From positions 124,001-188,000 of the forward strand of contig NZ_BNCK01000005.1 in the NCBI RefSeq assembly GCF_014656435.1: a DNA stretch of 64,000 bases. Direction: 5' to 3'. Position 1 is the first letter of the stretch. Each line of letters opens with the position of its first letter. Below the pieces are notes generated by a model. The model had not been told where the DNA came from. It searched no databases and was given only the letters and a program-made list of their open reading frames with translations. This DNA comes from Thalassotalea marina. Its GTDB lineage: Bacteria; Pseudomonadota; Gammaproteobacteria; Enterobacterales; Alteromonadaceae. Both the position numbers and the translations under genes were made by a program. Positions 1-64,000 of this stretch are shown in pieces.

Positions 1-1962
1 CATTACATGGGCGCGGTCATAAGTTTTATCAGCGAACTCAAACGTTGTTTCATCGTGGTTAGCTGTGCCAATAAACCAAAGGTTTTCGGGTATTTTAATT
101 TTTCTTCCGTCAATTAACTTTTCAGGCCCATTAGGTTGTCCTGTTGTCATCAACGTAAGAATACGGTCTTTGGGATCTAACTCTAAAGCAGAAAGAAATT
201 CTGCAAAATATTGTTCTGGTCTGGAAAGGTTCATTTCATCTAGTAAAACGATGTATGGACGATCACTGTATGCCGGTGATTGTGCTTCATATAAAGCTTG
301 TAAAGTTTCTTGCTCGTAAAACTTCTTCTCGAACGCATTAAAGTGACCAATTAAATCTCCTTTATCACGCCAGCCAGCTTGAACAGATATGGTTTTCACA
401 CCACCACCAACAGCTCTTGCAAATGCTTTTGCTAAGCTTGTTTTACCTGTGCCGCTGATCCCTTGTAGGATATGTAAACGGCTCATAGCAAGGCCAGCAA
501 TAAACAGCCAAATATCTTCAAGGCGATAGTACAATTCTTTCTGTTCATGAGAGTCCCAAGCAATACGATGCTGAAGCTCTTCTGCAAAGTTTCTTAATGA
601 AGGAATAGACTCTGTTATCCCTTTAGCTCTAAGTTTGCTATCAAGCTCTAAAAGAGCTGGGAATGCGGTTTTAGCCTGTTGCTTATTAACTAGATCATCA
701 ACATCAGCGCTCAACTGATCAACTGCGGCCTTAAGTAATTGATTGTGTTTTTCCAAAGTTTGTTTCTGCTTTTGAACTTGCTCTAACTCAATAACGGACA
801 TTCTACTTTTTGTAAGCTGCACTTTGTTTTGCTGTAGCTCTGCATGAGCATTATTGTATTCTTGCTCTAATGCTTCGTAGGTCTTTTTAAGCTCTTTGTA
901 ATTTTGTTCAAGCTGTTCGCTAGGCTTCTCATCTAACTGCAAACGCAGTTTGTTTACCGCTTGTTTGTAATGATTAAGTTGCTCTAAAACCTCTTGCGGC
1001 GTAGCGTCACCAAATTGTCTCTCTATGTCCTTAAATGAACTCAACTTTTCAAGTAACTGCTTTTCACCTTGGTCATACTGAGCAATTTGCTTTTCAAGGT
1101 TAGACTTCTGATTTTCAAGTGAAGATATCTGATAGGTGAATTCTTTTTCAATTTCATCTTTTAGTGAAATTTTAAAACTACTCGCTTCTTCATTGGTTAG
1201 TTGTGCTTGCTTACGCTTTCTCTCAATTAGTATTTTCTCTTGGTTTAATTGGAACTCTTTTTCGTCTAACTCAGCTTCTTTAGAAGATAACTTTTGTAGC
1301 TTTTCTTCGAGCAAGGCTTTTTCCGTTTCATTCAACGACTGTTTTGCTTTAGTTAGCTCAGCTACTTCTTTTTCAAGATTTAATTTTTTCTGCTCCAATG
1401 ATTCGCGAAGCTTATTTTGCTTTTCCTCAAACGAATCCAGCATTTCCATGTGTTTTGCGGCAAACCCATTTTCAGCATCAAGTTCTTGCTCTTTTAGCTC
1501 TTCGAGTTTGTTGGCTATTTCAGCCGTATCTTCTGCATTCTTCTTTTTGTTCGCTAATAGCTCTTTAGATTGCTTATCTAATTCTTTTTTTTCTAACTCG
1601 ATTTTCTTTTTAAGTTCTTCAACCGAGTCTTCTAATTGCTTTGATCTTGATAAACTCTGTTTATTATCCGCTTCAATCTTCTTGTTTTGCTCTACTAGTT
1701 TTTTAAGTTCGCCAACCAAAGTTTGAATATCGTTGCCATAAGATTCTGATGCTTCTTTTTTTTGCTCTTCACTTGCAGCATCATGAGAAGCTTTTACTTG
1801 TCTAAATTGGTCTGCAATTGCCCCTAAAACTGAATCGCTATCGCTTGCTGCAAAATTGCCAACGGCAGCTAATGCACTACCTATTTTATCTGTTGTAGGG
1901 TTTGGGGTATTTGTTACATTTGCAGCTACAGGCTGCTTCCGTGCTTTGTTTCGTTTTGCCAT
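1..1962 (-). CDS. Coiled-coil McrB-like AAA+ ATPase (C-terminus beyond window)
   Basis: The visible 654 codons start at ATG 1962 and run off the window edge. After a basic, low-complexity N-terminus of about 60 residues, residues ~60-400 are rich in K, E, Q and L and look like a long coiled coil. An AAA+ ATPase domain follows. Walker A GISGTGKTS is near residue 500, Walker B YIVLLDEMNLSRPEQYF near 572 and a sensor-1-like GTANHDETT near the window edge. The LDEMN and GTAN signatures are typical of the McrB/AAA_5 group, which in McrBC drives a nuclease partner. The ATG shares its A with the TAA stop of the upstream gene (TAATG), so translation is coupled. No McrC-like partner is visible; it could lie beyond the left edge. 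The role is inferred as NTP-driven effector or scaffold of the operon. Confidence 0.8.
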   Translation of the reverse strand, partial: MAKRNKARKQPVAANVTNTPNPTTDKIGSALAAVGNFAASDSDSVLGAIADQFRQVKASHDAASEEQKKEASESYGNDIQTLVGELKKLVEQNKKIEADNKQSLSRSKQLEDSVEELKKKIELEKKELDKQSKELLANKKKNAEDTAEIANKLEELKEQELDAENGFAAKHMEMLDSFEEKQNKLRESLEQKKLNLEKEVAELTKAKQSLNETEKALLEEKLQKLSSKEAELDEKEFQLNQEKILIERKRKQAQLTNEEASSFKISLKDEIEKEFTYQISSLENQKSNLEKQIAQYDQGEKQLLEKLSSFKDIERQFGDATPQEVLEQLNHYKQAVNKLRLQLDEKPSEQLEQNYKELKKTYEALEQEYNNAHAELQQNKVQLTKSRMSVIELEQVQKQKQTLEKHNQLLKAAVDQLSADVDDLVNKQQAKTAFPALLELDSKLRAKGITESIPSLRNFAEELQHRIAWDSHEQKELYYRLEDIWLFIAGLAMSRLHILQGISGTGKTSLAKAFARAVGGGVKTISVQAGWRDKGDLIGHFNAFEKKFYEQETLQALYEAQSPAYSDRPYIVLLDEMNLSRPEQYFAEFLSALELDPKDRILTLMTTGQPNGPEKLIDGRKIKIPENLWFIGTANHDETTFEFADKTYDRAHVM

Positions 1963-3455
1963 TATTTACTTCCTAAAAAACTTTCTAAAACTATCAATAA
2001 TTCATCTACAGCATTTAAATGCTCTAAAACACTACCCTTAGAAATATTTTCACCTCCAGCGTGAGAAGCGAATTGATTTCTATCGTTAGCTAGCGGAATA
2101 ATTAGATCTAACCATTCAGAATAGCGTTGGTTTATTGATTCAATTACATCTGGATACTTTAGTAACATTGCTGCAACTAAAGGCTTTAAAGACTGATTAC
2201 CATGAGTCAAAGCACTTCTAATGCTTTTTGGTGGAACAGTAGCTAATTGATATCCCACTTCATGGCTTACCCCATCAATGCGACAATACATTTCTCTAAG
2301 TCGATTTCTGTTTTGTTGGTATTTAGGCCATTTTCCATCCCATTCAACAACCAACCTTTCCCATTCTGAGTTTGCTTCTTGAGGCTGGATAAATGTTTTC
2401 AACCAAGCCTCTAAAACACGTTGTAATTCACTTAGCAAACTATCTAGCAACTCAAATCGAGGGGATGACTCATAATTTACTTGCATCTTAACTCTCAGCA
2501 TTCCAAGTAAATGTTTTTCAATTAACGGGTACTTTTGAACCCAAGGGTACTTTGACAGCAACTCAACTTTTGCTGACTCTTCAAATTGAAGAATTTGTTC
2601 TTGGTAACTGGATACATACCCTTCTTCAGCGATACCCATAACCTCATTAACTCTGGAAGCAAAGTGCTTATTTGAATCCAACAACTGTTCAGCAACATCA
2701 TTAAGCTCAGGAAGGGTTTCCGTTAGTCCCGTTGGGTCAGATAAATACCACGAGCGCTCACCAGAAATTGTTGAAAATAGCTTGGTGTGGATAAACGCTG
2801 CGATAGGTTCAGGCTCAATAAACTCAATTGAGTAGGTAACTTCCAACGCATCGTCAGATATATAAAAATCAGCTTGCTTTAACTGGTTCAATACTCTGCG
2901 ATAGGCTCTTAAGCTGGTGTTCATTTGCTCTGACGTTGGCGCTTCTGGCTTAACGCTATTACTTATTAACAAGGGCTTTACTAACTTCCCAGAGCCTTTA
3001 CTTCGAACAAATTGAGGGAAACGCTCACTGAAATCCATGCCTTCAATGTGCGGTAGTGTAGAAAGTACCCTCGGCATCAACTTTCCCGTTGTTGCATCTT
3101 GAAGTATGTAATAACTTGTTTTCTCGTTTGTAGATTCTTCTACACCTAAAAGTAACTGCTTGGCTTTGTCTGTATGGCTCCAACCGTCAAGGTAACCGTC
3201 ATTAGTTAACTGAGCTAATATGTGCCTGATAAGCTCTTTATCTAAATTGCTATATCGGCATAATTTTTCGTTGTCACGGCACCCTGCCAAAATTAGCTTT
3301 AACACCAACATCTGAAAAATATTTAAACTTGGTTTACTTTTGGGCGCAGCTACCCGCCATAGATAAAACGGCCAAAAGATATCTTTTTCATTCTGGTATC
3401 GATTCAGCTTACTTTTCAAGTAGCAAGCATCTTGAATATCTCTATGTGTAATCAT
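1962..3455 (-). CDS. Unknown protein with C-terminal HEPN-like R-x5-H motif
   Basis: A 497-residue protein read from ATG 3455, which overlaps the helicase stop as ATGA; a start 12 codons upstream would overlap the helicase further and looks less likely. I do not recognise the family over most of its length. The N-terminal ~100 residues look helical and may contain a winged-helix-like part. The C-terminal ~80 residues are helical and contain NDRNQFASHAGG, in which Arg459 and His465 form an R-x5-H pair of the type (R-x4-6-H) that marks HEPN ribonucleases. HEPN proteins in defence operons often cleave RNA. The HEPN reading rests on one motif and must be tested by structure prediction. Its stop TAA is fused to the ATG of the following AAA+ gene, placing it in one translationally coupled set. 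Confidence 0.6.
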   Translation of the reverse strand: MITHRDIQDACYLKSKLNRYQNEKDIFWPFYLWRVAAPKSKPSLNIFQMLVLKLILAGCRDNEKLCRYSNLDKELIRHILAQLTNDGYLDGWSHTDKAKQLLLGVEESTNEKTSYYILQDATTGKLMPRVLSTLPHIEGMDFSERFPQFVRSKGSGKLVKPLLISNSVKPEAPTSEQMNTSLRAYRRVLNQLKQADFYISDDALEVTYSIEFIEPEPIAAFIHTKLFSTISGERSWYLSDPTGLTETLPELNDVAEQLLDSNKHFASRVNEVMGIAEEGYVSSYQEQILQFEESAKVELLSKYPWVQKYPLIEKHLLGMLRVKMQVNYESSPRFELLDSLLSELQRVLEAWLKTFIQPQEANSEWERLVVEWDGKWPKYQQNRNRLREMYCRIDGVSHEVGYQLATVPPKSIRSALTHGNQSLKPLVAAMLLKYPDVIESINQRYSEWLDLIIPLANDRNQFASHAGGENISKGSVLEHLNAVDELLIVLESFLGSK

Positions 3456-6400
3456 GATTTCACCCCACAGAGTTCGTGAATAAATGCCCATACTTGAGGA
3501 ATGGCTTTTTCAGCTGACTCGCCAGAAAACATCGCTTTATCACCAACAACTTTAATTAAACTCTTAGCTCGACTAAACGCCACATTTAAACGGTTTGGTG
3601 TGCGAATGAAGCCATATTTTTTTCGGTATGCATTCTCATCTGATGCCGAAAAGTCATTAGAGCGAACCGTTGATAGAATCACCACATCAAACTCTTTCCC
3701 CTGAAAAGCATCAACAGAGCCAACTCGAATTTTTTCTTCTCCTTCTTCAGTTGTTTTAAAGCCAGGCAGATACTCCCAACCATCTTTTGATTTTTGGCAA
3801 ATGCCTGCTTGCGCAAGCTTATTTAAAATTAACTCTCGCTGAGCTGCAAAGAAGGTAATCACACCCACACTTAAATTAGGATTTTCTGCAAACAACTCTT
3901 GCACTTCACTAACAACTTTTTGTGCTTCGCAATCGCGTTGCCAACTAGTACCTGAACGCTGCTCTTTGCCTGACTGTAATGGCAGGTCAATCCACTCGGC
4001 TACTTTACCCTTATACTTAGCAATACCGAGATCGAAATGATCTTTACTTAAGCCTGCTTCAAGTTTTGGCTCTCCTTCAGCTTCATAAAACGAACGACTA
4101 ACAAATCCGCCGATATCTGGATGCATCCTAAACTGGGTATCTAGCATCACAGTTCGTTGAATACCGTCCTTGGCTTGGCGAGCTTTCAATTGCGTATATA
4201 ATCGCTCGAAAAGACTCATTTTGATTGCTTTGGCAGTCTCTTGTTGCAAGTCACCTGCTTCAATCATTTCTTTTTCAATATCGGGTTCTAACATTTGCGG
4301 TAGCTGGAAGTGATCTCCAACCAATACGATCCGCTTCGCTGCCAGTGCCATTGGAATAAACAAATCAAGCGGGTTTGCTCTGGCAGCTTCATCCACAATG
4401 ACCGTATCGAAGGTAAAGTCTTCGCCAACTTCATCTAAAGAAGCATTAATTTGCTCTTTATACTTTACAACCTGTTGACCCGCAGAGCGCTGGCACGATG
4501 CACCAATTGACGTTGTGTAGTCTCTTACACTTTTTGCAAGGTAATCCGGTTGATACTTGATTAAGTCTAAATACTCCTCGATAACATCAGGTATTCCCGC
4601 TGCACAATTCATTGCGTGTTTAGCGATAACTTCATTCAATTGATGAAGCGTTGATATTTCTTCTTTTGAAAGCTCAACTTGTAACGACTTAGGTCGGTAA
4701 TCGGGGATTAAATCATCGAGTAACTTATTTTTGATTTCTTTAATTTTTTCAAAATCTTCAGCACTGAGAGTCAGCTTTTCGATAATTTCATCAAGAACTT
4801 CAACTTCTTCTTCGTATCGCCCCGTTCTGCGTAAAGCGGATAGACACTTGAAAGACTGTTCATAGCCATCATCGTCATACGCTCGTTCAGAGGTTCGTAA
4901 ACCTCTAACTTGGCTCAGCAACAAAGAATTAGAAGTTGGGTTGTTCTCATCGACTTGAGTGTCAAACTGTTGCTCAAGTTTTGCTTTCAAGGACTGAGGT
5001 ATATCAAAACCGTGATTTATCCTAAGATTATCAATATCCTCAAGAAGACTTTTTATCCGCTCGTGTTTTTGTTTTTTATCTACACGAGAAGCTAGAATTG
5101 TCGCTATATCCTTGCGAATGTTTTTTATAATTTTATAACTGCCGTCATTTTGAGCTAACTCATTCGCAACTTCAGTTAAACTACTTGTTTGTTTCTGACT
5201 CCACTGCTCCAATAAATAAGGGGCGCGGGTATTGTCATCCGCTCTAATCGCCGGAATACCAAATGCCTCAGATCTAGCGATGACATTATCCACCGCATCA
5301 TTTTGATAGCTAGTAAGTAGTATTTGCCCCGTTAAATTGCTTTTATGCTCTTCTGCCAACCTATTTTGCAGCGCACTAATAACTTGGGTTTTCCCCGTAC
5401 CTGGAGGGCCGAGAATTAAGGCAATATCAGGTGTATTAAGAGCGACATCTAATGCTTCTATCTGCTTTGCCGTTGGCTCACCTTTGAATGATCTTCTCGC
5501 CGCAGCGGTTAACGGCTTCAATTTATTTTTGGCTTGTTTTTGCCTAGAAATACTAAAATCTTGATCTTCAATTAAAAGACGTAGGTCTTTCATTGGATTC
5601 AAAAAGCCTGTTATTGAATCCCTTGCTTGCTCACGTCGTTGCATTTGTACAATTGAGCCACTAATTGACAAATAAATAACACCTTTATCTTCAGGCTTTC
5701 CGTAAGAGTTTAAATTGAGAGTTATATACTGATTAGTATGACCCGAAAATTGAGCAGCAATACTCTCTACCTTTTCATCCTTTTCAAGCCCTATATCACC
5801 AATATTATTCTCTAACCAGCTAGGCAAGCGCTTGTTGATCTCTAACGTATGGTTAGGCTCTTCTCTTAAAATTGCGGCAAGCTGTTTAACTTTCTCAATA
5901 TCTTTTTCTTGGAAGTAAAACTTCCATTTCACACCATCAACCGAGTCTTCTTTATCGATTTTGATATAACGAACAAAGCCAGCGTTATTGGCAAGTTCCA
6001 CCGCTTTTTCTTTAACTTTTTGGTTGTATTGATTCCATAAGTTTATGTATGTTGAATTATCTCGATTTAACTCCTCAAGCTTTTGCTTCACTAAAGGGTC
6101 TTGAATTCGAGCTGCAACCGTATAGTCAACAAACGATAATTCACAATCTATAGAACTCAAATCGAACTTAACCTTACGGCGCAATTTCTTAACCGATTTC
6201 GCCCACATCCTTTGCTCTGGAGTATATTGCACTTCTAGCAAACTCGTTTTCCCTACAATCGTTAGCCCTCTATTTTCAGCAACGCTAGCATTACTGATTG
6301 CTATGAGCACTTTCGATTGGTTATTTACATCAAGTACAAACTCGTTTTTTAGCCAATCTGTTACGCTATCAATGTCTTTGTTTTTTAGCTTTGCGAGTTT

Positions 6401-6730
6401 AGCAACTTGCTCAATAGTGTTTTCATCTACAGAAACTTGCAGCTCATGAAAATCCAAATTATTCGAAAAGCAGGGGATCGCTTGAATAAGCACCTTGTTT
6501 TCTTGTTTAGAAATCGGTATCCAAATAAAGTGCTCAATGTCACCATAGCTATCAAATACTTCAGCGTTAGTAACCTGTGCCAAAAGCTCATTTTGTTTCA
6601 TAAACAGCTCATCGTGGATAATGTGAAAAGAGATGTCTTGTTCACAATCAAAAGCCGAAATAGCATCCTCTTCTATAGCAACTTCAATTATCTTTTCTTG
6701 AGTTAAATGTTTAAGATCTTGTGTATTCAT
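3452..6730 (-). CDS. Superfamily 1 helicase (UPF1/AAA_11-AAA_12 type)
   Basis: A 1092-residue protein with an SF1 (Upf1/Dna2-like) helicase core. Walker A GPPGTGKT is at residues 441-448; then come Walker B VIVDEAARANPLDLF, the motif III block VLVGDHFQLPQM, motif IV-like TQFRMHPDIGGFVS, motif V VDAFQGKEFDVVI and motif VI LNVAFSRAKSLI. All motifs needed for ATP-dependent nucleic-acid translocation are intact. The N-terminal ~400 residues have no motif I recognise and probably contain a nucleic-acid or partner binding domain. ATG 6730 follows the kinase stop by 4 bp. The 3' end overlaps the next gene by ATGA. In this operon it is the likely nucleic-acid remodelling component, downstream of a kinase/phosphatase/vWA triad. 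Confidence 0.88.
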   Translation of the reverse strand: MNTQDLKHLTQEKIIEVAIEEDAISAFDCEQDISFHIIHDELFMKQNELLAQVTNAEVFDSYGDIEHFIWIPISKQENKVLIQAIPCFSNNLDFHELQVSVDENTIEQVAKLAKLKNKDIDSVTDWLKNEFVLDVNNQSKVLIAISNASVAENRGLTIVGKTSLLEVQYTPEQRMWAKSVKKLRRKVKFDLSSIDCELSFVDYTVAARIQDPLVKQKLEELNRDNSTYINLWNQYNQKVKEKAVELANNAGFVRYIKIDKEDSVDGVKWKFYFQEKDIEKVKQLAAILREEPNHTLEINKRLPSWLENNIGDIGLEKDEKVESIAAQFSGHTNQYITLNLNSYGKPEDKGVIYLSISGSIVQMQRREQARDSITGFLNPMKDLRLLIEDQDFSISRQKQAKNKLKPLTAAARRSFKGEPTAKQIEALDVALNTPDIALILGPPGTGKTQVISALQNRLAEEHKSNLTGQILLTSYQNDAVDNVIARSEAFGIPAIRADDNTRAPYLLEQWSQKQTSSLTEVANELAQNDGSYKIIKNIRKDIATILASRVDKKQKHERIKSLLEDIDNLRINHGFDIPQSLKAKLEQQFDTQVDENNPTSNSLLLSQVRGLRTSERAYDDDGYEQSFKCLSALRRTGRYEEEVEVLDEIIEKLTLSAEDFEKIKEIKNKLLDDLIPDYRPKSLQVELSKEEISTLHQLNEVIAKHAMNCAAGIPDVIEEYLDLIKYQPDYLAKSVRDYTTSIGASCQRSAGQQVVKYKEQINASLDEVGEDFTFDTVIVDEAARANPLDLFIPMALAAKRIVLVGDHFQLPQMLEPDIEKEMIEAGDLQQETAKAIKMSLFERLYTQLKARQAKDGIQRTVMLDTQFRMHPDIGGFVSRSFYEAEGEPKLEAGLSKDHFDLGIAKYKGKVAEWIDLPLQSGKEQRSGTSWQRDCEAQKVVSEVQELFAENPNLSVGVITFFAAQRELILNKLAQAGICQKSKDGWEYLPGFKTTEEGEEKIRVGSVDAFQGKEFDVVILSTVRSNDFSASDENAYRKKYGFIRTPNRLNVAFSRAKSLIKVVGDKAMFSGESAEKAIPQVWAFIHELCGVKS

Positions 6731-6734
6731 CAGC

Positions 6735-8195
6735 CTACCACCTCAACCTAAACAAGTTAGCTATTTGCGGTTCAGGGGTCTCGACGATTGGCTTAATGAG
6801 TAGCCATTGATTAGCTCTTGTCGAAGCCGGTATTGGTGTTTTCGAGTTGAACGTTTGAAGTTTGTTTTTACCCATCCCCATCTCAAAAGATTTAGCACCT
6901 ATTGGAGTGATCTCTAAACCCTCTTTGGAAAAGTGTATCGACAGTAGCTCTTGTGATTCAGACCAGTACATAGAACCAGGGCAAGAGTTTTTAATTACGA
7001 TGGTTTCGCCAATATTAAGCGTTTGGTTATATCCAGTATCAACGTATGTATCGTAAATGGTTGTGTTAGGTAGCTCTAAAATGGATAAATCTTGGAGGTT
7101 ATTACGAATATACAAGACTTGGCTATTGTTCATTGAAGTGCCACAGAAAGGACACTCTAAATGGCCGTCACTCACCAAGAAGTTAAAAGAAGCATTACAT
7201 TCGTTGTTTTGGCACTTCACTAGCATATGCGCAAGCTGTTCAAAGACTTCCGCCCATTCACTTAAACTCGGTCTGGCTAGCGGATCGTTTTTACCCGCGT
7301 TAAAGCATTGCTCAAATAAATTTGAAAGAGGCTTAAGCGCTACCAGCTCTAATGGAATGCCTTTGGGGTAATCTTCATCTAGCGCATTTGCATGATCAGT
7401 TGGGTGGTATATCCAAGGTAACTCCCCCTTAAACGCTCGCTCTTCGTCTTCAAGTGTACCATTTTCAACACCTTCACCGATAAATGGATGATTAGTTGTT
7501 AATAGCTTCATCGCGACGATTGCAAAGCTCCATGCATCCGTTAACGAGGAAACAAAGCTATCGCCATTAACAACTTCTGGTGCACCAAAACCAGGACTAA
7601 AAATACGACCTGGCTTGCCTTCATCTACTAATGAATCGAAACTTTCACGTTGATTAACACAAATGTTGTCACAGTCAATCAACCACACTTCTGAGTAATC
7701 TGGGTTTTCTGAAACAAAAATATTAGCCGGAGATAAGTCACCGTACGCTAAACCTCTTGCATGAAGATCTGACAGTGTTCTGGCGAGCTTTGCCAGAATA
7801 GTCATTCGACGTTTTAAGCCACCCGTTGATAAGTAATGCTCTGGTGAACCCTCCGCAGCAATTAACTCTTCAGTTTCATTCATTAACGATTCTAGAGGAA
7901 TTAATCCGTCCATCAGCTCCATTGCATAACCAAAGTTATTCCCTTTCATAGCTATGCGCGAGAATGGTTTAGCAATGTTTAATTGCTCTAAAGGTTGTCT
8001 CATTAACCAATGAACATGCTCAAGCCAATTTCTCTTTTTATCTTTATCTCGCTGCGTGCTCATTTTAACCAGCACGTTATCAACCTGAGTTGTACAAACA
8101 ACTCCCTGACCACCTTGACCTATCTTTTTGACTAACTCAAACTCTTGACCAAAAGTGTCGGTTACAATGCGCTTTTTTGTTTGTTCACTTGTCAT
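6735..8195 (-). CDS. Ser/Thr protein kinase with zinc ribbon (TerY-P type)
   Basis: A eukaryotic-like protein kinase of 486 residues from ATG 8195, which has AAAGG about 10 bases upstream; a GTG at 8219 would add eight residues but lacks a clear ribosome site. The glycine loop IGQGGQGVV is at 25-33, the catalytic loop YGDLSPANIF at 151-160 (D in the HRD position) and the metal-binding block IDCDN at 173-177 (replacing DFG). A four-cysteine zinc ribbon (C328, C333, C348, C351) follows, and then a beta-rich C-terminus that may be FHA-like. Kinase plus zinc ribbon next to PP2C and vWA genes is the layout of the TerY-P triad, known from comparative genomics of Ter-type stress systems and proposed in phage defence. 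The substrate is unknown. Confidence 0.87.
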   Translation of the reverse strand: MTSEQTKKRIVTDTFGQEFELVKKIGQGGQGVVCTTQVDNVLVKMSTQRDKDKKRNWLEHVHWLMRQPLEQLNIAKPFSRIAMKGNNFGYAMELMDGLIPLESLMNETEELIAAEGSPEHYLSTGGLKRRMTILAKLARTLSDLHARGLAYGDLSPANIFVSENPDYSEVWLIDCDNICVNQRESFDSLVDEGKPGRIFSPGFGAPEVVNGDSFVSSLTDAWSFAIVAMKLLTTNHPFIGEGVENGTLEDEERAFKGELPWIYHPTDHANALDEDYPKGIPLELVALKPLSNLFEQCFNAGKNDPLARPSLSEWAEVFEQLAHMLVKCQNNECNASFNFLVSDGHLECPFCGTSMNNSQVLYIRNNLQDLSILELPNTTIYDTYVDTGYNQTLNIGETIVIKNSCPGSMYWSESQELLSIHFSKEGLEITPIGAKSFEMGMGKNKLQTFNSKTPIPASTRANQWLLIKPIVETPEPQIANLFRLRW

Positions 8196-8221
8196 TTTTT
8201 TATAACCTTTATTTTGCACAG

Positions 8222-8911
8222 TCAGCTCAAAACCAATAGTGCGAGGGTTTTATCATCTGTGTGATTCGGTGTACCCCAGTTCCTAAATTCGTTTTTTAAC
8301 CAAGTCTTAGCTTGTCTAATACTCTTGCCCTTAGTGCTTTGAACAATCGAATTTGCAAAATCCAGCTCCATGCCTTGGTTTAAGTCTTCACTAATGCCAT
8401 CGGTCATTAGCGCAATCACATCGCCTAAACTCAATTGCTGCTGCGTTACCTGCCAGTCAGAAAACTGTTTAGATTTACCTAAGCCTGTAGTGATGTTGCC
8501 AAAATCATTTGTATCCGAATGCTCAGTTATCTGTTGCGAAGTTAAAATTAAACCGTCACCTAACTGAAAAGTTCTTAGCTTTCCGCTATCAGAAACCCAG
8601 GCAATCAAACACGTTGTCACTGCATCGCTAGCTTTAATATCGCCAAGCGAGTTCAACCACTTTTGATAAACCCGCTTGATAAGTGCTTTACTTTCAATGC
8701 TGAAATCAACTGCCCTAATCACATCAAATGCAGCTCGACATGCTTGTTTTGACCCCACATCCGAATGAGGCTTAGACCCCATACCATCACAAACAACAGC
8801 GAGCCAACCACTTGGCACCCTTTTTACAAGCGCTGAATCTTGATTGGGCTGACCATTGAGTAAATGACCAGGCCCAATGACAGAAACACTTAGATAGCGA
8901 ATACTTACCAT
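8222..8911 (-). CDS. PP2C-family protein phosphatase (TerY-P type)
   Basis: A 229-residue PP2C-type Ser/Thr phosphatase. Metal-binding residues can be seen in the early NQD (Asp25), the hallmark CDGMG at 41-45 and the later ALMTDGISED block; a C-terminal TDDKTL supplies the usual last aspartate. The protein is a bare catalytic domain, slightly shorter than many PP2C enzymes, with no membrane segment. It presumably reverses phosphorylation by the kinase encoded just downstream, within the vWA-phosphatase-kinase triad. The start ATG lies inside the last codons of the vWA gene (7-bp overlap), so the two are translationally coupled. Confidence 0.9.
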   Translation of the reverse strand: MVSIRYLSVSVIGPGHLLNGQPNQDSALVKRVPSGWLAVVCDGMGSKPHSDVGSKQACRAAFDVIRAVDFSIESKALIKRVYQKWLNSLGDIKASDAVTTCLIAWVSDSGKLRTFQLGDGLILTSQQITEHSDTNDFGNITTGLGKSKQFSDWQVTQQQLSLGDVIALMTDGISEDLNQGMELDFANSIVQSTKGKSIRQAKTWLKNEFRNWGTPNHTDDKTLALLVLS

Positions 8912-9597
8912 TGGCCTTCTAGATCTAAGCCTAAATCGTCGTCATCGTTGCCTAACTCATCAAAGTTAATCGGTACGAGTTCGTTAGGGGTTCTACTCTG
9001 AGAGCGTGCTGTTACGCTCATGGTTACCGCTCTAAAGAAACGGTGAATATCTCTGGCTTCATTGGCTTTAAATACTGGCGCTTCTAAGTCATTGTTAAAT
9101 GCTTCAAGTACATCGATATTCGCTTCAGCCCCTATCGCCATTGCAAAGCGACTGGCTTTTTGACCGCGTTCACTCGTGGTTAAACGTTCTAAACCTGCTT
9201 GCCAACTGTCGGTTGGAATACCGTCAGAAAGTAAAATTAGTACAGGACGATAATCGCGGGATGTGATCAGTTCTTTATCTTCAAGCACCTCAGTCGCTAA
9301 TTCGAACGCATGACCCATCGGTGTGCGACCAATCGCATCAAGTGGCTGCATAGCTTCTATTTCAGATGCTTTAGCAAGTGGTAGATGCATTTCAGCCTTA
9401 TCACCGCCAAAGGTGATTAAGCCCACTTGAATTTCAGCTTGTCGAGCTGACTCTTGTCTAAAGGTCGAAACCATGTTTTGAACGGCTTCATTTAGGGCTG
9501 CGATCTTACCGTCTACCGACATACTGCCACTGGTATCCGCTAGAATAATAACAGGGAGTGCTCTAGCTTTTGCTACTGCGAATTTCTTTAAACTCAT
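8905..9597 (-). CDS. TerY-like von Willebrand factor A domain protein
   Basis: A 230-residue protein that is almost entirely a vWA domain with a complete metal-ion-dependent adhesion site: DTSGSMS at 21-27, the threonine in GRTPMGHAFE, and the aspartate in LILLSDGIPTDSW. It resembles TerY-type soluble vWA proteins, which bind divalent metal and partner proteins. The tail (after ~205) is acidic (GNDDDDLGLDLEG) and is probably disordered; it could be a phosphorylation or docking site. It opens the kinase-phosphatase-vWA triad and overlaps the PP2C gene by 7 bp. A tellurite function should not be assumed: no TerB, TerC, TerD or TerZ-type gene is in the window. Confidence 0.9.
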   Translation of the reverse strand: MSLKKFAVAKARALPVIILADTSGSMSVDGKIAALNEAVQNMVSTFRQESARQAEIQVGLITFGGDKAEMHLPLAKASEIEAMQPLDAIGRTPMGHAFELATEVLEDKELITSRDYRPVLILLSDGIPTDSWQAGLERLTTSERGQKASRFAMAIGAEANIDVLEAFNNDLEAPVFKANEARDIHRFFRAVTMSVTARSQSRTPNELVPINFDELGNDDDDLGLDLEGQW

Positions 9598-9644
9598 TTT
9601 CTATCCTTTTAATTTTGATTAACTGTATGGCAATCAAACTTCAA

Positions 9645-9980
9645 TTAATGTAAATGTTTGTGGCTATGCTTGAATGGACGGATCTTTCTTAGATCTTTAT
9701 TTCGGAAGGCTGTCAATACTGTTCCATTCGAGGACATAACAAGCTGGATTCCATTCATAGCTTTTAGCTCAGGTTTAATTGAGCCATATTTTTCAATTTC
9801 TTTATTCCCAATCACATAGTAGGTTGCACGTCTTGCGTGAATAACACGACCATATTGATAAGCCAGCATCACCTGCTTTTTAGATATCCCTCTTTGTCCT
9901 TCTCTTATTTGCGCGTGTTGGCTATTTGTTAGGTCTGGTATAACAAATAATCGATCTTGCTCTTTAACAATAAAGGCCAT
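9645..9980 (-). CDS. Small protein resembling DUF4258/BECR-fold family
   Basis: A 111-residue protein at the head of the operon, 47 bp before the vWA gene and preceded by a GAGGAAAA ribosome site. The pattern (SQHAQ with His22, RGISKKQV at 30-37, a beta-hairpin segment and the C-terminal MSSNGTVLTAFR) recalls DUF4258 proteins. Those are assigned to the BECR fold of small ribonuclease toxins. The tail is basic and His-rich (KHSHKHLH). I am not certain of the family: the match is by eye to a short pattern. If correct, it could be an RNase effector or a regulatory component. It might also be an unrelated small gene in the cargo. Confidence 0.5.
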   Translation of the reverse strand: MAFIVKEQDRLFVIPDLTNSQHAQIREGQRGISKKQVMLAYQYGRVIHARRATYYVIGNKEIEKYGSIKPELKAMNGIQLVMSSNGTVLTAFRNKDLRKIRPFKHSHKHLH

Positions 9981-10167
9981 AACGTTTTCCTCACATGATT
10001 AGATAATCTTGTAATGCGAGAACCAGACCAAAATAAAAAAACCTATAATTACAATTAGTTAAAAGAAAACACCAACATCGAAAACTAAAAAAAGTAACAT
10101 TTATTACATTTTGGTATTTATCTGTACAATACGTATCAAAGGGAAGTTAAAAAATACATATCAGATA
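9981..10167 (-). promoter_or_regulatory. Intergenic region with presumed promoter of the TerY-P operon
   Basis: This 187-bp AT-rich gap is the only sizeable space between druE and the seven-gene operon, so the operon promoter must lie here or transcription must read through from druE. On the minus strand TTGTAC and TAATAA are 17 bases apart (about 10100-10130) but match the consensus poorly. No sigma-54 (GG/GC) element and no clear druE terminator is seen. Confidence 0.35.
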
Positions 10168-13100
10168 TTACTCATACTTAATTGCAATATATGAATCATG
10201 ATTTGCAGCTTCTAACTTAAACGACCATTTTCTGACTGCATCAGCTTGACCAAATTCATCTTTAGTAAAATCAAAAGTGTTAAACCGGTATGGGTAACGT
10301 GTAGCCCAATAGCCCATCCCTTGATCAAATATGATCTTGACTTCACTTCCATCTTTCAGTTTTAAGAGTAAAAATCGACCATGTGGGAGATCCTTTGGCT
10401 CTGAAACTTCGGGATATACCGTTATTCCAAAGTTTTTACTAACCTGTGTATAAAAGTAAGGCTGATCAGAATGATTTTGCCAATTATCAGCAACACACAC
10501 AGGTGTTCTATTATCACGATCTCTTTTCGGGTATGCAGAGTAAAGCTCCAAATCAAATTCATTTGTTTTTTCTTTGATTGCAGCAACAAAGTTAATTATT
10601 AAGAATGAGCTTAAGGGAGAGACTAAGAACTTATCATAATAATAAGCACTCTCTATACCACATAATAATTTTCCTAAAAGACTATCGTCATGCTCTGATA
10701 TAAATGCTAATAGGTTGCTGCCAAAAGATTGGACATTGCAATTTAATCTTGCGCCTACGTTATCTATAACGGTTGCAGAGGTTAAAGATGACTGGCTTGA
10801 TATATTGTCAAGGTTGACCAGTTCAGCAACTAGTTCATTGCTACTTGAAAGGGTTGATTTAACAATAAGTGTATCTAACGGCTCACCCCAAGTTTCATTT
10901 GGGAAACAAGCATTTTTATCTAGCGTTCCCCAGGATTGAACGCTTTCACCTTTAATGACATCAAATAACATATGTCCACTTTCGATAGGTAGAACATCAT
11001 ACTCACTCGCATACCACTTAATACCCGGAACAAGATCTTTTTGAATGCTCCAAGCGATATCTGGCTGAAAGTTTTCAAGGTATTTTCTTTCGATATAAAT
11101 AGAGACATCTAAATTAGATACTGCAAGTTGATTAATCCAATTCCTATACTTCCACTCAGGCCAATCCCAGTCCTGTATGTCTCCACCAAGATATATTCGT
11201 ACACCTGTAACATCTGTATCTATAACTTTCGATATTAATAAGGACATTCTGTCCATTTCTGCTAAGGTGTCATTACCAAACAACCTCAGTTCATTAGGCA
11301 ACCTTAACTTTTCAGTAAATTGAGAAGTTACCAAGAAATCATTAGCATAAACTCGATCTAAGTTATCAATTTCATGTTGTGTATCATAATCCAAAAGGCA
11401 TGCGTGACACGCTCCTTCACACCCTTTGTTGGTGCATGTCTCTAGGTAAGTCTTCGCTTCTTCTATTACTTCGGTAAAGTTATTTAATATTGATGTTGAA
11501 AAACCAGCTCCTTGTGAAGCCATATCATATAGAAATAAGCTTGTAGCTTTTAAACCACCACTTTGAGTTACATCACGAACAGCAACCCCTAACTCATTAG
11601 TTGTAATGCCAGCATGTTGAGCAAGTATTGTTCTTATCGCGACTCCAAGGGTATACATTAATTTAGAGTCAAATATAGCATTACCTGTACTTGGGTCATT
11701 AATTTGTATTTCGAAAATACTAGTTTGAACATCATGCCCCAACATAAATGGATGCGTCACTTTATTATCGATACCAAATTTACTTTGTTTGATGGCCCAA
11801 GAGTTGTCAGAGCCTTGGCAGTAAATACTGTTATCTACACTAGTACCCTGCAACCTTTTATGCTGTTTAGTTAATTTAGAAACACCCCCGTTGTTATCCA
11901 AAGCTTCAGCTCTACCGCAACACAAGCAAAGCGCATAACCTGCACCATTACCCGCATTATAATGAAACAGCTTTCCATTATCATTTGTCCGATATCGACC
12001 AAGCTCAGGGTTAGGTAGATGTTGCCAAGTAGCGTCTTCTAAGGATATTTTGGGCTCTTTGAATGGCAAATATTTGGGCTGCGTATAATCATTATGTAAT
12101 GGCGTACTATAATCGACAGTAAACCCTGACGGAACAATATATTCCTGCCATGTAATATCACTTGAACAACACTCAGGATTTGTACAATATTCAGGCTTAG
12201 TTAAAGAAGTACTTGTAGTGTGGCACTCATTACACTCCCAAGAAACTCGGAATAGCTGCTGTTCAGTAATTTCATTTTCACTAAACGGCATTTTCCAATT
12301 TAATTGCAAGCCTTGTGATTGATAGACAACGCTGTCCAATACAATTTCCGCACCTGGTGCATATTCCCTTAAAGCTACATCCAAACTTCGACTTGGATAG
12401 CCTCTTCGCTGGAATTTATTTTGTTTACTACCAACTGAATTCCGATTTTCTTTACTATCTTTACTGTTCGTTACAAGCGCAACAACGCCTGTAGGGAAAC
12501 CATACCCAGGTAAAAAACCACTTCCCGATAGTTCAGCTAACAAGTAATTTTCTTTTAAACGTTTTAATTGACCTGATAGTTTCCTTAGAGCTGCCTCACC
12601 AGCACCCGTGCTATCACAACGGCTCAATTGAAAACTTAAGGATTCATATTCTTTCATCCACTTATCACAAGATTCGAGCATTTCTTCCTGAACCATTGAA
12701 ACTAATCGTTTACATTCATAAAGGGAAAATACGGTTTCAAATCGCAGTTGAGATATACCTCCAAGTAACCTTTTATCAGTGAGCGCATCTGTTGAGCACC
12801 AATCTTGGAATTGTTGAATGACTGATTTTCCACCAGCTTCAGGCTCAAGAAAAAATGTACCTGCATGCATTTTCAAAATACTCTCATCTCTTTGATAAAT
12901 GGACATTAAAAAAGTTGAAAGTACTAGTGAATTGATATGCCTTAATACTAGAGGTTTACTATTTAGTGAGACAATAGGTACATTGATTGGTGTTTCAAAT
13001 GGCCATTTTGGGTAGGAGAATACACGTTCACCGTGTGGGGTAGATTTACAAAACGTTAATGCCATAGCAGTTGACTCTTGCCTACGACCAGCACGACCAG

Positions 13101-16100
13101 CTCTTTGTAAATAGTTCGCGGGACCAGGAGGAACATTATTCATAACAACCATTGAAAGGGAGCCTATATCAACCCCCATCTCCATCGTTGTTGAACAACT
13201 TAAAATTTGTATATTTCCAGATTTAAAGGCATTTTCTAATCCAGCTAAACGCGAACTTTGTTGTTGGGCAGAGTGCTCTGCCGCACGTATTAAGCTAACC
13301 CCCTCAAGAATACGGTCATTCAAATCACTCCAGTAACCTTGCTCCCTACCTTTTTCAATAAACTCTTCTGAAGTTAAATCATCTATCTTTGTACAGTACT
13401 CAAATCGTTCATCTTCATTTGGCAAATAAGGAGAGATACCTTTTAATGTAGTATCTAAAATTCGGCTAGTGTAGGGACACAACCAACCTTTAGTCATTAA
13501 TTGAGGAGCGGCTACCTTTTCAAAATTTAAGCGATAACCTCTATCTTTATAATCTTTAATTAATATATGTGTTTCTAGAAGTTTTTTCCAGGCATCCTCC
13601 AGCACATCATTGAATACTATACAGTTTTCTTTTGGGTTTAATCCTGTCGCTTTTGCCAACATTCGAACCAATCGATGCAGACTTCCTATTGGCTTAGCTA
13701 TAGGCCAATTACGTAGTGCTTTCTTTTCTATTTCATCTTTTGGTGAGTCATCAGAGCTAATTAGACTTCGAGGCATGATTCGTGCCCCCATCCAGTTCAA
13801 ATAATACTTGGGTATATCAACAAAGGTATTCTCACGAATCCAAAAATCTACACATATTTTTAGGAAGTCTTTCCAATCATCTAGGTTATTCAACCCTATA
13901 CTTCGCCATGACTGAGGCTCTTCGTTGATAGCATCAATAGCAGGATATGTTAATGCTACAAGCCCCATTGTTTCCAAACTATTTTGCGTCTTTGGTCTAC
14001 GAGCAAACTCTCGATATAAGAATAGTCTTGCTAAATTTTTTGGATCTGAAAGCAGTGATTCTTTATCTGCATATTCGCCTGTTTGTAACTGACCTTTTTT
14101 ATCATCTGTTAGTTCAGCTTCTATCGCACCAGAAAGTAACTGAACTTCATCAGTACTTGATAACTGCTCTACTAAATCAAACCACGAAACTGATGAGGTA
14201 TTTGATATTGAATCACGGTACTTAGGGACAGCATTCATGATCTCTTCGTCTGTTTTCCCCATAGACTTCAGAGCATCTATGATCCCCTGTGTCGATTCAT
14301 CCAACTCATTTTGTTCACTCAAATTTGCCAAACGGTGATAAACATAACTACGGACAAAGTTTCTCTCTGAGTCAAGTTGCATTTTTGCTGAAAAACGAGC
14401 CGTACCTTGTCGGCTATCAGTAAAAGTTATCATTCGTTTACCACGAAGATCTTTTACATCATCACTTTTTCCTGGGGCGTGTTCTAACATAGTAGGTACA
14501 ACAGTCCCCATCAAAAATGGTGCGCCAAGTATTGCTCGCTTAAAGTTCGTACCTGTTTGTTTTTCAACTTTCTCACAACAAGCACAACGTAAACCATCAT
14601 GATCATCGTTTGTAATAATGCTAATCGCGTGGCTACCATCTTCATAAGCAGATGAAAGTGCCATTGTTTTGAAGTTTAAATACCTAATTCCCTTTTCTGA
14701 TTTTAACGCAGAAAAGATTTGAGCATGCTTAGTCATTAGAACTTCACTTTCTGGCTCTTCTTGCTCTGAATCATCTAGTTGCATCTCGACTTCATCAGCA
14801 TAATCATCAAGTAACTCACCAATTCTTACACTTAATTGTCTCTTACCTCCAGATACAACTAATTCTTCAGCATTTAGAGAACTTGTTCCACATCCAGAGC
14901 AATGAGCCAACTCAAATACTGGTGCACCACAATCACAATGCCGCATCTCTTCAAGGTAAACTTTGCCAAATTCCCAACCACTTTCTAGCAAAGTGCCTTT
15001 TTTCTCAGGACACTGGTTATCAATACAGCTCCAAATCCCCTTTTGTGCTCGATGGAAAAAATGTGCTCTAACAGGTAAAAATGCCTGGGGATCACCATAC
15101 TGCCTCGAATATGCTTTCGCCATTAAATCAATCAGTAACAGCGCTTTTCTCTTATGATTAGTGGTTAACTTATTTTCCATCGGCCAAAGGACTTTAGCTA
15201 TATCAACTAAATTCATGGGCCTTTTCGTTAACTTTATTCTTAAACTTTTAGCTACTGGTGAGCTAGATAAGTAACTAAATAACTCTCCGCTATCTAATGA
15301 AGATGCATATTCAATATCTAGCTTCGCGGTAGAATCATTATCTTTTATAGCAGGGATTAACCTATCGCCATTAACTACATGAATTTGTGTTGTCTCAATA
15401 CCAGCTAGCTTCGCTAAGTAAGCCTTTAACTGCTTATTTGTTTCTTTTTGATTATTTTTATCACCAATTGTGGCTGATGTTGCCACGAAACGAACATCTC
15501 TAGGGTTTACTTTAAACGCGTGCATCACACGCGTTAACAATAAGGAAATCTCTGCTGCTTGCGACCCTACATAAGTATGTGCTTCATCTAATACTATCCA
15601 TTTGAGCTTACCTTCAGATTGCTGAATTATTGGTTGGTCTTCCTGTCTAACCAGCATGTATTCAAGCATTGTTGCGTTGGTTAACAGTATTGGTGGGGGA
15701 GTATTTCTAATAATCTCTCTATATCTAACCCTCTCAGGCGTATCTGCTTGCTCTTTCCTTAATATGTCTTTTTTAGGAGGCTTAGTATCAGTATCGCCAT
15801 TGTATAAACTATATTTAATTTTACCTTCAAATCCTCTTGTCCAAGAACTTAAACGCTCTCGTTGAGAATTTATTAGTGCATTTAATGGGTATAGAAAAAG
15901 TGCCTGTACCCCAACTAAATCATCTTCAGACTCTTCAGCTTGTTTTGCTAAATCGTTTAATAGTGGCACAAGGAAACACTCCGTTTTACCAGAACCGGTA
16001 CCACTTGTCACAACTACCGACTTAACATCATCATCCATTAAATAATCCCAAGCTTCTAATTGATGTTGATATGGTGGTCTAGCTTCTGGCCATGAATAGT

Positions 16101-16446
16101 CTTCCTTAATATCATTACAATACCGAGAAGCATGCTCCTCTTTGTAATCCTCTTTTTCAGCTGGTTTTGGCAATGGTGGGGTTGTTAAGTTATTAAAAAA
16201 AGAAGTGGATAATTTTTTCTTTTCAACTAAGTCTAACAGCGATGACTTTGATGGATTCCAACCAAACATTGCCTCAAAAATAGGATCTGCCAAAAGACTA
16301 TTCCCTTCTCCAAATCTTGCTGATAACTCTTGGTGAATATAGTTACGCAGAGATGAGTTTCGTAACCTCATTTTGCTCAATATTGCTTGAGAGCTTCGCT
16401 CACAAATATCTTCGTATAACTCAGTAAACGGAATATTCTTAGTCAT
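10168..16446 (-). CDS. druE: Druantia-type DruE: giant DEAH helicase with DUF1998-like C-terminus
   Basis: A 2092-residue helicase. Walker A TSGTGSGKT is at 147-155, DEAH at 287-290 and the SAT motif in FVATSATIGD. The second RecA domain has STTMEMGVDIGS and the arginine-finger motif VI YLQRAGRAGRR. Several CxxC-type zinc clusters lie in the middle (for example around HCDCG...HCSGCG), and near residue 1690 there is CTNKGCEGACHACLLDYD, the cysteine signature of DUF1998/MZB domains. Size (~2000 aa), helicase type and DUF1998 C-terminus match DruE, the hallmark of Druantia anti-phage systems; the single large partner upstream fits type III. The gene follows druH by 4 bp, so the two form one unit driven by the upstream sigma-54 promoter. 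Other DUF1998 helicases (DISARM, Dpd, MrfA) are alternatives, but they are usually much shorter and have other neighbours. Confidence 0.82.
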   Translation of the reverse strand: MTKNIPFTELYEDICERSSQAILSKMRLRNSSLRNYIHQELSARFGEGNSLLADPIFEAMFGWNPSKSSLLDLVEKKKLSTSFFNNLTTPPLPKPAEKEDYKEEHASRYCNDIKEDYSWPEARPPYQHQLEAWDYLMDDDVKSVVVTSGTGSGKTECFLVPLLNDLAKQAEESEDDLVGVQALFLYPLNALINSQRERLSSWTRGFEGKIKYSLYNGDTDTKPPKKDILRKEQADTPERVRYREIIRNTPPPILLTNATMLEYMLVRQEDQPIIQQSEGKLKWIVLDEAHTYVGSQAAEISLLLTRVMHAFKVNPRDVRFVATSATIGDKNNQKETNKQLKAYLAKLAGIETTQIHVVNGDRLIPAIKDNDSTAKLDIEYASSLDSGELFSYLSSSPVAKSLRIKLTKRPMNLVDIAKVLWPMENKLTTNHKRKALLLIDLMAKAYSRQYGDPQAFLPVRAHFFHRAQKGIWSCIDNQCPEKKGTLLESGWEFGKVYLEEMRHCDCGAPVFELAHCSGCGTSSLNAEELVVSGGKRQLSVRIGELLDDYADEVEMQLDDSEQEEPESEVLMTKHAQIFSALKSEKGIRYLNFKTMALSSAYEDGSHAISIITNDDHDGLRCACCEKVEKQTGTNFKRAILGAPFLMGTVVPTMLEHAPGKSDDVKDLRGKRMITFTDSRQGTARFSAKMQLDSERNFVRSYVYHRLANLSEQNELDESTQGIIDALKSMGKTDEEIMNAVPKYRDSISNTSSVSWFDLVEQLSSTDEVQLLSGAIEAELTDDKKGQLQTGEYADKESLLSDPKNLARLFLYREFARRPKTQNSLETMGLVALTYPAIDAINEEPQSWRSIGLNNLDDWKDFLKICVDFWIRENTFVDIPKYYLNWMGARIMPRSLISSDDSPKDEIEKKALRNWPIAKPIGSLHRLVRMLAKATGLNPKENCIVFNDVLEDAWKKLLETHILIKDYKDRGYRLNFEKVAAPQLMTKGWLCPYTSRILDTTLKGISPYLPNEDERFEYCTKIDDLTSEEFIEKGREQGYWSDLNDRILEGVSLIRAAEHSAQQQSSRLAGLENAFKSGNIQILSCSTTMEMGVDIGSLSMVVMNNVPPGPANYLQRAGRAGRRQESTAMALTFCKSTPHGERVFSYPKWPFETPINVPIVSLNSKPLVLRHINSLVLSTFLMSIYQRDESILKMHAGTFFLEPEAGGKSVIQQFQDWCSTDALTDKRLLGGISQLRFETVFSLYECKRLVSMVQEEMLESCDKWMKEYESLSFQLSRCDSTGAGEAALRKLSGQLKRLKENYLLAELSGSGFLPGYGFPTGVVALVTNSKDSKENRNSVGSKQNKFQRRGYPSRSLDVALREYAPGAEIVLDSVVYQSQGLQLNWKMPFSENEITEQQLFRVSWECNECHTTSTSLTKPEYCTNPECCSSDITWQEYIVPSGFTVDYSTPLHNDYTQPKYLPFKEPKISLEDATWQHLPNPELGRYRTNDNGKLFHYNAGNGAGYALCLCCGRAEALDNNGGVSKLTKQHKRLQGTSVDNSIYCQGSDNSWAIKQSKFGIDNKVTHPFMLGHDVQTSIFEIQINDPSTGNAIFDSKLMYTLGVAIRTILAQHAGITTNELGVAVRDVTQSGGLKATSLFLYDMASQGAGFSTSILNNFTEVIEEAKTYLETCTNKGCEGACHACLLDYDTQHEIDNLDRVYANDFLVTSQFTEKLRLPNELRLFGNDTLAEMDRMSLLISKVIDTDVTGVRIYLGGDIQDWDWPEWKYRNWINQLAVSNLDVSIYIERKYLENFQPDIAWSIQKDLVPGIKWYASEYDVLPIESGHMLFDVIKGESVQSWGTLDKNACFPNETWGEPLDTLIVKSTLSSSNELVAELVNLDNISSQSSLTSATVIDNVGARLNCNVQSFGSNLLAFISEHDDSLLGKLLCGIESAYYYDKFLVSPLSSFLIINFVAAIKEKTNEFDLELYSAYPKRDRDNRTPVCVADNWQNHSDQPYFYTQVSKNFGITVYPEVSEPKDLPHGRFLLLKLKDGSEVKIIFDQGMGYWATRYPYRFNTFDFTKDEFGQADAVRKWSFKLEAANHDSYIAIKYE

Positions 16447-16450
16447 TGAC

Positions 16451-19400
16451 CTAATCCTTGGAAATTAAAAAACTAGCTTGAAGAGCCAAGCTATACGCTT
16501 TATGAACCCACTCTCTATCCTCAGATAGTAACCTGGAAATTGCGACTTGTAAGAAACGACCAAACGGTTTATAACTCACAGGAAAGTCATCTTCTGAATC
16601 TAAATGCCCTGCGGCCCAGTAAGCGGTCAGTACTGGTAATTCCAACATGAAAAATTGATTTTTATATACATGCTCTGGAAGAGTTTGACTTATCAACAAG
16701 CAAAATAGCTTTTGAGGCAATACGGCTCTCATCAAATTTGGTTTTAGTTCGTGCCTGAATTCTTCATCTTTTCTAGCAGATTGAATTCTACAAATAAACT
16801 TGCCATTTTGGCGTTCGAACAATTCTTTTTTTGCCATATGAAAGGAATCAAATTGGTTTAATTTCCAATCATCATTGTGATTTTTAATCCAGTCACATGT
16901 TTTACCAGTTTTCTTGTATCTCAGAATATCAGCGATCGTTGCAAAGCCTTCACCTTTAGAGGATAGCTTTTCCAAAAAGTCTTCTATCTGCATCATCATT
17001 AGTTGTTGCGACAAAACAACATCGAGCCCTAAAGAAGAAACGTCACGTTCTATCCTAGCTATAAGACTATCCATAGCTGAGTACCAATGCTCTAAATCTA
17101 AACAAAACCAACTAAAAGGAAGCTGATTTTGTAGTTTCCAAACATCTTCAAACCATTCTTGCTCTGACTTTCTAAACAGTAACAATGCAAAAAGCTTGGG
17201 GTAATTAACCATATGAATAAATACATTAAATGTATTAGCTCTAACCAAGCTCAAAGCATCAATAAATATTTCTAATTCATTCCAAGCTTTGTGAGTCGGG
17301 TCTTGTTCCATTAGTCTTAAAACATCGTGAAACCATTTCAAATCATTACTTTTAATCGCACAAGATAATGTTTCATCGAAATCAACATTTTCACCAAAAA
17401 CCGTCACTACAGTAGGTTGAACTTTATGTTCAGGATCTGCAAAAACAAGCCAAGGACCAGTCTGTAAATCCTTAGGAACGACAAAAGACTTTCTGTTCTG
17501 TTCGTCATATTCAACATCCATAACAACTTCACTTTCATTGAGTTTCCACATTGGGCGAAGCTTTAAATTGATAGAATCTGGGTGTTTATGAGCATGGATA
17601 TTGCTGATGAAGAACTTTTCCTTGCTCCTTCTTTCATTAGAAACAGGAATAGCCAAATGTCTATCAGGGAATATTTTTGCTAAGTTACTACTGTACCCCA
17701 AAGCCTTATTTTCCACACGAAAACTAATAAAGTCCCATGTATCATCAGACTGTGCATACAAGGTATTAGCTAGTTTAATTAGTACCTGACAATCGATAAG
17801 CATTACAGGAGATATTTCAACATTTCCAAAACGTAAATGCTCATTTAAAGAAACTTTGATTTCATCACGCTGTTCTCCTCTGTTTTCCTTAATCAATACA
17901 GCATTAATCTTAAACCCCCAAATCGCACTTTCATTGTCACAAACAACTTTTAATGAGCATCGGTATAAATCATCAATACATGTTCGTTGATACTTTGTAA
18001 CAGGGCGTCCCGTATGTGAAATAAGGCAGAGGCCATTTTGGCCTGTGGGAATTTCAAAAGATAATGACCCCGAATTGGGCCAGCGTAAGTCAGCACTGAC
18101 AGAAGCGGCAATACCATTAGGCAACTGAATATCGAGTCTTTGTCCTAAAATAGCTGGCTCAACACTCCTTAGCCAACGTTCCTGAGATTGGCATAAAGCA
18201 ACACCATCATTTTTAAAATTAATGACATTGACTTCAAGTCTACCTGTGGCATTTAGGTGATGAGTAAAACTAGATTTTTCCGGAATAACATTCAAGTTTG
18301 ACTGCCAAAGTATGTCACCATCTTTACTCCAGATAACATTACCTCGACCAAATACATTATCAGCCTGCCATGCGCTAACTTTATCTTGCTCTTTGCTTTT
18401 CCAAAATAACTCTTCTACTGGAATCTCAGCAATATTACCGTCTAGGTTGGATAAAAGTGTTGGAAGTCCTTTATAAACTTTGTCATCGACAGCTAATGGT
18501 TCTAAAGAACCTTTTACCTGACACAAAACTACATTAGTACTAACGCAATCAGTAATAACTTTAAATGAACCATGAATAGTTGATACTTTCGCACTTCCAT
18601 ATACTTCATAAATCGATCGTTCAGAACCTGCAATAGTACCAACATGCTCGACTGTCGATAATGCATTTGAAGCCACAGGCTCTGCTGTAGAAACTATGTA
18701 TACTTTTTCATTATGACTTTTTACTGAACCCTGCCCAACGAACATCAAGCCTTTAGAAGCTGAAGCGAAAATCCAAGGCATTTCATTTGATAATGCCTCA
18801 CCTCGGTAGTAGATATTTGACGTTAGCTTTTTATCTTCACTCCATAACTCAAAACTTAGTTCATTTTGTGCTGGTTCTCCAAAGTAATTGACAGTTTTTC
18901 GAGATACTTGCCAACGTTCTGCTCCATCCGTTTTTAAATTAAAGGAAGCTGATAATTTTCTTTCGAGTGTCGAGCTTATGGAGTACATGTCAAAAAACTT
19001 AGGTAGCTCTGTATTTTCCAGTTGCTCATTAAGATCATCAGGATTTATGGTTGCATTTAAATGTATCAGCGCTTCTATATGCCACCCTTCTTGTCCCTCA
19101 CGTAAAAAGCGTGTAACTCTAATAGGATGCTTTTCTCTTTTTACAATGCTAGAAGCTCTTCTAAGTAATACTCGCATTAACTCCGTTGCTTCATCATCAT
19201 CCAAGAGAAACTTTAAATCGTTCTTCCATTTAGGTTTTTTAGCATCCAATTCCAACACAGGATCTTTTACAGCATAAAGGTGGTGTTCATCCCTTAACAA
19301 AATAAGATCGTCTAATAAGGATGCAGCTAGTTTAGCCAAGGAATCTTGCTGTAAGCTTTTCGGTAAGTTATGCAGGGATTCGGCCGCTAGTTCATACGAT

Positions 19401-19942
19401 GATTTACTAAGGTGAAAACGGCTATATTCTTCAATTAAGTTGATAAGATATTGTCTTAAATGAGTTTCATTTTCTCCTGTTAATATTGCTCTTGGAAACC
19501 CCCCTTGACAAAATAAAGTAGCGAAATACTCATCTCTAGTGGTATCAAAAATAGTCTGTTTCCAGGAATCTAAACCTCTTTCCACAGCTCCTCGAACGGA
19601 TGACTGATAATAAGGGCGGTAATCCCTAATACCTAAACTATCGAAAAGTGGTTGCCACTTATCTCTTCCACCACCGTAATTTCTTTGTAGCCATGTTGCT
19701 GAATACAGAACAAACAATTTATCAAATATAATTGAAGCGTTAAAAACGACGCTAGGTGACTTCCCCCCCAGCATATTCTTTAGTTTTAATCGAAGAGAAG
19801 TAAGCTCTTCATCCGTTACTTTATAGGCCCAAATTGGTTTACCTAAAAGGCTTTGGCGTGGTGAAACATCTAGGAATTCTCTTTCCCATTGTTGCAAATC
19901 GCAAATACCAGTTAACGGTTGGGTTGAACTAGAAATATTCAT
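16451..19942 (-). CDS. druH: Druantia type III-like DruH, large protein of unknown fold
   Basis: A 1163-residue protein read from ATG 19942, chosen because AAAAGGAGGT lies 9 bases upstream; an ATG eight codons earlier would overlap that ribosome site. No enzymatic motif can be recognised by eye. The middle (~400-800) is rich in beta-strand-like stretches and the C-terminal third looks helical. The identification rests on context: a ~1150-aa partner immediately before a ~2100-aa DUF1998 helicase is the gene plan of Druantia type III (druH-druE). DruH function is not known to me. It is the first gene after the sigma-54 promoter at 20072-20087. A profile search against DruH would settle the name. 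Confidence 0.72.
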   Translation of the reverse strand: MNISSSTQPLTGICDLQQWEREFLDVSPRQSLLGKPIWAYKVTDEELTSLRLKLKNMLGGKSPSVVFNASIIFDKLFVLYSATWLQRNYGGGRDKWQPLFDSLGIRDYRPYYQSSVRGAVERGLDSWKQTIFDTTRDEYFATLFCQGGFPRAILTGENETHLRQYLINLIEEYSRFHLSKSSYELAAESLHNLPKSLQQDSLAKLAASLLDDLILLRDEHHLYAVKDPVLELDAKKPKWKNDLKFLLDDDEATELMRVLLRRASSIVKREKHPIRVTRFLREGQEGWHIEALIHLNATINPDDLNEQLENTELPKFFDMYSISSTLERKLSASFNLKTDGAERWQVSRKTVNYFGEPAQNELSFELWSEDKKLTSNIYYRGEALSNEMPWIFASASKGLMFVGQGSVKSHNEKVYIVSTAEPVASNALSTVEHVGTIAGSERSIYEVYGSAKVSTIHGSFKVITDCVSTNVVLCQVKGSLEPLAVDDKVYKGLPTLLSNLDGNIAEIPVEELFWKSKEQDKVSAWQADNVFGRGNVIWSKDGDILWQSNLNVIPEKSSFTHHLNATGRLEVNVINFKNDGVALCQSQERWLRSVEPAILGQRLDIQLPNGIAASVSADLRWPNSGSLSFEIPTGQNGLCLISHTGRPVTKYQRTCIDDLYRCSLKVVCDNESAIWGFKINAVLIKENRGEQRDEIKVSLNEHLRFGNVEISPVMLIDCQVLIKLANTLYAQSDDTWDFISFRVENKALGYSSNLAKIFPDRHLAIPVSNERRSKEKFFISNIHAHKHPDSINLKLRPMWKLNESEVVMDVEYDEQNRKSFVVPKDLQTGPWLVFADPEHKVQPTVVTVFGENVDFDETLSCAIKSNDLKWFHDVLRLMEQDPTHKAWNELEIFIDALSLVRANTFNVFIHMVNYPKLFALLLFRKSEQEWFEDVWKLQNQLPFSWFCLDLEHWYSAMDSLIARIERDVSSLGLDVVLSQQLMMMQIEDFLEKLSSKGEGFATIADILRYKKTGKTCDWIKNHNDDWKLNQFDSFHMAKKELFERQNGKFICRIQSARKDEEFRHELKPNLMRAVLPQKLFCLLISQTLPEHVYKNQFFMLELPVLTAYWAAGHLDSEDDFPVSYKPFGRFLQVAISRLLSEDREWVHKAYSLALQASFLISKD

Positions 19943-19950
19943 AAACACAC

Positions 19951-19960
19951 ACCTCCTTTT
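19951..19960 (-). promoter_or_regulatory. Strong ribosome binding site of druH
   Basis: On the minus strand AAAAGGAGGT ends 8-9 bases before ATG 19942. It is close to a perfect anti-16S match and decides the druH start over the upstream ATG at 19966. Such a strong site suggests high translation once the gene is switched on. Confidence 0.85.
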
Positions 19961-20071
19961 ATGCATTTATCAAATGCAGCAAGCAGATGTAACTCAGGCC
20001 ATTTGGTTTGGATGTGCTCAAAATTCATTGATTGCTTCATTCCTTATTATTCCTTGTGTCGCTTCCTATAT

Positions 20072-20087
20072 GGCAAGCACAATGCCA
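20072..20087 (-). promoter_or_regulatory. Sigma-54 (RpoN) -24/-12 promoter for druH-druE
   Basis: On the minus strand the sequence TGGCATTGTGCTTGCC matches the RpoN consensus TGGCAC-N5-TTGC at the invariant GG and GC with the exact required spacing, and also at the flanking T, CA and TT. The expected transcription start is near 20061, giving a leader of about 120 bases before druH. The element begins 10 bp after the stop of the sigma-54 activator gene, which is the arrangement expected for a promoter controlled by that activator. Confidence 0.85.
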
Positions 20088-20096
20088 AATTCTAAA

Positions 20097-21605
20097 TTAT
20101 TGCTCTTTTTCATTTTGAATCCCCAATCGCTTCATCCAATTTGTTAGCGTTTGATGGTCTTTTAAGCCCAACATTTGGGTAGCGTGTTTCTTAACATTAC
20201 CGCTTGCTTTCAATGCTGCTTCAACATACTTTTTTTGATAATTTTCAGTTAGTTGAACTATATCCACTTTATCGTTAAAAGACAGCCTAACATCATTATT
20301 TTGCTCATCAAGTCTTCTATTTATGATCGCGTCTGACAGTTCCTTTTCACCTACCAATTTTGCATCTGTCCAGAGAAAAGCTCTGTTCAATGTGCTCCAT
20401 AATTCACGAATGTTACCTAACCAAGACTGAGATAAAATAAATTTAATTCCATTTTCGGAAACTTTTTTACTTACATAGTCTGGATGTTTGGACCCCGACT
20501 CATTAATTTGGTCTGTCAGCTGTTCAACTATGACTGGAATATCTTCAAGTCGATCTCTAAGTGGTGGCATATTGATAATGCCCACCGCTAATCGATAAAA
20601 AAGATCTTCACGAAAATCTCCTTGTTCAATCAAAGAGGTCAAATCTTGGTGAGTAGCAGCAATAACGCGCACATCGACATTAATGGTTTTTATATCACCA
20701 AGTCTGGTAATTTCACCTTGCTGTAATGCTCTTAGAAGCTTAACTTGTATATCAGGCTTTAATTCTCCAACTTCATCTAAAAATAAGGTTCCACCGTTAG
20801 CTTGCTCAAATAGACCTGCATAATCTTTATCTGCGCCAGTAAACGCCCCTTTTTTATGTCCAAACAGTGTTGAATCAACTAGATTTTCAGCAAGCGCACC
20901 ACAGTTTACGACTCTTATAGGCTTGTCGCCTCTCAGGCTACCTTTATGGATAGCATTTGCCATTAGCTCTTTACCAGTACCTGTTTCACCTAAAATAAGG
21001 GCAGGAACTTCAGAAGCGGCTATTCTCTTTGCCTTTTCAACCACATCAGTCATTGTTTTTGACTTGGCAGTTAAATCTGAAAACGCCTTTTGTACCTGTG
21101 GTAATGAGGTCGCCGTATGTGCAATGTTCTTCGAGGCAGACCTAACGTATTCTTTACCGAAATCCAGTGGTATTTCGACTTCTTCAATAACGTTATTCGG
21201 GGACGATTGCACAAAGCGTGTATTGGACTTTCCCTTTCCATGAAGCACTGAAAGCGTTGTCATGGCAGGTGTGCCAGAAGTTAGGTTAATTGAGAGCCTG
21301 TCTGACTCTTCAGATAACTTTGTGATCCATTTTTCTGTTTCGATTGAAATAGACTGGTAGTCAATCGGACTTTGGATTTGCGCTAAGTGGATTTTGATAT
21401 CATTAGAAGGACGGCTAATCATCGCCATCCGCTTTTTCAGGAAGCGCTCAAACGAATCCCACTTAGCTTCATCTTTGTTGGAAAGAATAACTATTTTATC
21501 AAATGGAACTTCAGATTTTGTCGCAAGTGAAACAATAGCAGCGTTCTGCTCCTGTTCCATGTTTTCAATATCGCGATTACCAAGCCACGTAAAAAGTGTA
21601 TGCAC
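20097..21605 (-). CDS. Sigma-54-dependent activator with CARF-like sensor domain (RtcR-like)
   Basis: A 502-residue bacterial enhancer-binding protein, starting at GTG 21605. Residues ~1-155 look like a CARF-type Rossmann sensor: the opening TLFTWLGNRD strand-loop and NLTSGTPAM at 107-115 are the kind of ligand-loop signatures seen in CARF domains and in RtcR. The AAA+ domain has Walker A GETGTGKE (206-213), the sigma-54 contact loop GAFTGA (253-258) and Walker B LFLDEVGEL (274-282). The C-terminus (MLGLKDHQTLTNWMKRLGI) is a Fis-like helix-turn-helix. CARF domains bind cyclic oligonucleotides or, in RtcR, RNA-derived ligands. It lies just upstream of a sigma-54 promoter and the Druantia genes, so it very likely switches them on. 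The ligand is unknown. Confidence 0.9.
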   Translation of the reverse strand: MHTLFTWLGNRDIENMEQEQNAAIVSLATKSEVPFDKIVILSNKDEAKWDSFERFLKKRMAMISRPSNDIKIHLAQIQSPIDYQSISIETEKWITKLSEESDRLSINLTSGTPAMTTLSVLHGKGKSNTRFVQSSPNNVIEEVEIPLDFGKEYVRSASKNIAHTATSLPQVQKAFSDLTAKSKTMTDVVEKAKRIAASEVPALILGETGTGKELMANAIHKGSLRGDKPIRVVNCGALAENLVDSTLFGHKKGAFTGADKDYAGLFEQANGGTLFLDEVGELKPDIQVKLLRALQQGEITRLGDIKTINVDVRVIAATHQDLTSLIEQGDFREDLFYRLAVGIINMPPLRDRLEDIPVIVEQLTDQINESGSKHPDYVSKKVSENGIKFILSQSWLGNIRELWSTLNRAFLWTDAKLVGEKELSDAIINRRLDEQNNDVRLSFNDKVDIVQLTENYQKKYVEAALKASGNVKKHATQMLGLKDHQTLTNWMKRLGIQNEKEQ

Positions 21606-21698
21606 TGTCCAATTGCTTATTTTTATTCATTTGTAAATAACTTTACATTAAATAAAATAATTTACTAGATTAAAAATCTTCTTATCCCTTTAAATTAT
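21606..21698 (-). other. AT-rich spacer between tniQ module and regulator
   Basis: A 93-bp gap, very AT-rich, that separates the transposition genes from the cargo regulator. It presumably carries the activator's own promoter. No GG/GC sigma-54 element, terminator hairpin or TnsB-like repeat is seen. Confidence 0.3.
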
Positions 21699-23129
21699 TT
21701 AAGTTCTGATATGCCTTCTTTGTCTTAATATAGCCTTAGGCAATACCTTATTTAACAAGCTCTTCTCATGTTTAAACAACCACATATAAGCTGCATTCTC
21801 AGCTTGCTTAATCTGATTTCGCGTAAAGCTTGGGTTGTCTCTGATACACTTTTCCAATACTGCCAGCATTTCATCTCGTTTGGCTTTATACCTAATCCTA
21901 GCTCTCAACTCTTTGACTTCTGGGTAGCACTTGAGTACTTGTTCCACAGCTCCCTGAGAAATCCCCAAATCCGTTGCAATATCTTCAGTTGGTTTACCTA
22001 TGAGTAGCTTCCGCCAAATAATTCGTCGCTCTTTGTCGAAAACCTTACTAGGACGAGTAGCTATAGGGACTTGATATTGAATCGCCCTTGCTTTTAATGT
22101 TGCGATAGATACACCTGCTGACGCAGCTACCTTTCGAAGGCTTTGACCATTGATAAGCTGGTTAATAAAATAGGACCAATCCAGCTCTACTTTTACCGAT
22201 TGATTGTTAGGCAAGGCATCACAAGTGTGTTCCGAAACTATGAATTTTTTTAAATGCTCCCAACTGTCAAATAAAGAGAAGATAAATGCAAAATGCTGCA
22301 TAGGGTGATGCTGAACACTTCTTTGATAAAGTAAACACTGAGGAAAATAATCCTTCTGGACTTGGTGATAGAGTGTTCGAAAATGCTGAGTTTTATCACT
22401 TAGCCTCTCTAAGCATTTTTGAACTAGCTTGTGTAGCGTTGCCTGCCTAACACGCCCACACTGCGTGAGCAAACCAAGCTCTCTCAAACGATCCCAATAC
22501 GCATTATATAATTCAGGTAAATGGATATCGCAATTGAGGTCGTGTAGTTCAGATGCCAGTAAAGACGAAAATCGATATTCTTCACCGTCAAATACTTCTA
22601 CATTTAGATTTTTATTTAGCTTAGGTAAAAGCAATTTTATTGGAGAGCACACTTCGCTGTTCAAAATGCACTTATGCTTTGGACACGATAATACCCCTGT
22701 AATTTGATGCTCCAAATGCCAATATGTGGTCCCGTAAGTATCAATATTTTCCTTCATACATAAGGGGCAAGATTTCAACTCCTTTCCATACGTGAATCTA
22801 CTTGCCACTATTCCTAATTGACTCTGTAAACTTTCTGTTTTACCCGTTCTGAGTGAGTCATAAAGCCTTAAGCACATGTCAGGCGATAAAAATGGTTCGT
22901 AATAATGAAAACTCGTCATCTGGTTAATAAGAGTGGGCATATCAATCCCACTTAATCCTTCAAACTCATTCAAAAATGATGGGAATTCGTTATTGGGGCG
23001 AGAACCATTTATTTTAAACAACTTCAATGTATTGCCTTTAAATGAAGCTTGAGCAGAAGCCAGGTGAAATCGGCAAAGCAGGCTATAAACAGTTTCATCG
23101 GGTAAAGGCTTTGGGAAAAAAGAATACAC
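21699..23129 (-). CDS. tnsD: TnsD/TniQ-family target-site selector (476 aa)
   Basis: The larger of two TniQ-family proteins in the module. It starts at GTG 23129 (weak ribosome site). The N-terminal TniQ domain opens with FFPKPLPDETVYSLLCRFH and has a zinc finger with Cys121, Cys124, Cys149 and His152 (CPLC ... HQITGVLSCPKH). The C-terminal half has helix-turn-helix-like segments (SLRKVAASAGVSIATLKARA near 335 and DIATDLGISQGAVEQVL near 380), consistent with recognition of a fixed attachment site, as TnsD does at the end of glmS in Tn7. Length is close to Tn7 TnsD (508 aa). It lies 11 bp after the shorter tniQ gene. The chromosomal site it recognises cannot be read from sequence alone. Confidence 0.88.
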   Translation of the reverse strand: MYSFFPKPLPDETVYSLLCRFHLASAQASFKGNTLKLFKINGSRPNNEFPSFLNEFEGLSGIDMPTLINQMTSFHYYEPFLSPDMCLRLYDSLRTGKTESLQSQLGIVASRFTYGKELKSCPLCMKENIDTYGTTYWHLEHQITGVLSCPKHKCILNSEVCSPIKLLLPKLNKNLNVEVFDGEEYRFSSLLASELHDLNCDIHLPELYNAYWDRLRELGLLTQCGRVRQATLHKLVQKCLERLSDKTQHFRTLYHQVQKDYFPQCLLYQRSVQHHPMQHFAFIFSLFDSWEHLKKFIVSEHTCDALPNNQSVKVELDWSYFINQLINGQSLRKVAASAGVSIATLKARAIQYQVPIATRPSKVFDKERRIIWRKLLIGKPTEDIATDLGISQGAVEQVLKCYPEVKELRARIRYKAKRDEMLAVLEKCIRDNPSFTRNQIKQAENAAYMWLFKHEKSLLNKVLPKAILRQRRHIRT

Positions 23130-23140
23130 AGGACCGTGCT

Positions 23141-24016
23141 CTAGCGATTTTCTAACCAGTAATAAAGAGCCAACCAGTACACATAATTTCTAACACCATG
23201 ACTTTTATGCTGGCCCGCAAACATCGTTCTCAGTATATTGATACTTCCTCTCTCTGTTGGTCTGGCAAAATCCCTAAAAAGGTATCTTAATAACTTATCG
23301 CCCAATACTTTTTCGAAATCCACATTCAATTCCTGACATACCTTCAATCTCCCCGCACGCTTTGAGACAGGCAAATTTAGCCTGGATACAATGTTATCTT
23401 TTAAATCCCATAGCGGTATTTGTAACGATGCATCAGCTTCTAAATATGAATCAATAAAATCCTGCCATGATATGATCGTACTAGAAGGCTCTATCACTAA
23501 AGGCGACCAATTCATATTCTGATGAGGCAACTGTTCATAATACAAATTTTTGATTGATGGGTTTGCAGTCTGAAGCACACACCTGTGTTTGTAACATCTA
23601 AAACTACTGGTTATTTGATGCTTCGCATGCCAAAAACTAGTCCCATAGTGGTTTAAATCTTCTTCTCTGCAATCTGCGCAGCTATGCCAGTCTGTTGAAA
23701 ATGAGAACATCTGTTGCTCATTCATATGCGTGTAAAAGGATATTAATTTTTCTAATTCAGATACGGGCTTTCCAGTCGATATTTGCCAAGGTACTAGTGA
23801 TAGATTATTGGAATAAACACCATGATTAGTTTCTAATAATTTATAGAGTTGAGATGTTGTGTCGCAAAATATTTTGTTGGCCGTTATGCCTCGATCAAAA
23901 ATGCCTCGCCGCTTTTGAAAAGATAGAAAATCGTCTTCTCCTGATGCTAAATAACTCCGTAACATCCATGAAAAAGTATGTTCACCAGGCAATATCTTAC
24001 AATGAGGCATACTCAT
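23141..24016 (-). CDS. tniQ: Short TniQ-family protein (291 aa)
   Basis: A second TniQ-type protein, overlapping tnsC by ATGA and therefore translationally coupled to it. The N-terminal CKILPGEHTFSWMLRSY and the zinc finger Cys113, Cys116, Cys141, His144 (CADC ... HQITSSFRCYKH) are typical of the family. It stops at 291 residues and lacks the C-terminal DNA-binding repeats of the neighbouring 476-aa paralogue. It could be a TnsC-loading adaptor working with the longer protein or with an unlinked selector. A degenerate, shortened target selector is the other possibility, although the frame is intact and gene spacing normal. Confidence 0.87.
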   Translation of the reverse strand: MSMPHCKILPGEHTFSWMLRSYLASGEDDFLSFQKRRGIFDRGITANKIFCDTTSQLYKLLETNHGVYSNNLSLVPWQISTGKPVSELEKLISFYTHMNEQQMFSFSTDWHSCADCREEDLNHYGTSFWHAKHQITSSFRCYKHRCVLQTANPSIKNLYYEQLPHQNMNWSPLVIEPSSTIISWQDFIDSYLEADASLQIPLWDLKDNIVSRLNLPVSKRAGRLKVCQELNVDFEKVLGDKLLRYLFRDFARPTERGSINILRTMFAGQHKSHGVRNYVYWLALYYWLENR

Positions 24017-25410
24017 ATTGGCAAATCCTCGTAACCATCGTCTTCTTTCGGTAAATTTGATGGTACTGATGCAACCTGCTTCTCTAGCCGTTTAAAAGTA
24101 GCTAACTCTTTTTTAGTAAAGCTGTACTCCATCATGTAAGGTTCAATCTGTTCGATAATTGCTTTTGATTCTTGGCCTGTAAATTTATTCTCATCAGCAA
24201 TTTTCAATAACTTTTTAATGAGCTTTGTAGTTTCGACATCTAAATCTGAATTTGTCGTCATCAGGTCGTCGAAAGCATCAATTTTCCCATGTTTTAATGC
24301 TAAAATTGCAGGCTTCATAATCGAAAATTTCAAATTAAAAACAGTGGCTAACACTTCCTTTGAAAATTTATCGATTCCGTTTCTCAAACAATATTTGTTC
24401 GCCTGCTCAATAAGAAAAAATAAACAATGAGGTACACCACAAGTGTACTCGTAAACTCTTTGAGCTAACTCTTGAGTTAACTCTTGATATTCGTTAGTTA
24501 GTTGATAACTCCATGCATACTCTACCAGCATTTTCCAGTCTTCAGATTCAGCAGAAAAATTAGCCCAATCTACAGGCATTCCTAGGCGACGAGCATTAGT
24601 AAAAACTTTGTTAGACAGTCGGTTTGCTTTAAACGTACCTATTTTGATAGTTGGTATTCTTGCCTCATGAGAAAAACGGTCAAATAAAGTAAAAATCAAT
24701 GCTCGCTCATTGGGTGATGAAAAGCAGATGTTGTGAATCTCATCAAAAATGATCATTCCTATTAATAGTGTTGTACATAAAGTAATAATCTTATCTATAC
24801 ACACTGATCTTTTCAGTGCCCCATACTGCGTTTCATAGTCAGTCCCATACACGGCATCTATTTTTGAAGCTATAGCCAAACATATGGACTTGCTGTCTGC
24901 CTCTCCGGGAATATTGACTTTTATATAGTTAATATGAGTCGTCTCAACGCCAAAAGGACCATCATGTGGGTGAATCAAAACAGGTGGAATAAGCGCAAGA
25001 ATGCTATCAACAACGGTCGTTTTTCCCATTCCAGATATGCCGGTAAATTTAATATTAGGGGCCGTTGTTCTTGTTCGTTGATACGTTTTCGTTGCTATAT
25101 TGTTCTTCCACTTTTCAGTGTTAGAATCTAAAGGGTTTCGACTAATAAACCCTTCTTTTAAGGTATTAAGGAGATCACAATAAATATCAAAATATTCTGA
25201 AGTTGGACAAACAGATTTCATAATCTCTGACGCCAATAACTCCCTCGTTTCCACATCGAAACTATCCAGTTTCTCTGGAACTTCAACCAAGTCAACGACA
25301 GCATCCCAGAAAGCTTCCTGAGACAAACGTAATGGTAGGCATTCAATCAAAGGATTACCGCTGAGAAGAGGTGAGTTTAACTTGTAATATTGCGCAACTT
25401 GAAACCCCAT
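24013..25410 (-). CDS. tnsC: TnsC AAA+ transposition regulator
   Basis: A 465-residue AAA+ ATPase of the TnsC/TniB family. Walker A is GISGMGKT at 124-131 and Walker B IIFDEIHNI around 220-228, followed by a sensor region (TIKIGTFKANRLSNKVFTNARRLG). TnsC assembles on target DNA selected by TnsD/TniQ and activates the TnsAB transposase. Its ATG shares one base with the tnsB stop (TAATG) and its stop overlaps the short tniQ gene, so the module is a single coupled operon. All key residues appear intact, which suggests a working element. Confidence 0.93.
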   Translation of the reverse strand: MGFQVAQYYKLNSPLLSGNPLIECLPLRLSQEAFWDAVVDLVEVPEKLDSFDVETRELLASEIMKSVCPTSEYFDIYCDLLNTLKEGFISRNPLDSNTEKWKNNIATKTYQRTRTTAPNIKFTGISGMGKTTVVDSILALIPPVLIHPHDGPFGVETTHINYIKVNIPGEADSKSICLAIASKIDAVYGTDYETQYGALKRSVCIDKIITLCTTLLIGMIIFDEIHNICFSSPNERALIFTLFDRFSHEARIPTIKIGTFKANRLSNKVFTNARRLGMPVDWANFSAESEDWKMLVEYAWSYQLTNEYQELTQELAQRVYEYTCGVPHCLFFLIEQANKYCLRNGIDKFSKEVLATVFNLKFSIMKPAILALKHGKIDAFDDLMTTNSDLDVETTKLIKKLLKIADENKFTGQESKAIIEQIEPYMMEYSFTKKELATFKRLEKQVASVPSNLPKEDDGYEDLPI

Positions 25411-27656
25411 TAACTTTTACCTCGACGATTGTTTTTTAGCCGCTCTTTCATTTTCTGTGCGAACGGATGTGCTGCTTCTGATGAAGCTTGTTCCACTGAT
25501 GGGTCTGTGCTCTCAATCTCGCTATCACTATTTAGAGCCTGATCGATCCCGACTCCTGTCATTTGTTTAAATTGATTTGAAGAAGCTTCAATTTCACGTT
25601 TGATTGCTTCATCTCTATTTGCTGATAAATCTTGAGAGTTTGCTGCATTAGCACTAATCTGCTGCTTTTCAAGTAGTGCATTCGCAACAATATTTTCAGC
25701 ATTAATTCGGACAGCACTTAAATTTTCTTGATAAGATGTTGATAGTTTATTATTTTCAATTTTCTCTTCTTTTTTATAATTAGCAACTAACTCTGCTGGC
25801 ATGTTTTCATACAATCGGTCAACTGATTGTAAATAAGCAGGCTTCAAACCATCTGGCGTATCTATATAGATAACGCCTAATGAGTAACGCATAAAGCGAC
25901 AAGGATACTTCGGCAGTTCTTTTCCTCTTTTAACGTCTTGTACTCCGTTTTCCAATATCCATTGGCAGTTGTATTTCAATCCCTTAGATGATTTGCCAGC
26001 GGACTTAAAATACCGACCAGGTAGCAGTATATATTCTCGATGTACTGTGACCTGCCCAACCTCTAAAAGTGAAAAATATAACTCAGTCTCATTAACAGGT
26101 TTTAAATAGCCGGGTCTATGCTTAAGTCCCCATTCAAATTTAGACATTGGAACCTTCTGTACCCCATCTTGCTTCATTTCCTTTGTTAAAGTCAGGCTCT
26201 CAACAGGCGCAAAGTTATTATAGGTAGTGATAAAGTCAATAAGTAGCTGATACAACTCACGAATATTTAAAAGAGCATCTTTTCGCAAATTTCGTTTTAA
26301 ATAATCAGCTATATTTTTCCTTCCCACCCCAGGAACAAGCCCAAACAAGAAGTCCTCTAGAGACTTATGTTTTCGCTCTACAGCACCTTTTTGGTTTGAC
26401 CGACCTTCGGTATTATAAATCTGTTCGATATGTGCATCTTGGCTTAAGGATCTCTCTAATTCAGCTTTAAACTCATGATTATCGACCATAATGCATCTGC
26501 ATTTACCAGAGATATTAAAAGGATGATTAAGCTTTATACCGATTTCTTCACAGAACTTTGTTTTATCTCGAAAGGCTATAAAAATAATTTCACGCGCTGT
26601 GTGAGCAGACGCTTTTGCAAATGTTAACAATAATGCAACCCACACTGAGCTGAATAAATCTACAACAGAGTAACAAGTTGGCCGCCCAACTCGTTTCTGG
26701 CGAGTTGGATCGAATTCATCCACTAATTCAATTGCTAAAGGTGTCTCATCAATTTGATATACATGCCCAGGACCTTCAGCATAAAACTCTTCTAGATTTC
26801 CTTTTAAACCTGCCACATCTTTGTAGTGCTGATCAGATGTTCCTTGCGCCTCTTGCTCCTTAGCTTTATTTTTGTTCCTAAACTTGGACGCATAGTTTTC
26901 AAACTGCTTTAGAGATAATAGTAACTCGTCATCCCAGCGTTTTAACTTTGAGATCTCACCGGTATGAATATTAATGACAGGGTCACTTGCATAAGTGTCG
27001 AGATAAACTTGATAAGCTTCAGCATAGCTAAGTGGTGCCCTTGTGAATATTTTCTTTCTAATAATTGTTTCAATATGCCGCTTATCGTTATCATTAATCA
27101 TTCGCCCAATAGTGCCATCGCCTCTTTCTGGCCCAGTTTTTTTGAGGTATGTTTTATTTTTTCCATGCCCACTGCCGGGTTTTCTTAGGAATGCATTTTT
27201 ATTTGAGCCTGCTTTCAAAAAACGATTAACCCATTGATACAATTGCGTTCTATTCACTGTAACGCCTAATGATTTAGCTATCAGTAAACAATTTTTTACC
27301 GTATTTTTCCCATAAGTATTGGAAAGTGAATACTCCTCTATGTTTCGTATGATTGGCTCAATAACTCGGAACTTAGCGTCTCTTAACTCTCTTTGCTCAG
27401 CCGTTAAGCTCTCATCACTTACAAGTAAATGAGCAGGTGTATCTAAAATAGCCTTCCTCAAAATCAAACTATCTAATTCGTCATAAATAGCCTTTAAACT
27501 AAACAGACTCGGTTTTTGCTCCTTAGTCATATTTACCATAAGCACCCGATCTGTGGTGCCGTCAATAAACACAACAATGTGAGGCTCAACAATTAAAGCT
27601 GACTCATTCTCAACGCCTGGAGTTAAAAGATCGTCAAGTTGTAGTTCATCAGCCAC
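25410..27656 (-). CDS. tnsB: TnsB DDE transposase
   Basis: A 748-residue integrase-fold transposase read from GTG 27656, chosen because GAGG lies 6 bases upstream; a GTG four codons earlier is possible. The catalytic triad can be seen as Asp303 (YQIDETPL), Asp392 (IMVDNHEF) and Glu427 (GAVERKHKSLEDF). N-terminal helix-turn-helix-like parts (about 115-150) should bind the end repeats. The C-terminus ends in a polar tail that in Tn7 contacts TnsC. TnsB cuts and joins the 3' ends. The gene overlaps tnsA by 8 bp and tnsC by one base. Confidence 0.94.
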   Translation of the reverse strand: MADELQLDDLLTPGVENESALIVEPHIVVFIDGTTDRVLMVNMTKEQKPSLFSLKAIYDELDSLILRKAILDTPAHLLVSDESLTAEQRELRDAKFRVIEPIIRNIEEYSLSNTYGKNTVKNCLLIAKSLGVTVNRTQLYQWVNRFLKAGSNKNAFLRKPGSGHGKNKTYLKKTGPERGDGTIGRMINDNDKRHIETIIRKKIFTRAPLSYAEAYQVYLDTYASDPVINIHTGEISKLKRWDDELLLSLKQFENYASKFRNKNKAKEQEAQGTSDQHYKDVAGLKGNLEEFYAEGPGHVYQIDETPLAIELVDEFDPTRQKRVGRPTCYSVVDLFSSVWVALLLTFAKASAHTAREIIFIAFRDKTKFCEEIGIKLNHPFNISGKCRCIMVDNHEFKAELERSLSQDAHIEQIYNTEGRSNQKGAVERKHKSLEDFLFGLVPGVGRKNIADYLKRNLRKDALLNIRELYQLLIDFITTYNNFAPVESLTLTKEMKQDGVQKVPMSKFEWGLKHRPGYLKPVNETELYFSLLEVGQVTVHREYILLPGRYFKSAGKSSKGLKYNCQWILENGVQDVKRGKELPKYPCRFMRYSLGVIYIDTPDGLKPAYLQSVDRLYENMPAELVANYKKEEKIENNKLSTSYQENLSAVRINAENIVANALLEKQQISANAANSQDLSANRDEAIKREIEASSNQFKQMTGVGIDQALNSDSEIESTDPSVEQASSEAAHPFAQKMKERLKNNRRGKS

Positions 27657-28479
27657 GATTAACCTCACAACCTAATTGCTCAAGAGATAACTCATACCTT
27701 AATTTAATAGAAGATAGGTTTGCTTTAATATGCTTATTCCAGATACAAAACTGGCAAATCTCAACAGACTCTTGATAACTGATACCGAGCTCTAAAGCGA
27801 TTGCTGTGACTAGCTCGCTCAAACGTTGCTTTTTATAACTTAAACCGTTGCTAAACAGTTGTAGCCATCTCGGATGAAATATTTGTAACTTTACGGTAAG
27901 AGAGCATGAAGGAAAAAGTTGCTCTAAATTTTGGGCAAAAATTGTTTTTATTTGCTCACTCAATATAAGATACCAAGTTGCCCCTTTCGATTCCCAAAAC
28001 GCCTTTTCTATTTTTAATTTATTGTCTAAATTTTTTCGCTGAGCTTCTGATAGATTTTTAAAAGCCTTTGTGTCTTTTATCGAGTATACAACTAACTTCC
28101 CAGACAAAGTTTTACACACAAAGTCGCTTGTCATTACGACTTCTACACTTCGTGAATATGGATATGTTGGATAACGAACCCCTAATTGCTTAGCGACACC
28201 GATGACTCGCTCAAGCGGCAGCAAAGGATACTGTTCTTTAATCGATACAAACTTCTTTGAAAAACGTAAGCGGTAAAAAAACATTCTCTCATTAGTAGAT
28301 AATAAGTCTCGATCTTGCCCTCGCTCTTCAAAGTCGGGGGTTCGCGATTTGCTACCCATTGATTTTATATCTTGAGTGGTAATAAAGGAGTAATAAAGAC
28401 GACTCTGTTTATTTAATTTTTCAAACTTACGAACCCAGCCATCGCGCACCTCTCTGGTAATATTTTGACGTCTCTTCAT
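27649..28479 (-). CDS. tnsA: TnsA endonuclease
   Basis: A 276-residue TnsA nuclease that cuts the 5' ends of the element, making transposition cut-and-paste. The restriction-enzyme-like active site is visible: Glu82 (SIKEQYPLLP), Asp119 (VVMTSDF) and Lys135 (VYSIKDTK), equivalent to E63, D114 and K132 of Tn7 TnsA. The C-terminal part fits the TnsA winged-helix TnsC-contact region. It is the first gene of the module and is preceded by a 27-bp palindrome and a 470-bp AT-rich non-coding stretch. Confidence 0.93.
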   Translation of the reverse strand: MKRRQNITREVRDGWVRKFEKLNKQSRLYYSFITTQDIKSMGSKSRTPDFEERGQDRDLLSTNERMFFYRLRFSKKFVSIKEQYPLLPLERVIGVAKQLGVRYPTYPYSRSVEVVMTSDFVCKTLSGKLVVYSIKDTKAFKNLSEAQRKNLDNKLKIEKAFWESKGATWYLILSEQIKTIFAQNLEQLFPSCSLTVKLQIFHPRWLQLFSNGLSYKKQRLSELVTAIALELGISYQESVEICQFCIWNKHIKANLSSIKLRYELSLEQLGCEVNRG

Positions 28480-28487
28480 CGTAAAAC

Positions 28488-28514
28488 TTAATCAATAAAT
28501 CAATTATTGATTAA
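28488..28514. promoter_or_regulatory. Perfect 27-bp inverted repeat just upstream of tnsA
   Basis: Two 11-bp arms (TTAATCAATAA and its exact complement) flank a 5-bp centre, ending 8 bp before the tnsA start codon. The placement suits an operator that silences transposition, or an mRNA hairpin in the tnsA leader that limits translation. No linked repressor gene is seen in the module. Confidence 0.6.
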
Positions 28515-28947
28515 AAGAGTAAATCACATTTGCAAAAATATCAAATTTTCGATCAAAATCAATAACTTATAATAATATAGCGATAATTAAATGCCTGTCA
28601 AAACTCTCCTCATGCACAAACGTAAGCACTTAAAATGCCAATGAATTATCATCTTGGGAAGTTATATAAAAACCACAGAAAATAGACATCTAGAGATCCA
28701 AATTTAAAATCTACTTGAATAAGTAAATCGGAACTTTCAAATGAGAAATTGATCAAAATACGTTCGAATTTGAAGTAGGTATTAAAGCCATTAATCAAAG
28801 GAGGTGGCTTCCAAAACTCCCTTCCGCTATTCCTTGACTGATAGGAACTTCATGCATCATTAATGCGTTACTTCATTCCTTTTGATAGAGCTCAGCGTAG
28901 GTCTCTGAATAAATAAGCTCTGGAATATTCATTAAAACCACTACTTT
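28515..28947. other. AT-rich non-coding stretch between tnsA and phosphatase gene; possible transposon end
   Basis: A 433-bp gap with no convincing gene. It should hold the tnsA promoter. On the minus strand from 28688 a TGTCTA terminus is followed by ATATAACTTCCCAAGAT, which resembles the 20-bp repeats at 29.82 kb (ACTTCCGAGAT). Looser GGAACTT-type words occur near 28730 and 28844. This may be an old or alternative right end. A 19-codon reading frame at 28873-28932 (minus) is too short to call. Confidence 0.35.
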
Positions 28948-29436
28948 TTAAGATTGCTTTTCGGTTAAACTCGGTTTAAAAGTTACGGCCAGCTCTTCAC
29001 TCCCAGATTGATAAGTTTCAGCAAGCTCAGTAGCACTTACCTCAAATAAACGGAGTGCAGCGCGAGCTGAAGATTGCGATTCAATACGAGCAAACAACTC
29101 TTCAAATTGCATTGCCTGTCTGCGCTTTTCAAGTTGCTCTATCAAAGCAGACTCACCGTACTGATAAACATCAGGAATATTGAGGTTGATGACTTTGTCT
29201 AAGAAGCGCTGACCAGTGTATTGCTCGATACGGCGCACATGTTCGTCTTCCATAACAAACACAACATCTGCCCATTCGAGCAGCTCTTCACTGCATAATG
29301 TTGTACTGTTTCGCTTGCACTCTTTCTCGCTCAAACCTGCTGAGCGATAGACGCGTAGTGGGTCTTTCACAGCAAAGTGGTCTTCAGCTGTCTTGCAGCG
29401 ATTTAAATTCGAGGTGCATAAAAATAAGATATTCAT
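28948..29436 (-). CDS. Low-molecular-weight protein tyrosine phosphatase-like protein
   Basis: A 162-residue protein whose first ~110 residues match the small LMW-PTP-like family: phosphatase loop CTSNLNR (C-x5-R, residues 7-13), the segment ADVVFVMEDEHVRRI and the late acidic loop NIPDVYQY with the candidate general acid Asp. The last ~50 residues are an extension not usual in the shorter family members. It probably dephosphorylates tyrosine on an unknown substrate. Its ATG is fused to the stop of the 106-aa gene upstream (TAATG), so the two work as a pair. The base composition looks less AT-rich than that of the tns genes. Whether it lies inside or outside the transposon depends on which right end is real. 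Confidence 0.75.
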   Translation of the reverse strand: MNILFLCTSNLNRCKTAEDHFAVKDPLRVYRSAGLSEKECKRNSTTLCSEELLEWADVVFVMEDEHVRRIEQYTGQRFLDKVINLNIPDVYQYGESALIEQLEKRRQAMQFEELFARIESQSSARAALRLFEVSATELAETYQSGSEELAVTFKPSLTEKQS

Positions 29437-29756
29437 TACAGCTTCTCCTCAGTTGACTGCCGCTTCCACTCTTGAGCAGCTGCTTGATGCAATAGTCTCT
29501 GCGTATCATCAAATAATGAGCCAAAGTCTTTCTCATTAAGCTGGGGTGGTAGCATCAGCTGAACGGTTGGAATGTGTGTCTTAGGGCAAACCGCAACATG
29601 CAATACCTCAACAATCCCATCTCCCACCATTTCGGATAACGTTCGGAACAACCGATGTAAAACAAACACAAAAGCGTCATCAACCTGCAAAGGGCTGTAG
29701 AAGAATACATTAGGTGAGTAATCTATAAGATGCTGTTCAAGTACAGTCGCATACAT
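29436..29756 (-). CDS. Hypothetical protein coupled to phosphatase gene
   Basis: A 106-residue protein read from ATG 29756, supported by TTAGGAG eight bases upstream; a TTG start eight codons earlier is less likely. I do not recognise the family. It contains a central SEMVGDGIVEVLHVAV segment and a helical C-terminus, with no signal peptide or membrane segment. The stop overlaps the start of the phosphatase-like gene (TAATG), so they are co-translated and may form a complex. Confidence 0.6.
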   Translation of the reverse strand: MYATVLEQHLIDYSPNVFFYSPLQVDDAFVFVLHRLFRTLSEMVGDGIVEVLHVAVCPKTHIPTVQLMLPPQLNEKDFGSLFDDTQRLLHQAAAQEWKRQSTEEKL

Positions 29757-29818
29757 ATCGGGAGCTCCTAAACCGATCAAAAACTATCGTTTAAGAATGA
29801 ACTAGAATTAGGAAAAAA

Positions 29819-29874
29819 TCTCGGAAGTGTCACTTATATCTCGGAAGTGTCACTTATATCTCGGAAGTGTCACT
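29819..29874. repeat. Three 20-bp tandem repeats, likely TnsB binding sites at a transposon right end
   Basis: The unit TCTCGGAAGTGTCACTTATA occurs twice in full and a third time over its first 16 bases, without spacers. Each unit contains the palindrome AAGTGTCACTT. Sixteen bases to the right is TAGACA; read inward from 29890 this gives TGTCTAGCG and then the repeat series. That is how Tn7-type right ends look: a TGT terminus followed by adjoining ~20-bp TnsB sites. The alternative is an unrelated regulatory repeat. The matching left end lies outside the window. Confidence 0.6.
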
Positions 29875-29890
29875 AAAATTTCGCTAGACA

Positions 29891-30024
29891 AGAAGATTTC
29901 CACGACTGCTTCGAGCAAACTGTGTTGCCATTACAACACTTCTCAAATCAGTCAAACAGTAATAAATGACCTTGAGTTGACCCCCAATCGTCATCATTGG
30001 ACTTTTTAATAAGGATGAAAAGGC
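29891..30024. other. Flank between candidate transposon end and gcvP terminator
   Basis: This stretch, part of the 346-bp gap between 29756 and gcvP, holds no gene I can support. If 29890 is the transposon end, the element was inserted beyond the gcvP transcription terminator, about 210 bp after the gcvP stop. No recognisable insertion-sequence remnant is seen. Confidence 0.3.
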
Positions 30025-30060
30025 AAAAAAATAGACAAACCGGAGTTTGTCTATTTTTTT
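30025..30060 (-). terminator. Rho-independent terminator of gcvP (bidirectional)
   Basis: An 11-bp perfect stem (AATAGACAAAC and its complement, loop CGGA) is flanked by A-runs on the left and T-runs on the right. It can end transcription from gcvP and also from the opposite direction. Confidence 0.88.
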
Positions 30061-30102
30061 ATAGGTTTGTCTAAATTTTAGATGTCGCTACACAATAGCT
30101 AA

Positions 30103-33003
30103 TTAGTCTTTATACGTATCCGTTGCTGGACATGAACAAACTAAGTTACGGTCGCCGTATACGTCGTCGATACGGTTTACTGTTGGCCAGAATTTGTTGT
30201 TAGCCGCTGCTGGTACTGGAAATACTGCTTCTGCAATTGAGTAGCCACGGTTCCATTCGCCAGTAATGTCAGCTAATGTGTGTGGTGCGTTGTGAAGAGG
30301 GTTGTCTTCTAACGTCCACTCGCCCTGCTCTACTTTACGAATTTCATCACGAATAGTCACCATCGCTTCAATGAAACGGTCGATTTCAACTTTGCTTTCT
30401 GACTCAGTTGGTTCGATCATTAACGTACCCGCTACTGGGAACGACATTGTTGGAGCGTGGAAACCGTAGTCCATTAAACGCTTAGCTACGTCCATTTCTG
30501 TAATGCCTGACGCTTCTTTTAATGGGCGTAAGTCAACGATACATTCGTGAGCTACACGGCCATTAGCACCAGTGTAAAGAATTGGGAAGTGCTCGCTTAA
30601 TTTCTTCGCTAAGTAGTTAGCGTTGGTGATCGCGTATTTAGTTGAGTCAGTTACACCTTTTTTACCTAACATAGCGATGTATAGGTAAGAAATACATAAA
30701 ATGCCTGCACTACCAAATGGAGCCGCTGATACCGCGCCGTTACCTTTAGTGGTTTCGTTTACTGTCACTAATGCGTGATCTGGTAAAAACGGAGCAAGGT
30801 GAGATTTAACACCAATTGGACCCATACCTGGGCCACCACCACCGTGTGGAATAGCGAATGTTTTGTGTAAGTTTAAGTGAGATACGTCAGCACCAATAAA
30901 GCCTGGTGATGTTAAGCCCACTTGTGCGTTCATGTTAGCACCGTCAAGGTAAACTTGACCGCCGTTGTCATGAACGATGTTACAAATTTCACGAATTGTT
31001 GTTTCATATACACCGTGAGTAGACGGGTATGTGATCATGATACAAGATAGGTTATCACGCAGTTCTTCAGCTTTTGCTTTCAGATCTGCCATGTCAACGT
31101 TACCTTCTTTATCACAGTCAACAACCACTACTTTCATACCAACCATTTGTGCTGACGCTGGGTTAGTACCGTGTGCTGATGAAGGGATCAAACAGATGTT
31201 ACGATGTGATTCGCCGCGGCTCTCGTGGTACTTGTGAATCGCGATAAGACCAGCGTATTCACCTTGAGCACCTGAGTTTGGCTGCATTGAAATGTTGTCG
31301 TAACCTGTTAACTCAACTAACCATTTGCCAAGCTCGTCGATCATAGCTTTGTAGCCTTGTGCTTGGTCAATTGGTGCAAATGGATGCATGTTGGCAAATT
31401 CAGGCCAAGATACCGGGATCATTTGCGCCGTTGCGTTAAGTTTCATGGTACAAGAACCCAATGAAATCATTGAATGGTTCAAGGCCAAGTCTTTATTTTC
31501 TAGTTTTTTAATGTAGCGAAGCATTTCTGTTTCGCTGTGGTACGAGTTGAAGACAGGGTGCGTTAAAATGTCTGATTCACGTACAAGTGTCGCTGGGATC
31601 GATGAGTGTCCACAGTCGATAATTTGTTGGTCAAGTGCCGCAACGTCTAAACCGTGGCCTTCACCTAATAATACGTCAAATAATACCGCTACGTCTTGGC
31701 GTGTTGTAGTTTCATCAAGTGAAACACTGATTTGGCCGTCAACGTCTGTGCGGAAGTTGCAGTCTGCTGCTAATGCGCGAGCAACTACTTCATCTTTGTT
31801 GTCTAGGTTAAATGTTAAAGTGTCAAAGTAGTTAGCGTGAACTGCTTGTAAACCTTTAGATGCTGTACCTAAACATAAAATGTCAGCTAAACGGTGAATA
31901 CGGTTAGCAATTGTTTTTAAGCCTTGTGGGCCGTGGTACACCGCGTAGAACGCCGCCATGTTAGCTAGCAATACTTGCGCTGTACAAATGTTTGAGTTGG
32001 CTTTTTCACGACGAATGTGTTGTTCACGTGTTTGCATTGCCATACGTAATGCGTTGTTACCGCGCGTATCTTTTGATACACCAATAATACGGCCAGGCAT
32101 TGAACGCTTGTATTTGTCACTAGTTGTGAAAAATGCAGCATGTGGGCCACCGTAACCCATTGGCACACCAAAACGTTGGCTTGAGCCGATCACTACGTCA
32201 GCACCTAATTCACCTGGCGCTTTAAGTAATACTAAACTCATGATGTCAGCAGCTACAGCAACAATACCTTTGTTGGCTTGAACTTTAGCAATTAACTCGC
32301 TGATGTCACGTACTTCCCCTGTAGCACTTGGATATTGTAAAAGTGCACCAAATACGTCGTGCTCACCTACTGTGTCAGCCGCTGCAACAACGATGTCGAA
32401 ACCGAACATTTCAGCACGTTGTTTTACTACGTCAATTGTTTGTGGGTAAACTTCTTCAGCGATGAAAAACAGGTTTGATTTTTTGTTTTTCGATACACGC
32501 TTAGCCAATGCCATTGCTTCAGCTGCCGCAGTACCTTCGTCAAGTAATGAGGCAGATGCTAGGTCTAAACCTGTTAGGTCTAAACACATTTGCTGATAGT
32601 TCAATAATGACTCTAAACGGCCTTGAGCAATCTCTGGCTGGTAAGGTGTGTACGCTGTGTACCAACCTGGATTTTCCAACACGTTACGTAAAATAACGTT
32701 TGGTGTTAGCGTGCCGTAGTAACCTAAACCAATGTAGCTTTTGTTTACTTTGTTTTGGCTAGCAACTGCTTTTAAGTCAGCTAATGCTTTAACTTCTGTT
32801 TTACTTTCCTCAATCGCAGGAAGGTCTGCTAAACGAATGTCGCTTGGAACAATTTCGTTAATTAATGCATCAACAGATTCAGCACCAATTTCATTTAACA
32901 TGGCCTGAGTTTGTGCTTCATCCGGACCAATGTGGCGACGAATAAAGTCTTGTGTTTGTTCTAAATCTTCCAACTTAACGTTGTTAATTGATTGAGTAGT
33001 CAT
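30103..33003 (-). CDS. gcvP: Glycine dehydrogenase (decarboxylating), P protein
   Basis: The 966-residue full-length P protein of the glycine cleavage system. It decarboxylates glycine with PLP and passes the aminomethyl group to lipoyl-GcvH. The long single-chain form is typical of Gammaproteobacteria. The PLP lysine lies in [18 protein letters not shown], and [10 protein letters not shown] near the N-terminus and [10 protein letters not shown] in the middle are conserved family blocks. It is the third gene of gcvT-gcvH-gcvP, but a strong hairpin with a T-run separates it from gcvH, so its expression may be lower than or partly independent of gcvTH. Confidence 0.97.
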
Positions 33004-33035
33004 AAAACTGCTTACCTAAGAAGTGACAGTAAGTA

Positions 33036-33075
33036 AAAAATAAAAAGAAAGCCCTGAAATACACTTCAGGGCTTT
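33036..33075 (-). terminator. Intra-operon terminator between gcvH and gcvP
   Basis: On the minus strand GCCCTGAA and its complement (33051-33072, 6-base loop) form a strong stem, followed by a T-rich run down to about 33036. It looks like a true rho-independent terminator and would cut or attenuate transcription between gcvH and gcvP. Confidence 0.8.
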
Positions 33076-33096
33076 ACACTATTTGTCCCGCGACGA

Positions 33097-33486
33097 TTAG
33101 TCTTCGTCGATTGAGTTTTCGTAGCCTTCTGCGTCTAGTAGGCTGTCTAACTCACCTTCGTCTTCTAACTTAATTTTGAACATCCAGCCGTCGCCAAATG
33201 CGTCAGAGTTTACTAACTCAGGAGAGTCTTCTAAATCTTCGTTAACTTCTACAATTTCACCTGACACTGGAGCATAAATGTCTGAAGCTGCTTTTACAGA
33301 CTCAGCTACAGCTACGTCATCACCAGTACTAACACTTTCGCCAACTTCTGGTAACTCAACAAATACCATGTCACCTAAAAGCTCTTGTGCATGCTCTGTG
33401 ATACCCACAGTAACGATGCCGTTACCTTCATTGCGTACCCACTCATGTGATGTTGCATATTTTAATTCTGAAGGAATGTTGCTCAT
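33097..33486 (-). CDS. gcvH: Glycine cleavage system H protein
   Basis: The 129-residue lipoyl carrier protein that shuttles the aminomethyl group between GcvP, GcvT and lipoamide dehydrogenase. The lipoyl-lysine is in the block [19 protein letters not shown]. The length is standard and the protein is acidic. It lies 88 bp downstream of gcvT and 93 bp upstream of gcvP, with hairpins in both gaps. Confidence 0.97.
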
Positions 33487-33537
33487 GTTATTCTTCCTAA
33501 TTGTGTCTGTAATTGTTATTAAATTTAAAAACTGTTT

Positions 33538-33566
33538 ATGCTCTACTCGAATTCACTATAGAGCAT
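33538..33566 (-). other. Hairpin between gcvT and gcvH
   Basis: An 8-bp stem (ATGCTCTA and its complement) with a 13-base loop; on the minus strand it is followed a few bases later by GTTTTTAAATTT. It may be a weak terminator or an RNA-processing or stability stem that sets the gcvT:gcvH ratio. Confidence 0.45.
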
Positions 33567-33574
33567 GTTGAAAA

Positions 33575-34666
33575 TTAGTCCAATTGACTTTTGCCGTTAC
33601 GTACGAAGCTCGGCTTAACCACTTTAACTTTAACTAATTTTTTACGCATTTCAACTTCAACTTCATCACCAATTTTTACGCTACGTGGTACACGAGCCAT
33701 GGCAATAGAATGTTGTAAAGTTGGTGAGAAAGTACCTGATGTGATCACGCCTTCACCTGCTTCAGCGATAACTTTTAAACCTGTACGTAATACGCCTTTT
33801 TCTGTCATCACTAAACCAACAAGTTTAGCTTGGTCACCAGCTTCACGCTGTGCTGTTAATACTTCACGACCGATAAAGTCACGATCTGCAGGTTCCCATG
33901 CAATGGTCCAAGCCATGTTTGCCGCTAATGGAGAAATCGCTTCATCCATGTCTAAACCATAAAGGTTCATGCCCGCTTCTAAACGTAGCGTGTCACGTGC
34001 ACCTAAACCACAAGGTTTAACACCTGCGTCAACTAGTTGTTGCCATAAATCAGCAGCTTGTGCTTCTGGTACAACAATTTCGTAACCGTTTTCACCCGTG
34101 TAACCCGTTGTTGCGATAAATAAGTCGCCAGCTTGAACACCAAAAAATGGCTTCATGCCTTCAACAGCTGCATTTTGCTCAGCAGTTAAAATAGTGGCTA
34201 CTTTTGCTTTTGCTTCTGGGCCTTGAACCGCAATCATACCGAACTCAGGACGCTCAGTAATGGTGATGTCAAAACCTTCTGCTTGTTTGTTCATCCACGC
34301 TAAGTCTTTTTCACGTGTTGCTGAGTTAACAACTAAACGGTAGTCAGTGTCAGTGAAGAAATAAATGATAAGGTCGTCGATTACACCGCCCGCTTCATTA
34401 CACATCCCCGTGTAAAGTGCTTTGCCTGCTACTTCTAATTTAGCAACATCGTTAATCATTAAGCGGCGAAGATATGCTTTTGCATCGTTACCTTTAATAT
34501 CAACAATGGTCATGTGTGAAACGTCAAACATACCTGCGTCTTGACGAACTGCATGATGCTCTTCTATTTGTGAGCCATAGTTAATTGGCATTTCCCAGCC
34601 ATGAAAATCAACCATTTTTGCGCCAGCTTCAAGGTGCTTGGCATGTAATACAGTTTTATTGGTCAT
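33575..34666 (-). CDS. gcvT: Glycine cleavage system T protein (aminomethyltransferase)
   Basis: A 363-residue tetrahydrofolate-dependent aminomethyltransferase that releases ammonia and makes 5,10-methylene-THF. Conserved blocks include [32 protein letters not shown] at the N-terminus, [12 protein letters not shown] in the middle and the [11 protein letters not shown] segment. ATG 34666 is preferred; a GTG four codons earlier is possible. It is the first gene of the gcv operon. Confidence 0.97.
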
Positions 34667-34994
34667 GTAATTATCCACTGTTGCTTGTTGTTGAAAAACG
34701 CCCTGCTTTGATGCTACTAGCTTAGCTTAGGCGGTTTACAAAAATGTGCGCGCAATTATAACGATGTAAGTTCGTGTATTCAACAAATATACATGAGTAT
34801 TTCAAATATAAAACCGCATATTTTTTGATATCAAAATTATATTTTCAAAAAAGGGCTTTTCAAAAATATAATTAGTTTTGATTTTGATTGATGTAACGTG
34901 ATTAGATATTTATTCGACGAGGGTTTCATTTCCTGACTAAGTAGTCAAATTCTGATAGATATTAGCGTGTTAAATAAGGCAGTTCCTTAAAACT
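34667..34994 (-). promoter_or_regulatory. Upstream region of the gcv operon
   Basis: An AT-rich region of about 330 bp that must contain the gcvT promoter. I looked for the tandem glycine riboswitch common upstream of gcvT in vibrios and some other Gammaproteobacteria and did not find its conserved blocks. Control by GcvA/Lrp-type proteins is possible, but no site can be assigned. Confidence 0.4.
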
Positions 34995-35031
34995 AAAAAA
35001 GAGTAGAACAAGCTATGCACCTGCTCTACTC
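34995..35031 (-). terminator. Rho-independent terminator after the AztD-like gene
   Basis: On the minus strand the stem GAGTAGA/TCTACTC (35001-35031) is followed by six T residues (34995-35000). It ends the zinc-uptake transcript before the gcv promoter region. Confidence 0.75.
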
Positions 35032-35076
35032 CTTCTATTGGTTATGTTTGCTTTTTTGCTGAACTAGTTTGCTGAA

Positions 35077-36411
35077 TTAGTGATCAGCAGCACCACCAAC
35101 TATGCCTAACCACACCATGCGATCAGGGACAAAACTCAACTCTATTTCGTCAACAGCTTGACCTGTGGCTAAGTCGTATTTCACCACCTGTTTGCTGATT
35201 GGATCGCTCACATAAACCACGTTTTCATAGTGTGAAACCGCTAAACGATAACTGTGTTTTGCTGGCATTTCGCTGATGTCGTGCTCGCTAGTTTCGATGC
35301 TGTGTATCACTTCCCAGTGCGCGTGACCACCATCTACATAAGCTTCAAATATGGTTAATGTACCTGTTGCTTCAAGCGTAATACCATATTTGCCATCAAA
35401 GCTAAATTCACCGCCCGATAAGTATGTTTCGCTAGCGTTATACCACTGTACTTTTTCAATTTCACCGTGCTCTGGGTCAACAATGAACATTTCATTACCC
35501 GCAATACCGATAAATTGCTCAGTATCATGATGGCCTTTTAATGTGCCGATACGTTGGTCAGCAGCAAAGTCTTCCGTGTTGGCAATTTTACTGGCGGTAA
35601 AGGTTTCACCTTCTTGTTTGATCACCACTACACCGTCAGTACAGGCAAATGCGACATAATCATGGTTTTGAGCGCTGCCGTGTAAGCCTGGGCAAGATAC
35701 ATCAAACACTTGCTCTTGATGAAAATGATCGCCATGCGCTTCATACAAAGCAATTTTATCAGGCAATGACGTTGCACTATTCGCGTCTCTTAACGTACTG
35801 ATAAGAAATTCACCACGTGCTTGCGCCGCACCGTGCATATAAGTGTCGTAATTTAATACAGGTGCTTCGCTACTGTTTTCAGCAACGTGTGTTTCGTTAA
35901 ACATAACAACTTGTGCATTGTCGCCAGTTTCGTCATTACCATCAAAAAATAAGGCAACCGCATCATCACTTGTCGTTACATGAGCAGGTTTAACACCGTC
36001 GATATGAAAATCCATCAACTTAGGATCTTCTTGATATGGATGTAAATGATTGCCGTGATCTTCTTGCCAAATACCACCATCTAAAAACTGTACTTGGCTA
36101 TCATCTACTTGAGCTAACACAGCGTAACGCTTGTTTTCCGTGGCATAAATGTATTTTGCGTAACCTTGTGTACTAATCGTGGCAATATTTTCTTTGTGCT
36201 CTAAATCAATAATATTAATTTCATTAGCGCCGTACGTGGTAAATGCCAAACGACCTTCTGAGCTTACTTCGTCATGGCTATGGTCATCACCACCAGGGTT
36301 AGGAATAACCACAGGCTCTTTTTCTGTGATGTTTGTTTTTGAATCGCCACAAGCGATCAACGTTGTGCTTAACATGGCACATAAAATTAAATTGAGTTTT
36401 GTTTTCATCAT
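35077..36411 (-). CDS. AztD-like zinc-binding lipoprotein (beta-propeller)
   Basis: A ~444-residue secreted protein with a lipoprotein signal (lipobox LIAC, Cys near residue 21) and then a His/Asp-rich stretch (GGDDHSHDE) suited to metal binding. The body is a repeat-type beta-propeller with conserved blocks VQFLDGGIWQEDHGNHLHPY, ALFFDGN, MHGAAQARGEFLIST and CPGLHGSAQNHDYVAFACTDGV. They resemble AztD, the periplasmic zinc metallochaperone of AztABCD importers. Either of two adjacent ATG codons (36411/36408) may be the start. It lies 21 bp downstream of a His-rich TonB receptor behind two Zur boxes, so a role in capturing or passing on zinc under scarcity is likely. Confidence 0.8.
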   Translation of the reverse strand: MMKTKLNLILCAMLSTTLIACGDSKTNITEKEPVVIPNPGGDDHSHDEVSSEGRLAFTTYGANEINIIDLEHKENIATISTQGYAKYIYATENKRYAVLAQVDDSQVQFLDGGIWQEDHGNHLHPYQEDPKLMDFHIDGVKPAHVTTSDDAVALFFDGNDETGDNAQVVMFNETHVAENSSEAPVLNYDTYMHGAAQARGEFLISTLRDANSATSLPDKIALYEAHGDHFHQEQVFDVSCPGLHGSAQNHDYVAFACTDGVVVIKQEGETFTASKIANTEDFAADQRIGTLKGHHDTEQFIGIAGNEMFIVDPEHGEIEKVQWYNASETYLSGGEFSFDGKYGITLEATGTLTIFEAYVDGGHAHWEVIHSIETSEHDISEMPAKHSYRLAVSHYENVVYVSDPISKQVVKYDLATGQAVDEIELSFVPDRMVWLGIVGGAADH

Positions 36412-36432
36412 AATCACTTATTATTTTTTAAA

Positions 36433-38895
<2,463 letters not shown>

Positions 38896-38976
38896 TATAA
38901 TTCCTTGATTTTAATGCAGAGCCTTTTGAATTTTTAGTGGGGTTGGCTCCTTAGGATACAATTACAAACCCACAAA

Positions 38977-39001
38977 GCATTTGTTATAATATAACAAATG
39001 C
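38977..39001. promoter_or_regulatory. Zur operator 1 (perfect palindrome)
   Basis: A perfect 25-bp palindrome with 12-bp arms around a central A; its core TGTTATAATATAACA is the proteobacterial Zur box. It lies about 80 bp before the TonB receptor start and predicts zinc-dependent repression of the receptor and lipoprotein genes. Confidence 0.9.
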
Positions 39002-39024
39002 CAAATGTTACGTTATAACAATTC
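39002..39024. promoter_or_regulatory. Zur operator 2 (imperfect)
   Basis: A second site directly abutting the first: AAATGTTA-N3-TATAACA matches most of the 23-bp Zur consensus, with changes near the centre and one arm. Two adjacent sites suggest cooperative binding and tight repression. Confidence 0.75.
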
Positions 39025-39098
39025 ACTTTGCTACAATTTTTTTACATATAAAGTTTTTAGTGATTTAGAAAAATGTAAGAATTTTTTACTGAGAGAAT

Positions 39099-39126
39099 GC
39101 CCTGACAAGCTATCGCTTAACAGGGC
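39099..39126. terminator. Hairpin after ubiI, possible terminator
   Basis: Stem GCCCTG/CAGGGC with a 16-base loop, 15 bp after the ubiI stop. On the plus strand a T4 run follows; on the minus strand (the direction of ubiI) the run after the stem is not T-rich. It is a weak terminator at best for the ubi genes. Confidence 0.45.
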
Positions 39127-39140
39127 TTTTAGAAAGGGTA

Positions 39141-40355
39141 TTAACGTATAATTTGTGATAGTTCAGGTAAGTTATTGCGATAGCCTAATGCTTGTTTTAT
39201 CAATAGCTTTTTCGCAGGTGATAATTTATTAATCAGGCTCATGCCAATGCCACGAACAAATTTAAATGGCTCGTTTTGTGGTGTAAACGCTTGCTTGATA
39301 GATTCCATCGCAGCGATCATTTCCATCGCATCGGCTTTGCGCCAGCGCTGGTAGTAAGCTAGTGCATTGCTTGCTGACATTGATTTATCCGTTAACATTT
39401 GTGCTAACGCTGAGGCATCTAAAAACCCTAAATTAACGCCCTGACCTGCCAGTGGATGTATCGTATGGGCAGCATCACCTACTAAAATAATGCGATCATG
39501 CACAAATTCTCGAGCATAACGCATGGTCAGAGGATGACTTTGTCTAATTCCTTGTACTTCACATCGCCCCAGTTTGCCATCGCTGGCGGCGGTTAGCGCT
39601 TTATTGAAGTCACTTTCACTCATTGCTTGTAGTTGCTGTGCTTGCTCAGGTGATGTTGACCAAACGATAGAGCACAGATCATTATTTGTTGACGCTAATG
39701 GTAAAAAAGCTAATGGCCCAGTGGGTAAAAATACTTGCCATGCGGTGTTGTTGTGCCCTGCTTGACACTTAACCGTTGCCACTAAAGCGTGATGATCATA
39801 ATCGCGAAACGTTAAAGCAATTTTGCATTGCTCTCTCACCCATGAACGCGCACCGTCTGCACCAACCACATAATTTGCAACGATTGGCGCCTGTGTGGCA
39901 AATGTGGCAAACACTTCACTTTCACCCATCGCCAAATTGGTTAGTTTTTCCTGCGTAAAAAAAACAATATTGTTGTCTTGTTGAGCGCGTTGCCACAAGG
40001 CACGTCGAATAATGCTATTTTCAATGATCCAGCCTAGTTGGCCACAGTGATCTTTGGCTGAAATATCGTCGATGTTAAAGTCTAAATGACCATAACCTTG
40101 GCTGTCCCACACATGCATGTGTTGATACGCCTGATGTCGTTCTTCGGTAATGGCTTGCCACACATCGAGCCTTTTTAAAAATTGCTGACTGGCTTCATTA
40201 AGTGCACTAACACGAACGTCGTGATCGTCAGTAATATCACTAAGTGGCTGAGTATCGACGATGGCAACTCTAACATCATCTTTTAATCGTAATGCTAATG
40301 CGGTTGCTAAACCTACCATGCCGCCACCAACAATTAACACGTCAAATTTTTGCAT
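39141..40355 (-). CDS. ubiI: FAD-dependent ubiquinone biosynthesis hydroxylase, UbiI/VisC type
   Basis: A 404-residue UbiH/UbiI-family flavoprotein monooxygenase. The FAD-binding GGGMVGLATAL is at the N-terminus, and the second flavin motif RIILVGDAAHTIHPLAGQGVNLGF is near 290. It opens like UbiI/VisC (MQKFDVLIVGGGMVGLA ... RVSALNEAS). UbiI performs the C5 hydroxylation in ubiquinone synthesis. Its position directly after ubiH, with pepP and ygfB upstream and gcv genes beyond, matches the E. coli order pepP-ubiH-ubiI-gcvT except for the inserted zinc genes. UbiF is a sequence-level alternative. Confidence 0.85.
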   Translation of the reverse strand: MQKFDVLIVGGGMVGLATALALRLKDDVRVAIVDTQPLSDITDDHDVRVSALNEASQQFLKRLDVWQAITEERHQAYQHMHVWDSQGYGHLDFNIDDISAKDHCGQLGWIIENSIIRRALWQRAQQDNNIVFFTQEKLTNLAMGESEVFATFATQAPIVANYVVGADGARSWVREQCKIALTFRDYDHHALVATVKCQAGHNNTAWQVFLPTGPLAFLPLASTNNDLCSIVWSTSPEQAQQLQAMSESDFNKALTAASDGKLGRCEVQGIRQSHPLTMRYAREFVHDRIILVGDAAHTIHPLAGQGVNLGFLDASALAQMLTDKSMSASNALAYYQRWRKADAMEMIAAMESIKQAFTPQNEPFKFVRGIGMSLINKLSPAKKLLIKQALGYRNNLPELSQIIR

Positions 40356-40388
40356 TTTTGTACTCTAATTTTTATTGGGCCGTATTAC

Positions 40389-41603
40389 TTAGTAGCCCAT
40401 GGTTTTATTCACAAAAGCATTTTTCAAACTGGGGCAATAATTCATCACTTTTAAACCAATATTTCGCCCAATCACCAATGGCGGTAGGGTATTTGAAAAC
40501 AAAGTGACTAAAGAATCAGTAATGCCAATCACCGTATTGTGATCTTTTGCTCGCTGTTCGCTGTATGCCATCAGGCTGGCTAAGGTGCCATAATCTTGTT
40601 GCGCTTTAATTTGCCGTGCTATCTGTTCAACTAACACTTTGACATCACGCAAACCCAAGTTAAACCCCTGCCCGGCAATTGGATGTATGGTGTGCGAGGC
40701 ATTGCCCACTAGCACAGTGCGATGAAATATTTGCTCTTTTGCTCTGAGTAAAATTAACGGATAAGCAGCCCGTTGCCCTACAATATCCACCTTACCTAAC
40801 CAAGAACCAAACGACTGGGTAATCGCTTGTTTAAATGCATCGTCAGATAGCGCCATGACTTCGGCTGCTTTGTCAGGTGGTAAGGTCCAAACCATTGAAC
40901 ATTTAGTGCTTGAGGTTTTGTTTTCAGGCAAAGGTAACATGGCAAACGGCCCATGCTGGGTAAAACGTTCGTAAGCAATATTTTGGTGAGGCGTTTGCAT
41001 CGACAAATTAGCGATAACCGCCGTTTGTTGGTAGTCTTTGCTGTCGCTGGCAATATTTGCCAGTTCACGACATTTGGATTGCCCACCGTCACATGCTACA
41101 AGCAAGTTTGCTGAAATAGTTTGCGCCGACGCCAGTGTTACATTGACATGGTCTTTGTGCCAATCAATTGTTGAAATGGTATCTGGTGTAAACCAAGTCA
41201 CATTGTTTTGCTGTTTAACCTGTTCAACTAATGCATCACCCAAAACCGACATTTCAATCACATGACCAAGGGCATCAACGCCGTGATCTTTAGCGTAAAC
41301 ACGTGCCTTACCGTAAAAGCCTTTATCGGAAATATGAATAGTTTCAATGGGCGCGGCTTTAGTAGCAATACCTTGCCACACTTGTAAATTTTTTAAATAA
41401 TCTACACTGCCGTGTGATAGTGCCAATACCCTTGAATCAAAAGTTAAAGCGGTGTTGCTCAGCACTTCATTTGCTTCAATGATAGCGATGTTTAACTTGC
41501 TTGCTTGCGGCAATGTTAATTTTGATAGCGCCAGAGCGGTCAGACAACCTGATAAGCCACCGCCAGCGATGATCACATCAAAATGATTGGTTTGTTTTGT
41601 CAC
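40389..41603 (-). CDS. ubiH: 2-octaprenyl-6-methoxyphenol hydroxylase UbiH
   Basis: A 404-residue FAD monooxygenase for the C1 hydroxylation step of ubiquinone synthesis. It has the dinucleotide motif GGGLSGCLTALAL, DSRVLALSHGSVDYL, and the GD-type block TVLVGNASHTIHPIAGQGFNLGLRD; here Asn replaces the usual Asp of GDAAH (GNASH), a change also found in UbiH. It lies between pepP (29 bp upstream) and ubiI (33 bp downstream) in one operon. Confidence 0.92.
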   Translation of the reverse strand: MTKQTNHFDVIIAGGGLSGCLTALALSKLTLPQASKLNIAIIEANEVLSNTALTFDSRVLALSHGSVDYLKNLQVWQGIATKAAPIETIHISDKGFYGKARVYAKDHGVDALGHVIEMSVLGDALVEQVKQQNNVTWFTPDTISTIDWHKDHVNVTLASAQTISANLLVACDGGQSKCRELANIASDSKDYQQTAVIANLSMQTPHQNIAYERFTQHGPFAMLPLPENKTSSTKCSMVWTLPPDKAAEVMALSDDAFKQAITQSFGSWLGKVDIVGQRAAYPLILLRAKEQIFHRTVLVGNASHTIHPIAGQGFNLGLRDVKVLVEQIARQIKAQQDYGTLASLMAYSEQRAKDHNTVIGITDSLVTLFSNTLPPLVIGRNIGLKVMNYCPSLKNAFVNKTMGY

Positions 41604-41632
41604 ACAAAACTCTCTTTGATTTAACCTTGTTG

Positions 41633-42964
41633 TTAATTAGACGCCATGAGCGCTTCGATATCTGCCACGGATTTTGGCACGTTTTGCGTTAGGTTTTCAT
41701 GACCTTGATCAGTAACTAACACGTTATCTTCAATTCGCACACCTATACCGCGCCATTTAGCATCTATTTCATGGTTATCTGCTGGAAAGTATAAGCCCGG
41801 CTCTATAGTCATTACCATGCCAGGTTCAAATGCACGTGTTTGACGTTTATTTTCAATATGATAATCACCAACATCGTGAACATCTAGGCCTAACCAATGC
41901 CCCAAACCATGAATAAAATACTTTTTGCATGCTTTTTCTTCTATCAGCTGATTAACATCACCCGATAACAAACCCAGCTCAACAAGTTTTGGGGTAAAAA
42001 CCTCAATACAAATATCGTTAAGCTCAGCAAGGCTAACACCGGGTTTTACTGCAGCAATACAGGCATTTTGTGCATCTAACACTAACTGGTAAATGGTTTT
42101 TTGAGCATCGCTAAATTTACCGTTAACAGGAAAAGTGCGGGTAATATCTGCGGCATAACCAGCTAGCTCTCCTCCAGCATCAATTAACAATAAATCACCG
42201 CTGTTTAGCCGTGCACTGTTGTCGTTGTAATGTAAAATATTGGCGTTATTACCACCGGCAACAATAGAGTTGTAAGCTGCAAATCGAGCGCCATGCATGG
42301 CAAATTCATGCAATATTTCTGCTTCAATCTGATATTCAAATACACCATCAGCACAAGCTTTCATGGCTCTTTGATGAGCGCCACCACTGATATGATTAAT
42401 TTGTTTCATCACTTCAATTTCTGCAGCACTTTTAAATAGGCGCATTTCATCAATAATTGGTTGGCAATCAATAAACGATGTTGGCGCTTTAATGCCTTGT
42501 CGAGCACAAGCTTTTACATCAGCGAGCCAATGCATCACTTGCTCGTCATGCATTTCGTTGTGCCCTTGGCGATACAAAATCACTGACTTATCACAGATCA
42601 GCTCAAGCGCCACAGCATCAATTTCTTCGATATCGTATGCTTCATCAACACAGTACTGTTTAACTGCATTGTCTTTGCCGATACGTTTGCCGTGCCATAC
42701 CTCTTGCAAAGGATCTTTGGGCAAGCAAAACAAGATAGATTTTACCTGATTATTGACCTTCTCAATGGCTAATACCGCATCTTGCTCGTTAAACCCAGTT
42801 AAATACAAAAACGATTTGTCTTGGCAAAACAAATATTCTGTATCGTTGCTGCGAGTTGCTTGGCTACTGGCAAAAATAAAGGCTACGACGTTGTTTGGCA
42901 TTTGCTTAGCAAACGCCTGGCGTCGTGCAATAAACTCAGATGAATGTAATGAAGCAAGGGTCAT
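41633..42964 (-). CDS. pepP: Xaa-Pro aminopeptidase P
   Basis: A 443-residue metallopeptidase that removes N-terminal residues before proline. It has an N-terminal creatinase-like domain and a pita-bread catalytic domain with dinuclear metal ligands: LLIDAGGELAGYAADITRTFP (two Asp), HGLGHWLGLDVHD (His), MVMTIEPGLYF (Glu) and the final Glu in GVRIEDNVLV. All ligands are intact. It starts 2 bp after the ygfB stop. Confidence 0.95.
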   Translation of the reverse strand: MTLASLHSSEFIARRQAFAKQMPNNVVAFIFASSQATRSNDTEYLFCQDKSFLYLTGFNEQDAVLAIEKVNNQVKSILFCLPKDPLQEVWHGKRIGKDNAVKQYCVDEAYDIEEIDAVALELICDKSVILYRQGHNEMHDEQVMHWLADVKACARQGIKAPTSFIDCQPIIDEMRLFKSAAEIEVMKQINHISGGAHQRAMKACADGVFEYQIEAEILHEFAMHGARFAAYNSIVAGGNNANILHYNDNSARLNSGDLLLIDAGGELAGYAADITRTFPVNGKFSDAQKTIYQLVLDAQNACIAAVKPGVSLAELNDICIEVFTPKLVELGLLSGDVNQLIEEKACKKYFIHGLGHWLGLDVHDVGDYHIENKRQTRAFEPGMVMTIEPGLYFPADNHEIDAKWRGIGVRIEDNVLVTDQGHENLTQNVPKSVADIEALMASN

Positions 42965-42966
42965 AG

Positions 42967-43533
42967 TTAGTGCAATGATTCCGATTTGTTTTTTTGCTCA
43001 GGCGGTGTGCCTAATTCTGTAAAACATAACAATGATGAGATGCGTACATATTCAGATACTTCAAAATAAGCTTGCTCAACCTCTTCATTTTCTTCAGTTT
43101 CAGAAATTAAATTGGCAATTTCTGCGAAATCTTGCAGCACTTCTTTAACATCGTCTGACAAACTAGAAGTTTTCTTTTGCTCAAGGCCAAAGCCTAAATT
43201 AAAACCTTGTACCCAAACGCCCAATGCATGGCTGCGCTCAATAATAGATTCATCATCGTCAGGCAATAATAAGGCAAAAGAATATGAGTCATCTAAAATG
43301 GATTGCCACACTTGGCTAAACATCAATTTAATGTTGATGCGAACTTCTGGCGATAAAGATTCACCATTGTTAAACATATCTTCAATTAATGTGGTGTAGT
43401 TATTACTCTCAAAAGAAAAGCCAGCACAAATAAGGCCTGTTAACATGCCGTGAACTTCGGCGGCGTGTAATTCTGCGCTATGCGCTGTGAAAGTCGCCTG
43501 TACTGAGGCGAAATCTAATAGGTTATTTGACAT
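42967..43533 (-). CDS. ygfB: YgfB/UPF0149 family protein
   Basis: A 188-residue all-helical protein of the UPF0149 family. The N-terminal block SAELHAAEVHGMLTGLICAG and the middle LGVWVQGFNLGFGL are hallmarks. Its role is not well defined in most bacteria; the conserved link to pepP-ubiH is the main clue. It is the first gene of the operon and divergent from zapA, with a 186-bp shared promoter region. Confidence 0.93.
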   Translation of the reverse strand: MSNNLLDFASVQATFTAHSAELHAAEVHGMLTGLICAGFSFESNNYTTLIEDMFNNGESLSPEVRINIKLMFSQVWQSILDDSYSFALLLPDDDESIIERSHALGVWVQGFNLGFGLEQKKTSSLSDDVKEVLQDFAEIANLISETEENEEVEQAYFEVSEYVRISSLLCFTELGTPPEQKNKSESLH

Positions 43534-43719
43534 AAAAAGAACTGTAATAAAAGCTATTATTTATATCCTAACACTGCCTAAAGCTCTAAGCCAGCAACAT
43601 AAAGCAACGATAACTGCTTGCATCTATGATCTGAGCTGGTTATAGTTGCGCTACTATGTGCTAATATTTTGTTTATTTTACAAACAAGTAGCTAATTTAT
43701 ATAAGAGTTTCAAATTCAA

Positions 43720-44028
43720 ATGAACCAACACACGGTGACCATTGAAGTAGCAGGAAGACGACTGAAGATTGCTTGTCCGCAGGGGCAGGAATCGGCATTG
43801 CTTCTAGCCGCCAAAGAACTCGATAAACGATTAGGCGCTTGTCAAAGCCAAGGCAAAGTATTCAAAACTGCCGAACAAACCATGTTGATGGTGTCGTTGA
43901 ACTTAGCGAATGATTTGCTAACGCAACAGCAAAGTTTTGAGCAAGAAAAACAGCAATTGCAAAGTAAAATTGACTTATTGCAACAAACAATTGGCCAAGC
44001 CGTTCAAAATCAAGAAAAAAGCGCCTAA
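43720..44028 (+). CDS. zapA: Cell division protein ZapA
   Basis: A 102-residue ZapA that binds and bundles FtsZ at the division ring. The N-terminal beta part (TVTIEVAGRRLKIACPQGQESALLLAAKELDKRL) and the Gln-rich C-terminal coiled coil for dimerisation are typical. It is divergent from ygfB, as in E. coli, and precedes 6S RNA, although a further gene is inserted in between here. Confidence 0.95.
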   Translation: MNQHTVTIEVAGRRLKIACPQGQESALLLAAKELDKRLGACQSQGKVFKTAEQTMLMVSLNLANDLLTQQQSFEQEKQQLQSKIDLLQQTIGQAVQNQEKSA

Positions 44029-44053
44029 ATCCAAAAAAAACTAATAACTTACT

Positions 44054-45229
44054 ATGGACAGTAAAACCAAATTTTTAGCAGGATTAATAATCACCTGCTC
44101 GTTTGTTTATTTTTGTTTGTACCCATTATCTAAAGAAAGTACTTCCCTCTCTACAGCAAGTGTAAACGAGTCCGCAGAAAACCCAAATTCTCTTTATCAA
44201 CAGAACAACGTCAAATCAGCAACCTCTGTCCCTAAGCCGCTATTTACAGAAAGCAAATCGAGTACGGTTACAAATAAAATAGACAGTTTGGAAAAGATAC
44301 CTGAATGTACAATTGACCCCGATAGCTTTTACGGACAACAACTGCAAGAAGAATTAGCACAAGCAAAAGAGAACATTGAAGCAAATTGGCAAGATATAAG
44401 AGCCAAAAATCAGGTTAACCCTAAACAGCAAGTTGAATATATGCTTTACGGAGTAAAGGATTCGTTAAGTGCTAGTGATAAGCTAAACATCTTTGAACAA
44501 TACTTAACTCAACAACCCAATGACGTTTTTGCATTAAGCGCAGCTATTCACTATTGTGGCTTAGTTAAGAATAATACTGCTTGTGATGGAACGGTGACCC
44601 GTGCTGTAGAACACCAGAAAAACGGTTATTTATATCTAGCGTTAGCGGCAAGTAAACTAAAACAAAAAGATTACCAAACGGCTGACGATCTAATAATGAA
44701 AGCAATAAAGCAGCCTGCCTATAATAATCCCTATCTCAGCAACAGTCGAAATGAAGATCAGTTTTTGGCTTCAAATACTAATTTACCTGCCAATAAACGC
44801 TTGATGCTTCTGGGTAACAGTAGGCATACAGGTGACGGTTTGTTTGAAATTCACCGTAGTTGTGTGATGCCTCAAAAACAACATTTGTCCTCAGAATCTT
44901 GCTACCAAGTAGGACAATATCTCTCGCACAGTGGTAACATTGTCATCGATAAAATGTTCGGCTTAGGTATTCTGGAAAGCTATCATCAAGATTTCAACCT
45001 AGAAATGAGTGCAGATGAAACTAAATCTTCCATTGATGCTTATTTATCAAAATCGGCTGAATACAGTAAGCTCTTTAATTATGTCATTGCAGATGAACGG
45101 TTGCTCCCGACCTTTTTCAGCGAAAACTATGATCACAGTGAACAAGCTCGCATGAGAGCACTCACAGAACAGTTATTAGATTACTACCAAGATCCAGACT
45201 ACCAGCCTTGCCAAAAGTTTAACCAGTAA
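44054..45229 (+). CDS. Unknown membrane-anchored TPR-like protein between zapA and 6S RNA
   Basis: A 391-residue protein with an N-terminal signal anchor (FLAGLIITCSFVYFCLYPL, residues ~8-26), a Ser/Asn-rich linker to ~85 and a helical body that looks like degenerate TPR or Sel1-like repeats (for example YLYLALAASKLKQKDYQTADDLIMKAI). Six or more cysteines in the exported part (ECTID, HYCGL, ACDG, RSCVM, ESCYQ, QPCQK) suggest disulfides. I do not recognise a named family. It begins 25 bp after zapA and is probably cotranscribed with it. Confidence 0.7.
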   Translation: MDSKTKFLAGLIITCSFVYFCLYPLSKESTSLSTASVNESAENPNSLYQQNNVKSATSVPKPLFTESKSSTVTNKIDSLEKIPECTIDPDSFYGQQLQEELAQAKENIEANWQDIRAKNQVNPKQQVEYMLYGVKDSLSASDKLNIFEQYLTQQPNDVFALSAAIHYCGLVKNNTACDGTVTRAVEHQKNGYLYLALAASKLKQKDYQTADDLIMKAIKQPAYNNPYLSNSRNEDQFLASNTNLPANKRLMLLGNSRHTGDGLFEIHRSCVMPQKQHLSSESCYQVGQYLSHSGNIVIDKMFGLGILESYHQDFNLEMSADETKSSIDAYLSKSAEYSKLFNYVIADERLLPTFFSENYDHSEQARMRALTEQLLDYYQDPDYQPCQKFNQ

Positions 45230-45335
45230 TTCGAGGTCCAAAGAAATTTTTGCCCAAAGATAAAACAGTTAGCTTAATCCTTGGACAAACAGTCTTATTG
45301 ATAACAAAAAAGACTTAATGCGATCGATTTCATTC

Positions 45336-45341
45336 GCTATA
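45336..45341 (+). promoter_or_regulatory. -10 element of the 6S RNA promoter
   Basis: TATACT lies about 12 bases before the predicted 6S 5' end, a suitable distance for a sigma-70 promoter; the -35 region (TTAATG at about 45317) is weak. Confidence 0.55.
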
Positions 45342-45353
45342 CTTCAGTTAAGT

Positions 45354-45530
45354 CTTCTGGGGTATTGGTGTGTTAACTATGTCCCTGAGCCGATAAGTTT
45401 TACCTAAGGGAATTACGTAGCCTCTATTGTGCAGGCCTGGCATGTACCGGGAAGCCTACGGAAGTTGCACAATTTCCGCCTTGAACCACACGTGTTCTTG
45501 GGTCTGACGTTGGCATACTAGCTCCAGAAG
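45354..45530 (+). ncRNA. ssrS: 6S RNA
   Basis: The conserved 6S blocks are all present in order: GTCCCTGAGCCGATA on the 5' side, GGGAAGCCTACGG in the middle, and CCTTGAACCACACGTGTTC with GGGTCTGACG on the 3' side. The ends pair (CTTCTGG with CCAGAAG), giving a molecule of about 177 nt, the normal size. 6S RNA mimics an open promoter and sequesters sigma-70 RNA polymerase in stationary phase. It lies downstream of zapA as in other Gammaproteobacteria. The next gene is not the usual 5-formyl-THF cyclo-ligase; it is the convergent glgA, whose stop is 8 bp away. Confidence 0.94.
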
Positions 45531-45537
45531 CGTTTTA

Positions 45538-47103
45538 TCATCTTTCTACCCGATAAAGCTTTTCTACATACTCCTGCACTGATTTGTTCCAAGTAAAACG
45601 TCTTTTTTCTGCTTGCTTTGCAATTTCCCGATAGCTGTTTGGCTCGTCAGTAAACAACGTAATAGCTCGTTGAAAGCTTAATAACAAATTACCGACCTTT
45701 TGTGCATTGTTATCGCCACTAAAAACAAAACCCGTTTCGTTGTTCGATACCGTATCCGCCAAACCGCCAACAGCGTTTACCAAACAAGGCTGGCCTGCGC
45801 GCATGGCTAATAACTGGCTAATACCACAGGGTTCATAAGCACTTGGCATTAAAAACAAATCACCCAAAGTGTATAAACTATCAGAGAGTTGTTGATCGTA
45901 GGCATTGATAAACAGAAAGTTATCGTGTTTGGCCATTAGCTTGGTCATGATATGAGCCAATTGTTGATCACCACAACCGAGTAAAATCATTCGCCCATCA
46001 CGATTTGCTAACATGTCTAATAAAGCAGATAGCGCTGGTTGATGTTCAAATGGTTCAACTAATAAGCTCACTTTTTGTGGTGTTAACCTTCCAACACTCG
46101 TCACCAATGGACCTTTTGCTTTTGCTTCATTTTGCCATTGATTAACCTTTTCGTTTGCCAAATAAAAATCACTTGGCACATGTAACTGCTCAGCAATTAA
46201 GTGTATTAATTTTGCCTTGGCAGCAGACAAAAAGGCCTTAGTACTTTTCAGTACTTCAGGTTGCTCATCATAATCACAGCCATTGAGTATACCCAATAAG
46301 TCACCTGACTGGTGTTTACGCATTAAATCTTGTTCTAAGCCCTCGCCTGCAATTAATCCCGTTGCCGCATCGCTTGGTTTTAAAACCTCTAACGCATATG
46401 TGGGTGAAACTACATGCACTTTATCAGACAAATTAATGCCTGCGCGCATCGGGTTAAAACAATCTGGATAACGTGGGTCTGTTAATAAGCCTTGTTCAAA
46501 ACTCACCTCAGGAAACCAATCACTAAAACTTGAGTCTACCCCTACGATTGGACGAATTCCTTGAATGGCTAAATTGTGAATGGTAAACACTCGCCAAACA
46601 TCTTTTAAACATTGATAGTCGTGGTGATAATTGACTAAAACAGGTAAAAAAGCTGCGTGCCAATCGTGTAAATGTAATACATCGGGACGTGTTAATAACC
46701 CGTCTTTAATGCACTGAGCAACGCCTAAGTTAAATAGTGCAAATTTATTAGCATCACTGGCAAATGCGCCATAAGGATCATCGTAACAATACACGTTGCC
46801 GTTATTAGCACTAAAACTGGCGTGCGACAAAACAAACTGTCGTTCAACTTGCTCAGCTCTTAGTTGATACACTTCATAAAGGTAAAGTGTTTCATGCCAA
46901 GCTTTAAAGTACACCTTCACTTCACCAATTAACGCCGACGGATAATGCTGTTGATAGTTGTTATGGCTGGGGATCACGACTTCTATCTGATGACCTAGCT
47001 CCGATAGCGCAATGGGTACATCGCGGATCACATCAGCGATGCCACCAACTTTAGCCCCTTTTATTGCAGCATTTTCCGCTGCAACCATTAAAATTTGCAT
47101 CAA
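45538..47103 (-). CDS. glgA: Glycogen synthase
   Basis: A 521-residue GT5 ADP-glucose:glycogen glucosyltransferase. The N-terminal ADP-glucose loop reads KVGGIADV in place of the classic KTGGLADV; DVLHLHDWHAAFLPVL and the C-terminal EPCGISQLLAMRAGQPC (catalytic Glu region) are conserved. It is the last gene of the glg operon, 8 bp after glgC. Its stop lies 8 bp from the end of the convergent 6S RNA, with no terminator visible in between, so glgA transcripts may run through ssrS in antisense. Confidence 0.95.
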   Translation of the reverse strand: MMQILMVAAENAAIKGAKVGGIADVIRDVPIALSELGHQIEVVIPSHNNYQQHYPSALIGEVKVYFKAWHETLYLYEVYQLRAEQVERQFVLSHASFSANNGNVYCYDDPYGAFASDANKFALFNLGVAQCIKDGLLTRPDVLHLHDWHAAFLPVLVNYHHDYQCLKDVWRVFTIHNLAIQGIRPIVGVDSSFSDWFPEVSFEQGLLTDPRYPDCFNPMRAGINLSDKVHVVSPTYALEVLKPSDAATGLIAGEGLEQDLMRKHQSGDLLGILNGCDYDEQPEVLKSTKAFLSAAKAKLIHLIAEQLHVPSDFYLANEKVNQWQNEAKAKGPLVTSVGRLTPQKVSLLVEPFEHQPALSALLDMLANRDGRMILLGCGDQQLAHIMTKLMAKHDNFLFINAYDQQLSDSLYTLGDLFLMPSAYEPCGISQLLAMRAGQPCLVNAVGGLADTVSNNETGFVFSGDNNAQKVGNLLLSFQRAITLFTDEPNSYREIAKQAEKRRFTWNKSVQEYVEKLYRVER

Positions 47104-47111
47104 TTACTACC

Positions 47112-48440
47112 CTATTGTTCTTTAATGGTTTGCTTAATTGCTGGAATTTTTGCTTCTTCAGATATTGCTTCCATCATCTTGTGTTGCAACTTGACCAACA
47201 TAGGGCGAGTTACTAAAACAATGCCCTTGGAAGATATTCTAAAACCATTTTCTTTGTCGACTTGATGATCGATACCGATAGATAAGCCTTCCGGAATTTC
47301 ACAACCTCGATCTATGATTGCCCCTTTGATCACACAACTTCGACCAATTTTAACATTTGGTAATACCACTGAATTTTCCACGCTGCTGTATGACTGAACA
47401 TGCACGTTAGAAAATAACAGTGAATGTTTTATTTTTGCGCCCGAAATAATACAGCCAGCTGAGATGGTTGAGTCAACCGCCATGCCTCGTCTATCATCAT
47501 CATCAAAGACAAATTTAGCCGGAGGTAACTGTTCTTGATAGGTCCAAATTGGCCAATTGGCGTCATATAAATCTAACATTGGTGAAGGTGAAACTAGATC
47601 CATATTGGCTTCCCAAAACGAGTCGAGTGTTCCAACATCTCGCCAATAAGGCTCTTCCTTGTCATGGAGATCTTGTAGCGGATAAGCAAAAACTTTATGG
47701 CTTTTGATCAAAGCAGGAATGATATCGTGACCAAAGTCTCGGCCAGAGAAAGAGTTTTGTGCATCTTTTTCTAACTGTTCAAACAAAAATTGGGTATTAA
47801 AAATATAGTTGCCCATAGACGCTAAACAGCGCCCAGGCTTTCCGGGAATTTCTTCCGGTTGCGCCGGTTTTTCTTTAAAGGCATTAACTCTATTATTGCC
47901 ATCCACACTCATAACACCAAACGTGCTGGCCGCTTCTTCACAATCAAGCTCTACACAGCACACCGTCATATCTGCACCGGTTTCAACGTGTTTGGCAATT
48001 AACGGGCCGTAGTCCATGCGATATACGTGATCACCAGATAAAATCATGACAAATTTAGGTAATTCATGACGAATAATATCGATATTTTGAAATACTGCAT
48101 CAGCGGTGCCGCTATACCATTCTTCACCACAGCGCTGTGATGCAGGAAGAATTTCAACAGACTCACCCAACTCCTTTTTAAAATGCCCCCAACTACGATT
48201 AACATGACGAATTAATGAGTGAGACTTGTATTGCGTGGCAATACCAATACGACGAATACCAGAATTAACACAATTTGACAGCGGAAAATCGATAAGACGA
48301 AATTTACCACCAAAATGCACCGCAGGTTTTGCCCGCCAATTGGTCAGTTCATGTAATCTAGTGCCTTTGCCACCAGCGAGGATCAAAGCATAGGTGTCTT
48401 TAGTTAAATTACTAATATAGCGATCTTGTGTACCAGTCAT
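47112..48440 (-). CDS. glgC: Glucose-1-phosphate adenylyltransferase
   Basis: The 442-residue ADP-glucose pyrophosphorylase, the committed and allosterically controlled step of glycogen synthesis. It shows the nucleotide-binding [13 protein letters not shown] with the adjoining [22 protein letters not shown], the catalytic region [10 protein letters not shown] and a C-terminal left-handed beta-helix ([21 protein letters not shown]). The length is close to E. coli GlgC. It lies between glgP (12 bp) and glgA (8 bp). Confidence 0.96.
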
Positions 48441-48452
48441 TTCGATATCTCC

Positions 48453-50960
48453 TTATACGTCGGTTTTGGGTGTTGGATTTTGTGGGCGAACCTGCCAAAT
48501 ATCTTGATTGTATTCCGCTATGGTTCTATCGCTGGAAAAATGGCCACTGGCCGCAGTGTTTAAAATACTTTTGCTGACCCAGTCTTGTTGATTTTGATAA
48601 GCAAGTCCTGCCTGATGCTGTGCATCAACGTAAGAATCAAAATCGTAAGCCGTTAACCAAGGGTCATTTGGATCTTTGATAGCGTTGATGATGGGGTCAA
48701 AAATACCGGGCTCAAATAAATTGAAATGACCACTTTCTAACATCGACATGACACGTGACAACGCTGGTGACTCCTCAATAATACGAGAAGGATTATAGTT
48801 TGCGCGAATTGATGCTACTTCATCCGCCTTGGCACCAAATACAAAGTAATTTCCTTCGCCAACAGCATCAAAAATTTCAATGTTTGCACCATCTAATGTG
48901 CCAATGGTCAGTGCGCCATTCATCATAAATTTCATATTCCCTGTGCCTGATGCTTCCTTACCCGCGGTAGAAATTTGCTCTGACAGATCTGCTGCCGGGC
49001 AAATAACTTCCATGGCACTCACATTGTAGTTGGGATAAAAAGCAACTCGCAGGTATGGGTTGGCGGTTACGTCGTGATTGATCACGTTTGCAACGTTATT
49101 GATTAACTTGATCACCAATTTAGCCATGGCGTAACCCGGAGCAGCTTTGCCACCAAATAACACACATCTTGGCGTAAGGTTATCTACTTCGTTATGACGA
49201 ATACGTTCATACAAATGAATTAAATGCAGCACATTAAGCAACTGTCGTTTGTATTCATGAATACGTTTTACTTGAATATCAAACATCATGTTTGGATCGA
49301 ATTCGACACCACAGTGTGCTTTTACTTCTGCGCTTAACGTTTGTTTGTTATCGAACTTTATGCGTGCCCATTGATTAGTAAATTCTTTGTCTTTGATAAA
49401 AGGCTTAATTTGATTAATTTGCGCAAAATCTAACACCCATTGATCAGCTATTTTGCCAGTGATCAAGGTGGCAAGTTCTGGATTACAATGAGATAACCAA
49501 CGTCTGGGGGAAACACCATTGGTTTTATTATTAAACTTGTTAGGCCATAACTGATAAAACGATTTAAACAATTGCCCCGTTAACAACGAGCTATGCAGTT
49601 CGGCAACGCCATTGACGGAGAAAGACCCAACGATGGCCAAATACGCCATACGGATCATTGGGCTATCACCTTCTTCAATTAATGATAATTCGCGCTGTTT
49701 ATCGACGTTTGCAGGCCACAAATAAGAGACTTGCGTTAAAAACCTAGCATTAATTTCGTAAATGATTTCCAAAATCCGTGGCAACAGGCGCCCTACTAAC
49801 GCCACCGACCATTTTTCTAAGGCTTCTGGTAGCAAGGTGTGATTGGTGTAAGCCATTGATTGAGATGTGATCTGCCATGCTTGTTCCCAACCAAGTTTGT
49901 GCTCATCAATCAATAGGCGCATTAATTCTGGAATGGCAATACTTGGATGGGTATCGTTAAGCTGAAACACCTGCTGCTCAGCAAACTGGCTAAAATTATC
50001 GCCATGTTCGCTCACCCAGTGACTAAGCACATCTTGCAAGGTTGCAGACACTAAAAAATACTGTTGTTTAAGTCTCAGCTCTTTACCACTTTCGCTTGAG
50101 TCATTTGGGTATAACACCATGGTAATTTGTTCAGCCAAATTTTTTGTGGCAACGGCTTCTGAGTAGCCGCCAGCATTAAACTCAGCTAAGTTAAATTCAT
50201 CCGTAGCTTCTGATTTCCATAGCCTTAACGTATTCACCGTGTCATTTTTATAACCGGGCACCGGAACGTCATAAGGGATGGCTAAAACGTCTTGTGTCTC
50301 TTGCCAAACACGGTGTTCACGCCCTAAATGGTCTTTTTGTAACGTTACATGGCCATAAAATTTTACCCGCTGCACTTGCTCAGGCGCTGCAACTTCCCAC
50401 GGATGGCCTTTACGCAACCAATTATCGGGGTGTTCTACTTGGTAACCATTGTTGACGCTTTGATTAAACATGCCGTATTCGTAGCGAATTCCATAACCTG
50501 TAACCGGAAGCGCCATCGTTGCACAGCTATCGAGAAAACATGCTGCTAGTCGGCCTAAGCCACCATTACCTAAGCCAGCGTCACGTTCGGTTTGTACAAG
50601 ATCTTCAAGTTCAACTCCGTAGTGACGCAACGCATGAGCTACTTCATCAGACAAATCAAGATTTAACACTGCGTTATTTAACGCCCTGCCCATGAGAAAT
50701 TCGAGCGACAAATAGGCTACTTGCTTGGTGTTTGAGTCTTGACGCTGTTGTAATGTATGGCGACAACGAGCAACAAGGCGATCTTTCACTGTGTAAGCTA
50801 ATGCTTGAAACAGGTAATAATGTGAGCTGCTTACTTCATCTCGCCCAAGGGTATAGTGAAAATGGTGCGATAAGTCCTCTTCAAAGCTGTGCTCTTTAAA
50901 AACACTTTTCGCTTTACTGGTTTGTCTGGCCTTATCTATATCAATCTGCTTTTTCATCAA
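48453..50960 (-). CDS. glgP: Glycogen/maltodextrin phosphorylase
   Basis: The 835-residue GT35 phosphorylase releasing glucose-1-phosphate from alpha-1,4 chains. The PLP lysine block EASGTGNMKFMMNGALTIGT is intact, as are GLGNGGLGRLAACFLDS and the phosphate-site arginine block RRWL. It starts 9 bp after the glgX stop. A phosphorylase inside a synthesis operon indicates coordinated build-up and breakdown. Confidence 0.95.
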   Translation of the reverse strand: MMKKQIDIDKARQTSKAKSVFKEHSFEEDLSHHFHYTLGRDEVSSSHYYLFQALAYTVKDRLVARCRHTLQQRQDSNTKQVAYLSLEFLMGRALNNAVLNLDLSDEVAHALRHYGVELEDLVQTERDAGLGNGGLGRLAACFLDSCATMALPVTGYGIRYEYGMFNQSVNNGYQVEHPDNWLRKGHPWEVAAPEQVQRVKFYGHVTLQKDHLGREHRVWQETQDVLAIPYDVPVPGYKNDTVNTLRLWKSEATDEFNLAEFNAGGYSEAVATKNLAEQITMVLYPNDSSESGKELRLKQQYFLVSATLQDVLSHWVSEHGDNFSQFAEQQVFQLNDTHPSIAIPELMRLLIDEHKLGWEQAWQITSQSMAYTNHTLLPEALEKWSVALVGRLLPRILEIIYEINARFLTQVSYLWPANVDKQRELSLIEEGDSPMIRMAYLAIVGSFSVNGVAELHSSLLTGQLFKSFYQLWPNKFNNKTNGVSPRRWLSHCNPELATLITGKIADQWVLDFAQINQIKPFIKDKEFTNQWARIKFDNKQTLSAEVKAHCGVEFDPNMMFDIQVKRIHEYKRQLLNVLHLIHLYERIRHNEVDNLTPRCVLFGGKAAPGYAMAKLVIKLINNVANVINHDVTANPYLRVAFYPNYNVSAMEVICPAADLSEQISTAGKEASGTGNMKFMMNGALTIGTLDGANIEIFDAVGEGNYFVFGAKADEVASIRANYNPSRIIEESPALSRVMSMLESGHFNLFEPGIFDPIINAIKDPNDPWLTAYDFDSYVDAQHQAGLAYQNQQDWVSKSILNTAASGHFSSDRTIAEYNQDIWQVRPQNPTPKTDV

Positions 50961-50969
50961 ACATCCTCT

Positions 50970-52994
50970 TTAATTGGTAAACACCTTGCAAGATTGTGCA
51001 TAAATGTGAACGGGGGAATGTGTCATAAACAGCTCGACACTATTGGTGTTAACATGGGTATCAACAAGCTGTTTCCATAAAGAAACATTGCCGATAATCG
51101 GTAAACGGCCTTTAACGTCTATTGAGGCAGCATTGAAGTACAGCAATAACGCTTTATGTTCAGTGTTGTCATATAAGGCGTAACCTAAAAATAAGTTGTC
51201 TTCGTCATGCCATTGATTTGCGCTCATCGCCTCACCATTTGCACTGAGCCAATAGACATCAAACCTGGGGTCATCATCGTGAATAAATGCTGTTTGATTA
51301 AAAACAGCAAAACGCTTTCTGATGTTTATCAAGGTTTGAATACAACAAAACAAGGGGTGTTGCTGCGGTGATTTTGGCCAGTTAATCCAACCAATTTCGT
51401 TGTCTTGGCAATAGGCGTTGTTATTGCCTTGTTGGCTATTAGCCACTTCCGTACCGCCCGCTAACATTGGTGTACCATGGGAAAGTAACAGCGTGACTAA
51501 AAAGTTTTTTTGCTGCGTTAAACGCTTAGCTAAAATACCCTCATCTGACGTTGTCCCTTCAACACCAAAGTTTTGTGAATAATTATGGTTATGACCATCG
51601 GCATTGTTTTCTTTGTTTTGTTCGTTGTGTTTAAACTGAAAGCTCACTAAGTCTGCTAAGGTAAAGCCGTCATGAGAAGTAATGTAGTTAATGCCAGACG
51701 AAACTGGTCTGCCTTGGCGTTCGAATAAATAATTAGAGCCATGTAAGTGTTTGGCAAAACCCGATAGCGTGCCACGTTCACCTAACCAGAAACGGCGAAC
51801 ACTGTCTCGATATTGATCGTTCCATTCTCGCCACGGCGAGGGAAATGCCCCCAGTTGATAGCCACCAGGACCAATATCCCACGGCTCAGCGATAAGTTTC
51901 ACTTGGTTTAATACAGGGTCTTGGCTCAATGCTTGGAAAAATGTATGGTTTTCTTTAAACCGCTTGTGACTACGACCTAAAATGGTCGCTAAATCAAACC
52001 GAAAGCCATCTACTCCCATGTATTGCACCCAATACCGTAGGCTGTCTAATACCATGCGAACAGCAACTGCAGAATTGGTATTTAAGGTGTTACCGCAGCC
52101 GGTATCATTAATATAAACGCTCAAATCTGTCGTTAATAAACGATAATAACTTGGATTGTCGATGCCGCGATAACACAAGGTAGGCCCTTGCTCGTTGCCC
52201 TCAGCGGTGTGGTTAAACACAACGTCAATGATGACTTCTATGTCTGCTTGATGAAACATCGACACCATTTTGGCAAATTCACTGATGTCGCCATCGAGCA
52301 AATAGCCATGATGAGGAATAAAAAAGTTTAATGTGTTGTAACCCCAATAATTAGATAACTGTGCATCAATTAGAAACTCTTCATCGATAAAAAAGTGTAC
52401 GGGTAAAAGCTGAACTGCAGTTACACCTAACGCCTTTAAATGATTGATAAAAGCAGGTTGTGCTAAGCCTAAAAAACTCCCGCGCCGGCTGTGCTCTATA
52501 TCAGGAAATTCTTGTGTTGCGCCTTTAACATGACATTCGTAAATAACCGTTTTTTGCCATGAAATATTGGGTTTTGTGCCTTTGTATTTAGCAATACTCG
52601 ACACCTGATTCTTTGGAATTTGTACTGGTGCATTTAGATGTTTAAAAGACACTTGTGCACTATTCTTCCATGAAAACTCGCCAGAAAACTGCCGAGCATA
52701 TGGGTCTAGTAAGGCTAAATTTTTGTTATGCCAATTGCCTTTTTCAGGATTGTACTGACCGTCGATAAAATACCAATAACAATCACCTGGCTGAACTCCT
52801 TTAAAGTAGCTATGCCAAATATGATTTTCCCCTTTAACCAAGGGGTAACGCCCCATTGATTGATGACTGGGATCAAACAGCTCAATATCAACATGAGAAG
52901 CAGTTGATGAGTACAGCGCAAAATTAGTACCTAGACCGTCCCAAACTGCACCTAAGATATTGTGATAGCCCTTGTGTTTTTCGATGATTTTCAT
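50970..52994 (-). CDS. glgX: Glycogen debranching enzyme GlgX
   Basis: A 674-residue GH13 isoamylase-type debranching enzyme with an N-terminal E-set/CBM48 domain (ALYSSTASHVDIELFD) and a catalytic barrel with DVVFNHTAEG, the nucleophile in GFRFDLATILGR, the acid Glu in LIAEPWDIGPGGYQLG, and YITSHDGFTLADL. It removes side chains left by GlgP. Its ATG overlaps the glgB stop by 4 bp. Confidence 0.94.
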   Translation of the reverse strand: MKIIEKHKGYHNILGAVWDGLGTNFALYSSTASHVDIELFDPSHQSMGRYPLVKGENHIWHSYFKGVQPGDCYWYFIDGQYNPEKGNWHNKNLALLDPYARQFSGEFSWKNSAQVSFKHLNAPVQIPKNQVSSIAKYKGTKPNISWQKTVIYECHVKGATQEFPDIEHSRRGSFLGLAQPAFINHLKALGVTAVQLLPVHFFIDEEFLIDAQLSNYWGYNTLNFFIPHHGYLLDGDISEFAKMVSMFHQADIEVIIDVVFNHTAEGNEQGPTLCYRGIDNPSYYRLLTTDLSVYINDTGCGNTLNTNSAVAVRMVLDSLRYWVQYMGVDGFRFDLATILGRSHKRFKENHTFFQALSQDPVLNQVKLIAEPWDIGPGGYQLGAFPSPWREWNDQYRDSVRRFWLGERGTLSGFAKHLHGSNYLFERQGRPVSSGINYITSHDGFTLADLVSFQFKHNEQNKENNADGHNHNYSQNFGVEGTTSDEGILAKRLTQQKNFLVTLLLSHGTPMLAGGTEVANSQQGNNNAYCQDNEIGWINWPKSPQQHPLFCCIQTLINIRKRFAVFNQTAFIHDDDPRFDVYWLSANGEAMSANQWHDEDNLFLGYALYDNTEHKALLLYFNAASIDVKGRLPIIGNVSLWKQLVDTHVNTNSVELFMTHSPVHIYAQSCKVFTN

Positions 52995-55198
52995 TGCTGG
53001 GCTAGGTGTTTTAAATAATAAGTAGCTAAAGGCGCAACGTTAATTTTGATGTAACAAGGAAAGCCATTAAACGGCGTATCGATAGCTTTTAGCACATCGC
53101 CGGGCGTTACATTACTTCCACCAAATCTTTTATCATCAGTATTCAGTATTAATTGATATTCACCGGCAAAGGGAACGCCTATGCAAACGTCGTGATGCAC
53201 CACAGGCGTAAAGTGGCTGATACAAACAATGGTTTGCTGCAATGCTTTGGAAAATCGAGCGAAAGCTAAAATGCTCTGATCGGCATTATGGCTATCTAAC
53301 CATTGAAAACCTTTGTCTTTTAATCCATCTTGATAAAGTGCTTCGTGCTGGTGATAAACACCATTTAACGTTTTGACCAATGATTGAATCTGTTGATGGT
53401 CGTCATATTGCAACAAGTGCCAATCTAGCGATTGTTGATGATTCCACTCAGACCACTGGGCAAATTCACTGCCCATAAATAACAACTTTTTACCCGGATG
53501 CGCCCACATAAAAGCGTAATAAGCCCTTAAATTAGCGTGTTTTTGCCAGTTATCACCAGGCATTTTGCCAATCATAGAGCCTTTGCCATGCACCACTTCG
53601 TCATGGCTGAGCGGTAAGATAAAGTTCTCGCTAAAGGCATAAACCATGGCAAACGTCATATTGTGATGGTGGTATTTCCGATGAACGGGATCTTTTGTCA
53701 TATAAGCTAGCGTGTCATTCATCCAGCCCATGTTCCATTTGTAGCCAAAGCCTAAGCCACCCGTGGTTGTCATTTGAGTCACGCCAGGCCACGCCGTTGA
53801 TTCTTCAGCCACCATAACCAACGGCTTTACCTCATGGTATAGGTGCTGATTTATATGCTGCAATAAGCTAATAGCGCCCAAGTTTTCTCTGCCGCCATAA
53901 CAATTGGGGACCCATTCGCCATCTTCACGACTGTAATCTAGATACAACATGGAAGCCACGGCATCTACTCTAAGGCCATCTAGTTGAAAGTGTTGTACCC
54001 AAAACATGGCATTTGACAGTAAAAAGCTTCTAACTTCAGCGCGGTCATAATTGTATATGTGCGTTTGCCAATCAGGATGAAAACCTTGTCTGCGATCGGC
54101 GTGTTCATATAGGTGACTACCATCAAAATAGGCTAAGCCGTAGCTATCTGAAGGAAAATGCGCAGGCACCCAGTCGGCTATAACACCAAGCCCAGCAGAT
54201 TTGATCGCATCAATGAAATCTGCAAAATCTTGTGCACTACCAAAGCGACTTGACGGTGAAAACATTCCCACAGGCTGATAGCCCCAAGAGCCATCAAATG
54301 GATATTCGCTGACTGGCATTAATTGAACATGAGTAAAACCCAATGACTGCACATAGGGAATAAGCTGTTGGGCAATTTCTTGATAGCTTAAATAGCTGCC
54401 GTCTTGATGACGTCGCCAAGATCCCAAATGAACTTCATATATACTTATCGGTTGATTAATATCATGTAACAACGGTGCTGTTTGATGCGGTAACGACGGC
54501 TCTTTTAAGCCATTAACTACGGATGCTGTATGGGGTGGAAGTTGCATTTGAAAAGCATAAGGATCCGCTTTTTCCACACGCTCATTTGTTTGAGTTAATA
54601 TACTGTATTTATAACAGTTGCCCTGCTGAACGTTAGGTATAAATAACTCCCACACGCCACATGCTGGGTGTTTACGCATGACATGGCATTGCGCATTCCA
54701 ATAGTTAAAATCACCAACGACTGATACCGTTTTAGCATTGGGTGCCCAAACACAAAAACGAGTGCCAAGTGTGTTTTCTATTTCCATTGGGTGGGCGCCC
54801 AAATGGCGATGGGCATGCGCTAATGTTCCTTCACAAAACAAATACATAGCGTTGACATCAAGAGTTGAGGGGAAACGATAACAGTCTAAATAGGCAACGC
54901 AATTATCGGCATACTGAACAACCAGCTGTTGATTAGCTGGCAAGCTGTTGTCATCAAGCCACAAATGAAACAATGCACTTTGCTCAAATCGCTGAAAATC
55001 CAAACTTGAACCGCTAGCCTCAAGTTTTACGGCTAATGCGTTTGGCAAAAATACACGATATAGAAACCGCTGCTGCTTTTCGCAGAAATGAATACCTAGC
55101 TGAGCAAAAACATCTTCACAGCTTGCTTGCTGCAAATTATCTAATAACTTAAGTTCCGCTTGTTCAAACGGAGATAACACCACTTCTGATTCCAACAT
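52991..55198 (-). CDS. glgB: 1,4-alpha-glucan branching enzyme
   Basis: A GH13 branching enzyme, 735 residues from ATG 55198 (GAGA just upstream); a GTG at 55264 would add 22 residues that do not resemble the family. There is a double N-terminal CBM48 arrangement, then a barrel with the nucleophile in DGLRVDAVASMLYLDYSR, the acid Glu in VMVAEESTAWPGVT and LPLSHDEVVHGKGSM. The length is close to E. coli GlgB (728). It is the second gene of the operon. Confidence 0.95.
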   Translation of the reverse strand: MLESEVVLSPFEQAELKLLDNLQQASCEDVFAQLGIHFCEKQQRFLYRVFLPNALAVKLEASGSSLDFQRFEQSALFHLWLDDNSLPANQQLVVQYADNCVAYLDCYRFPSTLDVNAMYLFCEGTLAHAHRHLGAHPMEIENTLGTRFCVWAPNAKTVSVVGDFNYWNAQCHVMRKHPACGVWELFIPNVQQGNCYKYSILTQTNERVEKADPYAFQMQLPPHTASVVNGLKEPSLPHQTAPLLHDINQPISIYEVHLGSWRRHQDGSYLSYQEIAQQLIPYVQSLGFTHVQLMPVSEYPFDGSWGYQPVGMFSPSSRFGSAQDFADFIDAIKSAGLGVIADWVPAHFPSDSYGLAYFDGSHLYEHADRRQGFHPDWQTHIYNYDRAEVRSFLLSNAMFWVQHFQLDGLRVDAVASMLYLDYSREDGEWVPNCYGGRENLGAISLLQHINQHLYHEVKPLVMVAEESTAWPGVTQMTTTGGLGFGYKWNMGWMNDTLAYMTKDPVHRKYHHHNMTFAMVYAFSENFILPLSHDEVVHGKGSMIGKMPGDNWQKHANLRAYYAFMWAHPGKKLLFMGSEFAQWSEWNHQQSLDWHLLQYDDHQQIQSLVKTLNGVYHQHEALYQDGLKDKGFQWLDSHNADQSILAFARFSKALQQTIVCISHFTPVVHHDVCIGVPFAGEYQLILNTDDKRFGGSNVTPGDVLKAIDTPFNGFPCYIKINVAPLATYYLKHLAQQ

Positions 55199-55347
55199 GA
55201 CAATTCTCAAAATAGCTGGAAATAACTTGAACACACTCAAAGCGTGATCAAGTGTTGAATTCACTGCTTAAAAAGAAAATAGCACTGCATCACTCCAAAT
55301 ATGGGTGATAGCTAACATCAGCAGTGTGTAATTTACTTATCTGTTAC

Positions 55348-55647
55348 TTAATGACAGTGTGTAGAAACAACAGAGTTATCTGTGCCATAAGGGTTCATTA
55401 AGTAACGATCCGCCTGATGATCGTTTTGCCAATCTTGTTCATTGACCAAGTAACGGAACTGGAAATCATTATCTTTTGGCAGTCGAATTGCGGTTCTAAA
55501 TACTTTATGCTTTTTGCTGTAGGTCATGGCTAACGGTTGCCAATTATTAAATTCGGCAACGAGTTGCACCATGTCTTGAGGTTCACTTGAATGTTCAAAA
55601 GTAATTTCTACTTCATTTTTCGTTTTGAATACGCGCTTTTTTAACAT
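55348..55647 (-). CDS. Stand-alone isoamylase early-set (E-set/CBM48-like) protein
   Basis: A 99-residue protein consisting of one E-set domain (VQLVAEFNNWQPLAMTYSKKHKVFRTAIRLP ... FQFRYLVN), the carbohydrate-recognition fold found at the front of GlgB, GlgX and AMPK beta. ATG 55647 is chosen because AAAGGA lies just upstream; an in-frame start 14 codons earlier lacks one. It has no catalytic domain. It is the first gene of the glg cluster, 149 bp before glgB, and may sense or tether glycogen. Similar small E-set proteins are found in marine Gammaproteobacteria. Confidence 0.85.
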   Translation of the reverse strand: MLKKRVFKTKNEVEITFEHSSEPQDMVQLVAEFNNWQPLAMTYSKKHKVFRTAIRLPKDNDFQFRYLVNEQDWQNDHQADRYLMNPYGTDNSVVSTHCH

Positions 55648-56060
55648 TGCTAAGTCCTTTAGTTCCTTGTTTACAGGCTCAAAAATCAAACAAATAAAAA
55701 CTTCTTAAATTAAAAGCTAGATGGTATTTTTCAGTTAGCCAGTTTTAACGCAGTTTTGTTTATACTTTATTTGTATAGCGCTATTGCTAATGATTATAGT
55801 GCAATATATACCTTCAGCTTTAAGTCATTATTCATATAAAAATCAACGCCATAAAACAAAGCTACAGCGATAATAATTTACGGTAATTTTTCAAAGCATA
55901 TTGCAAAAGTTATGTGACAACTCCATGAATAAAATTCTACATTTAAAAGAAACTTGGTCTCGTGGGTCACCAAGCTGTGTTCCAAAGCGAGTATTTGCTT
56001 TTGCGTTCATCATGTATTGCCCTTATGATCCGCCTGATAACAAGTACCTTGTGCAACCAA
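55648..56060. promoter_or_regulatory. Divergent region between the glg cluster and murI
   Basis: An AT-rich gap of about 410 bp that must hold the promoters of the glg operon (minus) and murI (plus). An open frame upstream of murI continues from 55962 in the same frame but does not look like murI protein. No terminator, CRP-like palindrome or known riboswitch can be assigned with confidence. Confidence 0.35.
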
Positions 56061-56882
56061 ATGAACATAGAAAATAAGGCAAATAAGAAAAGTAGCAATA
56101 ATCAACCCATCGGTATTTTTGATTCCGGCGTCGGAGGTTTATCCATCACTTCTTGCATCAAAGACACTTTAGCCAATGAATCGCTGATTTATGTCGCAGA
56201 TAGCCAATTCGCCCCTTATGGAGAATTAAGCAAACAAGCGATTGTTGAGCGCGTGAATAAAATTGCCGATTATTTTTCGGCCCAGCAATGTAAAGCACTT
56301 GTGGTCGCTTGTAACACCGCGACCGTTAATGCCGTTGAAAGCTTAAGACAAAGGCTAACGATACCCGTTATAGGTGTTGAACCGGCCATTAAACCCGCGG
56401 CTCTTGCAAGTAAAACCAAACACATAGCTGTGCTAGCCACCAGAGCTACCGCACAAAACAGCAACTTTTTGCGCTTAGTAGATCAATTCAAAGGCGATTG
56501 TCAGATTCACATACAAGCCTGTCCAGGACTGGTTGACCTTATTGAACAAGGTTTACATAACTCGCCGCAAATGTTGGATTTATTATATCAATATATCAGA
56601 CCACTTAACGCTTTTAACATTGACCATTTAGTATTAGGTTGTACACATTACCCATTTGTTGCAGCACATATTCAAGCGATAGCCGGCAACCACGTGACCT
56701 TGATGGAAACTGCTACCCCTGTCACTTTGCAACTAAAAAGGCAACTTGATGCTTTTCAAATTAACGCCTCAATCGGCAATACAGCACGTTATCAATTTTT
56801 AAGTTCTTCGCCAAATCATCAACAAAATCAATTTTTATCGACAATATGGCGATCTGATCTAATATTTAATTCGTTTAATTGA
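56061..56882 (+). CDS. murI: Glutamate racemase
   Basis: A 273-residue racemase making D-glutamate for peptidoglycan, read from ATG 56061 because the family begins close to PIGIFDSGVGGLSI. Both catalytic cysteines are present: LVVACNTATVNAV and LVLGCTHYPFVAAHI. The ribosome site is weak, so an upstream start at 55962 cannot be excluded, but the extra 33 residues look unrelated to the family. It is followed by metK with its own control region. Confidence 0.93.
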   Translation: MNIENKANKKSSNNQPIGIFDSGVGGLSITSCIKDTLANESLIYVADSQFAPYGELSKQAIVERVNKIADYFSAQQCKALVVACNTATVNAVESLRQRLTIPVIGVEPAIKPAALASKTKHIAVLATRATAQNSNFLRLVDQFKGDCQIHIQACPGLVDLIEQGLHNSPQMLDLLYQYIRPLNAFNIDHLVLGCTHYPFVAAHIQAIAGNHVTLMETATPVTLQLKRQLDAFQINASIGNTARYQFLSSSPNHQQNQFLSTIWRSDLIFNSFN

Positions 56883-56923
56883 CGCTAGCATCATCATTTT
56901 CGCAAAATAAATTTAAGCCATTT

Positions 56924-56931
56924 AGACGTCT
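56924..56931. promoter_or_regulatory. MetJ box upstream of metK
   Basis: AGACGTCT is an exact MetJ (methionine repressor) half-operator. It is flanked by degenerate 8-bp neighbours (agccattt, aggcgtaa) and lies just upstream of the metK promoter, so repression by MetJ-SAM is expected. Confidence 0.75.
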
Positions 56932-56967
56932 AGGCGTAAAAAGGTAGAAAATAAATTTTACAGCGGG

Positions 56968-56973
56968 TACAAT
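56968..56973 (+). promoter_or_regulatory. -10 element of the metK promoter
   Basis: TACAAT matches the sigma-70 -10 consensus in five of six positions and lies 49 bp before metK; the expected -35 (TAGAAA, about 56945) is weak and close to the MetJ box. Confidence 0.5.
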
Positions 56974-57021
56974 GCGCGCAATTCGTCATAAAAATCGTAA
57001 CTTGATTATTGCTGAGGGTAT

Positions 57022-58209
57022 ATGTCAAAGCATTACTTTACTTCTGAATCTGTATCTGAGGGTCACCCGGATAAAATCGCTGACCAAATTTCTGACGCGG
57101 TATTAGACGCTATCATTGCACAAGATAAACACGCTCGTGTCGCCTGTGAAACTATGGTTAAAACCGGTGTTGCTATTATCTCAGGTGAAGTTTCAACAAG
57201 TGCTTGGGTTGATTTAGAAGCGCTAACTCGTAAAGTTATCTGCGATATCGGTTACACATCATCAGATGTTGGTTTTGATGGTGAAACTTGTGGCATCATG
57301 AATTTAATCGGTCAACAGTCAACAGAAATTGCACAAGGTGTTGACCGTGCAAAGCCTGAAGATCAAGGCGCTGGTGACCAAGGTTTAATGTTTGGTTATG
57401 CTACAAACGAAACTGAGACCTTAATGCCTGCTCCACTTTACTACTCTCACCGTTTAGTAGAGCGTCAAGCTGAAGCACGTAAGTCAGGTGTGTTACCTTG
57501 GTTACGTCCAGATGCTAAGTCTCAAGTAACTTTTGTATATGAAGACGGTAAACCAGTTGCAATTGATGCCATTGTTTTATCAACGCAGCACAACCCTGAT
57601 ATCTCTCAAGACGATTTACATGAAGCAGTGATGGAAAACATCATCAAGCATGTTATCCCGGCAGAGTTGTTAACAGCAGAAACTAAGTACTTTATTAACC
57701 CAACAGGCAGTTTTGTTATTGGTGGTCCTGTAGGTGACTGTGGTTTAACTGGTCGTAAAATTATCGTAGATACATATGGCGGTATGGCGCGTCACGGTGG
57801 TGGTGCATTCTCTGGTAAAGATCCTTCTAAAGTAGATAGAAGTGCTGCTTATGCTGGTCGTTACGTAGCAAAAAACATCGTAGCTGCAGGTTTAGCGGAT
57901 CGCTGTGAAATCCAAGTGTCTTACGCTATTGGTGTGGCTGAGCCAACATCAATTTCAATTGAAACATTCGGTACAGGCAAAGTATCAGAAGATAAATTGA
58001 TTGAGTTAGTGCGTGAACATTTTGACTTACGCCCATATGGCATTACTAAAATGTTAGACCTATTGCACCCTATGTACCAACAAACTGCGGCATACGGTCA
58101 CTTTGGTCGTGAACCTTATGAAATGACAGTTGACGGTGAAACCTTCACGGCATTTTCATGGGAAAAAACAGACAAAGCAGACGCATTAAAAGCATCAGCT
58201 GGTCTATAA
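57022..58209 (+). CDS. metK: S-adenosylmethionine synthetase
   Basis: The 395-residue methionine adenosyltransferase. Signature blocks are [54 protein letters not shown] and [16 protein letters not shown] (P-loop). Length and sequence are standard for Gammaproteobacteria. Ribosome site GAGGGT before ATG 57022. Control by MetJ is likely from the operator upstream; no SAM riboswitch is seen. Confidence 0.97.
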
Positions 58210-58225
58210 GCGACAGATAAATGAT

Positions 58226-58290
58226 AAAACCATCAGCTAGCTGATGGTTTTAAACTTAAAAAAATAGCGGCTATTGCCGCTATTTTTTTA
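58226..58290 (+). terminator. Double hairpin terminator of metK (also facing trhO)
   Basis: Two stems: AACCATCAGCTAGCTGATGG (58227-58249) and AAATAGCGGC/GCCGCTATTT (about 58262-58283) followed by a T7 run. The second is flanked by A and T runs on both sides, so it can serve the converging metK and trhO transcripts. Confidence 0.88.
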
Positions 58291-58302
58291 TTTAAAATTC
58301 GG

Positions 58303-59280
58303 TTACTTGCCAGCTTGTGCTTTTTTCGCTGCAACTTTATCTTCACGACGCTTTTTAATTACGTCTTGAATTTCGCCGCCAATATGTTGCTCACCACGCG
58401 CTTTTGCTAAGTTTATTTGCTTTTCGCGCTCAGCAAAACGTTCACGCTGCTCAGTTGAATATTTATCAATACAACGAGGACAGCTCACACCTTTTACATA
58501 GTGTTCACTTTGCTTTTCTTCTTCGGTAATTGGGTAACGACAAGCAAAACACTGATCATATTGACCTTGCTCTAAACCGTGAGTCACCGCAACACGACCA
58601 TCAAAAACAAAACAATCGCCTTTCCACATTGAGTTTGCTTCTGGTACTTCTTCCAAGTATTTCAAGATGCCACCTTCTAAGTGATACACTTCTTCAAACC
58701 CTTGCTCTTTCAAGTAAGCTGTTGATTTTTCACAGCGAATACCACCAGTACAAAACATAGCTACTTTTTTGTGTTTTTCTTTATCCAAGTTCTTTTCTAC
58801 GTACTCTGGAAATTCACGGAAAGTTTCAGTAACTGGGTTAACCGCATTTTCAAAAGTACCAATTTCAAATTCGTAATCGTTACGAGTATCAATTAACAGT
58901 ACTTCTGGATCTGAAATTAAAGCATTCCAATCTTGAGGCTTAACATAAGTGCCAACAACTAACGTTGGATCAATACCTTCAACACCCATAGTCACAATTT
59001 CTTTTTTCAATTTAACTTTGGTGCGTTGGAAAGGATTTTCGTCTGCATAAGAAAACTTATGATCAACTCGGCCTAGGCGTTCGTCTTTAGCTAAGAAGTC
59101 TAACACAGCATCGATACCTGCTTGAGGACCAGCGATGGTGCCGTTAATACCTTCATTTGCTAATAACAAAGTCCCTTTAACATCTTGGCTAACCATGAAG
59201 TCAAAAAGCGGTTGTTTGATTTGTTCGAAGTTTTCTAGGCGCACAAATTTGTACAGTGCACACACAGTGATATTTTGCAT
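58303..59280 (-). CDS. trhO: tRNA uridine-34 hydroxylase TrhO (rhodanese family)
   Basis: A 325-residue YceA/TrhO protein that hydroxylates U34 of tRNA as a step to 5-methoxyuridine-type wobble bases. It has an N-terminal ferredoxin-like domain ([10 protein letters not shown]), a rhodanese domain with the active cysteine in [11 protein letters not shown], and a cysteine-rich C-terminal zinc-type segment (CFACRYPIT ... VSCPRC). The length is usual. A single gene between metK and the efflux pump. Confidence 0.93.
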
Positions 59281-59346
59281 TTTACTACCTTTAAAGTTGT
59301 CCAGAACGTAAATCTGGTACCTAAAACGAGCGTATAATTTGCAACT

Positions 59347-59382
59347 ATACCAACTCTATTAAATATTTAATAGAATTGGTAT
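59347..59382. repeat. 36-bp near-palindrome of the ATACCAATT type
   Basis: The arms begin ATACCAACTCTATTAAAT and close with the complement carrying one mismatch (AATTGGTAT). Palindromes starting ATACCAATT are common intergenic elements in Alteromonadales genomes. Here it lies between trhO and the pump terminator and could form an RNA hairpin or be a dispersed repeat. Confidence 0.6.
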
Positions 59383-59426
59383 TAGATACGCGAGGCCGCG
59401 CATTTTAGCAAAAAATAATACAAAAG

Positions 59427-59449
59427 AAAAAGCGATGTTTAAACATCGC
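59427..59449 (-). terminator. Terminator of the RND pump operon
   Basis: On the minus strand the stem GCGATG/CATCGC (loop TTTAAA, itself self-complementary) is followed by five T residues. It lies 10 bp after the permease stop codon. Confidence 0.85.
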
Positions 59450-59458
59450 CTTTATTAG

Positions 59459-62400
59459 TTAACTTGATTGGGCTGTCCCCTTTATTCGCTCTCGCATTCG
59501 TTGTATTAACATATAGAAGTAAGGCACTAACAAAGTACCAAATATAGTTGCCGCCAACATGCCTGAAAGCACAGTAATACCTAAGAAAATACGACTACTT
59601 GCCCCCGCCCCACTTGAGAAAACGAGTGGCAATACCCCTAATATAAACGATAGCGCCGTCATTAATACCGCTCGAAATCGCAAACGCGCCGCATTAATAG
59701 CTGCCTCAAAAATGGTGCGCCCTGCTGCGCGCTCTTCCATGGCAAATTCAACAATCAGTATGGCTGTTTTGGTGGATAAACCAATCAATAAGATCAAGCC
59801 AACTTGCGCATATATATTGTTTTCCATACCAAGCGTATAAAGAGTTAACATCGAACCAAATAGTGCAAGCGGTACGGCAGCAATAACGGAAAATGGAATA
59901 CTCCAGCTTTCATATTGTGCAACTAAAAACAAATAAACAAATAAGATAGCCAAACCAAATAGTACAGGTGCTAAATTACCCGCTTCAATTTCCTGTTTCG
60001 ATTGTCCCGCCCATTCAAACACAAAGCCTTGAGGCAAATTAGCCGATAATTCTTGCATCACTTTGATGGCATCGCCAGATGAATACCCTTGAGCAGCTTG
60101 CCCAGTGATACTGGCACTGCGATATAGGTTAAAATGGTTTATGCTCGTTGGCCCCAATATAGGCTCAAGTTTAGCCAGTGTTGTCAGAGGTACCATTTCA
60201 CCATCTTTATTGCGTACATAAAAATGCCTCAGATCAGAAGGGTCTTGACGAAACTCAGCTTCAGCTTGCAGTTTTACCTGATAGGTGCGGCCAAACTGGC
60301 TAAAGTCATTAACATACATGGCACCAAGCTGTGCTTGTAAGGTGACAAAAATATCTGACAGCGCAACCCCTTGGGCTTTTGCTTTGTTTCTATCTACTTC
60401 CAATCGATATTGAGGTACATTGGCTCGATAAGTACTAAAAACACGGTTTAGCTCTGGTCGTTGATTTGCTTCGTAGATCAAGCCATTCATCACTTGTGCT
60501 AACTCTGCAGGTGTTTTGCCTTCGCTATCTTGGAGTCGATATTCAAAGCCCGAGCTATTGCCCAACCCAGGAATCGGCGGCGGGTTAAACATCATGATCT
60601 GTGCATCAGGAATCGCCCACAATTGCCCCATTAGCCTCCCAATAGTTGCCCGTAAGCCAAGCTCAGGCGTTGTTCTTTCCTCCCAGTCTTTAAGCATGAC
60701 AATACCAAAACCGTTATTAGAGCCAGCGCCACCTAACATGGAAAACCCTGCCACAGTAATAACATCTGTGACCGCAGGGTCATCTTTTAACATTGGGGTA
60801 ATTTTATCGATAAGTGCTTGTGTCCTTTGGGAAGCCGCCGCATCTGGTAACTGAATGTCAACAAACACATAACCTTGATCTTCCCCTGGAACAAAGCCGG
60901 TTGGTGTTTGATTAGTTAGCCACCCGGTTGCAGCAAACATGACTAAGACTACAATACCAATGCGAGCAACTCGCTTTAAAATAAATTGCACACCACTGGT
61001 ATATTTGTCGGTAAATTTGCCTATACCGCGTTCAAAAGAGGATAACCACGAAATGGCTTTCATTTTTTCCGCGCTTAACAACACAGTACATAGCGCAGGG
61101 CTTAAGGTTAATGCATTGATGGATGAGATAATAACAGCGAAAGATATAGTCACTGAAAACTGTTTATAAAGCTCACCGGTAATGCCAGGCATAAAACCAA
61201 CAGGAACAAATACGGCGAGTAACACAAGCGTTGTTGCAATGATAGGACCGGAAACTTGTGACATAGCTTTGCTCACCGCTTCCTTAATTTCCAAACCCTC
61301 TTCTTTTAATATCCGTTCAACGTTTTCAATCACAATAATGGCATCATCAACCACAATACCAATCGCCAGCACTAAGCCAAATAAAGTAATGGTATTAATG
61401 GAATATCCCATTAAGTTCATAAAGGCAAAAGTCCCGATCAGCGACACAGGGATCGCCAATGATGGAATAATAGTGGCGCGTAAATTTTGTAAAAATAAAA
61501 ATACCACTAAAATAACCAAAGCGACGGCTTGATATAAGGTGACGATTACTTCGTCTATTGAGCGCTCGATAAACTTAGTTGTGTCATAAGGAATAACGTA
61601 TTCCAAGCCATCAGGAAAACGTTGTGAAAGCTTTTCCATTTCCTTTTTAACTGCTTGCGCAACAGCAGTGGCATTCGCATCAGGCAGTTGATAAATAACG
61701 AGAAACGCTGTTTCATTGCCATTTAAGCGCGCTTGAATACCATAGTTTTGAGACCCTAGCTCAATTCGTCCGACATCTTTTAGCCTGACAAAGTTACCAT
61801 TACCTTGAGCTCTAATAATCGTTTGACCAAACTCGTCAACGGTTTTTAATCGACCTCTTGCTTGAATAGAGTATTCAAATTGTTGGCTCTGAGGGGCGGG
61901 ACTTGCGCCAAGTTTACCTGCGGCAACAATTAAATTTTGTTCTTGCAGAGCAGCCTTAATTTCAGCAACAGTCACCCCCAGAGAAGTCATACGATCAGGG
62001 TTTAACCAAATACGCATGCTGTAACTCATTTCACCCATCACCGTGGCCGCAGCTACACCAGGAATTCGCCCTAACGGCTCAGCCAATGAGTTAGTGGCGT
62101 AATTGCTCAAAAAGATTTGATCTAAACCCTGTTGCGTAGAATATAAATTGATCGCCATTAACATGGAGCTAGATTTTTTCTTAACACTCACACCTTGACG
62201 TGCTACTTCTTGTGGTAGTGACGAGTTGGCCAACGCAACGCGGTTTTGCACGTTAACTTGCGCCATGTCACCATCAGTGCCCACTTTAAAATAAACGTTA
62301 ATGGTAGCCGTGCCGTTATTCGACGCCGTTGATTCAACATACATCATGTCTTCAACGCCATTAACTTGCTCCTCTATTGGGCGAATAACGGATTCTTCAA

Positions 62401-62572
62401 CTACTTGCGCACTTGCGCCAGGATACACTGCGGTAATTTCAACTTGAGGCGGTGTAATTTGTGGATACATGTTAACGGGCAATAGCCCCATAGAAATAAG
62501 ACCAGCAAGCGAGATAACAATAGAAATTACAAACGCAAACTTGGGTCTATGAATAAAGGTTTTACTGATCAT
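59459..62572 (-). CDS. RND multidrug efflux permease (HAE1/AcrB type)
   Basis: A 1037-residue inner-membrane proton/drug antiporter of the AcrB/MexB class, with 12 expected membrane segments and two large periplasmic loops. Proton-relay residues are visible: two Asp in VLAIGIVVDDAIIVIENVER and the Lys in LILLIGLSTKTAILIVEFA. It starts 9 bp after the adaptor gene and forms an operon with it. No outer-membrane TolC-type gene is in the operon, so it probably uses a shared channel. Substrates cannot be deduced. Confidence 0.93.
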   Translation of the reverse strand: MISKTFIHRPKFAFVISIVISLAGLISMGLLPVNMYPQITPPQVEITAVYPGASAQVVEESVIRPIEEQVNGVEDMMYVESTASNNGTATINVYFKVGTDGDMAQVNVQNRVALANSSLPQEVARQGVSVKKKSSSMLMAINLYSTQQGLDQIFLSNYATNSLAEPLGRIPGVAAATVMGEMSYSMRIWLNPDRMTSLGVTVAEIKAALQEQNLIVAAGKLGASPAPQSQQFEYSIQARGRLKTVDEFGQTIIRAQGNGNFVRLKDVGRIELGSQNYGIQARLNGNETAFLVIYQLPDANATAVAQAVKKEMEKLSQRFPDGLEYVIPYDTTKFIERSIDEVIVTLYQAVALVILVVFLFLQNLRATIIPSLAIPVSLIGTFAFMNLMGYSINTITLFGLVLAIGIVVDDAIIVIENVERILKEEGLEIKEAVSKAMSQVSGPIIATTLVLLAVFVPVGFMPGITGELYKQFSVTISFAVIISSINALTLSPALCTVLLSAEKMKAISWLSSFERGIGKFTDKYTSGVQFILKRVARIGIVVLVMFAATGWLTNQTPTGFVPGEDQGYVFVDIQLPDAAASQRTQALIDKITPMLKDDPAVTDVITVAGFSMLGGAGSNNGFGIVMLKDWEERTTPELGLRATIGRLMGQLWAIPDAQIMMFNPPPIPGLGNSSGFEYRLQDSEGKTPAELAQVMNGLIYEANQRPELNRVFSTYRANVPQYRLEVDRNKAKAQGVALSDIFVTLQAQLGAMYVNDFSQFGRTYQVKLQAEAEFRQDPSDLRHFYVRNKDGEMVPLTTLAKLEPILGPTSINHFNLYRSASITGQAAQGYSSGDAIKVMQELSANLPQGFVFEWAGQSKQEIEAGNLAPVLFGLAILFVYLFLVAQYESWSIPFSVIAAVPLALFGSMLTLYTLGMENNIYAQVGLILLIGLSTKTAILIVEFAMEERAAGRTIFEAAINAARLRFRAVLMTALSFILGVLPLVFSSGAGASSRIFLGITVLSGMLAATIFGTLLVPYFYMLIQRMRERIKGTAQSS

Positions 62573-62581
62573 GTTAGCTCC

Positions 62582-63769
62582 TTACTGTTCGCTAAGATCA
62601 GTGACTACACCCGTACTGTGGTTCACCGTTTTTTCAATTGGCTGAACTTTCACGCCCGCTCGAACTTTCTGCAAACCCTCTATAATAACTTGTTCACCAG
62701 CCTGCAAACCAGATTCTACTACCCACATAGCATTCATACGGCGGCCAAGTTTAACAATGCGTTGAGCAACCGTGTTATCGCTGTCTACCACTAAAACAAA
62801 TTTACCTTGCTGACTTTCCTGCACCGCCGCTTGTGGTACCAATGCAAGGCTTTGTTTATCTTGTCCTTCGATAATTAAAGTGACAAATAACCCAGGTAAA
62901 ATAATGCCATCGGGATTACTAAACTCAGCACGCATTTCAACGGTGCCCATGCCAGATTCTATTTTTGTATCGGTATAAGTTAATTTACCTTTTTCGCTAT
63001 ATTGGGAGTTATTAGGTAAACGTAACGAGATATCAATCGGCACGTCTTGTGGATTTTTAATCGACTTATTTTGCTGCAGATAGGAAATGAACTCGCTTTC
63101 CTCAACTTGAAAGCTAACGTACATTGGATCCATTGCGGTTAAGGTTGCCAATGCGTTACTGCCAGGGCTTACTACGTTACCAACACTGTAATTGACCTTA
63201 CCAATTCTGCCGCTAAATGGTGCGGTTATCTGAGTATAACTTAAATTAAGTTCCGCCTTTTCAAGTGCAGCTTTTGCGACGTCTACTGCTGCTTTAGCTT
63301 GAGATTCATTGGTGACTAGCTTGTCGAGATCTGCTTGAGAAATATAACCATCACCCGCCACTTCACGGCCACGCTTTAAATCTTTTGCAGCTGATTCTGC
63401 TCCTGCCAATTTACTTGCCAAATCAGCTTTTGCTGAGTCAAGTGACGCTTTATAAGCTGCAGGATCAATGACCAGTAACAACTGCCCTTTTTCAACAACT
63501 GAGCCTTCATCAAAGTGACGCTCAATCAGCTCACCTTCAACCCTAGCCTTTAAATTCACTTCTTTCGAGGCAACCGTTCGAGCAACAAACTCACGATAAG
63601 CCCCTACAGGCTGAGCTTTAACTTTATAAACTGAAACAGCAGGCGCTGGTGATTGGGTGTTTTCTGTCGATGATTTTTCACAGGCGGTGATGAGAGTAAA
63701 TGTCAGCCCCACCAATGCGCACATGGTTAGCTGTCGAGTCCAGCTTAGTTGTTTGTTAGACAAATTCAT
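62582..63769 (-). CDS. RND periplasmic adaptor lipoprotein (MFP)
   Basis: A 395-residue membrane fusion protein of the AcrA/MexA class. The signal peptide ends in a lipobox (TLITAC, Cys near 30), followed by the lipoyl half-motif (VNLKARVEGELIERHFDEGSVVEKGQLLLVID region), an alpha-helical hairpin (~90-160) and the second half-motif with ITAPFSGRIGKVNYSVG. It links the permease to an outer-membrane channel. First gene of the pump operon; no regulator gene is visible in the remaining 230 bp to the window edge. Confidence 0.92.
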   Translation of the reverse strand: MNLSNKQLSWTRQLTMCALVGLTFTLITACEKSSTENTQSPAPAVSVYKVKAQPVGAYREFVARTVASKEVNLKARVEGELIERHFDEGSVVEKGQLLLVIDPAAYKASLDSAKADLASKLAGAESAAKDLKRGREVAGDGYISQADLDKLVTNESQAKAAVDVAKAALEKAELNLSYTQITAPFSGRIGKVNYSVGNVVSPGSNALATLTAMDPMYVSFQVEESEFISYLQQNKSIKNPQDVPIDISLRLPNNSQYSEKGKLTYTDTKIESGMGTVEMRAEFSNPDGIILPGLFVTLIIEGQDKQSLALVPQAAVQESQQGKFVLVVDSDNTVAQRIVKLGRRMNAMWVVESGLQAGEQVIIEGLQKVRAGVKVQPIEKTVNHSTGVVTDLSEQ

Positions 63770-64000
63770 TCAGAAGGCTCCTTGAATGTAATACTTAGCA
63801 AGCAGTAAGTAGTTATTGTAGAAACAAATAATAGGATAAATTGCTTCATTGTGTTAACCGTACTAGGGTTTAGGTGATACGACAAGCACACAGCTGTATG
63901 GTTTCATGATTTTAATCAATATTTAATGCCTTCTATTGAAAAGCGACATGCTAACCCTTATTTTCTGTTTAACATCAATCAAAGCGTTTATACATGCGAA
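63770..64000. other. Upstream region of the efflux operon
   Basis: AT-rich sequence to the window edge that should contain the pump promoter. No gene, operator palindrome or terminator could be supported. Confidence 0.3.

Follow-up and report, generated by a model that had tools for sequence, protein, structure and literature searches.

A CARF-domain activator and a predicted sigma-54 promoter as a putative portable control cassette ahead of Druantia type III genes in Thalassotalea marina

We propose that druH and druE in Thalassotalea marina are controlled by a portable, ligand-gated sigma-54 cassette that drives whichever defence operon adjoins it, most commonly Type I restriction and here druHE. 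We give this reading a probability of about 0.78. The window, i.e. the whole stretch of 64,000 nt that was analysed, encodes the parts listed in Table 1. The domain make-up of the activator, the conserved promoter with its position, and the cargo-exchange junction are read from the sequences, and from these we infer activation by a ligand, dependence on RpoN (which the host genome encodes) and read-through. The CARF domain would sense an infection-linked nucleotide or RNA signal, and the AAA+ ring would then act on the -24/-12 promoter that directly follows the gene of the activator itself, remodelling RNA polymerase-sigma54 there. This would switch on the adjoining defence operon, here Druantia III (druH-druE), possibly with read-through from druHE into the TerY-P and CoCoNuT genes.

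Table 1. Features of the locus, in window coordinates unless another locus is named.
Feature	Position	Strand	Remarks
gcvP (host)	30103..33003	-	neighbour of the window's island and of several related islands; context only
Tn7-like tnsA, tnsB, tnsC, tniQ, tniQ/tnsD	21699..28479	-	upstream of the activator
AT-rich block upstream of rtcR	21606..21676	-	common to close relatives over 50-71 nt (BLAST); homology stops beyond (cassette edge)
RtcR-like activator	20097..21605	-	502 aa, GTG start; PADLOC RtcR_PspF2
Activator domains			CARF about residues 1-156; AAA+ sigma-54 interaction domain 179-342; C-terminal HTH
Predicted sigma-54 -24/-12 element, TGGCATTGTGCTTGCC	20072..20087	-	9 nt past the activator stop, ahead of druH-druE
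Leader ORF	19939..20040	-	33 aa; truncated hsdR 5' end; stop overlaps druH start (ATGA)
druH	16451..19942	-	DruH3 829 bits (PADLOC)
druE	10168..16446	-	DEAD helicase with MrfA Zn-binding domain; DruE3 2141 bits (PADLOC)
DUF4258-like protein	9645..9980	-	111 aa; below Pfam cut-off
TerY-like VWA protein	8905..9597	-	
PP2C phosphatase	8222..8911	-	
Ser/Thr kinase	6735..8219	-	CxxC motifs in tail (zinc ribbon), by eye
SF1 helicase, candidate CnuH	3452..6730	-	AAA_11/AAA_12 domains
Candidate CnuE	1962..3491	-	weak below-cut-off wHTH match; RxxxxH (HEPN-like) by eye
Candidate CnuB	1..1962	-	general AAA matches; coiled coil by eye; 806 aa in full, extends left of the window
Candidate CnuC (DUF2357 protein), after CnuB	L009:15701-17542		DUF2357 2.3e-6, over its cut-off

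The activator and its relatives

The product of 20097-21605 was confirmed from its sequence as a CARF-AAA+-HTH protein of the sigma-54 activator kind, its activating function being predicted. It matches Pfam Sigma54_activat (8.4e-67), and its translation contains GETGTGKE, GAFTGA and FLDE (Walker A, GAFTGA loop and Walker B), at residues that vary little or not at all in an alignment of 50 sequences. All 50 PDB matches listed for the model of the whole activator were sigma-54 activator structures. The C-terminus gave a weak Fis-family HTH_8 match at residues 457-481. Among the PADLOC models of RtcR, the full-length and top-scoring match (600 bits, residues 1-497 of 502) places the protein in the RtcR_PspF2 family, ahead of RtcR_PspF1 (252 bits) and RtcR (192 bits). 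The RtcR of the rtcAB RNA repair operon has the same domain order, is a sigma-54 activator and is recognised by the PADLOC RtcR model; the window's activator differs from it in this better fit to RtcR_PspF2 and in having a defence-gene promoter after its gene.

The Pfam match of the N-terminal domain to Csm6 CARF is below cut-off. Its AlphaFold2 model (mean pLDDT 94.7) has six strands, and all 50 matches listed by Foldseek against PDB (60 at E <= 0.001) were CARF-family proteins, an assignment to families that is partly our own assumption. The best fit was Csm6 of E. italicus (TM 0.77), which a profile search of the domain also matches (E 2.9e-4). The preliminary description had read a CARF-like N-terminus and the three activator motifs into this protein, and both readings hold. 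The Csa3 regulators of CRISPR likewise join a CARF to a DNA-binding domain, a wHTH, and match the CARF domain only; we take them to lack an AAA+ sigma-54 domain, unlike the window's activator. The conserved K/R after CARF strand 4 is absent here (GTPAM in its place), hence the CARF sequence does not fix the ligand class. RtcB was absent from the host genome in a search that was positive in 9 of 14 control genomes, which makes RtcAB-dependent sensing unlikely, and we rejected it; judged by RtcB, the protein also lacks the rtcA/rtcB linkage of RtcR proper. Csm1 was set aside as a source of cyclic oligoadenylate, its single match being below cut-off and with stops.

Identity of the activator to its counterparts is 95% in L101, 92% in L102 and 91% in L103; in all three, hsdR follows. 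Synonymous-site conservation at its 3' end is among the highest of the gene (only 2 of 377 contiguous windows are as high as the last 35 codons), a weak test given overlapping windows and only six sequences.

The promoter element at homologous loci

In the window, the promoter motif occurs 13 times at one mismatch or fewer, against 15.5 expected. Since this count is at chance level, the element alone carries no weight and the evidence is comparative: the element is credible because it is conserved behind the activator across homologous loci. We fetched loci for CARF-level matches only (CARF alignment with E no higher than 2e-15, weaker matches being left out), and reduced 113 loci to 81 by removing 24 as redundant, their activators sharing 90% identity or more with a retained one, and eight that were short or without flanks. 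An element scoring at least 20 follows the activator in 51 of the 81 non-redundant full-length loci, and in 44 of these 51 it lies within 30 nt of the activator stop. As controls, at this score, the element turned up in none of the 81 loci in antisense or upstream of the activator, in one of 81 within the activator's 3' end, and in 38 of 2430 shuffles. Lowering the threshold to 18.5 raised the count to 54, with controls no longer empty (6, 4 and 8 of 81; shuffles 158/2430). A chance motif was rejected on these comparative counts and not on the window. GG and GC are invariant in the 51 elements, partly through selection by score; ahead of TGG, at a position that was not scored, 41 of them have Y. 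Of the 30 loci under threshold, 13 were judged by eye to carry, at the usual place, a variant differing by one or two bases; the other 17 carry none.

The best match of the next gene was hsdR in 49 of 81 loci, a tally over a selection of RtcR_PspF2 genes (80 of the 265 activator relatives found were kept). Type I restriction is on this tally the commonest predicted cargo of the cassette. Elements scoring at least 19 were found at 38 of the 49 loci with hsdR next and at 14 of the 32 others. Druantia-like genes lie downstream on the same strand in 11 loci, which are not all independent (L102, L112, L123 and L145 are redundant and outside the 81). Ten score at least 20 (the window, L089, L102, L104, L121, L123, L126, L127, L145 and plasmid L213); the exception, L112, has Druantia behind the same activator with no element at the usual place (score 14.0).

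The preliminary description had placed a -24/-12 element between activator and druH-druE and had made its proposal depend on finding it conserved at loci with this regulator. It is there, at a distance past the activator stop that fits the predicted transcript start near 20061, and the 51 of 81 loci, with 10 of the 11 linked to Druantia, bear out the conservation. As to the suggested survey of druH-druE loci for linked RtcR-like genes, four DruH loci besides the 11 linked ones were found among 369 genomes of the class, and the best RtcR_PspF2 match in those genomes (four first-look candidates scored per genome) reached only the level of a general sigma-54 activator. The link to the activator is thus not general for Druantia III. 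A search for enhancers found no site above controls: 31 of 51 loci had 6-nt inverted repeats ahead of the promoter, compared with 25 and 32 of 51 in control stretches, and a small pile of them lies near -80.

Cargo exchange and neighbouring genes

DruH and DruE are adjacent and strongly matched by PADLOC, which is the make-up of Druantia type III and agrees with the identity first given to them; the window's copy differs in being tied to a CARF-sigma54 activator. The switch does not seem specific to Druantia; the promoter appears to belong to a cassette of activator and Type I restriction. Among the first 23 residues of the leader, 22 are identical to HsdR of L101, and the stretch from promoter through leader up to the junction is 91-97% identical between the window and five relatives (91-99.6% among the relatives). 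This suggests that druHE replaced hsdRMS just within the hsdR 5' end, leaving promoter and leader as a fossil of cargo exchange. The start of druH is more likely the ATG at 19942 than 19966, given the Shine-Dalgarno-like AAAAGGAGG, also present ahead of druH in L112. Five stretches of viral contigs matched a pattern for DruE, none of them a relative.

The locus is larger than the 10168-21605 initially delimited. Activator, druHE, TerY-P and CoCoNuT genes, the last as candidates, would form one superoperon. The TerY-P triad (VWA, PP2C, STK) is present; it is frequent but non-core in CoCoNuT types II and III-A. These types are defined by a CnuB with GTPase and coiled coil, a McrC homologue (CnuC), a UPF1-like CnuH with an SmpB-like N-terminal domain, and a CnuE with wHTH and HEPN (one HEPN in II, two in III-A). 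The DUF4258-like protein is possibly the BrnT-like gene that passages of Bell 2024 (PMC11090510) place before CoCoNuTs.

On the other side, TnsA, TniB/AAA and TniQ were identified by Pfam, and TnsB matches Tn7 TnsB (7pik, E 2.1e-25) with no Pfam or NCBIfam match, giving a Tn7-like tnsABC and tniQ set. No pair of Tn7 ends was found; three direct repeats at 29821-29874 are without counterpart in L009. A literature search found no publication on a Tn7-like element with gcvP.

A second locus of the same genome (C6), on another contig, keeps promoter and hsdRMS, with rtcR reduced to a tail of about 30 codons behind a WYL regulator; the window's activator may thus act there in trans. C6 is 95.6% identical to L102 and 92.7% to the window, and it has an insertion in the rtcR tail in common with L102, which mildly favours separate acquisition of the second promoter copy.

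Alternative readings and earlier predictions

Element and activator could be relics of a Type I cassette, with the switch irrelevant and druHE transcribed from a sigma-70 promoter of its own. The truncated hsdR start, the Shine-Dalgarno-like sequence of druH itself and the L112 arrangement would agree with this. We nevertheless consider it improbable: the activator frame and the core of the promoter are both intact, promoter and leader have diverged no more than among relatives, the activator is 91-95% identical to those of three relatives, and the scan, at its threshold, showed no minus-strand sigma-70-like site from 19942 to 20096. That TGGCA-N6-TTGCC is a repressor operator instead of a sigma-54 promoter is very unlikely. 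The window's element does read as a 5-bp inverted repeat (TGGCA/TGCCA), but the base after the -12 GC varies in the 51 loci, with T in 23, G in 15, A in 9 and C in 4; the repeat is thus not conserved, while the GG/GC spacing is fixed. The sigma-54 interaction domain of the neighbouring protein is also intact.

We rate at somewhat below even odds that the sigma-54 promoter drives druHE only, with TerY-P and CoCoNuT on a promoter of their own in or before the gap at 9981-10167. No other intergenic gap downstream of the promoter is as wide as this one (187 nt), druE contains a 9-of-12 sigma-70-like site of the minus strand (10691-10662), a terminator-like site lies on the same strand near the end of druH (16493-16474), and in L118 a related CoCoNuT is upstream of the activator. 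Against this, the gap itself has no minus-strand sigma-70-like promoter or terminator-like site (the scan gave 25 sigma-70-like sites, fewer than the 39.7 in shuffles), and passages of Bell 2024 (PMC11090510) treat such loci as superoperons, internal promoters allowed.

The core idea of the cassette, sigma-54 control by such proteins, is already predicted in print, contrary to our preliminary view that a ligand-gated sigma-54 switch for Druantia was undescribed. Passages of Makarova 2014 (PMC4012209) predict that RtcR relatives activate the R-M genes next to them through sigma-54, and passages of Bell 2024 (PMC11090510) extend this to superoperons with Druantia III and CoCoNuT, in which Type I RM almost always comes first. 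The window resembles these RtcR-associated loci in its order on one strand (RtcR homologue, followed by R-M or Druantia III and by TerY-P and CoCoNuT) and in the predicted sigma-54 activation; unlike nearly all the superoperons of Bell, it has druHE first and not Type I RM. Literature searches and passages of PMC11090510, PMC12458937, PMC13192584, PMC4012209 and PMC8649781 gave no promoter-motif analysis, cargo-exchange junction or activator-less promoter copy, and RtcR, CARF and sigma54 are absent from the main text of the 2026 E. coli Druantia III study (PMC13192584). Relative to these passages, Type I restriction as the commonest predicted cargo, the putative hsdR fossil junction and the promoter copy without a full activator are new.

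More speculatively, with a probability of roughly one in three, activator and stop-fixed promoter may be a cargo-neutral induction socket, into which mobile islands, a number of which enter after gcvP, swap defence systems. One activator might then run several sockets, here Druantia III/CoCoNuT and, in trans, Type I restriction, as one infection-induced regulon whose signal would not require RtcAB. If the cassette works as proposed, a CARF sensor would induce, by way of sigma-54, a large number of Type I restriction, Druantia III and CoCoNuT systems, which would not be constitutive. Induction would help to account for the safe carriage of nuclease systems that are costly, and such systems could appear dead when cloned without activator and RpoN. 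The promoter motif fixed to the stop codon would provide a simple sequence test and a reporter for finding the ligand.

Locus layout and the element behind the activator

On the minus strand the window reads gcvT-gcvH-gcvP, two small genes, the Tn7-like set tnsA-tnsB-tnsC-tniQ-tniQ/tnsD, the sigma-54 activator (rtcR), the predicted -24/-12 element, druH, druE and further genes. The locus resembles a Druantia III system joined to a CoCoNuT of type II or III-A, headed by an RtcR homologue, an arrangement named in the available text of Bell 2024 (PMC11090510).

Coordinates of features in the window and on two other contigs of the genome (C2, C6)
Feature	Position	Strand	Remarks
Activator	20097-21605	-	
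-24/-12 element	20087-20072	-	
Genes 3' of druE, in order			DUF4258-like protein (111 aa), TerY-P triad (VWA, PP2C, kinase), SF1 helicase, candidate CnuE
AAA-domain protein		-	last in order; extends past the window edge, then DUF2357 protein
Terminator-like hairpin and T run	16474-16493	-	near the druH 3' end, before druE
Direct repeats	29821-29874		three exact 14-nt copies (TCGGAAGTGTCACT) in the gcvP-tns interval, 20 nt apart
6S RNA gene	45351-45534	+	Rfam, 57.7 bits
Cassette on C6	L010:3374-7927		
Second activator group on C2	L011:3847-9724		
SMODS domain	C2:692006-692419		

Since the 64-kb window holds 13 matches to the -24/-12 motif at one mismatch or fewer vs 15.5 expected, a single match in the sequence is no evidence alone, and the comparison across loci decides. 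Homologous loci were taken from whole genomes, where 32 stretches were fetched and the weaker matches set aside, and from contigs of named genomes (the best 80 of 265 relatives). Once 24 redundant loci and 8 that were short or lacked flanks had been removed, 81 of these 113, window included, remained. We scored a 160-nt stretch that begins 10 nt before the activator stop and reaches 150 nt past it, with weights that we set ourselves after the general consensus. The score was at least 20 in 51 of the 81 loci, vs 0/81 on the antisense strand, 0/81 upstream of the activator, 1/81 inside its 3' end and 38/2430 dinucleotide shuffles. This bears out the correctly spaced element that the preliminary description had placed behind the activator. 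At a threshold of 18.5 the counts were 54/81, vs 6, 4 and 8 of 81 in the positional controls and 158/2430 shuffles. Pattern searches in 33 loci (redundancy kept) gave 20 strict matches (each positional control 0/33, shuffles 2/660) and 23 loose ones (controls 3, 1 and 0 of 33, shuffles 16/660). The element lies within 30 nt of the activator stop in 44 of the 51 scoring loci, and the base before TGG, which is outside the score, is Y in 41. Among the 30 loci below threshold, 17 have nothing at the usual site and 13 have a variant there, as judged by eye; eight variants are of the TGGCACG type with GA or GG at -12 (Marinobacter, Marinobacterium, Motiliproteus, Pontibacterium, Shewanella).

Sensor domain and possible signals

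The top profile of the activator is PADLOC RtcR_PspF2 (600 bits; RtcR proper, 192 bits). Its AlphaFold2 model, built on a 50-sequence alignment, has a mean pLDDT of 88; the N-terminal domain modelled alone with 32 sequences reaches 94.7 and has six strands. The 50 listed Foldseek matches of this domain (Card1, Csm6, Can2, Cdn1, Cam1, Cami1, Csa3, ring nucleases and SSO1393) are all what we take to be CARF proteins, and the highest TM-score among them, 0.77, is to E. italicus Csm6 with a bound cyclic hexanucleotide. The CARF-like N-terminus first suggested from the sequence is thereby supported. Six strands also make up the Rossmann-like CARF core in the available text of Makarova 2014 (PMC4012209), where a missing strand-4 positive residue is read as a hint of a different ligand; the strand-4 motif here, GTPAM, lacks that residue of classical CARF domains.

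The host encodes RpoN. Activation that depends on RtcAB, as reported for RtcR (PMC9650030, available text), is unlikely here, because no RtcB match was found in the host genome (9/14 control genomes were positive). Cyclic nucleotides might be supplied by a protein on C2 with a SMODS nucleotidyltransferase domain, barely over the cut-off. The single match to Csm1 in the host lies below the cut-off, contains stops and was rejected. The available text of Bell 2024 (PMC11090510) proposes a loop in which CoCoNuT HEPN nucleases produce RNA ends for the sensor.

Cargo genes and the hsdR-druH junction

The gene next to the activator best matches hsdR in 49 of the 81 loci, and an hsdM match lies downstream in 43 of these. 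Druantia-like genes lie downstream on the same strand in 11 loci: the window, L089, L102 (same genome as L115), L104, L112, L121, L123, L126, L127, L145 and L213, the last being the Pseudomonas luteola plasmid NZ_CP044084.1. Druantia stands behind hsdR or hsdRMS in most of these loci; other genes precede it in L089, and both L089 and L104 show a partial, weak match. The window and L112 (Pseudoalteromonas rubra) have no hsdR between activator and Druantia, and in L112 a 189-aa gene comes first. The element, whose conservation at other Druantia III loci with this regulator the preliminary description had set as a test, scores at least 20 in 10 of the 11 loci, the exception being L112 (14.0), with only a loose motif match 162 nt past the stop. 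The reverse link fails: among 369 class genomes there are four other carriers of a DruH of this profile, and their best RtcR_PspF2 matches (four candidates scored per genome) are no better than those of general sigma-54 activators. In a set of 147 relatives, this DruH is confined to the window's genome. DruH matched in 10 plasmid records (none covering >80% of DruH) and the CARF domain in five, the P. luteola plasmid alone being in both lists; a Vibrio coralliilyticus plasmid carries activator, element (21.5) and hsdRMS. Three Shewanella loci (L123, L126, L127) read rtcR-hsdR-druH-druE, hsdM and hsdS being absent between hsdR and Druantia III. In Colwellia sp. 39_35_sub15_T18 (L118), CoCoNuT-type genes that share 63-72% identity with their window counterparts stand, together with the kinase, upstream of rtcR-hsdRMS, so that the modules come in the reverse order.

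The window activator falls in a clade with those of L101, L102 and L103 (95%, 92% and 91% identity), all followed by hsdR. Downstream of the window promoter the hsdR start continues (MKQSMNFEHIQTKWPELHLLAAF, 22/23 residues shared with L101), and then switches to sequence containing AAAAGGAGG and, at 19942, the druH ATG; GCATAAAAGGAGGT likewise precedes druH in L112. The sequence thus shows druHE, together with a ribosome-binding site of its own, fused into the hsdR 5' end. The leftover leader is 33 aa long and its stop overlaps the druH start.

Alternatives exist to the favoured reading, a portable ligand-gated cassette in which druHE replaced hsdRMS as cargo. The switch could be a leftover of the Type I cassette, with druHE on its own promoter; we think this improbable, and an argument for it from divergence does not hold: up to the junction the window stretch is 91-97% identical to that of five relatives. 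That the sigma-54 promoter drives druHE alone, the TerY-P/CoCoNuT block having its own promoter, is a serious possibility that we rate a little below even, and sites at 10691-10662 and 16493-16474 speak for it. In the available text of both papers, these proteins were predicted in 2014 to activate adjacent R-M genes through sigma-54 (Makarova, PMC4012209) and were described in 2024 as standing ahead of R-M, Druantia III and CoCoNuT loci (Bell, PMC11090510), so that the preliminary view of the switch as undescribed has to be dropped. In the portions of the literature searched we found neither the promoter motif and its constant position after the activator, nor the cargo-exchange junction, nor the promoter copy that lacks an activator.

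Mobile setting and a second promoter copy

By BLAST, homology to close relatives stops 50-71 nt upstream of rtcR. Within the upstream stretch scanned (3 to 10 kb or less), gcvP lies on the same strand in 13/113 loci from 10 genomes (pairs L103/L116, L099/L133 and L095/L137), 121-197 nt from rtcR in 10 of the 13 (7 genomes). Genome G790 has gcvP, small ORFs, rtcR-promoter-hsdRMS, further genes and then tnsABC-tniQ genes; the window's own tns genes separate gcvP from rtcR. The direct repeats beside them may be sites where a transposase binds a Tn7-like end, and no partner repeats were found in 18 kb left of the window. Upstream of other rtcR-hsdR cassettes there is a TniQ homologue in a Motiliproteus MAG (L157) and a TnsB homologue in a Shewanella MAG (L158).

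C2 encodes another CARF-AAA+ activator (481 aa), more distantly related, at the 3' end of a group that also comprises a PLD-domain protein, a 369-aa protein and a helicase-like protein. Conjugation-like genes adjoin the group; the strict -24/-12 motif is absent from the 10 kb around it.

The pattern TTTGGCAYTGNGCTTGC occurs genome-wide without mismatch at two sites, in the window and on C6; two mismatches add ten sites (three for the reversed control pattern). The C6 segment, 235 bp and 89% identical to the window, spans the last ~30 rtcR codons and the sigma-54-like promoter and runs into the start of hsdR, which is full-length there and precedes hsdM and hsdS (Pfam). A WYL-domain gene occupies the place of the missing rtcR part, so that the regulator of this sister cassette appears to have been exchanged. 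Because only this rtcR tail remains, the C6 promoter, if active, would need an activator from elsewhere, for which the window's own is the evident candidate.
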